Made by a program: the position numbers and the translations under genes
In this document: positions 1 through 64,000 of the stretch, in pieces
How positions within the stretch are numbered: the first letter of the stretch is position 1
Layout: every line of letters starts with the position of its first letter
The notes under the pieces: model-generated
Seen by the model: only the letters and a program-made list of their open reading frames with translations
What the model was told of the DNA's origin: nothing
Databases searched by the model: none
Source of the DNA: Psococerastis gibbosa
Lineage: Eukaryota > Arthropoda > Insecta > Psocodea > Psocidae
DNA length: 64,000 nt
Assembly: GCA_963971405.1 (NCBI GenBank)
Contig: OZ020489.1
Coordinates: forward strand, 14,534,290-14,598,289
Reading direction: 5' to 3'

Positions 1-3000
1 CTTAAGGTTACAATCTTAGCGATTGGTTGGCAGCAACTCCCTGCATATCGTCCTCCAGTTTACTCGGTCCTCGATCTTCCTCTTCAGTTCTTGATATGAT
101 ATTGCTCCTGCGTCTTCTTTTACTTGATCCATGAATTCCTTCTTCGGCCGTCCTCTTCGGTTATTTCCCTCTACTGTGCCCTCGATAATAGTGTGTACCA
201 GATTTTCGTGCCTTAGCAAATGCCCCATCCATTTCGCTCTCCTGATTCGTATCTGGGCTACTAACTGTCTTTCTTCCCCGATAGCGTCTAGCACTCTTTC
301 ATTTGTCACATGGTCCCTCCAGCTGATCCGTAGCATCCTTCTGTAACACCACATTTCGAAAGCTTCGAGTTTCTTTAGTTCCTTACCTGCTATAGTCCAG
401 GTTTCACAGCCGTACAATAAAACACTCCACACACATGTTTTTAGAAATTGCTTCCTGATGGTTAGTTTTATGTTATAGGATTCCAGAATCTTGGATTTTT
501 TATTGAATGCCACCTTGGCTTGTTGGATACGGCTGTTTATTTCAATCGCTGAGCTATTGTCTTCTGTTATTGTGCTGCCCAGGTACTTAAATTGCTTGAC
601 ACTGCTGAGAACTACTCTGTCAAGGGATGCATATGCTTGGCTAATGTCATTCTTATTCTTCACAACCATGACTTTGGTTTTGCTTTTATTTATGGTCATA
701 TTATATCCTCTTGTCAATATGTCCTGCATTGTTTCTAAGGCACGATGTAGTTCCTCTTCGTCGTCAGCGATAAGTGCAATGTCATCAGCGAAACGTATAA
801 TGTCAACTTTTACCCCCTGCACTCTCACACCTCTTACGTCAAGCAACGATTCTCTCATCTCGTTTAAGGCCATTTGTATGTATATATTAAATAGTGCCGG
901 AGATAACGAACATCCCTGTCTTACCCCCTGACGTATTCTGGCCTCTCCAATTTCTGTCCCAGACCTTATGACCACCGATTCATTCTTGTATAGCGCCCAT
1001 ATGATTTTCCTGTCCTTGTGCTTGACTCCAGACTTTTTTAGTATTTCGAAGAGCTTTTTCCATTGGACTTTGTCAAAGGCCTTCTCCAGGTCAATAAAAC
1101 CGATATAAGTTCTACGGTTTCTTCTTAGTCTTTTTTTCTAGCAGTACTCTTAGTGATACAATCGCTTCTCGTGTTCCTCTGCCATTGCGGAACCCAAATT
1201 GGTCTGGGGTTAATCGCTCTTCAATTATCGGATTTATTCTCTTTAGAATTATATTGGTCAGGATCTTGGACGCATGGGAGATTAAGCTGAGCGTTCTATG
1301 TTGTTCGCATTTGGTGGTCCCATCCTTATTAGGCAGTGCCACAATAACGCACTTCTCAAAGTCTCTTGGTATCGAGCCAGTGTTGTACATTTTACAAACC
1401 AGTCTATAGAGCTCTTCCATGCAGTTCTCCCCAATATTTTTTAACAATTCTGCTGGTATATTGTCTACTCCTGGGGCTTTTTTAGCTTTTAACTTTTTTA
1501 CCGCAAGATCGAATTCGTCTCTAAGTATGTTGTCTCCTAACTCACTGTCGTCTGGTTCGTTTTCTAGTATTTCATTCTCATTGACAACACTATTTCCATC
1601 ATACAGTTGTTCAATGTATTCCTGCCATCTTTTGTTTATGGCATCGGCATCATACAGTATTTTCCCATCTGCGCTTTCGATCGCCGGCGACTGTCCCTTT
1701 TTATTCTTAAAGAAGCTCTTAGCCATCTTGTACGGAACGTCTGTGTTTCCTTTCGCCATATGCTCCTCAATTTCAAGACATGTCTCTTGGTAGTAACGCT
1801 CCTTGGCAAGCCGCGATTCTTTGTTAATCTTGTTTCTCAAGGTTTTATACCTTCTTTGGCCTGCTTCCGTTTTGTCCTTTTTGGCTTCCCTCCTTTGCCC
1901 TATTAGCTCCAGGATTTCCTCTGTGATCCATTCTCTTCGTGCTTGTGGTCTATCATTGTTTCGGACTTCTTGGTCTGCCGCTTGTAGTATATTGTCTTTA
2001 ATCTGGTTCCACCATCCCTCTACATCGTCACTGTCTCTGTCAGCAAGGCCCTCTGATGTCTTTGTTTGGTACCGCTCTAGGACAAAGGCATCTTTTAGCT
2101 TTGAGAGGTCCCATCGCTTTTTCGTTCCCTTTTGCAGTTTTTTCAATTTTATTCTGCTTTTGGTCAGTACCATGTTGTGGTCGCTTTCTATGTCGGGGCT
2201 GGAGTAGCTTCTGCTGTCTTTTATTTGGTTCTTATACCTGCCGAGCACTATAATGTAGTCGATTTGGGTTCGGGTTCTACCGTCAGGAGCTTGCCAGGTG
2301 TACCGTCGTCTTGGGTGGTGCTGGAAGAGTGTGTTGGTGATCACTAAGTCGTGCTTTGTGCAGAATTGTACCAGTCTGTTACCGCGATTGTTTCTATTTC
2401 CAAGCCCGTAAGGTCCAACCGTCGAACCATCTCTTCCCAGTCCCACAACTGCATTCCAATCACCCATAATGACTAAGTTTTCATTTGCTTTCACACCCTT
2501 CATTAGTTCTTCTATGCTTTCATATAGTATCTCTACGTCATTATCGTTGTATGTGGACGTGGGCATGTATACTTGTATTATCACCGTATCCACGGGCTTG
2601 GTTTCTATTTTTACTAGTATTATTCGGCCGTTGTATTGTACATAGCTTTTAACTCTCTTTCCCCATTCTTTACCCAGCACTACCCCCACTCCTCCTTGGC
2701 CGGGTTTGCCCTCAATGCAGCCAGTATGGATCACTCTAGTATCTCCGGTCCAGAAGTCACCACTGTTCGGCCATCTCATTTCTGCAATTCCGATGACATC
2801 CAGCTGCATTTTTTTCATCTCTTCCTTCAGGTTCTCTAATTTGCTGTTTTGCAGCAACGTCCTGACGTTCCATGTGGCGTATCTCGCTCCTCCGTCCTTG
2901 TGGTTCTTCAATTCTTTCTTCTTTGTCTTCTTTTCTTCTCTGCTTTCGCGTTGTCTGCTTCTTTCTTCATTCACAGTCGTCGTATTGTCCTTGGTCTTCT

Positions 3001-3540
3001 TCTTTCTTGAGTCGTCTCGAGTAGTCCCCACCCGGAGCTCCGAACGGGGACTTTTTTATCTCCGGAAATTATTTTTACTTGAGACTTTTTCATTATTGTT
3101 GCTGGTCCTGGGGATGCCATGTGTGGCCTTTAATGCGGTGGTTTCCCGTTTCCTTCCGCATCCTAATGCCGTTGACTCCTTATGAGTTCCTCCGCCTTCG
3201 GGGTTAGTTTCCTAACCCCAGGACAATAGAGTGCCCTTGTCCTAACTCCGAAGAACTAGGTGTGGGCCTTATACCGGACCCTTTTCGGTACAGTTAGGCT
3301 TATTTATTGGCGGCCATAATCGCCAAGTCACAAAGAGTCATCGGGCTCATGTGGCATTTTATAGGAAAGCCCACACCACTTGGCTTTCCACCACGCCCTC
3401 ATTCTTTGCCGCTGCTTGGTCGGGGACTGCTTAGTCAGTATATTCGCAGCTAGCCACCACTATCTGGTGGCCGTTCCACTATCCGCCACCTGTGACCCCG
3501 CTAGTGGCCTGCAGCTTAGCCCCAGCAGGAGTGAGTTATC
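1..3540 (-). mobile_element. RTE-type LINE, nearly complete; 3' end runs to the window edge
   Basis: Non-LTR retrotransposon on the minus strand: a GC-rich 5' leader (about 3032-3540), one long endonuclease-reverse transcriptase reading frame (16-3031), and the start of a 3' tail at positions 1-15. There is no RNase H domain and no separate ORF1, which fits the RTE/BovB-like group. The insert is clearly richer in GC than the AT-rich DNA after 3545, and I placed the 5' boundary by that change, so it is approximate. Degenerate relatives of this family lie at 13340-15075, 31440-32045 and elsewhere in the window. The clade call rests on domain order and on motifs familiar from insect 'craniofacial development protein 2-like' repeats, not on a database search. 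Confidence 0.85.
16..3031 (-). CDS. LINE endonuclease-reverse transcriptase, one frameshift
   Basis: Polyprotein of about 1004 aa. After a basic N-terminus comes an APE-type endonuclease with TWNVRTL, GIAEMRW, MGDWNA and the catalytic SDHN. The reverse transcriptase follows, with GVRQGCSLSPALFN and the active-site FADD in RFADDIALIAD. The C-terminal part has the LLYGCETW, RRMLRISW and RRAKWMGHLLRH motifs typical of RTE elements. The enzyme would nick the target and copy its own RNA at the nick. As read, it splits into two frames (1112-3031 and 16-975) at a single extra base in a seven-T run at 1131-1137 (A-run on the coding strand). All the motifs I know are present on both sides of it. The extra base could be a sequencing slip, a real inactivating change, or, less likely, a slippage site. 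Confidence 0.85.
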
Positions 3541-3544
3541 ATGC

Positions 3545-3941
3545 TATATTTAACAGGGTAAACAACGTGGTGGCACGTTTTTAAAGAAAGTGGCAGAACT
3601 CTATTCTAGTGCCACATTTGTTTATATTTTTTGTTCATTTTGGTTATTATAATTTTAAGTATTTACGATAATTGCTTGTGATAATAGATTCTACAAATAA
3701 ATTTAAATACTACAAAATTTTAAACGCGTGTTTCAAATCAATCAACAAAAACAAAGATGGCGGCGGTCAACCCTGAGCTATCGATCGCATCGCAACCTAA
3801 ATAGCACGTTAACCAACTTGAAAGTGGGTTTAGGATAGCACGCTGGTTAGCTTGGTTATCGGTGTGTTAACTTAACTTGATATAACACACTTAACTAGGT
3901 ATAACTCGATAACACGAACACTGTGAAGACCCCTAATAAAA
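3545..3941. other. AT-rich spacer between the LINE and the next host exon
   Basis: No gene, RNA or repeat recognised. It contains a short run of mixed sequence with an ATGGCGGCGG stretch near 3757, but the frame opened there closes within about 16 codons. Confidence 0.4.
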
Positions 3942-6900
3942 CTATTTAGATGGTGAGTCAGCGTAGAAACTTCCTGCATCGTTTCTATTGTCAGCCCTGC
4001 CTGCTGGATTGTGCTTTTCTCTAAGTTGGAACCCGGCAAACTTGGTCACATTTTCTTTGACCACCTTTGCCATTTCCCCGCACTTCCCCTCCCGTTTCAC
4101 CGCTATCAGCCATACTAAGCTTATGGTTAGGCTAAGCAGTATATTTTCTTAACCTCCTATCGTCCCCCGTATTCTTTAACACGGCTGTAACTTGCAAATT
4201 AGAAACTAACTAAATACAAATACTGACGTGGTTTTAGCTGCGCTTTAGCTCGACTTTCAGCAAACTTGCTCTTGATATTGGCAATAGTTTCAACAGACAG
4301 CTGCTTCAGACCATGTAGTCGGGCCCTGTAGTTCTTGGGTTGTTCGTCCTCAGTTTCTTCTGCACCAGGAGCACCACGATTTTTCCAGCCATGAGGCTTT
4401 TGCTCCAGTACAAGTTTGTATTGCTTTCCATTGTTGCAATTTACCTACAACCAGATTTATAAACAGTTAATGACCAAATATATTTTGATATTACTGCATG
4501 GAAAAAGTAAATAAACAAATAGTGGTTTTTTCTTCAATTACTAAGCCATCCTAGCGGAGCCATCCTAAGAAAGCTCGGGACCGCTTGCTTTGCATGCCCT
4601 CCGAAACATGGCCAGAAAATGTAGCAAGTGTGGGACATAAACCAACAACCTTTTGGGTGAAAGTCGGAGTCTGTACCACCACTCTACTCTATAGCAAGAC
4701 ACAGAAAGGAGCGGAAGATCAAGAAAGAGGTACAGAAAACAGAAACCAGTTTGGCGGGCAATCTCAGGACGGAATTGAATTAAAATTAAACGCTAAATGA
4801 TCAAAATTAGACTGACAGAAAAGATTTGAGAAGACTCAATCATCAAAACTGGCGCCAGTAGCTGATTTATATACGACGCAGATAAATATTTTTGAAAGAA
4901 TATCAAGTCTCACAATAGAGATATATATTTTCACCATAGGGTTTCGAAAAATACCTGGCTGCATAGAAGTGAAGAGCGATGAAAAGTCGATTGGAAAAAT
5001 AGGAAACATTACGAGTTAATGTACATAGCATTGGAACCAAAAAAATTCATACTTAGGGTAGTTCCCAGCGGGTAAATGCTACCGTCTGCCATCACTTACG
5101 ATATTTCCGATGCACACAGATAATCTAATCTGGTGAGCTCCCTGGCACTTATCTGATATTATGTATTGAAACCAAACAGATGTTTAATTAAATTTAACTT
5201 TAGCAATACTAATAAATGTAAAAAACTTAACTTATGCATTAACTCGAAATGAAAATGAATATAGTCGTCATTTTCAATGTTACTGTAACTTTCGACTAAT
5301 AAGTATCGAGTAATATTAGTATTTACTGGCAGGAACTATAAATCCTACTATGTAGGAATCACCCTTACTATAATAGTCGAGAGATTAGTTTTCAGCGGAT
5401 GGAGACTGTACCAAGACCAAGTCTTGGATAACCAATAAGCACAACATTAACCTCAACGTACGGTCCAAGAATTTTCCACACTTGGTTCGTAAATTGAATT
5501 CGCTTCAGTGCTTAGCGGTTGGCCAAGACATAAACTTCATTGTTCCGGAGATACCATTTAATCTGGATGCGCAGTAGTTTTTACCCTCGACTCTGGTTGG
5601 TCAATGATATAGTTTTGCAATCAGACCGAATTGTCAAGAGAGAAACATATTTATATAGAAATACGTACCAAAAGAAATATGAAATCAAGAGAATTATCAA
5701 TGCAGACAGAGAAAGATGAAATCTCGCGATTAACAGCAGTCTCTCGGATTTTCGAGCGGGTCATCAAGTCAACCATAAAAATGTCGCCAGTATGGGTGCC
5801 GACAATTGCCACGTGTTGGTATTCCTGAAGACTTTGCCACCATGCAACAGCTGTTCCAATTTTATCCAATGGCTTTCCATAAATATCCTTAAATTTGCAT
5901 ACCGTCTCCATACTGAAGACAAAGCAACACTTATTTAATACATATTCAGGTTCGTTTGAATCCAAGGCAGAGGGAGGCAATACGCAAAACCAAATGATAG
6001 CACTTTCATCCACATAAAGGCGAATAGTATAAATAAAAATGTGTGTAGGTCGCCAATTAATCTCAAAATTTGCTTAGACTATTTACGTGACGTAAACGAA
6101 CAATAAATGACCACTAAATCAGAACATTTCATATACACACATAACATTTGAATTCTGACTAAGTAGGTGGATTTGAAAACACACTAACTTTCTGTCTTTA
6201 CTCGTACTTTGATTTTAAGGTGTTTTCCCAATAATATTGGCCAAATTATCGGCTTCCTTGGCAAGGTACTAGCGTGCTTGTATTTGTGCGAGTCTCTACA
6301 CACCATGCGATCGCAGATGTATCGTAACTCAACAGAAGCTCAAGAATGGTTTTTTGACAAGTTGACGGACATTTGATAAAATATGTGCAACCTTGCTTTT
6401 GAACTGCGATCCAAGTTCCTTAGTCAATCGGATACATTAATTGCATTGTTTATATGCGATTAACCTTTAAGAAATATCCTTACCTAGTCTCAGAAGAACT
6501 GCTAGCCAAGCTTGACCTCCTCGATGATACAGGAGTTCTGCCCCTACTCGCATACGGGTAGGGAAACATGGTGATATCCGAAGCATCCAAAGAGACATCA
6601 GTTTTAAATTCAGGTACAAGTAAGGGCAGTGCTGGTACAGTGTAAAGGTGACAAGCTTCGCTGAGGACCAGAAGAAATGATCCAGATGGGCTGAAGGCAA
6701 GAGCTGCGGGTTTGTGGGAGGTATCCCTGAACCATGGTATTCGCTTGATTACAGGCTTGACCTCGGTGACCAGCAACAGCAAAAACTCGCCACGACTGCA
6801 ATAAACAACAATGTAGTTTTCAAACCTTAGTTAATAGCTTCAGATTTTTCCTAAATAAAAACCTTGACTTGTTTAGGCGACACCTAGGCATATCATACCC

Positions 6901-7656
6901 TTTTGCCGATCGTGTATTATAGGAGTGCACTGTACTCCGAGCTGGCAATCCAGGATTCATCTTTACGGCCATTAGACAATTAAAGACATACTGGCCATGA
7001 ACAGTGAGGACAATATCGCATGGACGGTGAACGTTTGAACAAAGCTGAAGAAATTATGTAGAGACAATGCCTCTGAGACACAACATATAAAATTTTGTGA
7101 AGGTTCAGTTTAACTACCCTGACTGCGTATATACAGAGCCATCGGATGAATTTGACGCCATAGCTGGATTTCTAGACTATTTTGGTTTCATTGAGACATT
7201 TACCTTCCATAAGTGCAACTACAAATGTCTTCTTCATTGTTTACTCAAAAAACCACAAATTGTAGTAGCATGGAAGGAAAATTGCTCATGGCAAGATAAT
7301 GCCTATTCAAGAAAAATTAAAAATAGATTTGCCTATTTACCTTCCATATGTAAACAAAAATATCGCCGTAATGCAACTTTCAATATTAAAAACTATTCTT
7401 GACCGACCTTTAATTTTTTCACAAAATGACTTCTTTTGAGCTAAAGAATCGATAGGTAATAAAATTTTACCATTTTGTATGGGTAGCTAAACTGAACCTT
7501 TACCAAATATTTTGAATAGTGTTTTATCACAGTGCAATTCTGCTTTGTGACGTAATTATTACAGCTTTCTGGTTGAACATTCAGAAGCCAACCCAACTTA
7601 CCTGGCTGTACATTGCCTCGTTGCACACCAAAACTTTATAGCAGAAGCTCGGCGCA
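3942..7656 (-). CDS. Unnamed host gene with beta-propeller-like segments, 3' exons
   Basis: Minus-strand exons with matching phases and good splice sites: 7602-7656 (tentative), 6899-7044, 6484-6795, 5669-5912, 4228-4444 and 3942-4114. Together they encode about 381 aa ending at a TAG. Coding potential is seen in phase continuity across every junction and in protein-like composition. Segments such as ALAFSPSGSFLLVLS and VAIVGTHTGDIFMVDL look like beta-propeller blades, with a Ser-rich loop (SSRRSSLASSSS) between them. The C-terminal part is charged and helical. The last exon (WLIAVKREGK onward) is less certain, and the stop could be an intron read-through. 5' exons were not found. I could not match it to a known family. 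It lies divergently from the DENND10-like gene. Introns hold an antisense SINE at 4573 and another SINE fragment at 6250. Confidence 0.6.
4573..4693 (-). mobile_element. tRNA-derived SINE (family A), partial, antisense
   Basis: Reverse complement of the family A core: the B-box region, the GGCCATG / CGGAGGGCATG segment and the 'three-prime of tRNA' part match copies at 13600, 31650 and 33315. Its A and B boxes have drifted. It lies in an intron of the unnamed beta-propeller-like gene. Confidence 0.75.
4700..5660. other. Intronic DNA without recognised features
   Basis: AT-rich intron between the exons at 4228-4444 and 5669-5912. Apart from the SINE piece at its low end I see no repeat or gene that I can name. 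Confidence 0.4.
6250..6478 (+). mobile_element. tRNA-like SINE (family C), diverged and interrupted
   Basis: The head (AGGTACTAGCGTGCTTG) and the tail (CAATCGGATACATTAATTGC) match the cleaner copy at 43660-43829. The middle carries about 100 bp of unrelated sequence. Located in an intron of the unnamed gene. Confidence 0.6.
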
Positions 7657-7659
7657 CTA

Positions 7660-8775
7660 AGACAGATTTACTACAACCAGTGCTGCTGGGAGATGTCGTA
7701 TGAGCAAATGGGTTAGTACAAAACACTAAGTCCACTTCAGTCGATTTTTCTCAGCAGAGCTACTATTGGTGCTCAGTTTTGCCATCTTGCTCAAATGTAA
7801 AAATCTCCCAGCAGCGCTGTCCAAGTAGAACTAATTTTGTACACAGGGCCTCACTAGTAAGCCTAACGTAGTAAGTCTGGGAAATTTTTAGACCTTACAT
7901 ATACGATGTCTACTCTATGACTACTCAAGTGGGAATGCTACCCATTTCTCACGAAATGGCACGCTATTTGTTTCAATGAAAGAAAAAAAAACCTGTGGTG
8001 CCTGCTGAAAAAAGGTTTTAAAGCCACTATGTAATGTAATACTGCACAATCAAGGCATAGCTACCTACCTTAAGTACAATGCAAGTAATTGGGTACGTCC
8101 GTTTTGACACCAAGCCGATAACTCAATATCATGGCAAGAAATGATCTCTGACAACTTGAAAATAGAGCTTTCCGTGGGCATTGCAGTGTTTTGTCCGGGT
8201 GTTTTAAATCAGCAACAAAGGAAACACGCAGAAAACACACGATGAAAGATAGAGGAATAAATTAATTCCATGTCAAATGTTTAACAAAGAATTTAACATA
8301 AATTTGTTTTAAAACCATATTATCTCATGTTTAAAAATGTTAAGCTTCGTTATTGTTTTCAAAATAAAAGATGGCAACGACTATCAAAATCAAAAATGGC
8401 GACTGTCCATAGACAAATAACTAATATACTGCCATCTATTTATCTATTGTCTATTTGTCTGTGTTTGACCTTGACGGTTGTCCGCCATTTGTAAACAAAC
8501 AGATACTAATAATACTATTATTATTAATTTATTTTTATTAAGGGCTTCGTGGACCATCTGGGACCACCGAGTTACTTATTCATCCAGGAGAAAAAGAACC
8601 ACCCGCCTGATTGTCTATGTCTATGAAGCAAACTATTATGTTAAATTTATATAGATTTTTTTTAAACTAATTTTAAAGTACTGCTGTGCAATTTAAGAAT
8701 AATTATTAATTGTTTGAGGATTATAAGTTGAGTATGGTTAACGAATTAAAAGGGTGTAATATAGTAGGTAAGTGC
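7660..8775. other. Spacer between divergent host genes; expected site of missing 5' exons
   Basis: This stretch must hold, or lie near, the first exons of both flanking genes, but I could not place either. An open frame at 7097-7402 has no recognisable motif and overlaps intron sequence. No clear CpG-rich or TATA-type promoter was seen. Confidence 0.3.
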
Positions 8776-8779
8776 TACC

Positions 8780-9320
8780 CCTAGTCTCTACTAACGGGCA
8801 CCATGTATAATAAAGGCTATTTGCTAGTTGTAGCCAACTGTTGTTGCTGTTGTTGACAGTAGTATGTAATGCTAATGATTGCCAATAATCGATCCATCAC
8901 CGTACAGTTGATTTAGTGGTACCATAAAAAGAGCCGTGCAATTGACTACTCCGCATAATTTTAATCAAAGCACTCCTGAAGGCGTCCAACTTGTCGATCC
9001 TCTTGATTTCAGCCGGGAGTTTATTACAACGACTAATTACAAGGTCAAACACAGAAGTTTTACCTAGCATGGAATTTTTATGTTCTAAAATGAAGTGATC
9101 AGCATTCCTGGTGTCAACTACAATATTTAAGTTTATTTATACCCTCTTGATTTTGATTTTTGAAGTAATCAATGCCTCTAAAACTAGGAATGATGCCTAT
9201 CACCATGTCTTGGCCTTACAAAGAGTAAATAAGGGTTGACTAGTGTGTAGTGTTTCATCAAGACTGGCCAATTGTAGTGATATAGGTTCAATAGCCGCTT
9301 AATGAAAGCACCTCGTTGGA
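8780..9320 (-). mobile_element. LINE 3' remnant (CR1/Jockey-like C-terminus)
   Basis: The minus-strand translation contains the phrase VFDLVISRCNKLPAEIK followed by a helix-like LDAFRSALIKIM. That pattern is common at the end of reverse transcriptases of CR1, Jockey and related LINEs. Several stops break the frame, so this is an old remnant. It ends about 70 bp before the first recognised DENND10 exon. Confidence 0.55.
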
Positions 9321-9392
9321 TTAACATTGCCAGTCGTTAATAGCAATCGACGAAATCAGCGCTAGCTAAATTCAGATGTATTTAAATTTCAG

Positions 9393-12300
9393 AGCAAGAT
9401 TTTAACAATGAAACCCTGTGGGTTTGGTCATTTCCTACGGTATCCCAATTTCAAAAGAGTTTTGTATTAAGAAAGTTGGCAGACATCAATAGTCAAACTC
9501 AAATATTTGCATTTTGCAAACAAGGGCAGTTGTGGTGTTATATCTATACAGCTCAAGTTTTTGAAACGGATGGTCTCTCTGGGGTAAGTATGGTGCTATT
9601 ATTTTGCTGGGCAAGCCAGTGCAAGAATTTCTCTTTAGGGAAGTGGATCTGCTGCAGTCACTCATCTCATCACCTTCCAATGATAAATAATAACTTAATA
9701 TAATAAAGATTTTTTTAGGATTCAAGGCCGTTGTACAACAAGGAAAATGAAGGAATTTCCACTCTACAGCTTGGACGAGTTCAGGGAACTAAGTTGGGAT
9801 GCATAACATATTAACCCCCCTCCCCGTTTAACGTATGCTTTCGCATTAAACTGTTTTGATTTGTTTTGGACGCCGTCTATCCCACCTTTGTGGGTCATGG
9901 GCAAAGGTTGATTGATTGATTGATCAACCTACTGTTGGTAAAGTAGGAACTTAAATTGCCTCGTTAAAAGAACTAGCAGTCATAAATACCTACTTATTGT
10001 GCGTGTTCAGTAACCCGCTTTGAAACAGTCCAATATTGGGCAGCTTGAACGGCCCTATTATTCACCTCAAATAGATAATCAATCATGCAGCTTCAGTGAG
10101 ACCAACAGGTGATCGGAACAGCCGTTATAAATTTAGAATTTACTTATTAACAATGCTTATAACTAATGGTTCAAATTTTAATTCATTTTAGGTGAAGCAA
10201 TGCGCGCTGATCTTATGGTCAACAGATTTCCACCCTGATAAGTATAGGATGCTATGCCGTGTTCTTAGTAAAAGTTACTGTAAATCTGGAAGTCCTGTGA
10301 TAGTTCTTGAGCTATATCTTTCAGTCACAACAAAGGGGACATGCACTACCGAAGAAAATGGCACTTTTACCTTGAAAATGTTTCAACCATACCCTGAAAA
10401 TGCAGATGCGCGCGTAGCAAGTACGTTAAGTCTTATTGCCAGTTGAACACTAAATATAAAAATTAGGATGGCAATTATACAAAACCTTTAGTAATTTAGT
10501 TGACATCTAATTTGTTACTTGCTTCCGTCGGATGTCGTATTCTCTTTTTATCATCATTCTGGGCATCTAAATGGATGATTCTGTCTCTGATCAATAAATA
10601 ATAGGTTCAATTCTACACATACTAGTCTCCTTATTAACAGTCTAAACTGACTTCACTCATTATTGTATTATTGTAAGGACATGTTGAGTAGTGGTACAGC
10701 CTCCAACTTTCACCCGAAAGGATGTTGGTTCAAGTCCTACCCTAGCTAGATTTTCGGGCCATGCTTCGGAGGGCATGTAAAGCAGGCGGTCCCGGGCCTT
10801 TCTAGTTGGGTGTAAGAGAGGGCTTTATAGCCCTAACTCCGCCAGGTTGGCTTAGTAATAGAACAAAAAAGTCAATATTTATTTATTTATTATTATTATT
10901 TTATTCACAATAAGAGGGGCTCGCATGACACCGGAGAATGGTCGTAGTGGCCCTATTTAGTTGTTGAATCCAAACCAAGCAGGTACCGGCACAGCGGCAC
11001 TCCACAACAGTCCCCTGCACTTAGCTTAACGAAGCAGTTACCTAACAAAATAATATGAAAATCTGGCGTTGCACACAACCCCCATTCATACGAGGCAACT
11101 CAGGTACCGGCACAGCGGCACTGCACAACTCGTGACCCCTCTAAAACAGTCCCCTGCATTTAGCTTATGGACATGGAAGGCTCACCATTCTTTTGGGATG
11201 TCCCTTTTTTGAGGTGCGGACACAGGCAAGGAAGAGAATTTCGCTTATAAGCTCAAATTGACTCAACGTTTTGGTTAGAAAACGTTTGTATTGGAAAAAG
11301 AAAAGGGCTGTTTTTAGGGGTTTTCCGGCAATTATTCGATTTTTTTCGCCGTAAAAACCATCGTTGAACTTCAATGAACATTTAAAAAAAAGAATTGTCC
11401 AAATTGGTCCAGGCGTTGTTGAGTTATCCGCTTAGCGACACATTTTGCGATTCATTTTTATATATAAGAAAATGAGTGGGTCAATGATAGGTTTTTTTTT
11501 ATTCGACCAAACAGTGCACGCCTTATAGACAATAAAAATCGTGGTTGCAAGGCGTTTTCTGATTGGCTGTCCCATCTCCTATATAGAAATCTAGGATAGA
11601 TTAAGTTGATGAGGATTTGATAACCATGCACTTGCAGATCAAGTTCCGATTTTTATATTAATTTGGTCCACAATTTTATTTTTATTTTTTAATTTCAGAG
11701 CTGATATCTATGTTTGGGCTGGAGACGATCTTGATCTACACGGCATTGTTGCTGAAGAAGCGTCTGTTTGTGTACGACCACAACCTGACGACATTGCTGC
11801 ACACGGTGGAAACTCTGCCTCTGCTGATGACTCACCGCCATCTCACCAACTGTATTTACCCATGGGTTCATTTTGTCACCGAAGAAACCAATGAATTCAA
11901 GGTTTGTGTTATTGTAGTTATATTGTAGCATTAAAAATGTAAATAATAAAAAAAAATAGCGTAACACAAAACTTTGAGCACTTTCTGCATGAATAACATA
12001 GGATAGCCCACTAGCAAAGCCACAACTTATTACCTATACACAACAAATAGTTGTTTTGCTAAACCTAACAACTGCAACTGCGTTAATTGAACCACAGCCC
12101 AATGTTACGCCCTAGGCCTAACACAAGAGCATACGCTCTTCTTGGCTTAGGCTCAGGGCTGAGGACAGACGACCAACCTCTGTTGTGTAAATGTTATATC
12201 GGTCATCACGTGTTTTTTTTTTTTTTTTTTTAAAGATTAATCGCATACAAACAATTTAATGAATGTATCCGATTGCTCTTTTCAGTCGCCTCTGTAGGTT

Positions 12301-15300
12301 ATTACCCGTGATGAGTACGACACAATGTCCTTAGTCATAATGTTTAAATCACGAACCTTGGGTTCGAAGAAGCAGAGAGTCTAGACAGAGTGAACTAGAA
12401 TGAGAACTGATTCACCATGTGAGTTGATACACGGTGCAAGTAGGAGTGGCCTCCTGTGGATGCATGAGTAAGTACGTTATCATGTAGCCCTTATGTACAC
12501 GTAACTATTGTAAGGTGCCCCCCCCCCTATTCATTGTTTTGTCCCTTGTCTCTTAAGTGCTTAAGTTGTCCCTAAGTTATTATGTGGTATTAATGTTAAG
12601 TGTCCTTAATATAAGTTATTTGGTACCATCCTATAAGCTTACATATAATTCCCCTCTCATAAGTCCCCTCTGAATACTCTAATCTTTAGAAGGTCCTAAT
12701 TAGTGGTATTCGGAGTGTGACACCCAGAACTGCATAACTCTCTTGCCACAGTTGAATTTATATTACCAATATTAATCACATTTTCACAGCTTTCAAACAG
12801 CGTGATTACATATGACTTTTCCATTTGCAGGTTAATAATGGTTACATTGCCGGTAGTATGGATAGTTCTCTCTCCAGTAGAAGCGACATGTTCGACGTTC
12901 TGGTGAATATGGCTGCGCGAGAAGTGACGGTGTCCCCTGCAGCCAAGGATGCGTTTACAATGACTAAGACTCACAAGGATATTGCCCTGTTTCTTGTCCA
13001 GTTAGCAGAATCGGAGCAAGGAGAGGTTGTGTCGGAAATTTCGAAGAAGACGCAGGAACTACTAACTCAATTGAGGTAAATACAGGACAAGAAGGAACCG
13101 GTTTAGAAATGAACGTATGAGAATGGTTGGGGGTGGGCGATATGGTGGAGAAGATTACGAATGAATAACGGCAGGTGCGGGAGGGAATTTCTGGGAGATT
13201 AAGGGAACATCATCCAAGAAGGAGATAGACGTGGTGACAGAATAAGGCTCCAACTTGACTGTAATATAGTCAATATATATTATATTAATTTGACAAAGAT
13301 TTAAAAACTAGCTGAAAAATTAACCCAGATATAGACAGACAGATCACTCTTAAACTAGAAACGTTAAAGAAGAGGAAAGCAAAGACATTAAACTTAACAA
13401 AATTCAAAGATCCTGATGTAAGATACAGATAACAAAGGAAAAGTGATGAAAATACAAGTGTAAACCGTCCAAATGGAAACGCTGAGGAAGAATGGGCGAG
13501 GGTACGGGAAGGAATCGAGCGAACTGCCTGTGAAGTACTTGGTAAAAGAGTATCAAAAGCAAGAAGGGACAGGATAACCGATTATATACTATAGATTGGA
13601 CATGCAGGGTAGTGGTAAGGACTCTGACTTTCACCCGAAAGGTTGTTGGTTCGAGTCCCACACTTGCTACATTTTCTGGTCATGCTTCGGTGGGCATGTA
13701 AAGCAGGCGGCCCCGGGCCCTCCTAGTTGAGTGTAAGAGAGGGCTTTATAGCCCTAACTCCGCTAGGTTGGTTTAGTAATATAACAAAAAAGTAGTTTAT
13801 TTATTTTGCTTATAGAAGAAAGAAAAACAGCCGAAAATAATGAAGATTATGAACTATATAGGTCTCTTCGCAACAGAATTAACAGGGAATCGAGGATCGC
13901 TAAAGAAACTTACTATCAAGCGCAATGTAACGGGATCGACCAGTGTGGTACCACGCCACGAGGATATGCCTTAGTGAAAGATTTCTTTGAGCACAATAAA
14001 GGAAGAAGTGGGGCCATTGAAGCTACAAATGGCTTCGAAGATGACCTGATCAGCATAAGATGGAAAGAGTACATAGAAAGTTTATGCTGTGAAAACGAAC
14101 TTTCGACGAGCGAGAAGACGTAAATAACATTGCCGATGAAGAAGGAGGAATAGGTGACAATATTCTAAGAGAAGAGTTTGACAAAGCAATTAACAGACTA
14201 AAGGATAGAAAATTCCCTAGCATAGATGATATCCCCGCAGAATTCTTGAACGATGTACGAAAACAACACTTTTCAAAATTATATCTGATGCCTATGAGTC
14301 AGGTCATGTGCCCGATGATTTTAAGAAATGCCGTATTGTGACTCTGCCAAAGTATGAAGGAGCAGTAAAATGTGAGCACCGCACAGAGCACAGAACTCTA
14401 AGCATTATCTTCACAAATATTATGCTAGATACAAAGCCAGTGAAAGCCTTCGTTATAATATTGATGGTAGTAAGTACTGATGCGAACAAGTGCACAAATA
14501 TACATTTAACTGGCACTCCCATCAGAACTTTCACATACCTAGGAAGCAAAATTACCACCGATGGCAGGTCAAACCAATAGAGTGTAGAATGCACCAAGCA
14601 AATGTGGCTTTCATCAAAAAATCTAAAAATTTTGAGTCGAACAACATAAGTCTAGGGCTAAGGAAGCGAATGTTGAAGTCCCTGACTTGGAGCACTGCAC
14701 TGAACGGATGTGACACATGGTGTATAAGTGAGGAACAACTAAAAAACTCGGAAGCATTTGTGCTATCGTCGCAAGCCCATGTTACAAATCAGGAGGTTTT
14801 AACCAGAGTAAGTAAAAGAAAAACTCTGGTTGCTTCGAAGAGCTCACTGGATTGGACATTTGCTTCGACACGAGAACTTCGTAAGCTGCATCATAGAGGG
14901 AACTATAGAAGGCGTCAACCGACCTGGGCGCCCGAAAAAAGAGTATCTGCAGCAAGTAATGGAGGATATAGGGGCCAATACATACGTGGGGCTGAAGAGG
15001 ACGTGCCAGGATCGAGGGGAGTGGAGGCATCGATGCCAATCAGCCAGCCGGCTATGACATGTAGATGAAGGGGACACCAGAAGAGGAAGACCAAAGAAGA
15101 GAGATGACTGAGGACCATCTCAGATGAGTGGGACTGGTACCAGAGGCAATCTGAAATGGAGAGACTGGAGGAGGGAGTGGAGGAGACACAGGCAATTGGA
15201 GCTGATTATTGATGATGATGATGATGACATGCATCTTTGAGGACACTACGATCACATTGAAAGAAATACGATATCGCTCATGCACGAGAAAAGTGACACA

Positions 15301-16378
15301 TTTCAAAAAATTGCAAAATTGAGGTATTTATACAAGAATGTCGAGGAAAATATAGCGAATTTTATGGATGTAGTGTCACACATCTAGTTTAATTTGTTTC
15401 CATAAGATTGCGTTTTGTCACTGATCCATTGTCAAGTTTGACTACTTCGGGTTTGGCAATACTGACATAATTCGGAATGTGCTCCAGGCGTTGACGTGGT
15501 AATTACACTTCTCTTTCAAATAAACTGTCACATCTCAAAAGTATTAAGTGCCTCGATAGTACTACATGTAAAAACTAAAAAATGGTCAGAACTAAAATTT
15601 GAATTATCTCAAAAGTCAATATTTAGAAATGTGTCACTTTCTTCGTGTATGAGCGATATAGTAATTTTTTGTGCAACGTTTGCTTTTGCTGAATTCTTAG
15701 CCTGGAAGAAAAGATATTCATCTTACCATAGACCAACGACCTAACAGACCTTACCATACAGCCAACGGCCTTACCATGTTAATTCCATGAGAGCAGAACA
15801 TGTTTCAAACTTGGTAGTGTGCACAGCATTGGTAGGGGAACATGGTGGAACAAGATAACGCGCTGAGGCTAGACCTACGTGAAGGTCGAGTCCTGGCCAC
15901 CTCCGATTTAATCGTGGGACATTACCACCGTGTTCCCTAAGTGGTTTGGAATCCACTATAAACAGGAGGTCCACCCTGTCAGTCAACTCTCTTTTCCCCC
16001 GAGGTGAAATAGTCTGCCCTTAGGGTGCCTCAAGTTAACAGACTCACTCCCCCCCCCCCCCCCCCCACGTCAGTCTGACAGGGTTGCTCAAAGCAGAAAT
16101 GCTAAAAGCAGGCGTTGGAAAATAAAAAAATCTTACCATAGACATACTATTGTACTATTCACTCTGGGAACCCATGCATAAAATATTTAAATCTTTAATG
16201 TTATGTCTATGCCCGATTTAACGAAGAAAATATTTGTTATAGGTCTTTAGCCACGACAGTAACACCTGACGGAAAGAAGATGTTTTCCATTGAAACTCTG
16301 AAGGAGAGAAATTTCCCTGCGCCTCTGGAAAATTTTTTGTTTAACCTGGCAGTTGCTGAGAATATAATGTTGTTATAA
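9393..16378 (+). CDS. DENND10: DENN domain-containing protein 10 (FAM45) orthologue, exon 1 not found
   Basis: Five exons with consistent phases: 9393-9583, 10192-10420, 11699-11901, 12831-13075 and 16243-16378. They encode 333 aa, against about 357 in human DENND10, so only a short first exon (about 20 codons) is missing. Collinear matches include NETLWVWSFP, FHPDKY, SPVIVLELY, the TKG-C--EENG-F block, FGLETILIYTALLLKKR, NNGYIAGSMD, the SDMFDVLVN block and LENFLFNLAVAE near the C-terminus. Family knowledge: DENN proteins act on Rab GTPases, and DENND10 has been linked to late endosome and multivesicular body traffic. Intron 3 (1.28 kb) holds a family A SINE. The last intron (3.2 kb) holds a LINE split by a SINE, plus a family B SINE. 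The frame is open throughout and the stop is TAA at 16376-16378. Confidence 0.9.
10675..10890 (+). mobile_element. tRNA-derived SINE (family A)
   Basis: The A-box-like TTGAGTAGTGGTAC and the B-box-like GGTTCAAGTCC precede the family-specific body (GGGCCATGCTTCGGAGGGC and the segment ending in AATAGAACAAAAAAG). An A/T-rich tail and an (ATT)n stretch follow. It lies in DENND10 intron 3. Confidence 0.85.
10970..11170. repeat. Imperfect tandem duplication, about 120 bp period
   Basis: The segment beginning CAGGTACCGGCACAGCGGCA occurs at about 10979 and again at about 11101. Each copy is followed by a CAGTCCCCTGCA block and TTAGCTTA. Located in DENND10 intron 3; function unknown. Confidence 0.65.
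12205..12330 (-). mobile_element. SINE (family C) 3' part with poly-T (antisense poly-A)
   Basis: A long T run is followed by the reverse complement of the family C tail (TAATCGCATACAAACAATTT, then TGAATGTATCCGATT) and the CAGTCGCCTCTGTAGGTTA block also seen at 43740. Located in DENND10 intron 4. Confidence 0.7.
13340..15075 (+). mobile_element. Degenerate RTE-type LINE, split by a SINE
   Basis: Plus-strand relative of the LINE at 1-3540. Recognisable blocks run in order: EWARVREGIERTACEVLG before the SINE, YRSLRNRINRESRIAKETYYQ after it, then KDFFEHNKGRSGAIE, IRWKEYIESL, the FRYLGSK-like TYLGSKITTDG, NGCDTWCISEEQLK, and finally RRAHWIGHLLRHENF and GVNRPGRPKKEYLQQ. Many frame changes separate them, and most of the RT core is deleted. 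It lies in the last DENND10 intron, in the same orientation as the gene. Confidence 0.85.
13596..13800 (+). mobile_element. tRNA-derived SINE (family A) inserted in the LINE
   Basis: Complete-looking copy: GGACATGCAGGGTAGTGGT as A-box region, GGTTCGAGTCCCA as B box, family body, and an A-rich then ATTT-rich 3' end. The coding frame of the host LINE stops at its left edge and resumes at its right edge (LIEERKTAEN), which shows that it is a later insertion. Confidence 0.88.
15076..15230 (+). mobile_element. Second LINE 3' end with (GAT)n tail
   Basis: A further GRPKK-type segment (RRGRPKKR) with a broken frame leads into a GATGATGATGATGATGA microsatellite at about 15210-15227, the kind of simple-repeat tail that RTE elements carry. 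Confidence 0.6.
15734..16129 (+). mobile_element. Composite SINE (family B) with 5S-like and tRNA-like heads, intact target duplication
   Basis: Flanked by the direct repeat ATCTTACCATAGAC (15720-15733 and 16130-16143). From 15761 it starts GCCAACGGCCTTACCATG, close to the 5' end of arthropod 5S rRNA. It then carries a tRNA-like stretch with GATAACGCGC and the B-box-like GGTCGAGTCC (15884-15893). The 3' body has two internal inverted repeats (GGGGAACATGGTGG against CCACCGTGTTCCC; CCCTGTCAG against CTGACAGGG) and a long C run. It lies about 110 bp upstream of the last DENND10 exon. Confidence 0.8.
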
Positions 16379-16599
16379 TTTTATTCAAGATGTCTATCTT
16401 TAATTATGTTCGTTGGAAAAAGACAGGATGCCAATGGGTAAGTGTAATTTTTTTTTTTGTGTTTTGTTTGCCTCACTTATTCGATGCCTAATTTATACCT
16501 TCAATATTCGCTCGATCATGCCACGCACAGTAAATTACTCTTCTTTCAATGACTTCTACGTAAGATTGACGATTATCATAGCAATTTGGGCCTTTGAGA

Positions 16600-16830
16600 C
16601 TGCTAAAAACGGAAATCGTGCCCCTGCCAAAGTTCGCTCAGGTTCTTCAACCAGAATGTAATTCTTCTGCCGGGAGCCCTCAGGTCTTCTATCTTCCCTT
16701 GGATTATTACATACAGAAGGCGTTACTATTCGTTTCTCATCACATGACCGAATTATGTTAGTTTCCGTCAAGAGCAACTCGGCTTCTGTATCCATTCACC
16801 TCTGGACCTCAGCGTTAGGGACAGCGGATT
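16600..16830 (-). mobile_element. LINE 3' remnant, RTE-like
   Basis: Antisense fragment just after the DENND10 stop. It shares its sequence with the fragment at 27350-27570, including AGCAACTCGGCTTCTGTATC and the ATTATTACATxCAGAAG segment. The translation resembles the basic, Arg-rich C-terminus of RTE elements and is broken. Confidence 0.6.
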
Positions 16831-16839
16831 GCTGTGAGC

Positions 16840-17610
16840 AATTAACCTACTATGGATGTCTAACCACTACTGTGAGAACTCCAGTGCATTCTATTGTTGT
16901 CACCTAAAAATTGCTGTGCAGTTTGTGTCCATAGTCAAAATAGGTCTTCTTACGTTAATCACGCGGTTTTTTTCGTTTATCATTGAACACACCCTAGATG
17001 CGTAGTCTTCTTATTTTGCAATTCCTTTCATTCATTTCACAATTTGCCTTTTTATCCCTCATCTAAAAGTGCTCAACGCCGCTAAAAAAAAGTTTTCACT
17101 TCAATAATGTAAAATGCCAGCTATGTTGAACGAAAATTGTTATTCATTAAAACTCCAAAAGCTGCTGCTTCTTCCGTTCTTCGTCTATTTGCTGTTGTAA
17201 GTGATAAAAAAAGTTTTTTTTTTTAAAATAATGTTATGGGTGGGCTTCCGATCCCCAACCTTAGTTTTGTGTAAAGTTTTAAGTTGCGAGGCAACTTAGT
17301 ATTGCAGTTGTCCGCTAGAAGTCTCTCGTCTCACATGCTTTCTGGTGTCTGCGAAGAGTGAGGCATTCGCTCTTCTCGCTTTCTTTCTTTCTCAATATCC
17401 GTGTTTGCTATTCAAAAGTGATTGATGAATACTACAGTCTCACTTCTATCGTGTGACTTTACGATTTTTTGTCTGTTTTAAAATAGTTGTTGTTATGATC
17501 GGTGCCTTCTCAGCGACTATTTTTTTTTCTTTTTTTCTTTTTTTTAATTGGGGTACAGGTGTTACCTGTGTGCACTTAAGCCTATTGGGCCTATTGTGCC
17601 CCCTACAACA
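16840..17610. other. Intergenic DNA, nothing recognised
   Basis: AT-rich with T-runs at about 17214 and 17521. No coding exon or named repeat seen. Confidence 0.4.
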
Positions 17611-17619
17611 AAGAATCTA

Positions 17620-17990
17620 CATATCTACATCAGTTCCTCGAGGCCTATTTCCCTCAGGAGAGCCAGGACCTTGCGGGGATTTAGAAGTGGTAGGTCTTTT
17701 ACATGTAATTGCAAGTTTCCCAAGCATGCTGCTCTTCTACGTGCGATTGCATCGCAGTGAATTTCTCTCGATCTATATTCCCTGTCGAGATTCATTTGCA
17801 TACATCTGTCAAGGGCACATAACTCAGCCTGGTAGACTGTAGTTGTCTCCCCAAGAGACTCCAGATATTTCACCCCAGGACCAAAGACGCCAAGACCTGT
17901 TCTTGGTCTTGTACGTCCCAGCCTAGAGCCATCAGTGAACCACTTAATTGTGTGACTATTGAGAATTCCTGTTGATTCGCAGTATTCTTT
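17620..17990 (-). mobile_element. LINE RNase H-domain remnant (I/R1-like)
   Basis: The minus-strand translation reads WFTDGSRLG, then a short glycine-containing stretch, then TTVYQAELCALDRC. That is the DG and QAE spacing of the RNase H domain found in LINEs of the I and R1 groups. Only the first part of the domain is left. Confidence 0.65.
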
Positions 17991-18259
17991 CTTTCTCAGC
18001 GACTATGGTCAATGCCATGATGTTCAAATAAAATAAATTAAAAAATAATAATAAAAATAAATAAATACAATTTCCAATTTTTCTTAGCTCCTGCTACGCA
18101 CACCTTGATTTTAAGACAAAGCTTTTTGGGGGTACCCAATTTCGTAATAACATAAAAATGACCGTCACGAGAATGTCATACGGTTCAGGAACATGTAAAC
18201 CTCTTGTTAATATATATACTACCATAAGGCTCTACACAATAAATACGCCAAAATGACTT

Positions 18260-18500
18260 GACTTAAGTTAGCGCTGTCAGCCCTGGGGGACTTTTGGCCG
18301 CATTCACAACACCACGCCACTGGATCCTGTCGGATGCAGACCACGCCCGAAGGCCAACTTCCTGCACATCTTCCTTTAGCTGGTCGCCATAGCGTCGTCT
18401 CGGACGGCCCAATGGTCTTCTGTTGGGACATGCCACCCATACTGCTTGTGCTGTTCATTCTGCTGGCATACGGACGACGTGCCACATAAAATCCCATAAC
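18260..18500 (-). mobile_element. LINE 3' remnant, RTE-like
   Basis: Minus-strand translation WHVVRMPAE, then PLGRPRRRYGDQLKEDVQ and WRGVVNAAK matches the end of RTE-like reverse transcriptases (RPRRRW-DQL-ED). Confidence 0.65.
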
Positions 18501-18744
18501 GCTAAAATACTAATACTAAAATACTCAACCCTCCCTCCCTCCCCCTCTCCTGAGAATGCCTTCTAAGCCGCTGTTACAAGTCTCTTATCACTTCAAAGAC
18601 CTATAACTAACGCTCTGATTGGCTATTAATGACGCACAATCGTGACGGCAGGCCATAGATACACTAGTACACACGTGTACTACCTTTTAACCCAGCTGTG
18701 TGAATCATTATTTTGTAATTGAGCGCAACACGCTGTTATGACGC

Positions 18745-19000
18745 TTAAATTACAATATATCGTACTTTCCACGTGGCCCCCCACAGCGCCGTTTTAATGG
18801 ATTCACGTGTTCCGCGGTCTCCTCGGACTCATTGCAGTGCTGGCAGATGTGTGGGCTCTGAGCCGCACGTGGCCCGTAATTAGTGTTCGCGGTGAGGGAA
18901 ACCTGTACAGGTTTAACCGCTGTACCCTCCCCATTCCATCCACTGGAGGTCCCCGAGGTAGTGCAGAACAAAGCGCCCGGCTTCCCCCGTTACCATGGTC
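18745..19000 (-). mobile_element. LINE C-terminal remnant with C-C-H motif
   Basis: Minus-strand translation contains HICQHCNESEETAEHV, the CxxC...ETxxH motif at the end of RNase H-bearing LINEs and of some R1-like elements. It lies upstream of the RNase H piece on the same strand, so the two are separate fragments rather than one element. Confidence 0.6.
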
Positions 19001-19004
19001 TGTC

Positions 19005-20300
19005 GCAACCTTCTGTTCCTATATAATTAGTGTGTCGTCGAATCCGCAGGTATAGAGAAGAAAAGGCGTAGAGGGTCGGGTAGTAGAAGGCAGAGGATAA
19101 GGTAGACACACTTTTGACCAGGTTGACGGCTCAGGCCTTTGCCTTTGGCACATTATTCTAAACCGACGCCAAACGGCTATAAATATACAATTAGAAATAT
19201 TATTAATGAGACTCAGATATGGGGATTATCCCCCCTGGCCAAACTTCTGGTAGCCTAATGAGTTAGTACGTCACGACATTGTATCCTGTGCATACCAAAA
19301 CTTACTACTAGTACGTCACGCCGCCACTACCCAAGGTCATTTATATATAGGAGTGTGCCATCGCATTAACCTATAAACCAAGGGGGCGCCAAATAGGCTT
19401 ACGGTACCGCCTATATATGCGGGCACTCGTGAGGCTGAGAAAAATATTCCCTTTTATCCTTATTTCCCTTATAATCGTATATGCTATAGCCATGATTAGG
19501 CGATTTTTTGTACAGCCCCCCCCCCCCTCCTATGTAAAAAGCGGAAATCGAGCTATTTAAATACAAATTTTGACAAAAATGTCTCCTGAAATGTGGGTTC
19601 AATATAGCAATATTGACTTAAGAGACAAACGGAGGGTGAAAAGCCTTATAGGTGTAAAAAATTAGAATATCACAAGAAATATCGGTCGTACAGCTGTCAA
19701 AAATATTGCATTCCTAGCAGAAATGTTCCTCAGCATTTTTATACATGATGTTTTTAACACGGATTGGTCCCAATTATTGAACTTGGCTTGTAAAAAATAA
19801 CGGAGAGGAGAGGCTTCATACTCCGGATCAAGTTGCAGGTTAGCGAACTTGATGACAACCTACATGCCAATTATTTTAAACAAAATAGTAATGAATACAT
19901 TTACCTAACTAAGTGGTTTAGATTAACCACTGGCATAGCTTAAATAAACGCATTGCTTCTTGTTTAAATTAAAGACTAAAGGAACCTGCAGTCCGATCGA
20001 TTTGAAAGCTGTGCAGCCTATTTTTGCTATGTCCAGTGGTCTCAATTAACGTACGGTACGCATATGTTAGAGATTGCCTAAACCTGTCAGAAATCAAAAT
20101 CTTGCTGGTCTGAAGACAGTTGATGAGTCGGATCATAGTGAAGGAAAAATAGTACCAAGTTGAGCTGCCTAAGAAAAGTTTATACTGAAAAATATTTAAT
20201 CCCGCAAGATCTAAGCCCTTCACTGCCCAATCTGTAATCGAAGGTTTTTTTAGCCCATTTTTTTACCGCATTTCAAAATTACTCATAATAGCCGAGATAA
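19005..20300. other. Intergenic DNA, nothing recognised
   Basis: AT-rich with a C run at 19518. No gene, exon or named repeat seen. Confidence 0.4.
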
Positions 20301-20304
20301 ATAG

Positions 20305-20430
20305 GTGGTATAGGTGGTCTAGAACGCTGGCAAGGCATTGATCGTGGGTTCGAATCTCGCCAAGTCCAGATTATTTTTGATACTCTAATTTCGGTTATAA
20401 CGAGGAGTTTTCCTCTTCAACCTAACTGTT
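20305..20430 (+). mobile_element. tRNA-like SINE (family D) or tRNA pseudogene-derived repeat
   Basis: TAGGTGGTCTAGAACGC resembles an A box, and GGGTTCGAATCTCGCC at about 20347 is a near-ideal B box. A non-tRNA body (TTTCGGTTATAACGAGGAG) follows. No second copy of this family is visible in the window. Confidence 0.5.
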
Positions 20431-20439
20431 TAATGACTT

Positions 20440-20809
20440 ATATGTATTATATACCTTACAAATTATATGATATAATACTACATATAAAGTGATAATGCTC
20501 GAGAACACCCTGTGTATAATCCGATATCGTTCCATCCTTCAATATATACTCCTCTCCAACTGTACTGTACTTAGATGCGTTCATCCCTGTTCTTAGCCAA
20601 TAGCGTCACAGTCACACACTATTGGCTCTGCGGCAATATTGCCATTAGTAGTCCGTAGTCTAGCTACTTGACCGGTCAGTTTTTTATGCCACCCGCTGCT
20701 GTGCCCCCTTGCCGTAAAGTCAAAACAAGCCAATGTCCTGCTGGCAGATTTTAAGGAAGCTTCGAAAACTTTGTTTGCAGCCTGGTTTCTTTTAAGTCTA
20801 GTTGGTAGC
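20440..20809 (+). promoter_or_regulatory. Upstream region of lipase copy 1, conserved in copy 2
   Basis: About 370 bp that align with 35540-35956 ahead of copy 2. Shared blocks include CTTAGCCAATAGCGTCACA, GGCAATATTGCCATTAGTAG and the GCCTGGTTTCTTTTAA stretch next to the ATG. A TATA-like ATATATACTCC lies near 20541. It marks the left part of the tandem duplication and probably holds the promoter and 5' leader. Copy 2 has an extra stretch of about 40 bp just before the ATG. Confidence 0.6.
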
Positions 20810-23800
20810 ATGCTGAAAATTGGATTGATAGTGATGATGGTGTTGTTAACCAGTGGGTACTTTGAAGCTGCTTTATTCGACGTTGATCCTGCGTTACGTT
20901 ATACCACCGTGAGTATTAATATGTTAATAATGCATTGGATTGATTTTTTACATCACTACAAAAAAAAAAAAAAAAAAATAGGCGGTGCTTTTACTTCTGC
21001 GATCGGAGACGTGTCGTTACTCGACACAGGTACCTATTAGGTTACTTAGGCGCCCATTCCATTGACCGGCTAGGGCTATTTCCAACAACGGTGACGTGGT
21101 AGCAGACATTCAAGACTTATGTAGCGTTTCCAACGACCTCGCATTGCAGAATGCAAATGACATTGACGGAAATTAGAATTTTTCTTTTTATAGAAATCTA
21201 TTAAAATGTTTGTACTTAACATATCCCATGACGCCATTTCTTAATATTAGTTTATTTGTTTGTGATTTTACTGTATGATCATTGATCAATTTTAACTATG
21301 GCATAGAGGAAAATAAACATTTCCGTCAATTCTGCAATGCGAGGTCGGTGGAAACGCTACCTAAGTCTTGAATGTCTGCTACCACGTCACCGTTGTTGGA
21401 AATAGCCCTAGCCGGTCAATGGAATGGGCACCTTAATGAGGTGACTGAAGAGTTCAATCGGATACATTCATTCAATTGTTTGTGTGCAACTAACCTTTTA
21501 AATAAAATAAAAATAAGTCTTTTCTATAAAACTTAAATTTTACTGCTGTCAAAATTCGTAAACCCCCACTATTTTGGCCGGGCCTATATTTTCTCAAAAC
21601 ATTACTCCCGGGGGATACTCGCGGGGCACCCGGTTTACAGTGATTTGTATATTCGTCTGTAAAAAATGAATCCTTACTATTACTATTTAAATGCGTAAAA
21701 CTCACTATTCCACGGCAATTGCTTCAAAAGATCTTTACCATCGCGTGGTTCTAGACCGTAGACGGGTAAATAGCCTGCACAAGCTAAGTACAGAGTTTTG
21801 ACCGGGTCCAGGTATCCGTTCTACTTTGCTGCAATGTGTTAGACTTCGGTATTTTTTACGTTGGTAGGCCTGCTTATCTCTGATAGTTGGCTTATGGTTA
21901 ACGGGTGCCCAGCCCTTCCAGTTAATATATTTCTATGATCTCTACGTTAGGGCTATGAATATTCATTCTCACTCACTTCCACCAAGGCTTGAAAAACATT
22001 TTGAGACAAATTCCAGGTTACAGTTAATATTGTCGGTCAACATTGAATTTTTATTAAGTTTGCAATTAAATGTGATGAAAAAAAAACACAAATGAATAGG
22101 TAGATATACTGTATGTTGCTCAAATCTGGTAAATCCATTTTCTAATTACAATAAGTTGTTTCGATTTCCTACGGATATGGGAAATGTAGACTACAAAACA
22201 TGAAACGTAAATACTACCTACTGGACTCGTATCTGTACTTGGTTGGGTAATGCTTTCGCTTGTTACATTGCGTCAATGGTAAGTTTGTCTCAGCTTGTCC
22301 ATTATCGCTTGTAGCCGGTGTAGGTTGACATCGACAACGTATACAAGTTTATCAATGGCCACAAGTTCATACGGAAATAATACGAATAATGTCTGAAATC
22401 CATAGGGTCGTTGACATTGGACAAGAGACCAATCGGCCACTATAAGTAGGCCTGGGTCCATAAAAACTCATTCAAAAAAATTACAACTACCTACTGTGTA
22501 GTGTTCCAAGTGAAAGTCCATTTCCCCTCACGATAGCGGAGTGGATTACCCGTTTATACTGTATATATGAGACCATATGGCATTCCTCAAAAGTTCAGCT
22601 ACTTTCAAGACTTAATAAAAGTGTCAATATACCCGGTGCCACCACCGCTTATCTCTAATTATCGGTAATCGTCTCTATGAAAAGCCACGCACGGCCATGC
22701 TGCCTGTGGTCAAAGCCAATTTAACTTGTACAAATATTTTTGAGACAAATAAATGAATTGAATTGAATACTGGACGGCACCGCCATGTTCAAATGCGAGG
22801 CTGTACCGTGCAGTATTCCTTACTAAAGCGTTTCAATAATGGGGCCTAAATGTTCATAAGCGAAATTATCTTAACGTGTGTTGACCTTGTGTTACATAAT
22901 GACATTTAGTGTAGGTACCTAATGTATTATTTTTTTGCAATTTCATTGTACCGGTAATCTGTTTCAGTAATATTTAATTTACTTTTTACCCGTTGTAACT
23001 GGATTAGCTTATAATGGGTTCTATCACTTTGACTTGTTCTGTCGACTCATGCTTTCTCTTTCATTACCTATTTACCTTATATGGTACTTTGGTGTGTTCC
23101 GTAGTTTAGGATATTTTGTCAATTCTGTGCTTCGGCTTCTGTGTGTCTGAGTAGGCCCCCTGCCAGACGATTTTAGGGAGATTCATCTACCTATTGAGAC
23201 GGCGACCAATATTCGACTTCCGGAAAATTCCTTCACAACTTCTCATTAATTCATGACCCTCTGAGCCTAAAACCACCCTCCGTTCCAAATGGCGGCCGAT
23301 TAAAACCTTATATAATTCATATCTTAGTTAATATTGGTCGCAGAGGAATCAAATAAAATTTGACTGAAAGTTCGTAATTATTATCTACGATAATGGTAAT
23401 CAACACGTTTTACGACAAATCAACGATTTCACGATAGCGTCCAGTCAAGTGAAAATAATTTGATAAGTAAAAGTTCTTATTCGTCATTGTGGTTCAAAAT
23501 TTGGAACGCAAGAATGTTTTGTGTGTTGATGTTGTGTTCGGGAAAAGAATGAAGTATTTTTTATTGCATACGAAGCATAGAGGGAAAGTGGGGTCTGCGC
23601 TTGCATGGAATCTCCCTACACCTGATCGGCCAGAGCCGAAGGGGATTTTTTTTCATTCCCTAACTGTAACTATTCCAAGTGTGACGAAGCAGTAGAATCG
23701 GGGATGATAGGTCACCCAATTGAAAAAACCCCGTTGTTACGTTAATCCCAAATCGCTATAAAAGGGCTGCTGATTCATTGCATCTAATTCTTTTATTGGG

Positions 23801-26800
23801 CTATTTTTACACGTGTAAAGGTCATCTCCCTATAGCTGGCTTAGGTAAATTACTCGGATTGTTTCGGGAGTCATTAGGATATAAATGGTGCATATTGATA
23901 TCATGGCAGACAGTTGATACCCTGTAGGTGTCATAATGAACTTCTGATGTCAACGCTCTCTGGAGGCGATAAGTTGATTGATCTCTCGTCTTTATTCATT
24001 AATGGTGAGCCTACAGCTTCAGGTTCAGGACAGGATTTAGGACCCTGTAAAAATGAATAATAAATTGTATAACGCAGCAAAATGCCACCACCCCTTTAAG
24101 CGGAATTGCACGCTTACCGTCGAAGTCTTTTTCCCCTTGGGGAGACGCCCCCTGTTCGCGGTTACACGGATTAGTCATCTTCTGTAAAATCGGAAGTTAT
24201 TCGCCGTCAAAATGCGTAAACCTACACTATTACGCACATAAAAAAATCCCAGGGGAGACCCTCGACCCCCTGAATAACTCTGCAAAATTAAAACTACTGG
24301 TGTCAAAATGCGTGAACCTCCACTATTTTGGGCCTATTTTTTTCGTAAACTTTCCTCCGGGGGAGACCCCGGACCCCCCTGTTTGCAGTTATATGATTAA
24401 GTAATAAACCGGAAATCTTTTGCTTTCAAAAAACTTGAATCCTGAATATGAATAAAATGGCCTCCAAATTTCCTTTCGTCCTGGGCGTCGCAGACCCACC
24501 CGCCGCTTCTTGACATCAAGTCTTTAATGAATTAGATTCGTAGGGATCCTTTAAGGAAAAATGAATAATAAATTAAACGTACGTAATGATCAAGGACATG
24601 TCATAACATCACATGCGACGGGATCGCAGAAAAAAAAGAGTGGTATAGTATAGAGTATAGTAGCCTACCTAGCCTCTAATCGTCAGCCTTGGCACCTAAA
24701 TTATAATAATTTTTATCGACGGCAGTAAAACTAATAAGCTATATTCTGACACATGTGGATGGATAATGTTATTTAATTAGTTGATGCAGTATACCGCGCG
24801 AGTAAACGCTTTCAGTCAATGGTAAAACAATTCACACTTACGCGCATTTTAGTGTTTCCAAACAAAAAAATTATAATAATCTGAACTCTTCGGTTGCAAT
24901 TTTTTTTTTTTTTTTTTAAATAGTAAAAGCTATCTTTGGACTAAAGAGGGGGGTTTTTAGAGATGGCACATATTTATGAGAAATGTACGCAAAAGGCGAA
25001 GTGTCACTTGAAACTGTAAATGCAGAAGAGACAAAAACTTCTATAATCTATAAATGCTGCTAATTGTGCGATGTAATATTTTAAATATTATTCTTTGATA
25101 ATATAGGAATCGCATTAAACATTTTATTATATTTTTCGTGCTACCACCGACTCAAAAATTATTTTTTGTGACAAATCTCATTTGGATACATGCTCCTCAT
25201 GTATCGTATTGTTTTATAACATTATGGCATTGTGGTGCCAAAACTAAAGAAAATTAACCCTTCCATGGTTCCACCGATGATAAGAAAGCTTTCAATTCCC
25301 CAAAAACCAAACAAAAACGTTTGCCAGCCGCGAATTGAATTTCTATAGGCCTAGTTGTTGCACTGCGTTTTGTTTCAGGTTATCGCAACAATCGATTCGT
25401 TCCGATTCATTTAGGCGTAAAGTTGGCGGATGTTTTATAATAACCGCGACTCGCCTGTTTAGAGAATAATCGCGAAATAATGCTAAAATCATCCGAGGAC
25501 TTAATTTTATATGGAGGGGCCATTTGTCACAGCAGAAAAATCACGGTAAGTTGACTGAGGCATATTGTGCAAGTGTTCCGCGGGCAACTGACATCTTACA
25601 AATGAAACGATATATGCGATGCGAGCCTTATATATATATATATCATTTGTAAGATGACTGTTGATCGCGCAACACTTGCACAGTGTGCCTCAGTCAACTT
25701 AATATGTTTTCTGCTGTAGCTTATGGCTCAACTGAAGGTAGTTTTACTATACTAAGCTATGTATTGATTACGGCCTATCTATTTACTAAAAGTTATTTGT
25801 TTTGCTGTAGGTAGAACTGATCCGCGCCGCCGGGTACCTTCATCCCGAGTCGCACTACACGACCACAGCTGATGGCTATATTTTACACATAGCCCGTGTC
25901 AATGGTAACTCGTCAGGTGCGCCGGTTCTTATCATGCATGGCATGACAGTGTCATCTGACGGATGGGTTTTGCAAGGACGCAAAAGAGACTTAGGTAAGG
26001 ATAAATAGAATTTTTTTTTTGTTCCTATTACACCATCAACCTAGTGGAATAACAAGCAACTTGGAACCCGAGACCACCTTCTTTACATGCACTCCTTAGC
26101 AATGTAGCAAGTGTGGGACTCGAACCAATAACCTTTCAGTGAAATTTGGACTCTGTACCACTGCCGTACATGTCTTGACATAAACCTAATCTTTCCATTT
26201 TATTTCTCTACTTATTGAAACTCATTTAAACTTGTTCATTAAGTACTAGTCTTTTGTTTCAGCATTACTTTTGGTGGACGAAGGCTTCGATGTCTGGCTG
26301 GGTGACGTTCGGGGCAACTTCTACTCTAGGCGACATGTCCGCACATCTCCTAATGACCCTAAGTTTTGGGATTTTAGGTAAGCAGTCTAAATAATAACAA
26401 TTCATAATTCATTGCCTAATTATGCTATAGACTCGTTGGCAGGTCTCCTTTGCAACGATGGTGAATTTACAGAAGACATAGACTACTGTAGGTGGCGACG
26501 AAACACTGTAACTAATTCAATTTACTGTCCATGTGTAGTGATGGATTTTGTGATATTATTTATTTACCTTTGACGCGGTCTTTTTATAAATTAAAATTCA
26601 TAGCGGCCTATTCCTAACCAATCTCTAAGTCATGTGCTGAGCTGCAATTAATTTCATTGTGGATTACATACTGTTGGGGCGGCGATACCGGGAATGATGT
26701 AAGACATTGTAACTCATTTGACATTTACTTTGTAACTCATTTAATATAAAAATTAGAAACAAGAGAAAAACGTCTGATTTTTGTTGCCGGGAATGATGAT

Positions 26801-29800
26801 GCAATTGATGCAACCCTAAGTTCCTCCAGCTGCCGCTAGGGCAACAGTTACACCAGGCGCGCTGACCGCCAATATTTAAACCTCGCCGCGACTCGCCTAT
26901 ACCTTGTTTATTTTGTTCACGACCACGTCCCCAATCATGGGACGTGGCGTGGACACTTACTTTATACCATTTACGACGCAGTCTGCGTGGCAACGAACAT
27001 CAGCCAAGGCAGTGAAATACAAGCGACTGCGATGAAGTTCATAAGAACAGAATGTTAAGTGTAAAATGAACAGTTAACGCGCGCTAGGAAATGGCTGGAG
27101 GAAGAAACAGAGGAGCGCGAAGATTATGAAGACCATATATGGAAGAGATACAGAACCCAGATTAAGGACGATCACCGATGAGTGGTACCAGAGGAAGTGT
27201 TGAATATTGTGAATATGGTGAAGAGCGTGAAAGGAGTTGAGGAGGCTCAGGTATGTGTCACACCCGGACAACTTGAACTGATTCTTCTCCATATTTAAAT
27301 GCCTCTTCTATCGAACATTGGTGATCATCATGGTAATTTAAATATTACAAGGGGAGTCGTGCTCTTGCCAAACCACTGCCTCAAGTTTTTCAATCAGGAT
27401 GTTCTTCTACTGCTGGAAGCCCTCAGTCCTTCTATCTTTCCTTGGATTATTACATGCAGAAGACGATACTTTTCGTTCCTCATCACATGGCCGAAGTATG
27501 TTGGTTTCAGCAGCAACTCGGCTTCTGTATCCATTCGCCTCAGGACCTCAGCATTAGGGTCATGAAATCATGCTAGGTTATGCGCAGCATTCGTCTAGTT
27601 GTACATTTCAAATGCACTGATTCGGTTCTACATAGGTTTTGTCATATAGTTCATATTTATTGAAGACACACTAGGATACGGCTAAGCTAACGTACACAAC
27701 AATAACTAAAGAACTAGACCAGCCACTTAAAATACACTGCTCGTTTTACGTGTACCTAGTTATGAATGATCTATTCCCCACCGAAACACATGGTTTCCAC
27801 AGTTGGGTGGGGGATCCAGTGACATAAATATGTAAATTTTGGAATACTGTATATCTCCGTCAATTAAGTTGCTGTTGAAAAAATTTTGATTCGATTTGAT
27901 TTGATGTTGCAGTTTCCACGAAATGGGTATCTACGACATGCCAGCGGTTATCGACTACATCCTGCAGAAGACAGGGTACCGTAAGTTGGGCTACGTGGGC
28001 CACTCTATGGGCACATCCATGTTCTTCGTCATGGGTTCTGAGCTACCCCACTACATGTCCAAGATAAACATATTTGTCGCTCTCTCCCCTGTCGCTACTA
28101 TGCACCCGGATAACCTTTCCAGAGAAAAGGCTATTATTATGCAATTTTCAGCTGATTTCTTGGTAAGTGTATGCAGAATAGGTATTTACGTCCGCGGCGA
28201 AACTATATATGAGCTAGACTATGCACATGGGATTTCCCAAGACGTGGGAACGTGGGAGAATAGACAATGCAATATATATTTCCTTTAAATTATACAATAC
28301 ATGTAAAGTATAAGATAAAATCGTCAGAGTATCGTCAAAATCAGGTAGTTCTGTCATTGTCATTGTGCTAGTGTCTCAGTGACAGTGTAGAAAGCTTTCT
28401 CTAAGAGATGGTTTCTAAGCATTTTAGGGAAGTTAGAAGCATTTCTCGCCGCTCTCAGTTCAGTCGCGAGTTTTCTAATGTAGGCGAAACCTTGTAGTAT
28501 AGGATCCAGTCGCTCACACTTGGCTGTGCGTGGCGCTGGCCTTACAAGGTCTCCCCATTGCCTCGTGTTGTAGGTGTGAGTATCCCCGTTTTGTTTAAAT
28601 GTCCCCCACGAGTCAGGCTTTAAGATATGTAAGATGCAGCTAAATATGTACAGACTTGGGCCTTTGGCCGTCGGATTTGTTCATAATTTGTTTTGTCGTT
28701 CCTTCCAGATTGGCATGCAAAAGCAAAAAGTTCTGGAATTCCCTAAATTTGCGTGGGCGCCACTCTTTGCCACTGCTTTCTGTGAACAGAAGAGACTGAC
28801 GCAGGACCTGTGCTATGACCTCATCTTTTTCTGGGCTGGAAATCAAGCTAAACGTGTATCCCGGGTAAGACCATTATATGACATAAGACCAAAATATGCT
28901 TATAGACCATTGAATATTTTTACTGAGAATTTATTAGAGTATTTATCTTACCTGTCTTTCTTTCCTGAGAAATATGGCATAATAAATCAACCATCACTTG
29001 TTCTTGCCTTGGATTTTATACCATTGTGAAGACTGGTATAACAAATCCACGTTAACGGCCTCAGGAGCGCCGAAAGACCTTACCAGAAGGCAAGAACTCG
29101 CGAAGGTCAGTTTCCAACTCATCCTTTCAGCGCTCTCGAGGACGTCCCGCCAGTCGTCTTCCACTTATGCTCTTTGTAAATATTTTTCGGCATGCGGTCG
29201 TCTGACATTACGAAGTGTTCCAGCCATCTTATGCATTGCGAAATATAAACCGGACTATACTTACTTACTTCGCGTGTCCATGGCAACACGCATTTAAATG
29301 GGTTGTCCAAAATCGAGCAGCTTGGACGGCTTTTTCGTTTGCAACATCCTAACCGGACTATGTCTTCTCCGTTGAGTATCGCGTCTATTTCGGCGTTGTT
29401 TCTTAAACGCCACTCTCCGTCTTCGCATAGGGGTCCATAGACACTCCTTAATATCTTTCACAGATCAAAGGCCAGGGGAACGAAACTCAGCAAGGCGGCC
29501 AGTCTTTCAAAAAAGATAGTTTTCAACAGAATACAGCGCGAAATGGATTCAAAGTCAGTGTTAGCATTAATGTTTTTTTTTACTTGTATTTAGAAAACTC
29601 TGCCAATGGTCATCTCGCACGTGCCAGCAGGGCTTTCAGTCATGACACCAATGCACTTTATTCAGACGATGACAGTTGGGATATTTCGGCAGCGCGATTT
29701 TGGCCCGAAAGGCAACATGAAACGCTTTAAAACGCTAGCACCGCCGCAGTACAAACTCTCCAACGTCAACTGTCCTGTCGCACTGTTTTACTCCTGGGGA

Positions 29801-32549
29801 GACTTCCTTATCAATGCCTCAGTAAGTATTATTGTACAATGACCGTTCCCGGGTCGCTCTCAAGAAAATCTAAAATATTTAGCATGAAGGTTAGCCGGCC
29901 GCCTTACCAAGTTGAATCCAGCGGACCAGAGCAGGTTCAAAGATGCAGACAACTTGGTCGTGTGCACAGCGCCGGTAGGGAAACATGGTAGGACTTGTCC
30001 TGGTCACCTCCGAACTAATCGTGTGACTTCACTGTGTTTCCCAAGTGGTTCGGAATCCACTATAATCAGGAGGTCCGCTGTCCTATGGGCCCACGCCGTG
30101 GCCTGGGACTGTGTCCAACCATACTACTACTAGCATGAAGGTTTTCCATTTGTAATTTTGGCATTTTCTGTTGTTTTTTTTTAAATGTTTTCTTGTTAGT
30201 AGCCTAGGTTAATAAGTACTAAAATATAATTATAAATAGTACTAAATAATTAGGGCCGTTCCCATTCTCCTTTGAGAAGTAATTAACACTGTGCGGAATT
30301 GGTAGATAGCGGTGCCGTCCAGTATTCCTTATGGATTCTTTCAGGCGTTGGGACCACCGGGCCTTAACCATCGCTTCACAATAGGGGTACTTACTTACCT
30401 GTGGTAATGTGGGAAGTCAGGGAAAATAGAATCCAAGTAAAAAGTTTTTTAAATAAGCATAGAATACAATAGGAATTTGGTTTATTTATTTACTTTGGGC
30501 GTCTAATTTCAATTTTCCCTGACTTTTCCCTCTTTGCCCAAGGTAAGTTAGTACCCTTATTATACAATATTTCGTTGAAGCCTATACATTAAGTTGGATT
30601 CGGATTTGTTTAAATGAGGGAATCATACAATCTTCTTCGTTCTTACTACCTAGGCTTACTATGCGAAAAGCTGTCGGTTTTGATGCTAAGAAGTAAGAAA
30701 TTACAGTAGATGTGGCAAAATCACACGAACTAATGGCCCAGTGTTTCCCTATCGACGTTTGTATGTAGATAACTTGCTGCTTTCACAATTTTCTGATATA
30801 CACAGACTAGAAATGCTCTCATGTAACGCATGTGTGAACCAGGCTATTGGGGCCCCTGCCACCTGCGGTCCTAATATACTAGTAGTAGTAGTAGTGTTCG
30901 TCGGGTTAATAACGACTTAGGCCTAATATTTGGGCCCATAGAGCGACCCTGACTTGACTGTCCTATGCCAGCCCATAGGACAGTGGACCTCCTGATTATA
31001 GTGGATTCCGAACCACTTGGGAAACACAGTGAAGTCACACGATTTGTTCGGAGGTGACCAGGACAAGTCCTACCATGTTTCCCTACCAGCACTGTGCACA
31101 CGACCAAGTTGTCTGCAGCTTTGAACCTGCTCTGGTCCGCTGGATTCAACTTGGTATGGCGGCCGGCTCCTAATATACTAAGTCGAGGCTGACTCAAACG
31201 AACCTTATACATTAGCCGCATATATACCGTGTAGCAGGACTCCCAACGTGTTCCGAACCGAATATCCGGTAAAGTTATTAAAAACCTTTACCTTTAAACA
31301 TGAGTGAACCCGGGGTAATAGCTAGCCCGGAGTTAATATAACTTGCTTAATAAAAAGGATGTAAGTTTTCCAATATATACTCCTTTGTTGCTGAGGCACT
31401 GACGACTTTATTTGCCCATGTTCTGCTAGCCGTTCACGATCCTTCTCCTTCTGATGTCATAATCTCAACGATTGGTTGACAGCAACTCTCCCTGTATCAT
31501 GCTCCAGCTCCCTCGGCCCTGCGCGTTCCGCTACAGCTCTTGGTACGTTCGCGCTTCTGCAACTTTCTTCAGTTGGTCCATGAATTCCTTTTTCGGCTCT
31601 CTCACTGCGCCCTCAATGATGGTGTGTACGAGATAATTATGTGGATTAGTGGTACAGACTCTGACTTTCACCCGAAAGGTTGTTGGTTCGAGTCCCACAC
31701 TTGCTACATTTTCTGGCCATGCTTCGGCGGGCATACAAAGCCGGCGGTTCCGGGCCTTCCTAGTTGAGTGTAAGATAGGGCTTTATAGCCCTAACTCCGC
31801 TAGGTTGACTTAATAATAAAACAAAAGAAGTCAATATTTATTTTATATTCGTGTCTTATCAAATGCGATACCCATTTCGATATTCTACTTTTTATGAAGC
31901 TGTCTCTCTGTTTTCATAGCCTCTAGTCCTCTTTCATTTGTCACGTGGTCCCCTCCAACTGATCCGATGCATCGGATACACCACACTTCAAACGCTTCAA
32001 GCCTCTTCAGTTCGGTATCTGCTATTATCCAGGTTGCATTATCTTACACCTGGTGATTTAATTCTGCCTTGCATTCTGGCAAACCAGTTTAATTGTACCG
32101 GTACCTAAATGAATAAAATTAATTTTGTTTTCCATTCTAAACTTCTTCTTCTTCAGTCAACGCCCGTCCTTGGTTGTTGGGCCATTTGACGCCGTGCCGC
32201 GTACCTAGTAGAGCTGGGCCAATCCCTCCTGTGTCTCAGTTCGGTTTTCTACCTCAATGCCGGTGCAGCTGAATAGGTGATCGGCATTCCCCTCCCAATG
32301 GAAGCAGAGGGGGCCTTCTAAAGTTATAATGGCGCCCACATTCCTTTACAATTATGAGCTATTTAGACGAGGCTAATGTCAGAATTGTTTTGATTTCAGG
32401 ACGTCAGGCTATTCAAGAATGAGTTCCCTAACGTGGTGTTCACCCAAGAGCATCCTGACTACAACCATATCGACTATGCGTGGAGCAGAACAGCTTGGAA
32501 AGATATTTACCCAGATGTTATTAGATTGATGAAAAAGTACAACCGGTAG
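20810..32549 (+). CDS. Secreted AB-hydrolase lipase, copy 1 (intact)
   Basis: Seven exons: 20810-20908, 25811-25994, 26263-26377, 27913-28162, 28709-28864, 29594-29821 and 32400-32549. The phases all agree and give 393 aa, normal for insect lipases of the acid/gastric group (lipase 1/3 type). A signal peptide (MLKIGLIVMMVLLTSG) is followed by the AB-hydrolase lipase N-domain (ELIRAAGY, TTADGYIL). The oxyanion HG pair is H76-G77, the nucleophile is S164 in GHSMG, and the likely acid and base are D338 (SWGDFL) and H367 (YNHIDY). It should hydrolyse acylglycerols or sterol esters outside the cell or in an acidic compartment. Intron 1 is 4.9 kb. The introns carry many MITE, SINE and LINE insertions, none of which touches an exon. 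Confidence 0.93.
20985..21510 (+). mobile_element. SINE (family C), split by a MITE
   Basis: 20985-21048 matches the middle of family C (GCGATCGGAGACGTGTCG) and 21436-21510 its tail (CAATCGGATACATTCATTCA and the AACCTTTTAAATAAAA end). The two halves are separated exactly by the TTA-flanked element at 21049-21432. Confidence 0.75.
21049..21432. mobile_element. MITE with long terminal inverted repeats, TTA target duplication
   Basis: 384 bp. The ends GGCGCCCATTCCATTGACCG and its near-complement are inverted over about 70 bp, including the core GACGTGGTAGCAGACAT. TTA lies directly outside both ends (21046-21048 and 21433-21435). TTA target sites and short length suggest a PIF/Harbinger-type non-autonomous element. 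The element at 32864-33081 shares the core and the TTA. Confidence 0.85.
21530..21675 (+). repeat. CCGGGGGAGACC-type repeat, single diverged unit
   Basis: Contains the phrase 'GTAAACCCCCACTATTTTGG' and a CTCCCGGGGGATACTC block related to the arrays at 24110 and 58490. Confidence 0.55.
23172..23690 (+). repeat. AGGGAGATTC repeat family, one arm
   Basis: Starts AGGGAGATTCATCTACCTAT and runs to CTCCCTACACCTGATCGGCC. It matches the left arm of the inverted-repeat element at 62530-63790 and the copy at 59990. Located in lipase intron 1. Confidence 0.75.
24110..24430 (+). repeat. Tandem array of about 100 bp CCGGGGGAGACC units
   Basis: Three to four diverged units, each with 'AATGCGT-AACCT-CACTAT' followed by a T-run and a GGGGAGACCC... 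block. The G/C block is partly self-complementary. The same unit recurs at 21530, 39770, 55840 and 58490. Confidence 0.65.
25529..25717. mobile_element. Foldback MITE, 189 bp
   Basis: ACAGCAGAAAA at the left end matches TTTTCTGCTGT at the right. The arms (GTTGACTGAGGCA... against TGCCTCAGTCAAC) pair over about 75 bp and meet at an (AT)n centre. It ends about 90 bp upstream of lipase exon 2. No clear target duplication. Confidence 0.75.
26060..26190 (-). mobile_element. tRNA-derived SINE (family A), antisense, diverged
   Basis: GTAGCAAGTGTGGGACTCGA is the reversed B-box region and ACTCTGTACCACTGCCGTAC the reversed A-box region. Located in lipase intron 2. Confidence 0.75.
27060..27295 (+). 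mobile_element. LINE 3' remnant, RTE-like
   Basis: Broken plus-strand coding sequence with an Arg-rich stretch and a VKGVEEAQ-like end. It resembles the second LINE end at 15076-15230 (GATGAGTGGxACCAGAGG segment shared). Located in lipase intron 3. Confidence 0.55.
27350..27570 (-). mobile_element. LINE 3' remnant, RTE-like, antisense
   Basis: Translates on the minus strand to RNEKYRLLHVIIQGK, EGLRASSRR and LKNLRQWFG, typical of the GKIEGRR...SWLKNLR-W end of RTE elements. Same family as 16600-16830. Located in lipase intron 3. Confidence 0.65.
28365..28630 (-). mobile_element. LINE 3' remnant (CR1/Jockey-like)
   Basis: Minus-strand frame reads THTYNTRQWGDLV, then LQGFAYIRKLATELR and NHLLEKAFYT, the H-YNTR and helix pattern of CR1/Jockey-like LINE C-termini. 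Located in lipase intron 4, reaching almost to exon 5. Confidence 0.65.
29035..29480 (-). mobile_element. LINE 3' remnant, RTE-like
   Basis: Minus-strand translation includes YGPLCEDGEWRLRNNAEID, then IRWLEHFVMSDDRMPKN. This is a common RTE motif (YGP--E-GEWR-R-N-E and RW-GHV-RM-D-R-PK). Located in lipase intron 5. Confidence 0.7.
29893..30130 (+). mobile_element. SINE (family B, short form) with target duplication
   Basis: Flanked by TAGCATGAAGGTT (29880-29892 and 30131-30143). It begins with GCCGGCCGCCTTACCAAGTT, which aligns with a 5S-like head, and ends in an (ACT)n tail. The matching intron of lipase copy 2 shows the unfilled site at about 48100 (TTTAGCATGAAGATTTTCCC). Confidence 0.88.
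30882..31167 (-). mobile_element. SINE (family B, short form), antisense, with target duplication
   Basis: Flanked by TCCTAATATACTA (30869-30881 and 31168-31180). It reads on the minus strand from a GCCGGCCGCCATACCAAGTT head to a (TAG/ACT)n tail at 30882-30895. Located in lipase intron 6. Confidence 0.88.
31440..32045 (-). mobile_element. RTE-type LINE 3' fragment, split by a SINE; shared with lipase copy 2
   Basis: Close to the end of the LINE at 1-400: CTCAACGATTGGTTGACAGC at 31467, TGGTCCATGAATTCCTTTTT, and TCCTCTTTCATTTGTCACGT. A family A SINE interrupts it at 31645-31835. The same LINE fragment, without the SINE, is found in copy 2 at 48190-48440, so it was there before the duplication. 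Confidence 0.82.
31645..31835 (+). mobile_element. tRNA-derived SINE (family A) inside the LINE
   Basis: GGATTAGTGGTACAGACTC (A-box region), GGTTCGAGTCCCACACTTGC (B box), family body and AATAAAACAAAAGAAG tail. Absent from the same place in copy 2. Confidence 0.87.
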
Positions 32550-32863
32550 TACAAAAGCTTCATCTTGCCGATAATGGCGTTATGGTTAAACATTGGTCAG
32601 GCTCTGCAGTCCTAGCTTTGCCAAATTGTGTTAACTAACTTTGGGTTTTACTAACATTGACTTATTCCGGAGTTATGATTTCGAAAATACAATGTTAATG
32701 AATAAGGTAAGGAAAACGCAGTGACGTAGATCAACTATAAAACCGTGAATATGCGGGTTGCGTAAAAAAGATGGTTCATAAGCTACTAGAGCTGCTGTTG
32801 GAAATGCTAGGCATAAGCTGTTTGAAACCCAGTTTCAATGAAGAGTAAATCGGAGTACCCTTA

Positions 32864-33081
32864 GGCGGCTATTCCTCCGACGTCGTTTTTCATTGTGCAT
32901 GTGCATGACGTGGTAGCAGACATCATTAATAAGTCTCTGCCATATTTTAAGGAGACTATAATGCAGATACTTAACTTATCTATTGTAAATTAAGTTATAA
33001 TATGGTAGAGACTTACTAATGATGTCTGCTACCACGTCATGCACATGCACAATGAAAAACGAAGTCGTTGGAATAGCCGCC
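32864..33081. mobile_element. MITE, 218 bp, TTA target duplication
   Basis: The ends GGCGGCTATTCC and GGAATAGCCGCC are flanked by TTA on both sides (32861-32863, 33082-33084). The inverted arms of about 85 bp contain GACGTGGTAGCAGACAT, as in the 384 bp element at 21049. PIF/Harbinger-like by target site and termini. Confidence 0.87.
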
Positions 33082-33309
33082 TTACTACAGAGTTTTTGTA
33101 CAAAGTCCATTTTGACTGGAAATATCGATCGTAGAGCGGTCTCAAGTAGCCGTTAAAGTAGCAGAAATACACTTCTACAATTCGATACATGACATGTAAC
33201 ACCAATTGACCACAGTTCTTGTACTCCTGCCTCGAGACTATAGGTACACTAATTAGTACAAATCAAATTCACTAATTGCGGCAAATCTGTGACAGATAGA
33301 GGAACGTAT

Positions 33310-33525
33310 TGTCAGGACATGTAGAGTAGTGGTACAAACTCCGACTTTCACCCGGAAGGTTGTTGGTTCGAGTCCCACTCTTGCTACATTTTCAGAACAT
33401 GCTTCGGAGGGCATGTAAAGCAGGCGGTCCCGAGCCTTTCCTAGTTGAGTGTAAGAGAGAGCTTTATAGCCCAAACTCCACTAGGTTGGCTTAGTAATAG
33501 AACAAAAAAGTCTATGTTTATTTAT
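33310..33525 (+). mobile_element. tRNA-derived SINE (family A)
   Basis: One of the best-kept copies: GGACATGTAGAGTAGTGGT, GGTTCGAGTCCCACTCTTGC, family body, AATAGAACAAAAAAGTC and an ATTT tail. It lies 3' of lipase copy 1. Confidence 0.88.
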
Positions 33526-33769
33526 TTACATTATCAAGAAGCTCAGAAAAATGTCTTCTGCTGGTCCTGATATTTCTGACAGCTCTGCTATTGATATTTC
33601 TAGAGATTTAAGATGATTACACCTATTATACTTCTCCCCCTCCGATTGCCTATTAGACATTCATAATAAAGTAAAGTAAATTCGTGTCGGGGTGGTACTA
33701 CCCGTGGTACAGGAGTTTTCAGGTTGCATCAACAGCCTCCTGTTTAACCTATCGACAGTCAGGGAAGAC

Positions 33770-33842
33770 TGCCGGGACCGCCGGCTTTACATGCCCTCCG
33801 AAGCATGATAGTCAGAAGATAAATAATTGTACCACTAGAAAA
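33770..33842 (-). mobile_element. SINE (family A) fragment, antisense
   Basis: CCGGCTTTACATGCCCTCCG followed by AAGCATG and a decayed A-box end. About 70 bp of the family body. Confidence 0.6.
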
Positions 33843-33877
33843 TTTTTATTATTTTATTTTTCATAATGTAATTGAGG

Positions 33878-34163
33878 GTAGTAGTAGTAGTGTTCTTCGG
33901 GTTAATAACGACTCAGGCCTCATATTTGGGCCCATAGAGCGACCCCGACTTGACTGTCCTATGCCAGCCCATTGGACAGTGGACCTCCTGATTATAGTGG
34001 ATTCCGAACCACTTGGGAAACACAGTGAAGTCACACGATTTGTTCGGAGGTGACCAGGACAAGTCCTACCATGTTTCCCGACCGGCACTGTGCACACGAC
34101 CAAGTTATCTGCAGCTTTGAACCTGCTCTGCTCCGCTGGATTCAACTTGGCATGGCGGCCGAC
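33878..34163 (-). mobile_element. SINE (family B, short form), antisense
   Basis: Nearly the same as 30882-31167: (TAG)n at the low end, CACTTGGGAAACACAGTGAA in the body, and ATGGCGGCC at the head. A poor target duplication is visible (TAATTGAGGG against TAATTGGGGG). Confidence 0.82.
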
Positions 34164-34171
34164 ATAATTGG

Positions 34172-34419
34172 GGGTACTAGAAGCAAAAGGTTCCAGTTCC
34201 AATTTTTTTGCGATATTGAGTTGTTGGTATCGTCGGAATCGTCTAGTAAAGGGGTACAAAGTGACAGTGTTGTTAGGAGCAAAATGGGACTTCTAAAGTG
34301 TTAAAATGTAGCGTGAAAGAATCTGATTCCTAAGTACGTTATTTCAGCTAACCTACAGTTTTTGGTCTCTCCTGAAAAATTTTGTTAAGTGGAACTGGAA
34401 CCTTTTGCTTCTAGTACCC
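34172..34419. mobile_element. MITE with 30 bp terminal inverted repeats
   Basis: GGGTACTAGAAGCAAAAGGT at the left end and its exact complement at the right; the inverted match continues through TTCCAGTTCCA. 248 bp. Superfamily not clear. A family B SINE abuts its left end. Confidence 0.8.
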
Positions 34420-34539
34420 TCATTATTGTAAGCTCTGGAGCAATCGCTCTGTCTCACAATAAAAAGCGATTGCTTAGAGCAGGTCATAAGTTATAACGAT
34501 AATTTGCAATGGTAATGTTTTTCACATTCATAAATCGGT

Positions 34540-34740
34540 GTGATAAGTAACAAGTGTGTTTAAACTTTAAACCAGAAATTAAAGCCGCTCATTATGTAGA
34601 AAAAAAAATCATATGACAACTGGATATGTATGTAAATTTTCGCTGTGACTCAGGAATATACGTTTTTCATGCCCATTAAAAGTTAAATACAGTGTAATAG
34701 CAGTAAACCTAGGCATTGATAATAAAGCATTAGCCAGTCC
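34540..34740. repeat. Right-hand end of the lipase duplication unit
   Basis: CATAAATCGGTGTGATAAGT and the following 60 bp recur at 49552, and ATATGACAACTGGATATGTA with its continuation recurs at 50655. This shows that the duplicated block reaches at least this far 3' of the lipase gene. Confidence 0.75.
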
Positions 34741-35029
34741 TAGTTGAATGGCCTAAGTTGCCAGTCAGCATGAGATGTGGTCTATTGTTAAATAGTTGGA
34801 TAGTCTGACAGCAAAACAAATTTCGCAGCCAATCAAACTAATATTCGTTGATTCGAGTCCATAAAATGTAAATTTTGCAATCAAATTGCATCATGTGTGG
34901 AGTCCTTATAATCCAGTTGTATTGTAAATATTTATTATTAGACATAAGTTTTTGTTTTTTTATAAAAGCTATTTTCTCAAAGAGTTGCATTTCTTATCGA
35001 CCCTGTTTAGGCGGGTAGTTTTTAGTCCT

Positions 35030-35262
35030 TTGTGTCGCACCCTAGGCCCTTCATGACATCCTCTAGGTATTCCTTTCTCTGTCGTCTTCATGAGTTGGTG
35101 CCTTCAACCATACCCTCAATGATGTTCTTGAGGAGCCCTTCCAGTCTCAGAATATGCCCCATCCATTTGCCTCTTTTTGTTGAAATGGTGCCCAATATAG
35201 CTATTTTTCGTTTATTCTGTGAAGCATTTCTTCGTTGGTTATGTGGTCTTTGTTACACTTTA
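35030..35262 (-). mobile_element. LINE 3' fragment, RTE-like (second subfamily)
   Basis: Matches 48600-48790: GTCGCACCCTAGGCCCTTCA, GAGTTGGTGCCTTCAA and CATCCATTTGCCTCTT. The minus-strand translation has a GRLRKEYL-type end. Confidence 0.7.
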
Positions 35263-35539
35263 TAGTCTCCTATTAACTTACTGTCATTCATTGTGAATAA
35301 AAATAAAAATAAATAGGTTATTTTTGTACCTATAGGCTATGGTGCCCATTTATGGCGTGCCTCTTAATCACCTAATGTCCTGTTTTTTTTAGAAAACTAC
35401 AAGACTCCTGCTAAAACTAGAGTTCTATATAAGAGCCCTTAGATGTATTCGCTCCCGCCATTTCTTTTTTTTTAAATTGCTGTCTCCTATGAACTGATGA
35501 GCAGGCATTCAGGTGACCCCAGGATACAAGAAATATGGT

Positions 35540-35956
35540 ATAATATAATTTTATTATATGTATACCATATAAATTGAATGATGAAACGCAACATATAAAT
35601 TGGTAATGGTCGAGAACACCATATATATAATCTGATATCGATCGATCCTATAATATAGACCTCGTATACCCCACTCCCACTGTACTACTGTACATATCTG
35701 CGTCCATCCCTGTTCTTAGCCAATAGCGTCACAGGCACACACTATTGGCTCTACGGCAATATTGCCATTAGTAGTCCGTAGTCTAGCCAATTGACCGGTC
35801 AGCTACTGTGCCCCCTTTCTGTCCGTAAAGTCAAAACAAGCCAATGCCCTGCCAGCAGCTTTTAAGAAAGCTTCGACAACTTCGTTCACAGCCTGGTTTC
35901 TTTTAATCAGAACAAGGTTACGGTCGTACGGAGGACACTTCTATATAGTTGGTAGC
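35540..35956 (+). promoter_or_regulatory. Upstream region of lipase copy 2
   Basis: Duplicate of 20440-20809. The AGCCAATAGCGTCACA and CGGCAATATTGCCATTAGTA blocks are kept. An extra stretch of about 40 bp (from ATCAGAACAAGGTTACGG) sits before the ATG, either lost from copy 1 or gained here. Confidence 0.55.
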
Positions 35957-36059
35957 ATGCTGAAAATTGGATTCATAGTGATGGTGGTGTTGTTAACCAG
36001 TGGGTACTTTGAAGCTGCCTTGTTTGACGTCGACCCTGCGTTACGTTATACCACCGTGA

Positions 36060-37790
36060 GTATTAATATGTTAATGCATTGGATTAATTGATTTTATACA
36101 TTACTACCGGCATAGCCCGAGGTAGGCTACCACGTTAACTTAATCTCAAGGTTAAAAATGTAAACTAAACAATTTTAACAGAGCACTTTACATTAAAAAA
36201 TCTGTAGCTCACATTTTTAATCTCGATAGTTAATAATTAACTGGTACCTCGTGCTATGTCTGCAATTGGCAGTACAAGGGTATGTTCGGAATTATAGTCC
36301 CTGGTCATCTGCAGGTAGATTCCGAGTTGCAGACACCTGAGCTTTAACTAGATGTCGCTACTCGGAAAGTATGGTGGGTTCCGATGGCCACCGCTTTTAA
36401 GTTTTAACTTTTGGGCCCAGTATACTGTCCCAAGAGTTGTCAAGGTTTCTATTACCCAGACTGGGTCCCCCACGCAGTGTTGAACTCGAACTGTTGTGTG
36501 AAAATCACGGCACTGGGAGACTTACAGCTGCGCGAACGGGGCTCGCCCTGTTCTTGGGGGCTGATTCTAGTGGCGTCACGAAATAGTTGGCCGGTTTTTG
36601 ACATACAGCCTTCGGCCTTACATCCCCATCGGGGGTTTTAAGCGGTTGCTACTGAACCTACCGAGATACAATCTTAGAAGTCTGCATAGGAAATATGCAT
36701 ACTAAATTAAACCAGCGAAGACGTACCAACCTATAATGATCAAGGAACTATTTACTGACATACCATAAATTAAAATGCAATGAGGTACGTGGTAGAAAAA
36801 GCTAGGTATGTTATAATCGTCAGCCTTGGCAAATAATTATAATAATTTTTATTGACGGCAGTTAAAAATCTGTTCTGCCCTCGCGGAAGTATCACAACCA
36901 ATGAAATAAAATTAGATACACAAGTAAATAATATTTTTCGACAATTATTTGCAGCTACTTTGCCGTAATTTTTTGTCAGTACCAGCGCAAGTATTGAAGG
37001 AACATATAAATAGCACTAATTTGCCGTTTAAAAGCGAAAATTTCTTAAAATCAAATAAATTTCATTGGAAAGCCTATACACTCCATGTTAAAATGAGGGG
37101 GTGATGTCCGAAAATCAGGGGTACCCCCTCCCTTTCCGACAGCCCGCCATCTTTGTTTTACCTGCGCAAGAACTCCATTGGACTCTTCTTCTTCTTCAAT
37201 TGGACTACACTGTGTATATATCTTGGAATGTTTTTAATTTTTTTAAAGTGAGGGACAGAACTTTGTAACCGACTACCGGTAGGTAGGCCTATATCAATTA
37301 GAACAGGCAAGTGTTAGCGCAGAAATTTTAAAAATTAATTATACGATGTTTTTAACGAGGTTCTCTGTAGCGACAGCAAAGTTCGCCTATTTTTAATTTA
37401 CAAGTGGTAAAGTCGTATTTATTATCATCCTGGATGGACCAACAGCGCAGCGTTGCCAGAAGACACATTTCCGAATTTTTGGCCTTCAATCCGCAACATA
37501 TATATATATTATGTTGTTCTGTGGTTCGGCCATTGGAGGATATGAAATGCATTGAGCGCTATTGATTTTTACAGTTTTAAGTTGTTATTATTCATATTTC
37601 TAGCGTTATAGTCAAGTATTGCTGCTATGGCTTGTGTAATAGTGATAGCCTACACCAGGACAGAACACATATGCGAGAGGTCCGAATTATATCGTTTAAA
37701 ATAAAAAAAATTAAGAAATGCAAGTGGAAGTTGCATCTTTGTGGCAGAACGAAGTCCACAATATTTAAAGTTACAAAATACACATAGACT
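36060..37790. other. Lipase copy 2 intron 1, mostly unassigned
   Basis: A few stretches align with copy 1 intron 1 (for example ATCGTCAGCCTTGGCA at 36817 and 24682). The block 36280-36680 is more GC-rich than its surroundings and looks repeat-like, but I cannot name it. No coding exon seen. Confidence 0.4.
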
Positions 37791-37794
37791 ATAT

Positions 37795-38460
37795 ATGCAT
37801 GGCCGTGCCCAGGAGGTGGTCCATGGGGTCCGCACCCCCCCCCCCCCCCGAAATAAATTTCTGCAGGTAAACCTGTAGCCTATGGTTTGAAGAATGTATC
37901 CATTAATTCATTATTAAATTACGTAAAAAAATGTTTGGACCCCCCCCCCCCCCCGAAATCATAACCTGGGAACAGCCTTGTATATATGTTCAAAACATTT
38001 AGTGGATCCTAGTGGGCCAACAAAAGATTTTCCAGATCCAACCGGACAGTCGATTGAGATCATGGCCGTAGCCAAGGGGGAGTTCAACCCCCTCCCCCCC
38101 CCCCCCCCCGTGATGAAATGGCTTCATACTAAATAGAATCGGATTTTGAGAGGAAAATATAAACTACTATGTAATATCCAATTAAATTTCTGAACCTTCC
38201 CCCCCCCCCCGAAAAATCCTTGCTACGGCCTTGATTGGGATCAATAATGTATATTAATATAAATCGCCGTTACTTTCCAGTGGCCATGGCCGTGCCCAGG
38301 TGGGTGGTCCATGGGGTCCGGACACCCCCCCCCCCAAAAAAAAAAATAATTTTTTATGTAAACCTGTATTGCTCGATGACCATTAATTCAATAATAAATT
38401 ACGTTAAAAAAATTTGGAACCCCCCCCCCCCCCGAAAACAAAAGCAAACGGCCTATGGCC
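37795..38460. repeat. Cluster of three C-run MITE-like repeats
   Basis: Three copies of a unit that opens ATGGCCGTGCCCAGG or ATGGCCGTAGCCAAGG, has a long C run at each end, and in the clearest copy closes CCTTGCTACGGCC: about 37798-37980, 38063-38233 and 38284-38460. Short inverted ends and an AT-rich centre suggest a non-autonomous DNA transposon. C runs of 9-18 may be length-unstable or misread. Confidence 0.65.
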
Positions 38461-38945
38461 CTACGAAAATTAACTGCTTTGGTGCTCAGATACCAAATTG
38501 AATTCTAGTGATAGTATTATGGAGAGACAATAACCCTTTTTACGCTACTAATATTTATAAACAACATGATAGGCTAGCGTGTCGGCAGCCCTGAGCCCAG
38601 CCGACTAGGCTATATTTCATGGTAGTTGACTAGTTATGCAGTAAAGTTGTATGGTTATGGCAATAAATCATTACTAATACATTAATTGTAATATGTATAA
38701 GCAAGCTTAGGCTCACATACCCATTTAAATAATCTTCACTCTGGCACATGTAGATCGATACGTAATATTATCATCATTGAATTAATTGATGCAGTTAGCC
38801 GCGCTACAACGTTCTAGAAACAATTAGCATTTACTCATTTTAGTGTTAGGCTTACCCAAATAACAAAAAACATCAAGTCTAGGTTTTATGATGGTAAAAA
38901 CCATCTTGGTACTAGAAAGGCGGAAGATGTTTTTTTTTAGATTTT

Positions 38946-39145
38946 NNNNNNNNNNNNNNNNNNNNNNNNNNNNNNNNNNNNNNNNNNNNNNNNNNNNNNN
39001 NNNNNNNNNNNNNNNNNNNNNNNNNNNNNNNNNNNNNNNNNNNNNNNNNNNNNNNNNNNNNNNNNNNNNNNNNNNNNNNNNNNNNNNNNNNNNNNNNNNN
39101 NNNNNNNNNNNNNNNNNNNNNNNNNNNNNNNNNNNNNNNNNNNNN
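38946..39145. other. Assembly gap (200 N)
   Basis: Exactly 200 N, probably a scaffold gap of arbitrary size. It hides the 5' part of lipase copy 2 exon 2 and its acceptor site. Confidence 0.99.
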
Positions 39146-39634
39146 AGTTGCACTACATAACCACCGCTGATGGGTATATTTTACACATAGCCCGTGTCAA
39201 TGGTAACTCATCAGGTCCGCCGGTTCTTACCATGCAAGGCATGACTATTTCATCTGACGCATGGGTTTTGCAAGGACGCAAAAGAGACTTAGGTAAGGGT
39301 ATATAGAAATTTTAAACATATTCTACAAATGAACAGTACGCGTGAGTAAACCCTTTAGAATGTACATACGATATGTACCGCAATAGACAATAGGCTACCT
39401 AGCCTACTTTATCATTTTTTGATCATTTTTGAAAACCTATTTTTAAAAATGTATTGGCCGATTTATGTTATAGGGGCCTACCTCTTAATTTTTTTTTAAT
39501 CGGTATTTAGTAGTAGGGAGGGAAATTTTCCCCCTTTAATTTAAAATGGTTAAAATCACATGGCTCAGGAATGTAAAAATACTAGGCTAATTCTTATTGA
39601 AATACAGTACCGCTACCTACAATAATATAGGATA

Positions 39635-39705
39635 CGGCAAGGGTTCTCAAAGTGTGGGTCGCGACTCGCGAGTCACTCGCGACCCATAAATTTACACTTG
39701 ATAGA
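39635..39705. mobile_element. hAT-like terminus
   Basis: CAAGGGTTCTCAAAGTGTGG followed by a GTCGCGACTCGCGAGTC palindrome resembles the ends of hAT elements (CAGGGGTTCTCAAA type). The partner end was not found. Confidence 0.4.
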
Positions 39706-39769
39706 ATTCAGTTGAATGACAAGTTTTTTTCAATTTAAGTCACATATTTTTTTAACTATTGGCGGGAAC

Positions 39770-39960
39770 GGGATTGGCGGCCAAAACCGATTTAAAAACC
39801 CACCATTTTCTGTTTACAATACAAAAATTTTCCACCTGGGAAGAAATCCGGGCTCCCTTTTTAGAGTCGTAAAAAGAATGTGTGGAAACCCGTTTCCTTT
39901 GGTCTATAATTTGAAAAATTTGCCTCGGGGGAGAGGTAGTTAGGCGAGGTATCATATATT
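39770..39960. repeat. Diverged CCGGGGG-type repeat units
   Basis: Two weak units of the array family at 24110 and 58490, ending at a C run (39970). Assigned by the ACCCACCATTTT and GGGAAGAAATCCGGGC blocks. Confidence 0.4.
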
Positions 39961-40069
39961 TTATTGGTCGCTGGATTGCCCCCCCCCCCCTTGCTCTATT
40001 CCTGCGTACGCCCATGGACTGTAAGGCTATTTTTTAGGAAGGAAATCGAAGTAAAAATTGCAATGTAGA

Positions 40070-40985
40070 AATAAATAATTAGATTACTCGTGACTTCGTG
40101 GCATTTCATTTTAATAAACAAAAAATAACAAAAACTCAGAGTTTTAGAAAAACATGTTATAACAACCCGAATTAGTGCCAACGGCCTTACCATGTTGATT
40201 CCATTAGAGCAGAGCATGTTTCAAACTGCGGCAACTTGGTAGTGTGCACAGCGTTGGCAGGGGAACCTGGTGGGACATGATAACGCGCTTAGGCAGTATA
40301 AGTCGAGTCCTCGTCACCTCCGATTTAATCGTGTGACTTGACCATGTTCCCCAAGTGGTTCGGAATCCACTATAATCAGGAGGTCCACCCTGTTAGTCAG
40401 CTCCCCTTTCCCCGAGGTGAAAGAGTCTGCCCTTAGGGTGCCTCAAGTTAACAAACAGACTCACTCCCCCCGCCAGGCTGACAGGGTTGCTTAAAGCAGA
40501 AATGCTGAAAGCAGGCGTTAGAAACTAACTAACTAACAACCCGAATTAGTAAAACCCAAATAATCGTTAAGAAATTAACTTTGTCTAAGAAACCCACTTG
40601 TGTTAGTATAAAACCCTGAGCGCTTTCGGCAAGAACTGCCATCTACAGAGGGAAACCCACTAGCACAGTTACACCTTATCTGCGATTTGAGACTTGCTCA
40701 ACTCGAGGAGAAGATGCAAATGTGACTAGGGAGAGGAAACCTTGGTTTATATAGGACTGGGAGCGGGGGGAGGAGGGGGTGGTAGGGGGCGTGGCTGGTT
40801 ACCTATTCCTAACCTACTAGCTAGATCTATTAGAGGGGATGATTGTGTGAATGTTATGTCGTTTGTTAATTTTTCCCTATTGTGTAAAGCTCTCTTGATT
40901 TCAACATTTTCAAAAAAATTTAAAGTGTAACTTTTCTTTATTTTGTGTAGGGCTGTCCAATTGTGAGGATCGAACACAAGTGGGT
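40070..40985 (-). mobile_element. Partial Penelope-like element, flipped copy
   Basis: Reverse complement of the end of the Penelope-like element at 43490-44143. It includes the tail of the GIY-YIG frame (about 40812-40977) and the terminal-repeat segment with TTTATATAGGACTGGGAGCG. It lies head to head with the plus-strand element that begins at about 40979. A family B SINE sits in it at 40177-40534. It lacks the family C SINE present in the plus-strand copy. Confidence 0.85.
40177..40534 (+). mobile_element. Composite SINE (family B) with 16 bp target duplication
   Basis: Starts exactly at the 5S-like GCCAACGGCCTTACCATG and ends in a GAAACTAACTAACT tail. The perfect repeat AACAACCCGAATTAGT flanks it (40161-40176 and 40535-40550). 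The host sequence is the Penelope terminal repeat, whose uninterrupted form is seen at 41020-41050 and 44080-44100. Best evidence in the window that family B is a retroposon. Confidence 0.93.
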
Positions 40986-41130
40986 TTCTTAGACAAAGTT
41001 AATTTCTTAACGATTATTTGGGTTTTACTAATTCGGGTTGTTGTAACAAGATTTCCTAAAACTCTAAGTTTTTGTTATTTTTTGTTTATTAAAATGAAAT
41101 ACCACGAAGTCACGAGTAATCTAATTATTT

Positions 41131-43065
41131 ATGTTAAAACAGCTAGTCTTGCTGAACAACTCAAAATATATAGGAAACTTAAAGAAAAATTCGCCATTGC
41201 TTCACTTAACCTCAAATTTAACTAAGATTGCAAAAGACTTAGAATCACTCCTAAATACATCCGAATTAAAACAGCAACCTTTTCCACACAATCCAATAAA
41301 GCACTTCATTAGAATCGCCCAGAAAGTCTGGCTTGCAGAAGAAATCAAAAAATGGCTCAAAATCAGAGACAGCATAAGCCTTTACCTTAAAGTTTTACAT
41401 TCAGAATTATCTTTCAAACTTCACTTTTTAGAATGGACCACCTTCCAAGATCAAATATACACAAAAATTAGTGGCATCACTTACAAAAAACGCACAACAC
41501 TAAATAAAAAAATAAAAGAACTGAGTCAAAACCAAAATAACAAATCCAACGGAATACATCACACATCACATCGCGACACGAAACATCAGATGCGCGGGAC
41601 GAACGTCAGTTCACGGTCTAACCCCCTTCATCAATCGATGCAGACTGGGGTAGATCAAGGCCTCACGCCTTCAGCGCAGACACTCACTACATTACCCATC
41701 ACAACACATAAATTCTATCCTCGCACCGTCAACTTATCTAACACGATTTTCCACACAAAAGAAATGGAACTTCTCCACAAGGGCCTCAAGTATTGCCCCG
41801 ATATAGGTCTAAACAAAAACACGTTAACCAACTTAATGTCAGACACTGAATTTAGCCTAAAAAACCACAATAATGAAAAACACATAGCAGCAGATATTCT
41901 GAAAAACGTCAAACTTACACACAAAAACGATAACACTAAATCTATAAAAAATAAACTAGCCCAAGATAACCTTACACTCACCAAGGCGGATAAAGGAAAT
42001 TCTATTGTCATTTTACCTACCCATGATTATGTTTCTAAAGTCTTAGACCTCATTTCTGATGAATCCACATTCGAAAAACTTAAAGTAGACCCCACAAACA
42101 AATTCCAAAAAGCAACCAAAAAAGCCATTAAACAAAGCTCTAATACGATACCCCAAGATATAGCCTATAAATTTACCAACATGAACCCCGTAGCTCCTTC
42201 ATTTTTTGGTCTGGTTAAACTTCATAAACCCAATCAACCTATCCGCCCAGTAGTTTCGTATAACAGTGCCCCAGCCAGCAAAGTAGCTAGTTTTCTCAAC
42301 AAACACATTCGCGAGCTATCAAACTTCACACCCCGCCGCAGCGTCAAAAACTCATTCGAGTTGGTTTCCCGCCTTAAGCACCTTTCCTTATCCAGCAATG
42401 CCAAACTCGTCTCTTTCGATGTCAAAAATCTGTTTACTAATATTCCTGTACCCGAAGTACGTAAGTTAGTTGCCCAGTCACTCTATCACAATAATACCTT
42501 GAACAGGCTTATTTCTGAGACCCTCCTTCTGTTAGACACATGCACTCATCAAAACTATTTCCGTTTCGAATCCGACTACTACCAACAAAAAGTAGGCCTA
42601 CCTATGGGTTCTTCCCTTTCTCCCCTTCTTGCTAAAATTTTTATGGATAACTTCGAACACAAACTTCTACTCAATAAAAATCCCCTAGTTAAATGTATAT
42701 CTTTCTGGACAAGGTATGTGGATGATATCTTCTGCATTTGGACAGGAAGTAACAGACAACTAGACAATTTCTTAAGTTTTATCAACACAACTCACCCAAA
42801 AATCCAATTTACCATGGAAGTAGAAGAAAACAACTCCCTGAACATCTTAGACCTCACCATCACCAAAAATAATAGTACCCTAGACTTCAAGATATTTCGT
42901 AAGGAAACCCATAGCGATAATATAATCCCTGTTGATTCTTCTCACCCATTCCAGCACAAACACGCAGCATTCCATAGTATGATTTTTCGACTCCTCAGCA
43001 TCCCTATGATTGAAACCAACTATAATAATGAATTAAATCGCAATAAAACAAATTGCCCAAAATAA
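41131..43065 (+). CDS. Penelope-type reverse transcriptase
   Basis: Open frame of 644 aa. Penelope hallmarks: LTKADKGNSIVI, FFGLVKLHKP, SFDVKNLFTNIP, QKVGLPMGSSLSPLLAKIFM, and the catalytic YVDDIF followed by the NILDLTI block. The first 60 or so residues may overlap the terminal repeat, so the true start could be a later methionine. Penelope reverse transcriptases are related to telomerase and prime at nicked or exposed DNA ends. The host gene around it is unrelated. Confidence 0.92.
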   Translation: MLKQLVLLNNSKYIGNLKKNSPLLHLTSNLTKIAKDLESLLNTSELKQQPFPHNPIKHFIRIAQKVWLAEEIKKWLKIRDSISLYLKVLHSELSFKLHFLEWTTFQDQIYTKISGITYKKRTTLNKKIKELSQNQNNKSNGIHHTSHRDTKHQMRGTNVSSRSNPLHQSMQTGVDQGLTPSAQTLTTLPITTHKFYPRTVNLSNTIFHTKEMELLHKGLKYCPDIGLNKNTLTNLMSDTEFSLKNHNNEKHIAADILKNVKLTHKNDNTKSIKNKLAQDNLTLTKADKGNSIVILPTHDYVSKVLDLISDESTFEKLKVDPTNKFQKATKKAIKQSSNTIPQDIAYKFTNMNPVAPSFFGLVKLHKPNQPIRPVVSYNSAPASKVASFLNKHIRELSNFTPRRSVKNSFELVSRLKHLSLSSNAKLVSFDVKNLFTNIPVPEVRKLVAQSLYHNNTLNRLISETLLLLDTCTHQNYFRFESDYYQQKVGLPMGSSLSPLLAKIFMDNFEHKLLLNKNPLVKCISFWTRYVDDIFCIWTGSNRQLDNFLSFINTTHPKIQFTMEVEENNSLNILDLTITKNNSTLDFKIFRKETHSDNIIPVDSSHPFQHKHAAFHSMIFRLLSIPMIETNYNNELNRNKTNCPK

Positions 43066-43278
43066 CAATTTCAATCTCAATCTAATAGACAGAATCCTAC
43101 GACATCACAAAATCAAACACAACCTCAACCTCAAACTAATTTACCCCCAGAGAGCTTAAACCCGGAAACCAATAAATCATATTTCAGGATACAATACATA
43201 GAAAAAATCACAGAAAAAATAAGTAACCTCATTTCTTCTACAACAGACAAAACACCAGCCCCGTACAACCGCAACAAT

Positions 43279-43668
43279 TTGGCCAATAAACTCATGAACT
43301 GCAAAACCAAACCAGAAAAGGAAAAAGGCAATGGAGTTTATCGTCTAAATTGTAACGATTGTAACGCAATTTACATAGGCCAAACAGGCAGAAGCTTTAA
43401 AACTAGGGTCAGAGAACATATAGCAGGTACAGGAGACACCAACACCAACACCACATTCGCGAAACACCTTAACTCGGAAAATCACACATTCGATCCTCAC
43501 AATTGGACAGCCCTACACAAAATAAAGAAAAGTCACACTTTAAATGTTTTTGAAAATGTTGAAATCAAAAGAGCTTTACACAATAGGGAAAAATTAACAA
43601 ACGACATAACATTCACACAATCATCCCCTCTAATAGATCTAGCTAGTAGGTTAGATGGCCAGGTGGTA
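43279..43668 (+). CDS. GIY-YIG endonuclease domain of the Penelope-like element
   Basis: Contains NGVYRLNCNDCNAIYIGQTG with the GVY...YIGQTGR signature, then FKTRVREH and a conserved FAKHLNSENH block. This domain nicks the target DNA in canonical Penelope elements. It lies downstream of the reverse transcriptase in the same direction. The reading frame runs into a family C SINE at its 3' end. Confidence 0.92.
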
Positions 43669-43829
43669 ACGTGCTTGCACTTGTGCGAGTCTATTATACA
43701 CCATGCGATTGGAGGCGTGTCGTAGCTCAACACGGGTACTAACCTACAGAGGCGACTGAAGAGGTTAATCGGATACATTCATTAAATTGTTTGTATGCGG
43801 TTAACCTTTTATTTAAAAAAAAAAAAAGG
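43660..43829 (+). mobile_element. SINE (family C), best-kept copy, inside the Penelope-like element
   Basis: Head ATGGCCAGGTGGTAACGTGC, body GCGATTGGAGGCGTGTCG and tail TAATCGGATACATTCATTAA with a run of A. The flipped Penelope copy shows the same place without it, as the complement of GTTAGGAATAGGTAACCAGC at about 40797. Confidence 0.88.
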
Positions 43830-44343
43830 TAACCAGCCACGCCCCCTACCACCCCCTCCTCCCCCGCTCCCAGTCCTATATAAACCAAGGTTTCCTCTCC
43901 CTAGTCACATTTGCATCTTCTCCTCGAGTTGAGCAAGTCTCAAATCGCAGATAAGGTGTAACTGTGCTAGTGGGTTTCCCTCTGTAGATGGCAGTTCTTG
44001 CCGAAAGCGCTCAGGGTTTTATACTAACACAAGTGGGTTTCTTAGACAAAGTTAATTTCTTAACGATTATTTGGGTTTTACTAATTCGGGTTGTTATAAC
44101 ATGTTTTTCTAAAACTCTAAGTTTTTGTTATTTTTTGTTTATTTACGTCAGTAGGGGGATTCACTCTGTTGATAGAAAGTAGAAATAGAACTACAGTTTT
44201 TCTACGGTAGAAATAATGCCATAAGGACATGTGTTAATCGTGTCTTTCTACGGCTTTCTACTACTTGGGGAATCAAAAACAAAGCAAACGGTCGACCATA
44301 TTTGTTGTTTTTATTGCTCATATTTAATTATTTAATTTTAAAA

Positions 44344-44463
44344 ATGAGTTGTACAAGACAAATAAATGACAAAAAACAGAAGGAAACATGTAGCAAGAGG
44401 TGGACTGCGGAAGCTGTTAATAAGTTCCTCGAGATATTAATAGCCAAAGTACAAGAAACTTAA
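44344..44463 (+). CDS. Short Myb/SANT-like ORF of the transposon
   Basis: 39 aa ending at TAA: a basic start, then KRWTAEAVNKFLEIL, which resembles the first helices of a Myb/SANT or MADF-type domain. A second plus-strand segment at 44864-45008 follows a good acceptor (TTTCTGTTTCAG) and may be a second exon. Harbinger elements commonly carry such a second protein that helps nuclear import and DNA binding. Confidence 0.4.
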   Translation: MSCTRQINDKKQKETCSKRWTAEAVNKFLEILIAKVQET

Positions 44464-45446
44464 TTTGGAGGTAAGTTGCGTGTGTTTATATCAAAATTAA
44501 ATATGCTGCTTACGTTATTTGCTGTTGATACCCATCTGAAAATCGCCGAAACATACTAGGAATTAGGATTACAATTGACTGTTATTAACACGTAAGTTTT
44601 ACGCTTAAAAAGCCGCAGACACAACTACTTCGTTCCTTTGAAGTACGTAGGTACTGTACTTATGCCTCATGTTTTGGATTTGTTCGGGTATTTAGGTAAA
44701 TTATCCCTTAGGGCTATTCTGCAGGAAATTTGGAGTTACTGTGCATTTGAATACGGCGTTCAGTAATTTTGCTACGAATAATAATATTGGTGTGGTGCAT
44801 GGATTCTATATTATTGAATGCAGTTAGATCTACACATCACCGGTTTTTCTTTCTGTTTCAGAAACCAACCGCCCAGACAACAACAAAAAGAATGACGCCA
44901 ACGACCCAATCAGAAACGAGAGCGCCTGCGCACCGAACCATACCTGCACCACAGCACCAGTCAGTCAGTCAGTCGCTACGATACCTCCGCGATACAACCT
45001 TAGAAGTATAGGTGTACGTAACCCCACTGAAGATGTCGTACGCAGTTGTTGACGAAACATTTGGAAGCCTACTTTGAAATCGACCACGGCCTATTAGCCC
45101 GGATTCTTGTGTCCCCTTATTATTCCAACCGTGAAAGCCTTCGTTATTATATTGAATTCAAAATGTGTCGTTCGATACAATTTAAGTGTTATTTTATTAT
45201 TCTATTGTCAAATCAATAAAACATTGAACCATATTTGCTTTGTATATAGGCCTTAATACATTAGTTATTTAATTTGCTTACATTAGTTATGATACTATTT
45301 ATACGAATTGTTAATGCTGCTGGCGTAAGTCAATCATTGAAAGAGAACGAACGGTCTAGCTACAAAATACTTATAATTGACAGAGGCTGCATCATAGCTT
45401 TAAAACTGTTTCCATGAGCGCCTTCCTTTTACTGGTACCGGCTGTA

Positions 45447-45931
45447 TTATCTTGTACATCTTGCGCTTTGATGGCATAATTTTGTTTGCGTGAGTAGGAA
45501 CTCTCCACAACCGTCTAAGTAGCCAATACAATGAGGCAGCTCGTGAATTTTGGCATTGACGATTTCTCTTCTTTCCTCTTCAATTGGCCAATGCAAAACT
45601 CTCATGAAAATGTTAAACCGCACATTTCGTCGTGGACTCGTGGCTCGGAAGCACGTTGGTCCACCACTCCTTAGATTTAGGGACAGACCCAATGCAAAAG
45701 CGTACGCTATAGGCCTACCGTATTGACATGACCACAGAAATATCGTCGATGGCTTGACTTAGTATTTCTTCCTCGATCCTCTTCAAAATTCTCGCACATC
45801 ATTGCATTGCATTTTTCCGCGAGGAAGTTGATGGCTTTCAACGTATTTCCTAATTTAGGCATAGGTAGGTAGGTAATGAAAAATAAGTTTAAACTTAAAG
45901 TGAAAAAAACACCTGCTAAAAACAAAAACAA
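45447..45931 (-). pseudogene. Harbinger-like transposase fragment
   Basis: The minus-strand frame at 45447-45692 has AKIHELPHCIGYLDGC and FLLTQ, like the second catalytic block of PIF/Harbinger transposases (GxxDG after a hydrophobic run). The adjoining piece at 45707-45931 (LKAINFLAEKCNAMM, CENFEEDRG) is in another frame. The sequence is decayed and lacks a full DDE triad, so the transposon is unlikely to move by itself. Confidence 0.5.
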
Positions 45932-46244
45932 ATTACACGGCTAAAAACAAAAACAAACTGACAAAAAGACAAGAACGTAGCGCCCACACCTGTTGGTAGT
46001 TCCTTGTAGTATACAATTTCAATTTTTACCTCACAGAATGCGCCTTAAAAACTTTCTCTATTTCTACCGTTGACGGAGGTATCCTCACTCTGAGCTTTTT
46101 TTCGATTTTTCTATTCCCTTTTCTATCAACAGAGTGAATCCCCCTAGTGGCGAAACTTCAGTCAGATTTTGCCACAAATTTGTTAAATGTTATTTAGTTG
46201 ACTGTGGTCACGGCATCCCACCCTCGTTCTTTCCCATATCTACC

Positions 46245-46585
46245 CCCCCCCCCAAGGACGGATACAGGGGGGGGGGGGGTAGCTGCCCCCCAAAATTTGG
46301 TAAATCTATTGTAAATTAAGTTATTACGCTCTAATTTTGTCGATCCTACATAAGTTTTTCCTATTTTGACCCTCAGCTACCCCCCCCCCAAAAATGGGCT
46401 GGATCCGTCCCAGAGCAAGGACGGATACAGGCGGTAGCTGCCCCCCCCCCCAAATTTGGTAAATCTATTGTAAATTAAGTTATTACGCTCTAATTTTGTC
46501 GATCCTACATAAGTTTTTCCTATTTTGACCCTCAGCTACCCCCCCAAAAAAATGGGCTGGATCCGTCCCTGCCCCCCCCCCCACA
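46245..46585. repeat. Two tandem MITE-like units with C/G runs, about 165 bp each
   Basis: Each unit opens AAGGACGGATACAGG and closes GGGCTGGATCCGTCCC, with an AT-rich core (TAAATCTATTGTAAATTAAG) and C runs between. The cores of the two units at about 46300 and 46460 are almost identical, which suggests a recent tandem duplication or an assembly collapse at the C runs. Confidence 0.72.
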
Positions 46586-48189
46586 TTTCCTACCTTAATC
46601 CCTACAGTGGTAGTCGGTCCCATTTGTTACACAAAAAAAAAAACATGATCCATAAATTGTACCTTACGTCCTGCTGGCAACTCCTTTATTGTAAATAATA
46701 TTCAATATTAGGCTACATCGACGGTAAAGCCTAAGCTGCGGCAGTGTAAGGGTGGAAAACATTTACCGCAATACTGATAATATTCATAGTGGATTTCCCA
46801 AGACGTGGCAGAATAGACAAATTGGACCGACGGATTAAGGATTTGTTCAAAAAATTGGTCGTTCCTTTTAGATTGGCATGCAAAGGCAAAAGGTTCTGGA
46901 ATTCCCTAGATTTGCATGGGCGCCACTCTTTGCCACTGCTTTCTGTGGACAGAAGATATTGACGCAAGACCTGTGCTATGACCTCATCTTTTTCTGGGCT
47001 GGAAATCAAGCTAAACGGTTGTCCCGGGTAAGACCACATCAACCAATATGCTTATAGGCCGCAGAATATTTTTTACTCAGATTTCAAAGTTGAATTTCTT
47101 ACAATAAATCGAACGCAGACAACTCATCTGGAAATCAGAACAGTGGGTCAGTGTCACAAACTGAACAAATCTGGTCACGGTGCCACCACATTTCATTAGA
47201 ATAAAAGCAAGAAGAATGGTTAGCAGAAAAAAATAGACTGATTGATGGCACTATGGCGAAATTATCAGTTAAAAACCCACGGGATTTGTTACAAGTCCGA
47301 AATGGTGCACAATGTTTTCCGACACATGCTGGATGCACACAGCACCGTCAGTCCGGTCCTGGCCGGGCACAAGAGGTTTCTAAGTCCACATGTGGACTTT
47401 ACTTTGATCACTACGAAGTTTTTAGTCGAGGACCGCTTCGCTAGGGGTATCAGCCGTTCAACAGAATAAGAATAAATCTATTGGTAGAGGGCAATGGCAA
47501 TGATGTAATATTATAAAACAATGGGTTGGTTTGACTTACTTGCCTACTATGTTAATAGATTGTCATTAGACTTGGCTTCAGAGTCATCGAACAATTTGGG
47601 TGGAGACCATTCTCAGGGGAAGGGGAAGTTCTTTCTCAATCCTCAAGGGGATTGGATATTCGGAATTACTCAATAATGCCGAGTAGAAACCATCAGCCCT
47701 TCTCAGACAATGTGAGTCCAACTAACCCTTTGCTAAATAAAAATAAGAAGTTATAGTAAGTAAAGATATTATCCGCGTGGAATTCAGTGTCAAGCATTTA
47801 GTGTTTTACTTTTCTTTTTGCTTTATTTTTAGAAAACTCTGCCGATGGTTATGTCGCACGTACCAGCAGGGCTTTCAGTCCTGACACCCATCCACTTAAT
47901 CCAGACATGGACAGATGGGATATTTCGACAGCTCGATTTTGGCCGGAAAGGCAACATGAAACGCTACAGAACGCTAGCCCCGCCACAGTACACACTCTCT
48001 AATGTCAACTGTCCTGTTTCATTGTTTTACTCCTGGGGAGACTTCCTTATCAATGCCTCAGTAAGTATTATTGTAAAATCTCAAGAAAATTAAATTATTT
48101 AGCATGAAGATTTTCCCTTTGTAAATTTCTCATTTTCTGTTTTCTTTTAAGTAGCCTAGGTCAATAAAACTATATTCACAAAATACACA

Positions 48190-48440
48190 TGTATTAGGCA
48201 CTGTGCCCTCAATAATGGTATGTACTTAGATTTTTGTGTCTATGCCCTACCCATTTCGAGCTTCAACTTTTTATGTGAGGTAGCAGCTGCCGCTCTTTTT
48301 TAATAACCTCTAGCACTCTCATTCGTCGCGTGATCCCTCCAGCTGATCTGAAGCATCCTTCTGTAATACCACACTTGCCCTGTATTCTGGCAATAACAGT
48401 TTGATTATACCTAAAGGAATAAAATTTTTGTTGTTTTCCA
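48190..48440 (-). mobile_element. RTE-type LINE fragment in copy 2, shared with copy 1
   Basis: Counterpart of 31610-32130 in copy 1 without the SINE: TGTGCCCTCAATAATGGTAT, CATTCGTCGCGTGATCCCTC, then the shared non-LINE sequence TTTTCCATTCTAAACT. Confidence 0.78.
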
Positions 48441-48509
48441 TTCTAAACTTATAGTAATGGAGCACTATTCCAACGTGCCAACCTTACATTACAATCATGA
48501 GCTTTTTTG

Positions 48510-48800
48510 ATGGGGCTTCTTCTTCTTGAGTTGCAATCTAGGGATTGGTTTGCAGCGAATGTTGTATTTTTCTCCTCCACTCTTGTCTGTTTTGTGCGGT
48601 CCTTTGTTCTTTGTAGGTGTCGCACCCTAGGTCCTTCATGACATCCCCTAGGTACTCCTTCCTCAGTCGTCCTCTTGAGTTGGTGCCTTCAATACCCTCA
48701 ATTATGTTTTTGAATGTTCTTCGTGTCTCAGAATATGCCACATCCATTTGCCTCTTCTTGTTGAAATGATAGCCATAATAGCTCTTTTTTCGTTTATTCT
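48510..48800 (-). mobile_element. LINE 3' fragment, RTE-like, private to copy 2
   Basis: The minus-strand frame ends GRLRKEYLGDVMKDLGCDTY. Close to 35030-35262. Copy 1 intron 6 runs across this point without it (ATTATGAGCTATTTAGACGA at 32350). Confidence 0.75.
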
Positions 48801-49149
48801 ATGACGAGGCTAATGTCAGAAATATTTTAATTTCAGGACGTCAGACTATTAAAGAATGAATTCCCTAACGTCGTGTTCACCCAAGAGCATACTGACTACA
48901 ACCATATCGACTATGCGTGGAGCAAAACAGCTTGGAAAGATATCTACCCAGATGTTATTGGATTGATGAAAAATTACAACCATTAAAGCAACGAAATCAT
49001 GCCGATAGCTTAGGGCAGGTCATAACGATACCATGCACTGCAGTCAATGCTATATTGGTAATGGGGGAGAAACATTAGCACGAAACTATGCAGTTCACAT
49101 GCCCTCGGCATAGCTTGTAGAAAAACAGTATTTCAGGCCTTTGTTTGGA

Positions 49150-49330
49150 AGTAAAGTAAATAAATAAATCTATAAAAGCCTTCTCTTACACTCAACTAGG
49201 AAGACCCGAGACCGCCTGCTTTACATGCCCTCCGAAGCATGGCCAGAAAATTTAGCAAGTGTTGGACTCGAACCAACAACCTTTCGGGTGAATGTCGAAG
49301 TCTGTACCACTACTCTACATGTCCTGAAGT
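49150..49330 (-). mobile_element. tRNA-derived SINE (family A), antisense
   Basis: TTTACATGCCCTCCGAAGCA, AGTGTTGGACTCGAACCAAC (reversed B box) and CTGTACCACTACTCTACATG (reversed A box). Located just 3' of lipase copy 2. Confidence 0.85.
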
Positions 49331-49634
49331 AGTGAAAACCATAACACAAGACAAATTATTCGTCAGTACAAAAGATATATTTCTAAAAGCTACCGATAAT
49401 GCTAGACAATTTACATTCATTTTTACACATTATCACATTGGTCAACTGGAAATCACGGATCATTTATACTAAACACCGTATTATCATTAGTTTTACAACT
49501 ATTACAACTTAAGATAGGTACAAAGTAATCAGTCAGTGGTTTTAAAAGATTCATAAATCGGCGTGATAAGTAACAAGTGTGTTTAAACTTTAAACCAGAA
49601 ATTAAAGCACGCTCATTATATAGAAAAAAATTGG

Positions 49635-50650
49635 TTGTCTGTAAGTCGGTTGTAAAATCGGATTACGGACGATAGTTTTACGTGACAACGCCTAAATTAA
49701 ATTAATTAACTTAAATAATATATGGCTGGAAAGAGAAAGAAATGTGGAAAAGCCCTTAAGTACCGTAGTTTGCATTTTTTTAAATAGACAACGCGGCCGA
49801 AAGAGGCCTATTTTTGTTGAAAATCGTGCGCACCCCCTGACGTTTCACACCCCCAAAGCCAAACCCCTTGCTTGATCATCACAATAGCATGGCCTGAAAG
49901 AGGAAGAATAGACGAAGACATGGGTATAATTTAAATTAAGATAGGCCTTCCACATCAGCCCAAAAAATTGCTTTAAACCCGCCCATGCAATTCAAATGTG
50001 ATTGCTGGAAATGCGTCATTTTGTGTTCCACTCGTGTTTAAGAGGTGCAGGTGTGAATTTGAAAATATGTATTTATACTCGTTTGAAACCTTAATTCATG
50101 CTGCTTCCAATGAGACATTAAAAATTAATTTCAGTTGAAAATTGCAGGCTGTGGAATTTTTTTACTCTATGCATGTAAATTTAAAAGTACCCTTTGAACC
50201 TGTTTTCCGCGGAAACAGTGATGGCTTACCAACTCACTTGTGCCTGAACGAAGAGATGGATAGTAAAACTGAATATATATGTCTGGAAAGAGTAAGAAAG
50301 GTGGAAAAGAACTAAAGTAGTTTGAAGTTTTCAAATTGATATTGATACCTCCAAAAACCCCCAAACCTATTTTCGATTAAAATCGGCAAATTCGGGCCAG
50401 AGTTGGGCGCACCTCCTCACGTTTCACACCCCCAAAGTCGAACCCCTTGCTCTATCACAACAAATATAGCATGGCCTGAAAGAGGAAGAATAGACGAAGA
50501 CATGGGTATAATTCCCAAATTGCCCACAAAGTTGCTTTAAACCAGCGTTACTGACCCGCGTTAGCGGCCCGTGTTACCTTTTTTCGTAGATGCACCTAGT
50601 ATTCCAGCCGGCGCTCATCGATTTATTAGACGTTGTCACGTCAAAAAAAA
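49635..50650. mobile_element. Inverted-repeat element with an internal duplication
   Basis: TTTTACGTGACAACG near the left end pairs with CGTTGTCACGT near the right. Inside are two copies of a block about 560 bp apart (ATATGGCTGGAAAGAG at 49721 and its relative at 50279; GGAAGAATAGACGAAGACAT at 49901 and 50482). The surrounding lipase 3' flank is continuous in copy 1 (34620), so this is an insertion in copy 2 after or at the duplication. Confidence 0.7.
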
Positions 50651-50654
50651 TTGA

Positions 50655-52060
50655 TATGACAACTAGTTGTATATTTTTGCGTCGACTCAGGAATTTAAGT
50701 TTTGCATGTCCATTAAAAGTTATACAGTGGAATTACCGCCATAGAAAATAAAGCAACTTCTGGTTTTAAGGTCATAAAGTAATAGTAACACCCTGAAAGG
50801 TTATTTTAAACGATGGGTTTAAAAGCAATAGAATTACCATTAGGTAGACGCTCAAAAGTTACAAATAATAAAAGCAACATCGCCTTGAAAATAAATACAG
50901 CAGTTTTCCCAAAGCTCAAAAATTATGATAAAATTGCTGGAATGATGACACGTATTTGGGGGAATGGAACAAAAATAAATAAAAAATCTAGGGTTGTCCT
51001 TCACTACAGACCACACGGCAAGTAAATCTCAATAAGAGTAAATATAGTAGTAACAAGTAAGTAGTAACAAAACCAAAAAGCTAGTGACTCCAGTGAAAAA
51101 AACTAGCTGCAAATCCATTCACGGGCAGTTTTTAGTAGAAAGATGAACTGAAAGTGTAAAAGACCATTTCTTCTAGCTTTAAGCACATACTTTTGTTTCG
51201 CGGAGATGCCCTGAACGTAAGCATGGCACCAATCAGCTAATTGCTCAAAGTACTAAGAGCATAATAAATAAATAAACAAATATTAAGCCACACCAATCAG
51301 CTGCCACTTTAAATTAAATTAATTCTATAATAGCCCTTTAAAATAAATTAGCAATAGAACATGATAAACATGGAGGGGAAAGTTAAACACATTGCATACA
51401 ACTATTCAGAAGTACAGCGCCTGGGGAGACACCATAGTGAATTAAAAGTAAAAAAAAGTTTGCTTCAGTCTTAACATTATAAAGCTGCCTAGGCAGGGTA
51501 AGAAGAAAATAGCGGGGGTTGCGTTCCTCGCAGTTTGTAAATTGCCACGCTCACAAGAATTTGTTTAGTAAAGGAGATTCAAATAACATCAAAGAAAATA
51601 TTTTGGGACGCCAAGAGTTCAGACCAATTTTTAAAATTAATAAATTAATCACTTGAATAACTTTTTTTTTATATTTCCTAAGGGACTTACACTCTTAAGG
51701 ACCTCGTATTGTATTGGACACTGTAGAATATTCGACTGAATCTGAATTTTTGATATTACACGTTCTAATTAATTTTCGACCCATATTTATTATTTATTGA
51801 CCAATATTCGAGTGTGTAATATATGGGGGCGTTTTGAAATCACTGTGAACTGCACAAACACAATAAAACTAACAAATTCCGAGAGCGTTATGATGTTAAG
51901 AGGCAACCGTTTAAAATACAGCAAATACTAGAAGCGCATCTGATTATTCGGGTGGTGATCGAGATAGGCAGCAAGGGGGACTAGGTTAGGAGATTTGCCC
52001 TTGCTGCGGGGCGCAGGAGCCATGTTGAGGGGCAAGGGGGCGGGGCCACCATCGGGCCCA
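50655..52060. other. Intergenic DNA between the lipase pseudogene and the cadherin tail
   Basis: AT-rich. An open frame at 50813-51025 encodes 70 basic residues with no motif I know. 51960-52068 probably includes the 3' untranslated part of the cadherin gene. Nothing else recognised. Confidence 0.4.
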
Positions 52061-52068
52061 TCCGTATG

Positions 52069-55000
52069 TCACACGTCAGTGTGCAAAACCCCACGAGGAT
52101 TTAATTTCTTGAGCTCAGGAGCTTCCAGCTCCGAATCATCTGAAAAACAAATAAGAAACGAATTTTTAATTCAAACATGTTGCATCATCTACAGCGCTTG
52201 CTGTGCGAGCCCCCGACAAGTTTATTAACTGGGGGTCCACAGGATTTTTGTTTTACAATAGTATAACTTTATTGTTAACTTATTTATAAATATATTCCTT
52301 CGGCATAGGGGAGTACGAAAGTAAGAAGGAAAAAAAATTAAATGCAGCGGGTTCTCTTATGTTTCATATAAGAATGGATGCACTGTTGTGAATCGGGTTT
52401 TTGTACTTGAGCAAGAAGAAACATAAAAAAGGCAAAGAAAAAGCTCTAGTCTTCGACCATACAATACTCCAGACACGCCATCTTAAAATTTCCGAGGGAA
52501 CATAAAAATGACGTTAACACAGGCAACGTTACTCACCCAGCCTTCACTAGCACCGGGATGCAATATTATAATATAGGTAGCCTACTCCAGAAGTAGGTAT
52601 ATTGAATTTACCAAATTTTGCGGCTCAACTAATTCTGATGTGCTCTCCACTAGTCTCTCCTTATCAAATCGCTATTGTTTCAACGAAAAACAAAATTAGT
52701 CCAACAGGAATGTCGAAAAATAGGTACAAAACAAGTGTTAGTTAGCCTATGTAAATATTTTTATTGTAACGGGGACATGCAGATGAATGCTGCGCATATC
52801 TTGGAGAGATCGCGACGATCGTGTCCCTAATTCCGATTACGCCACCAGTATCAGCCACTGAGGATGAGTTCCAAAAGTTAACGGCCACACACTGTATACC
52901 AAAACTAAGATGAACAAGAATATGTTTTTTACTTTGTGACACCCTACGATCGAGTTTCCGGCGTGTCCGCATTGATTTACATCTAATATGGAATACAGAA
53001 GCTCTGTAGTTTTGTATACAACATTCAAACAAAACAGTCCTAAGTGTTTTCATTATATCTGTATCGGTATAGGGGAAATGCATTGGATGCAAGGCATAAC
53101 AAAATGGTGCAATCGAAATTGTTACAGTGTCGCACTGTACCAAAACATTCCAAATCCATACTTTTCACATTTTGCGTGGATAGTACAAAACATTCCCGTT
53201 AGAATGCGCTGTGCACTTGCGACAAAAAATTTTAGTTTTAGGCTGCACTAAATTGCTTTCGTACGTCATTAAAGTAAATACTGTATTTCGTTTTGGTCAG
53301 GTAAAATATTAAATATTTCTTTTACTCTAATTCTCGACCAACAGCCTGTCTTTTCCTGCTGTAACCATACCATTGGTCATGGCTTCATGGACACGGCAAA
53401 ATCAAACCACATGAGAATTTTTCTCTGAATTAGGTATCCAAATTATGGCTAAATTCAGAAGCCCGTATGCTTTACAGGGGCTATGAAATCCTGTCCCACT
53501 GCAGCAATGGAGATAGTATTGGACTTCCCATCCTATGACAACAGTCGGGACCAGCGTTTCCACTTTCAGGGATATTTCCCTTGTTAGGGAAAATCCGGGT
53601 TTATTCACTGCACTAAAGGGAAATTGGAGGGAAAAGGGAATTTTGAGGGAAATTTGAAGAAAGAAGAGAGATATTGAGGGCAGCGTTTCCACTTTGAGGG
53701 AAATTTCCCTTTTTAGGGAAAATCCGGGTTTATTCACTGCACTAAAGGGAAATTGGAGGGAAAAGGGAATTTTGAGCAGCGTTTCCACTTGCGATACATC
53801 AAATTTCCCTCAGCGGCAACTCAAAATTTCCCTCTTTTCCCTCGCTCGCCTAATTCGCTAATATTCCTCTATTTTCTAAATTTCCAAAATTTCTGGGGGG
53901 GGGGGGAAGTCTGCCTAGCAAATTATAAGACTTTTTTATTATTTAAATTTTATTGTTTTTTAATGAGTAAAAAAAAATGAATGAATGAATGAATGTATTA
54001 AATATTTAGAACAATTTAAATACAATAATTGTAAAGCCCCACATGGAGACCTATAACAATTTACCCTACTCTAAAACTAAAGAAAACGAAAAAAAATCAA
54101 TTAGACTTAATTTAACTTATTAAACTACACTTACATATTAATAACAGATCTCTCGTAAACACATAACAGTCTAGTCCACTATTTCAAATAAAGATTCCAC
54201 CTCTTCCCGTCTCATCAGCCATTCCCGGACGAATTTGGAAAATTTATTTATTGACAGCGACCCAGGACAAATATTAAGTAAGTTAAATAATTTTGGTGCT
54301 ATATATTGGTAGGATTTGGTAAAATTTGCTATGTATGCCCTTGGTACTACAAGGTGCTCAATTCTTCTAGTATTTGCTGGTCTGGGTCTCTGTACCATGT
54401 CCCCACTGATAGAGTAAAAAATTCGCAATGTCTTGTAAAAGAACAAGTGCCGCAGCGGGAATAAACCGAGAGACGCAAAGAGAGGGAATGATGGCCAAGT
54501 TCTAGGTTTTTTGACTATTGTTCTAATAAGGTATTTTTGGGTAACTACAAGTGAATTTAAATTTGTAACAAAGGTCCCACCCCACACTTGGATACCATAC
54601 GCTAACCGAGATTCACAAAGTGAGTGGTATAGTTGGATTAAAATTTTTTGAGGGCAGACCGTGCGGAGGTAAAAAAGTTGTCTTAAAAAATTTCGACATT
54701 TTCCGTTTATCGATTTTAAGTGGCTGCTCCATTTCATATCACTGTTGAAGTGGACGCCAAGGTATTTCGTCGTTTGTGCTTTAGTGATAGCTGGGCATTG
54801 ACAATTTGGATTTTGTAAGTCGCAATTATACGCATGGCATCTCACTTCGAGGGGCTCATCTATACTTCCTGTTCTTAGATTGTATGGCAGAAAACAGGTT
54901 TTACTAACATTAATTGTAAGGCCATGGATTTGGAACCAAGTGTTAAGATGTTGTAAATCCTCAGTCATAAACATTTGTATCTCATTCCAGTCTCTTGCAG

Positions 55001-58000
55001 AGTAGCAGAGTGCCGTGTCATCAGCGAAGCTAGTCAAAGTACCATGTAGCCGCAAGTTGCATAGTTGATTAGTGTATAAAATAAATAATAATGGGCCTAA
55101 GATTGAGCCTTGTGGTACAGAACATAGTTGTTCCAAAGCGTCACTATCTACAAAACCAACTGTTCCACTTTTTTGAATTTGCAAACGTACTCTCTGAGTC
55201 CTCCCGATCAGATAGCTCTTGAACCACTCCCACGCTATTCCTCTTACCCCTGCATTCCATAAAATGTCTAGGAGCAAATTGTGTTCGACAGAATCAAAGG
55301 CACGGCTTATATCTAAGAACAAGCTGGCTGTTTTACGGCCTTTATTTAGAGAATCGTATATGGGTCGGGTAAATTCTATTAACGCTAAATCTGTTCCTTT
55401 TCCTGCCCTAAACCCAAATTGATTTGAACTTATCCAATTATGTTTCGATAAAAAGTTGTTCAAGCGAGCTGCCATAAGTTTTTCTATGACTTTACTTGTT
55501 ACATTGAGTAGACTTATAGGACGATATGACTTTGCAGAGCGGCGATCCCCTTTCTTATGCAATGGTATAACTATTGCTTCTTTCATTTTATTAGGAAATA
55601 TTCCTTGTGAAAAACTGAGATTTATGATATGTGTAAGATAGGTAGTAATATGAGCCAATAAAACTAAACTTTTGTTTCTGGAACGCCCAGCGAGCTAGTC
55701 GTCTCATTATACTACATATATGCATGACGGCCAAATTGCTGAACCTGTTTTGAATGGTGGTACCAGACGCGGATTTTGGTATTTTCCTCGGAGGATGCGG
55801 GAGAATTTTACCTAAAATTGGAACCTATACATTCACCTTTCAAGTAGGGTATAAGTAACCTATACACATGTTATACCCTGGAGGCAGGGGGGCCCGGGGT
55901 TCTCCCCGGAGAAAAAATTGATAAATGGTCACAAAGGTTTTTGCGCATGTTATAACCTAGAGATAGGGGGGCCCGGGGGTTTCCCCCGGAGGAAAAAAAT
56001 TATAAATAGGCCCAAATTCGTGAGGTTTTACGCATTTTGCAAGCAGTATAGTTGAGATTTTACCGACAAATATACCTATCACTGCGGGGGGCCCGGAGAA
56101 AATGTCTGAAAAAACAGGTCTGAAGTATTGGGGTTTTAAGCTTTTTGAGTAATATTTTTTTTGTGAAAGTACTTGGTCAATATGTTTATTTTTGTTAAGT
56201 CTTTCAGGTGAAATAAGCACACCAAGAATTAATTTCCCTTTCGTTATTGTGGATACTACGCCTTTAGCCTCCATTTGTCACCAGAAATCCGGGGGAGGAC
56301 CCCCCTATTTACGCCAATGGTTTTCCCTCGCTCTTTCAACGAGTTTTCCTAAAATTGGTGTAACCTCAACACAGTAGAATCCGTTTATTATGACTCCGTC
56401 TATATTGAACAATGACCAACCGCCTATTATGACGAATTACGAAGATAATTTGGTTTTCATTATATATACCTAGGTATATTGTATACTATACGTCTTGTAT
56501 GACATCCATGTTTGTCAATTCCCTTCGATGTCATTATAACCGGATTCTATTGTATATTTAAAACTCCATTCTATCTAGTGTACGCTGCAAATATTTCAGG
56601 GGGAGGACCCAAAACACGTGCCTGTGCCTTTACCTCGTGTTGTCGTGCAGTTGTGCTGCTACAACTAGTCAAATCATCATATCATAAGCAAAGCACTGAT
56701 GTACTCCTGTTTTTAAAATTCCCACCATGCCATCAGTCGTGGCATCAGAATTGAGAATTCATAACATTCGCGCTAAAATTTGAAACCGTTATTTATTCAT
56801 ATTTATCAAATTTTATGTGTTTTTATTATATGTTGTAACATTTTCCATTTTCAGCTAGTTTATTTTAATCATTGACTTCTCCACCAGTTTTCCCTCAAAA
56901 TTCCCTTTTCCCTCCAATTTCCCTTTAGTGCAGTGAATAAACCCGGATTTTCCCTAAAAAGGGAAATTTCCCTCAAAGTGGAAACGCTGATTTTGAGGGA
57001 AATTTGAAGAAATAAGATTGATATTGAGGGAAATTTGAGGGAAAACTGGTGGAGAAGTCAATGATTAAAATAAACTAGCTGAAAATGGAAAATGTTACAA
57101 CATATAATAAAAACACATAAATATGAATAAATAACGGTTTCAAATTTTAGGCTGTCCAGCGTTTCCACTTTGAGGGAAATTTCCCTTTTTTAGGGAAAAT
57201 CCGGGTTTATTCACTGCACTAAAGGGAAAGTGGAGGGAAAAGGGAATTTTGAGGGAAATTTGAAGAAAGAACTTAGATACGAAATACGAATATACGATCT
57301 GCGTTTCCACTAGCAAGTAGCAATACATCCACATCCAGCGTTTCCTTTCCACTTTGAGGGAAATTTCCCTTTTTAGGGAAAATCCGGGTTTATTGACACT
57401 TTATTCACTGCACTAATGGTAAAAAGGAATTTTGAGGGAAATTTGAAGAATGAAGCGAGATTTTGTGGGAAATTTGAGGGAAAACTGGTGGAAAAGTCCA
57501 TGATTAAAAAAACTCGCTGAAAATAGAAAAAAAGTTACAAGAAATAATAAAAACACATAAAATTTGATAAATGTGAATAAATAACAGTTTCAAATTTTAG
57601 CGCGACTGTTATGAATTCGCAATTACAACGACTGATGGCTTGGTGGGAATTTAAAAAACAGTAGTACATCAGCTAGTGCTTCGCTTATGATATGATATGA
57701 TTTGACTAGTTGTAGCAGCACAAATGCACGAGGCAGAGCCGGCAGAGGCACAAGCATGTGTTTTGGGTCCGGACCCCCCCCCCCCAGAAATATTTGCAGC
57801 GTACACTAGATAGAATGGAGTTTTAAATATACAGCAGAATCCATTTATTATGACATCGAAGGGAATTGTCAAACATGGATGTCATACATGGCGTATAGTA
57901 CACAATAGACTATATCGCTACTCCTGAAGAAAAAGGACACAACTCTAAATCCATCAATTTACAGAAATTGAAGTTAAAGTTTTTTTAAATAATGATAATT

Positions 58001-61000
58001 CTATGTACCTGATTGTTCCCGCCTAATAGAAAACGACACAACTGCCCTCGCTCGGAATATAAAAAACTGCTAGTACATTAACGCAAAATAGGCTAGGGTT
58101 TTTTAAAAATATTTTGGCGTTATTAAGTCGAAACCGACCATTTTTGAGTTGTGTCCTTTTTCTTCCGAAGTAGCTATATATAATGAAAACCAAACTTTCT
58201 TGTGTAATTCGTCATAATAGGCGGTTGGTCAATATAGACGGAGTCTTAATAAACGGATTCTACTGTATTGAGGTTACACCAATTTTAGGAAAACTCGTTG
58301 AAAGAGCGAGGGAAAATCATTGGTGTAAATAGGGGGGTCCTCCCCAGGATTTCTGGTGACAAATGGAGGCTAAACAATAACGATAATGACGGAAATTAAT
58401 TCTTGGTCTGCTTATTTCACATGAAAGACATAATAAAAAATAAGCATATTGACCAAGTACTCTCACAAAAAAGATATTACTCAAAAAGCATAAAACCCCA
58501 ATAATTCAGACCTATTTTTCCAAACTTTTTCTCCGGGGGAGACTTCCGGGCCCCCATCAATTGTAGGTTTATTCGTCGGTAAAATCTCAACTATAGTGCT
58601 TGCAAAATGCGTAAAACCTCACTAATTTGGGCCTATTTATAATTTTTTATTTCTCCGGGGGAGACCCCCGGGCGTCCCTTTCTCTGGGGTGTAACGTGCG
58701 CAAACCCTCACTGATTTGGGACAATTTATCAATTTTTCTTCGGGGAGAACCTGGGACCCCCTTTCCTCCAGTGTATAATATGCGCAAAACCTCACTAATT
58801 TGGGCCTATTTATAAAAAAAATTCTCCTGGGGAGACCCCCGGGCCTCCCCTACTTGAAAGATGAATGCATAAGTTCCAATTGTAGGCTAAATTCTCCCGG
58901 ACCCTCCGAGAAAAATATCTAAATCCGCGCCAGGTACCACCATTCAGAACAGGTTCAGCAATTTGGCCGTCACGCAAATAGAGAATGAGACGACTAGGTC
59001 GCTGGGCCTGTCAGAAACCAAAGTTTACTTTTTTGTTTTGTTTTACTGAACTTATATATATATATAACTTATAATAATTTAGTAGTGTATGTAACGTATT
59101 TCATAAACATTAAAAAAAGGAATATTAATTTAAAAAGGCATATAATTTGCTAGGCAGACTTCAGAAGTGAATGAGTAATGAATCAAAGTCTTGAGGGTCC
59201 TACTCCTAAAGCCCCCCCCCCCCCAGAAATTTAGAAAATAGAGGCAAATTAGCGAATTGGCCGAGCGAGGGAAAATAGGGAAATTTTGAATTGCCGCTGA
59301 GGGAAATGTGATATATCGCAAGTGGAAACACAGAATACATCACATTTCCCTCAGCAGAAACTCAAAATTTCCCTATTTTCCCTCGCTCGACCTCGACGCT
59401 CGCCCAATTCGCTAATTTTCCTCTATTATCTAAATTCCCAAAATTTCTGGGGGGGGGGCTTTAGGACCACCAAGACTTTGATTCATTACTCATTCACTTC
59501 TGAAGTCTGCCTAACAATTCACATGACATGTAATTTGTTAGGCAGACTTCAGAAGTGAATGAGTAATGAATCAAAGTCTTGGTGGTCCTTAAATTTGGAA
59601 TGGAACCCCCGTAAGTTTTGTGTATACAAACACATGCAAAGTAGTTCTATCTGATTTGAAAATGCAGCATAGAGAATTTACATGGAGAGGCGGGACTTGC
59701 CCCCGACTTGGTAAAGCATTAAGGGATATTTTTATGTGCATTTGCAAACTTTTCTGGGCGAACAGTACACTAGAATCCGTTTATTATGACACTGAAGGGA
59801 ATTGACAAACATGGATGTCATACAAAGCGTATATACAATATACAGGTATACTTGTAGAATAAAAACCAAACCTCCTTGTTTAATTCGTCATAAATAGGCG
59901 GTTGGTCAGTATAGACGGAGTCTCAATAAACAGAACCATTTCACCCCCCCCCCCCCAATCAGAGGAGGACATATTGCAGCATTGCTTTTTAGGGAGATTC
60001 ATTTACCTATTGAGATGGCGACCAATGTTCGACTTTCGGAAAATTCCTTCACAACTTTTCATTTCATGACCCCCTGAGCCTAAAACCACCCTCCGTTCCA
60101 AATGTTATATACAGTATATGTGTATATCGATTTTAAGAACACTCTAACTTCCGTAAATATTATCCGATTTTGATGAAACATGACACAAAAATTGGTCATA
60201 CAAATGTCTTGATCGTGTTCGTTAACCAGCCAGATCCACTATTTAGTTACAAGATGGCGGCCGATTGAAACCTTGTATAATTCATATCTCAGTTAATATT
60301 GGTCGATTAAAATCTGACTGAAAGTCAGTATTAATATCTACGATAATGGTAATCACCACTTTTTACGACAAATCAACCATTTTAAGATAGCATCCAGTCC
60401 AAGTGAATATAATTTGATAAACAAAAGATCATAGTCGGCATTGTGGTTCGAAATTTGGAACACAAGCGTGTTTTGTGTGTTGATGTTGTGGTCGGGAAAA
60501 TAATGAAGTCTGACTGAAAGTCAGTATTAATATCTACGATAATGGTAATCACCACTTTTTACGACAAATCAACCATTTTAAGATAGCATCCAGTCCAAGT
60601 GAATATAATTTGATAAACAAAAGATCATAGTCGGCATTGTGGTTCGAAATTTGGAACACAAGCGTGTTTTGTGTGTTGATGTTGTGGTCGGGAAAATAAT
60701 GAAGTACTATACTTTTTATTTGTTATTACAGATGTACATAGCGCAGGTAGCGTAGAAGAAAAGCAGGGTCTGCGGAATCTCCCTACTCCGACTCCGACTC
60801 TCAATTTTTACCTACAGGGTGTGGCAGAGTAACTTCCTGTTTTGTAATGCGCGCCATTCGGTCGGTTTATGTCGTAACGGAGTGTTAGTGGTCTCATTCG
60901 AGAGGGACTATAAAGTTCTGTCTTACATAGTTTTGAAGATCAAAACATTAAGATCACGTCTTCCAATCACGATACAATGAGTATTAGTGGAGCACCGTGA

Positions 61001-62476
61001 GTAAAAAAAAAGTGGGAACCCTGTAACTTTTAATCAAATTTTTTATATCCTATTAAAAACACATTTTCAATTTTTTTTATAAATATAGGCTACGTCGATT
61101 GATTTACGAGGCATTACCATTTTTTTTACTCACGGCGCTCCACTAATACTCATTGTATCGAGATTGGAAGACGTGATCTTAATGTTTTGGTCTTCAAAAC
61201 TATGTAAGACAGAACTTTATAGTCCCGCCTCTCGAACGAGGCCACTAACACTGCGTTACGATATAAGCAGACCGAATGGCTCGCATTAGAAAACAAGAAG
61301 TTATGCTGCCACACCCTGTTGTTAATAATTGAGAGCGGGCAAAAAAAAAATTTTTTGAACATTTTTCTATATACTATTAGAAACATATTTTCAAAGTTTT
61401 TATAAATATTAATTGACTGTCCCTGATTTCCGAGACTTTTCCATTTTTTTGTGTTACGGCGCTCCACTAATACTCAATATATTGAGAATGGGGGACGTGA
61501 TCTAAATGTTTTGATCTTCGAAACTATGTAGCGTAGTGAATTTTCTATCATTTTTTCAAAAAAAAAACATTTTTTTGCACAAAACCAAATAGTTTTTTGG
61601 GCAAGTAACCTGTCCGGTTTCGTTACTCAATTTAACACCTAAAACATGCCTGAAGGTAGAAATCATCGATAGAAAGGTTTCGCAGAAAAATTATTTTTTA
61701 GTCATTATCCATTAAAATGTAGTTATTTTTATTTTTTTACCCCCAGAAGCAAACTATCAAGGGGCAAGCGACCCCCCGCATTTTGTCAACATTAATGACG
61801 ACTACAATATATGTGAATTTAAAAGAAATCGTTGGAGCCGTTTTTTAGAAATAATTTTTTAGTCGTTTTTTTGGAATTTTTTGAGAATAAAACCCCCCAA
61901 ATTGAGTTAGCCCAAAATAAAAATAAAATGGTCCCGAGGTATGATTTTTGTGACCCTACATGCCAAATTTCATAAAAATCTACCGAGTAGTTTGCCCGGA
62001 AATCGATGAACAGACAGACAGACAGACAGTAAAAACCACTTTTTTGGGTTCCTGGGACCTCAAAACGTGTAATTCCGTTGAAATCTCGGAATCGACAATT
62101 TGGACCGTCACAAAGCTTTCCTTATACTACGTATAAATTGGAAAGCAAAAAAAAAAAATTTTTTTTTCTTCAATAGGCTAGTTCTACACACTTTGAAATA
62201 TCTTACCTATTTCACAGACATTAGGAAAGCTGCTGCCGAGAAGGGCGCTCCCCTCGTGCTTTGGGAACCCGTAACCCACATAGTCATCGTCACTGTCATC
62301 CCTCTCACTCGCACTCGCAATGTTGTACCGCGGCAGATACGAGTTGGGGTGCCTGAGGTACGCGTCCGACCCGTGGAAACGGTAGTCCGAGTCGTTCTGG
62401 TCCGACTCGGGCACCTCGGAGTCGACGTCCTCAGGCAGAGTGTCGATATCCCTAGCAGGATCTATGGGACCCACCA
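52069..62476 (-). CDS. Fat-like cadherin, cytoplasmic C-terminal exons
   Basis: Two minus-strand exons, 62207-62476 and 52069-52139, whose phases fit exactly (GAA ATA G joined to AT GAT TCG). They encode the last 112 aa. The segments HPNSYLPRYN and CEIDDSELE parallel the human FAT1 tail (HPSQYLPPH; CGFDDSEVA), and the acidic DIDTLPEDVDSEVPESDQ stretch is like that of FAT1-3. The protein ends HTDV, a class I PDZ ligand, where FAT1 ends QTQV. Family role: very large atypical cadherins in planar polarity and collective cell movement (kugelei/Fat2 in flies). The exons are clearly GC-richer than the intron. The extracellular part lies beyond the window. The 10 kb intron holds the giant foldback element. 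Confidence 0.8.
52145..53540. other. Cadherin intron, unassigned part
   Basis: A minus-strand open frame at 52742-53143 (133 aa) has no familiar motif, no good initiation context and overlaps a plus-strand frame. I take it as chance. No other feature seen. Confidence 0.4.
53552..53776 (+). repeat. Two tandem terminal units of the foldback family
   Basis: Units starting CAGCGTTTCCACTTT at 53555 and 53683, each with GGGAAATTTCCCTTT, then ATCCGGGTTTATTCACTGCA and GGGAAATTGGAGGG. They lie just outside the terminus at 53777. Further copies at 56880-57000 (reversed), 57155-57270 and 57335-57480. Confidence 0.75.
53945..55690 (-). mobile_element. CR1/Jockey-like LINE, 5'-truncated, in the foldback left arm
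   Basis: 5'-truncated non-LTR retrotransposon. It has a single open reverse transcriptase frame (54171-55658), a short 3' untranslated region and an (ATTC)n tail (GAATGAATGAATGAATG on the plus strand at about 53979-53995). The right arm of the foldback lacks it, so it came in after the element took its present form. Confidence 0.85.
54171..55658 (-). CDS. LINE reverse transcriptase, C-terminal 495 aa
   Basis: Starts inside the RT finger region: KEAIVIPLHKKGDR, SYRPISLLNVTSKVIEK, NQFGFRAGKGT, then FLDISRAFDSVEHN and VPQGSILGPLLFILYTN. The catalytic FADD lies in SFADDTAL, followed by KYLGVHFNSDMKW and AYGIQVWGG. The order and spacing match CR1/Jockey-like LINEs rather than RTE. No endonuclease is present because of 5' truncation. 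The frame is open to its stop, so the insertion is young. Confidence 0.88.
   Translation of the reverse strand: MAHITTYLTHIINLSFSQGIFPNKMKEAIVIPLHKKGDRRSAKSYRPISLLNVTSKVIEKLMAARLNNFLSKHNWISSNQFGFRAGKGTDLALIEFTRPIYDSLNKGRKTASLFLDISRAFDSVEHNLLLDILWNAGVRGIAWEWFKSYLIGRTQRVRLQIQKSGTVGFVDSDALEQLCSVPQGSILGPLLFILYTNQLCNLRLHGTLTSFADDTALCYSARDWNEIQMFMTEDLQHLNTWFQIHGLTINVSKTCFLPYNLRTGSIDEPLEVRCHAYNCDLQNPNCQCPAITKAQTTKYLGVHFNSDMKWSSHLKSINGKCRNFLRQLFYLRTVCPQKILIQLYHSLCESRLAYGIQVWGGTFVTNLNSLVVTQKYLIRTIVKKPRTWPSFPLFASLGLFPLRHLFFYKTLRIFYSISGDMVQRPRPANTRRIEHLVVPRAYIANFTKSYQYIAPKLFNLLNICPGSLSINKFSKFVREWLMRREEVESLFEIVD
55840..56110 (-). repeat. CCGGGGG-type tandem array, left arm
   Basis: About three units reading on the minus strand, each with a GGGGxCCCGGGGxTxTCCCC block. 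Inverted partner of 58490-58870. Confidence 0.75.
56375..56552. mobile_element. pogo/Tigger-like MITE, left arm
   Basis: CAGTAGAATCCGTTTATTAT at the left end and the complement-like CGGATTCTATTG at the right. A partner lies at 57833-58267 and a third, partial copy at 59768-59930. The TIR resembles those of pogo/Tigger elements (CAGTAGAxCCxxTTTAT). Confidence 0.65.
57833..58268. mobile_element. pogo/Tigger-like MITE, right arm, split by another MITE
   Basis: CAGCAGAATCCATTTATTAT to AAACGGATTCTACTG. A second element interrupts it at about 57918-58180. Confidence 0.65.
57918..58180. mobile_element. MITE nested in the pogo-like MITE
   Basis: GCTACTCCTGAAGAAAAAGG at the left end and the near-complement CCTTTTTCTTCCGAAGTAGC at the right, joined by ACACAACTC / GAGTTGTGT. 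TAT/ATA sequence on both sides suggests a TA target. Missing from the left arm copy. Confidence 0.8.
58490..58870 (+). repeat. CCGGGGG-type tandem array, right arm
   Basis: Four units of about 90 bp: 'GCGxAAACCTCACTxATTTG', a T-rich spacer, then CTCCGGGGGAGACCCCCGGG, which is nearly its own complement and could form a hairpin in each unit. Confidence 0.78.
59337..59588. repeat. Foldback-family end fragment with near-perfect hairpin
   Basis: 59337-59460 repeats the end region of the foldback (CATTTCCCTCAGCAGAAACT, CCCTCGCTCG, G run). 59464-59588 is a hairpin: GGACCACCAAGACTTTGATT at the left, its exact complement at the right, arms of about 55 bp and a loop of about 15 bp. Confidence 0.85.
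59990..60800 (+). repeat. AGGGAGATTC repeat family, second copy, with internal duplication
   Basis: Starts AGGGAGATTCATTTACCTAT, shares CACCCTCCGTTCCAAAT and the AAGATGGCGGCCGATTGAAA block with 23172 and 62530, and ends near ATCTCCCTACTCCG. Carries the 196 bp tandem repeat described separately. Confidence 0.75.
60313..60704 (+). repeat. Perfect 196 bp tandem duplication
   Basis: 60313-60508 and 60509-60704 read identically base for base, starting TCTGACTGAAAGTCAG and ending AAAATAATGAAG. The other two copies of this repeat family have the block once. Confidence 0.95.
60825..61318. mobile_element. Foldback MITE, 494 bp
   Basis: CAGGGTGTGGCAGAGTAACT at the left end pairs with AGTTATGCTGCCACACCCTG at the right. 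The arms, about 190 bp, include ACACTGCGTTACGA and GACAGAACTTTATAGTCCC on the right. A partial relative follows at 61445-61535. Confidence 0.85.
61540..62120. repeat. Repeat remnant with (CAGA)n tract
   Basis: Contains GATGAACAGACAGACAGACA at about 62008, after TTTGCCCGGAAATCG. Such a CAGA tract after a CCCGGAAA phrase is common in insect interspersed repeats. Family not identified. It ends next to the cadherin exon. Confidence 0.4.
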
Positions 62477-62529
62477 CTGAAATGAATACACAAGACAAAT
62501 TAGGTTTAATAGTGATGCGTCTTACACAT

Positions 62530-63790
62530 TTCTTAGCGAGATTCATCTACCTATTGAGTTGGCGACCAATGTTCGACTGGAAAATTTCTTCACAACTTTT
62601 CATTTCATGACCCCCTTAGCCTAAATCGACCCTCCGTTCAAAACAGAGGCGTTTTAGAATGATTGCGGGGGCAAAACTAAGTAGACCTTATGACGTCATC
62701 AGGCAGAATTTAAGGAAAAATTGAAAATATAAGAGAAAAATAGTAGGGTTTTAAGCATTTTAATAGTTGTGAAGTATAGCTGTAGATTTCACAAAGCTAA
62801 AAAAGGAATGCTTACATTCATATTGCTGCAAAGGGACCACGCCTTACAATGCTCGAGGAACTGGAACTGATTTTGATGAAACTTGGCACAAAACTTGATC
62901 ATACAAATGTCTTGTTCGAGTTCGTTAACCAGTTAGATCCACTATTTAGTTACAAGATGGCGGCCGATTGAAACCTTATATAATTCATATCTCAGTTAAT
63001 ATTGGTCGCAGAGGAATGAATTAAAATCTGAGTGAAAGCCCGTATTATTATCTACGATAATGGTTATCAACACATTTTACGACAAATCAACGATTTCAAG
63101 ATGACGTCCAGTCAAAGTCAAAAAATAATTTAATAAGTAAAAGTTCATTCAATAGTCGTCATTGTTTGGAACACAAGCGTGTTTTGTGTGTTGAAGTTGT
63201 GGTCGGGAAAATAAGTATTTTTTTTTTATTACATACGTAGGTAGCGTAGAAGAAAAGCAGGGTCTGCGGAATCTCCCTACACCTGATCGGCCAGAGCAGA
63301 AAGGGATTTTTTTTTTAAGACGCCAAAATTGAGATGTATGTAATAAAAAATACTTCATTATTTACCGAATTATCACCATTATCGTAGATAATAATACGGG
63401 CATTCAATTAAATTTTAATTCATTCCTATGCGACCAATATTAACTGAGATATGAATTATATATAAAAGGTTTCAATCGGCCACCATCTTGTAACTAAATA
63501 GTGGATCTAGCTGGTTAACGAACTCGTTCAAGATATTTGTGTGATCAATTTTTGTGCCAAGTTTCATTAAAATCGGATAATATTTACGGAAGTTGAGTGT
63601 TTCCTAAAATCGATATCCACATACTTTCATACTGTACATATTTGCATATACTAGTCTAGTATATAATACACATAACATTTTGAACGGAGGGTGGTTTTAG
63701 ACTCGGGGGGCCATGAAATGAAAAGTTGTGAAGAAATTTTCCGGAAGTCGAACTGGCCGCCGTTTCAATAGGTAGATGAATCTCCCTAAA
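62530..63790. mobile_element. Long inverted-repeat element of the AGGGAGATTC family
   Basis: GAGATTCATCTACCTATTGA at the left is paired with TCAATAGGTAGATGAATCTC at the right (63766-63785). The arms of about 550-600 bp contain the GGTGGTTTTAG/CTAAAxCxACC and AAGATGGCGGCCGAT blocks. The centre lies near 63300 (ATTTTTTTTTTAAGACGCC). It carries no gene. Confidence 0.8.
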
Positions 63791-63794
63791 AAAG

Positions 63795-64000
63795 AAAAAT
63801 AGGCAGGATTGCAAGTGCAGAAGATTTGCGCACTTGACCCTGGGAATGGTGGTTTCCCGAGTTGGGTGGCGTTTTAAATAGGTTGATTTTGTCTGTATTT
63901 GGCTTATGGCGTTGGGCCACAACTGCGGCATCGTTGATTGATAGAGCCGCGGATGGCCATCATGCTAGCCTGACCTTGTCAGCAGCAGCCCAATCATGGC
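63795..64000. other. End of window, nothing recognised
   Basis: About 200 bp without a gene or repeat that I can name. Confidence 0.4.

Follow-up and report, generated by a model that had tools for sequence, protein, structure and literature searches.

An intact acid lipase gene and its tandem copy

The window, by which we mean the whole 64,000-base stretch of DNA that was analysed (C14:14534290-14598289), belongs to a Psococerastis gibbosa assembly of 409 Mb in 68 contigs; all positions below are those within the window. It contains LINE-type reverse transcriptase frames, a Penelope-like element and short high-copy repeats. It also holds two related lipase loci, here called copy 1 and copy 2, the first of which is complete:

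20810..32549, + strand: copy 1, an intact acid lipase gene of seven exons and 393 residues; the joined frame is open over 393 codons plus a stop, and all introns are GT/AG
20810-20908, 25811-25994, 26263-26377, 27913-28162, 28709-28864, 29594-29821 and 32400-32549, + strand: copy 1 exons 1 to 7

The copy 1 protein matches gastric lipase 1hlg (E 7.8e-68), to which it aligns over residues 35-389, and has further matches in gastric lipase 1k8q and lysosomal acid lipase 6v7n. Both domains looked for in an acid lipase, Pfam PF04083 and PF00561, are found in it, and judged from its predicted protein copy 1 is a member of the gastric/lysosomal acid lipase family. An assignment to PF00151 was rejected in favor of PF04083, as the former had 88 matches in the genome and none in the window. 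In the alignments to 1hlg and 1k8q, copy 1 residues Ser164, Asp338 and His367 lie opposite the residues that we take to form the Ser-Asp-His triad of these enzymes, and they are encoded in exons 4, 6 and 7, respectively. The first-pass annotation of this DNA, made from the letters alone, had placed a GHSMG nucleophile in exon 4; the motif around Ser164 is indeed encoded there and aligns with GHSQG of 1hlg.

Copy 2 retains five of the seven exons, one of them cut by a run of N:

35957-48986, + strand: copy 2 as a whole, with exons 1, 2 (visible part), 5, 6 and 7
35549..35956, + strand: upstream region of copy 2, homologous to copy 1 20438-20809 (blastn, ~80%)
35957..36055, + strand: exon 1, with a signal-peptide-like start (by eye) and an intact donor, ending in phase 0
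38946..39145, no strand: 200-N run covering the exon 2 acceptor and the first 37 of the 184 exon 2 bases
39146..39292, + strand: visible part of exon 2, with Gln at the position of His76 (HG motif)
46781..46871, + strand: intron 4 remnant, from which copy 2 is again homologous to copy 1
46872..47027, + strand: exon 5
47833..48060, + strand: exon 6, with an aspartate aligned to the catalytic Asp
48837..48986, + strand: exon 7, containing the stop codon and a histidine opposite the catalytic His

Nucleotide identity to copy 1 is 92.9% in exon 1, 91.0% in the visible part of exon 2, 92.9% in exon 5, 88.2% in exon 6 and 92.5% in exon 7, and 306 of 356 ungapped columns are identical in the upstream region. 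Over the 774 coding bases compared, the kept exons have the same lengths and frames as in copy 1, with neither a stop nor an indel, so the earlier observation that they are stop-free stands. The accompanying claim of intact splice sites is borne out for the visible ones, which are GT/AG in both copies, and does not extend to the exon 2 acceptor, hidden by the N run. Because the copy 2 exons share their frames with copy 1 and the homology takes in the upstream region, the whole gene was duplicated. Copy 2 thus has homology to a functional parent that includes introns and flank, as in unprocessed (duplicated) pseudogenes.

A contiguous block is missing and its site is filled with mobile elements

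Exons 3 and 4 of copy 2 are absent, as the first-pass annotation had reported. They correspond to copy 1 residues 95-216, including the GHSMG serine, and with exon 4 copy 2 lacks the nucleophile that an enzyme of this family would need. Between 39293 and 46871 no counterpart of these exons was detected by blastn, and the best of the eight tblastn matches listed had an E value of 1.4. In blastn alignments homology to copy 1 ends 21 bases into intron 2 (39313 = 26015) and resumes in intron 4 at 46781 (= 28220), close to the previously proposed restart at about 46790; nothing earlier scores above shuffled sequence. Between these limits copy 1 has ~2.2 kb, compared with ~7.5 kb of other sequence in copy 2 that contains no N. 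The missing stretch is therefore one contiguous block that begins near the 5' end of intron 2 and ends within intron 4, its site now filled with mobile elements. The first-pass annotation had described the loss as that of precisely the exons carrying the catalytic serine; the serine exon is gone, but as part of a block in which it is not singled out.

The sequence occupying the site consists of the following:

39632..40070, + strand: hAT-like repeat fragment, its right end cut off at 40070 (at least 50 matches, with 40 of 267 candidate places scored)
40071..44143, + strand: Penelope-like element with a reverse transcriptase ORF (41131-43065; Pfam RVT_1) and a GIY-YIG ORF (43279-43725; Pfam GIY-YIG)
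44152..46146, + strand: TIR element of ~2 kb with matching inverted ends and TA at both ends, high-copy and young
46253..46578, no strand: high-copy repeat of ~160 bases, present twice side by side
39314-39625 (~310 bases), 46147-46252 (~100) and 46579-46780 (~200): stretches outside the named elements

Remnants of exon 3, intron 3 and exon 4 were absent wherever blastn, tblastn and local alignment against shuffled sequence were applied. Apparent similarity of 46579-46780 to a degraded exon 4 or intron 3 is at the level of chance, since 255 of 300 and 166 of 200 shuffles, respectively, reached the observed score; the same holds for remnants of introns 2, 3 and 1 in 39314-39625 (34, 80 and 63 of 100 shuffles). 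The control for this test, intron 6, had a score of 37.5, which none of 100 shuffles reached (shuffled mean 15.7).

The repeat at 39632..40070, presumably hAT-like from its end sequence, breaks off exactly where the Penelope-like element begins, and its alignment to other copies ends at 40070-40072 in five of five compared. The Penelope-like element carries the parts that define such elements, namely reverse transcriptase, GIY-YIG endonuclease and terminal direct and inverted repeats. Its left end bears an inverted terminal copy and is interrupted by a repeat at ~40177-40533; the inverted copies are 99.3% and 98.2% identical. The terminal copies differ by four mismatches and one gap in 440 columns, a divergence equal to ~5% of that between the two genes at synonymous sites. 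No target-site duplication was identified in its flanks, the left one being the truncated repeat. A simple nested insertion is not supported, as no continuation of the hAT-like repeat is visible on the right side of the Penelope-like element. The loss of the right end of this repeat at the point where the Penelope-like element begins suggests, from the arrangement of the sequence, that deletion and insertion may have been linked. The insertion could have preceded or followed the deletion, so the element does not fix the age of the latter. Reverse transcriptase with GIY-YIG and direct and inverted terminal copies are common to this element and those of Adineta vaga, for which inverted terminal copies have been described (PMC3846280). 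The present element differs from known Penelope-like elements in that it occupies the place of lost host exons, in whose loss it could have had a causal role.

Exons 3 and 4 elsewhere in the assembly

The missing exons could have been lost or mis-joined during assembly at the repeats, or the deletion could be present on one haplotype only. Such an artefact or allelic state would be in keeping with the sequence break beside exon 2 and with the young high-copy repeats that pack the interval; the TIR element, queried with 2,019 bases and with 40 of 2465 candidates scored, recurs in at least 42 further places that match over 1,600 of those bases at 94-99% identity. Against it, there is not a single N between exon 2 and exon 5, and the TIR element, with matching inverted ends and TA on either side, shows an ordinary insertion pattern. 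In addition, a DNA search of all 68 contigs with exons 3 and 4 returned copy 1 only. The control search with exons 5 and 6 found both copies, copy 1 at 100% and copy 2 at 88% and 93%, so a second exon 3-4 of similar divergence should have shown; this holds for the assembled haplotype. A protein search of the assembly recovered all five kept exons of copy 2 and no second close exon 3-4, the next-best sequences being paralogues of 59-61% identity near C14:45.2 Mb. A misplaced contig holding exons 3 and 4, which the first-pass annotation had named among the findings that would overturn its claim, is thus not seen in either search, and such a contig within the assembly is an unlikely source of the missing exons on sequence grounds. 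We consider an artefact or allele the strongest competitor to a genuine loss, at about one chance in ten.

Divergence, constraint and age

Pairwise dN/dS was computed by script as a Nei-Gojobori count over the 774 coding bases of the kept exons. The two copies differ at 69 of these positions, with dS of 0.235, dN of 0.060 and dN/dS of 0.254 (95% bootstrap 0.15-0.42; no replicate out of 2000 gave 1 or more), a ratio that blends the time before and after the exon loss. The first-pass annotation had proposed this comparison for exons 5-7, which individually give 0.21, 0.25 and 0.29; exon 1 gives 0.10 and exon 2 0.47, on few changes each. If copy 2 had evolved neutrally ever since the duplication, a ratio of 0.53-0.60 would be expected under assumed background ratios of 0.05-0.20. 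The observed value of 0.25 argues against such uninterrupted decay.

The absence of lesions was also evaluated by simulation. We used an indel-to-substitution ratio of 0.135, taken from 13 gaps and 96 mismatches in 600 non-coding columns (356 of them from the upstream region), which may be low because the stretches were chosen for being alignable. The simulated probability of finding neither a stop nor an indel was 0.44, 0.21, 0.08, 0.04 and 0.01 when copy 2 had been neutral for a fraction of 0.05, 0.10, 0.15, 0.20 and 0.30 of the time since duplication, respectively. Under this model, a neutral period longer than roughly the last 15-20% of that time is unlikely. The age evidence agrees with a loss that is recent or a locus that is still under constraint, without separating the two. 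The earlier statement, which left a choice between a recent loss and a locus with a product still being made, was a fair one: the evidence fits its first arm, and dN/dS and simulation leave room for both.

We also attempted to identify the faster-evolving copy with a paralogue outgroup. Copy 1 was nearer to the outgroup at 20 vs 6 sites in one count and at 20 vs 8 with copy 1 as the query, and the result flipped to 12 vs 18 with copy 2 as the query; the rate comparison was discarded and only the His76-to-Gln change was kept. His76 of the HG motif is His in all 12 paralogous exons compared (among 18 listed outside the window) and Gln in copy 2. This substitution hints that copy 2 has been drifting or changing its role, before or after the exon loss.

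Reading frame and possible products

The junction of exon 2 with exon 5 is out of frame, as had been predicted, and the shifted frame terminates within exon 5, whose 12th full codon is a stop. Together with the absence of exons 3 and 4, this abolishes the parental product, the second hallmark of an unprocessed pseudogene. The open frames and conserved splice sites would be compatible, too, with a locus that is still productive. A junction that the first-pass annotation did not mention, from exon 1 to exon 5, joins two phase 0 ends into an open frame of 210 residues; the predicted chain has a signal-peptide-like start, part of the cap and a C-terminal part with Asp and His, and no serine.

A shortened, non-catalytic protein could conceivably be made through this junction, considering that the visible splice sites are preserved and that the exon 2 acceptor lies hidden in the N run, such that exon 2 might be skipped. 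However, besides the serine, a large part of the alpha/beta-hydrolase core would be missing from the chain, which would hardly fold, and constraint that preceded the loss can account for the low dN/dS. We regard this product as improbable, more so than an assembly artefact or allele. It is more doubtful still that the deletion created a secreted, serine-less lipase fragment that selection maintains, perhaps in partnership with copy 1 as a lipid binder or a regulator.

The sequence break at exon 2

The N run joins its left and right contigs without sequence, and the continuity of copy 2 from exon 1 to exon 2 consequently rests on collinearity with copy 1. Collinearity in intron 1 extends to 38847 (= 24856; match 38728-38847 = 24733-24856), from which ~0.9 kb of sequence is probably absent in the gap. 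A value of 200 looks like a scaffolder default and does not give the true length of the join, so that exon 1 might come from one copy and exons 2 and 5-7 from a different one; this composite is hardly credible given the collinearity of intron 1 to ~1 kb before exon 2, the similar identities of all exons to copy 1 and the single exon 1 and single exon 2 at such similarity that the protein search found in the assembly besides those of copy 1, and exons 3 and 4 would stay missing anyway.

Copy 2 as a probable young pseudogene

The most likely explanation, to which we assign a probability of about 0.82, takes copy 2 for a young pseudogene: a tandem duplicate, long under constraint, that a block deletion in sequence rich in transposable elements has recently disrupted. 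The acid lipase gene was duplicated in tandem as a whole, together with its upstream region, as indicated by the homology of exons, upstream sequence and part of the introns. The pair then appears to have been mostly under purifying selection, which is apparent for the two copies jointly and probably applied to copy 2 itself. Thereafter the block between the first bases of intron 2 and a point inside intron 4 was lost along with exons 3 and 4, possibly in a single deletion and possibly caused by the mobile elements that occupy the site. Splicing of exon 2 to exon 5 would shift the frame into the early stop, and a transcript, if any, would yield no enzyme and would probably be degraded. The simulation suggests that the exons are still open because there has been too little time for stops and indels to accumulate.

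Copy 2 resembles unprocessed pseudogenes as a tandem copy with introns and upstream region whose coding potential has been destroyed. Unlike typical examples, its kept exons are free of stops and indels, pointing to an early stage; compared with the acid lipase family, it lacks the serine exon and the exon before it. By title, none of the papers listed in a literature search on acid lipase duplicates and pseudogenes concerned such a locus, which does not imply its absence from print. If the young-pseudogene reading is true, copy 2 offers a snapshot of the early death of a duplicated gene, long constrained and then block-deleted, with the remainder clean. It would be another instance of ordinary pseudogene decay and leaves knowledge of lipases and of gene loss unchanged. 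For annotation, the locus can be marked as a probable pseudogene and its exon 2 as cut by the N run.

Acid lipase exon 2 across the assembly

Matches to the acid lipase family PF04083, which corresponds here to exon 2, are concentrated on the contig that carries the window (OZ020489.1, named C14 in our assembly searches): it holds 17 of the 20 in the assembly, the window's own two included, and clusters occur around 35.9 Mb and around 45.2 Mb.

Mobile and repeated elements

The ~2 kb element with terminal inverted repeats at 44152-46146, between exons 2 and 5 of the truncated lipase duplicate, is young: the best 40 of 2465 first-look candidates were scored and gave at least 42 other long matches, with identities of 94-99%. 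Some of these places hold matches in tandem or inverted series, e.g., C14:2732275-2738518.

Other features of the window
16-3031, - strand: two directly adjacent open frames; domains: endonuclease/exonuclease, reverse transcriptase
5651-6013, - strand: open frame, 120 codons
54171-55658, - strand: reverse transcriptase frame, 495 codons
62184-62546, - strand: open frame, 120 codons
10676-10830, 13598-13751, 26052-26178, 31639-31788, 33312-33469, 49170-49327, both orientations: short repeat, ~130-160 bases

The frame pair at 16-3031 is an interrupted LINE-type retrotransposon, and the frame at 54171-55658 belongs to a separate LINE-type element. A Pfam search of the two 120-codon frames returned no family at E 0.001. 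Copies of the short repeat share 76-89% identity with that at 49170, and one lies in intron 2 of the intact upstream lipase gene.
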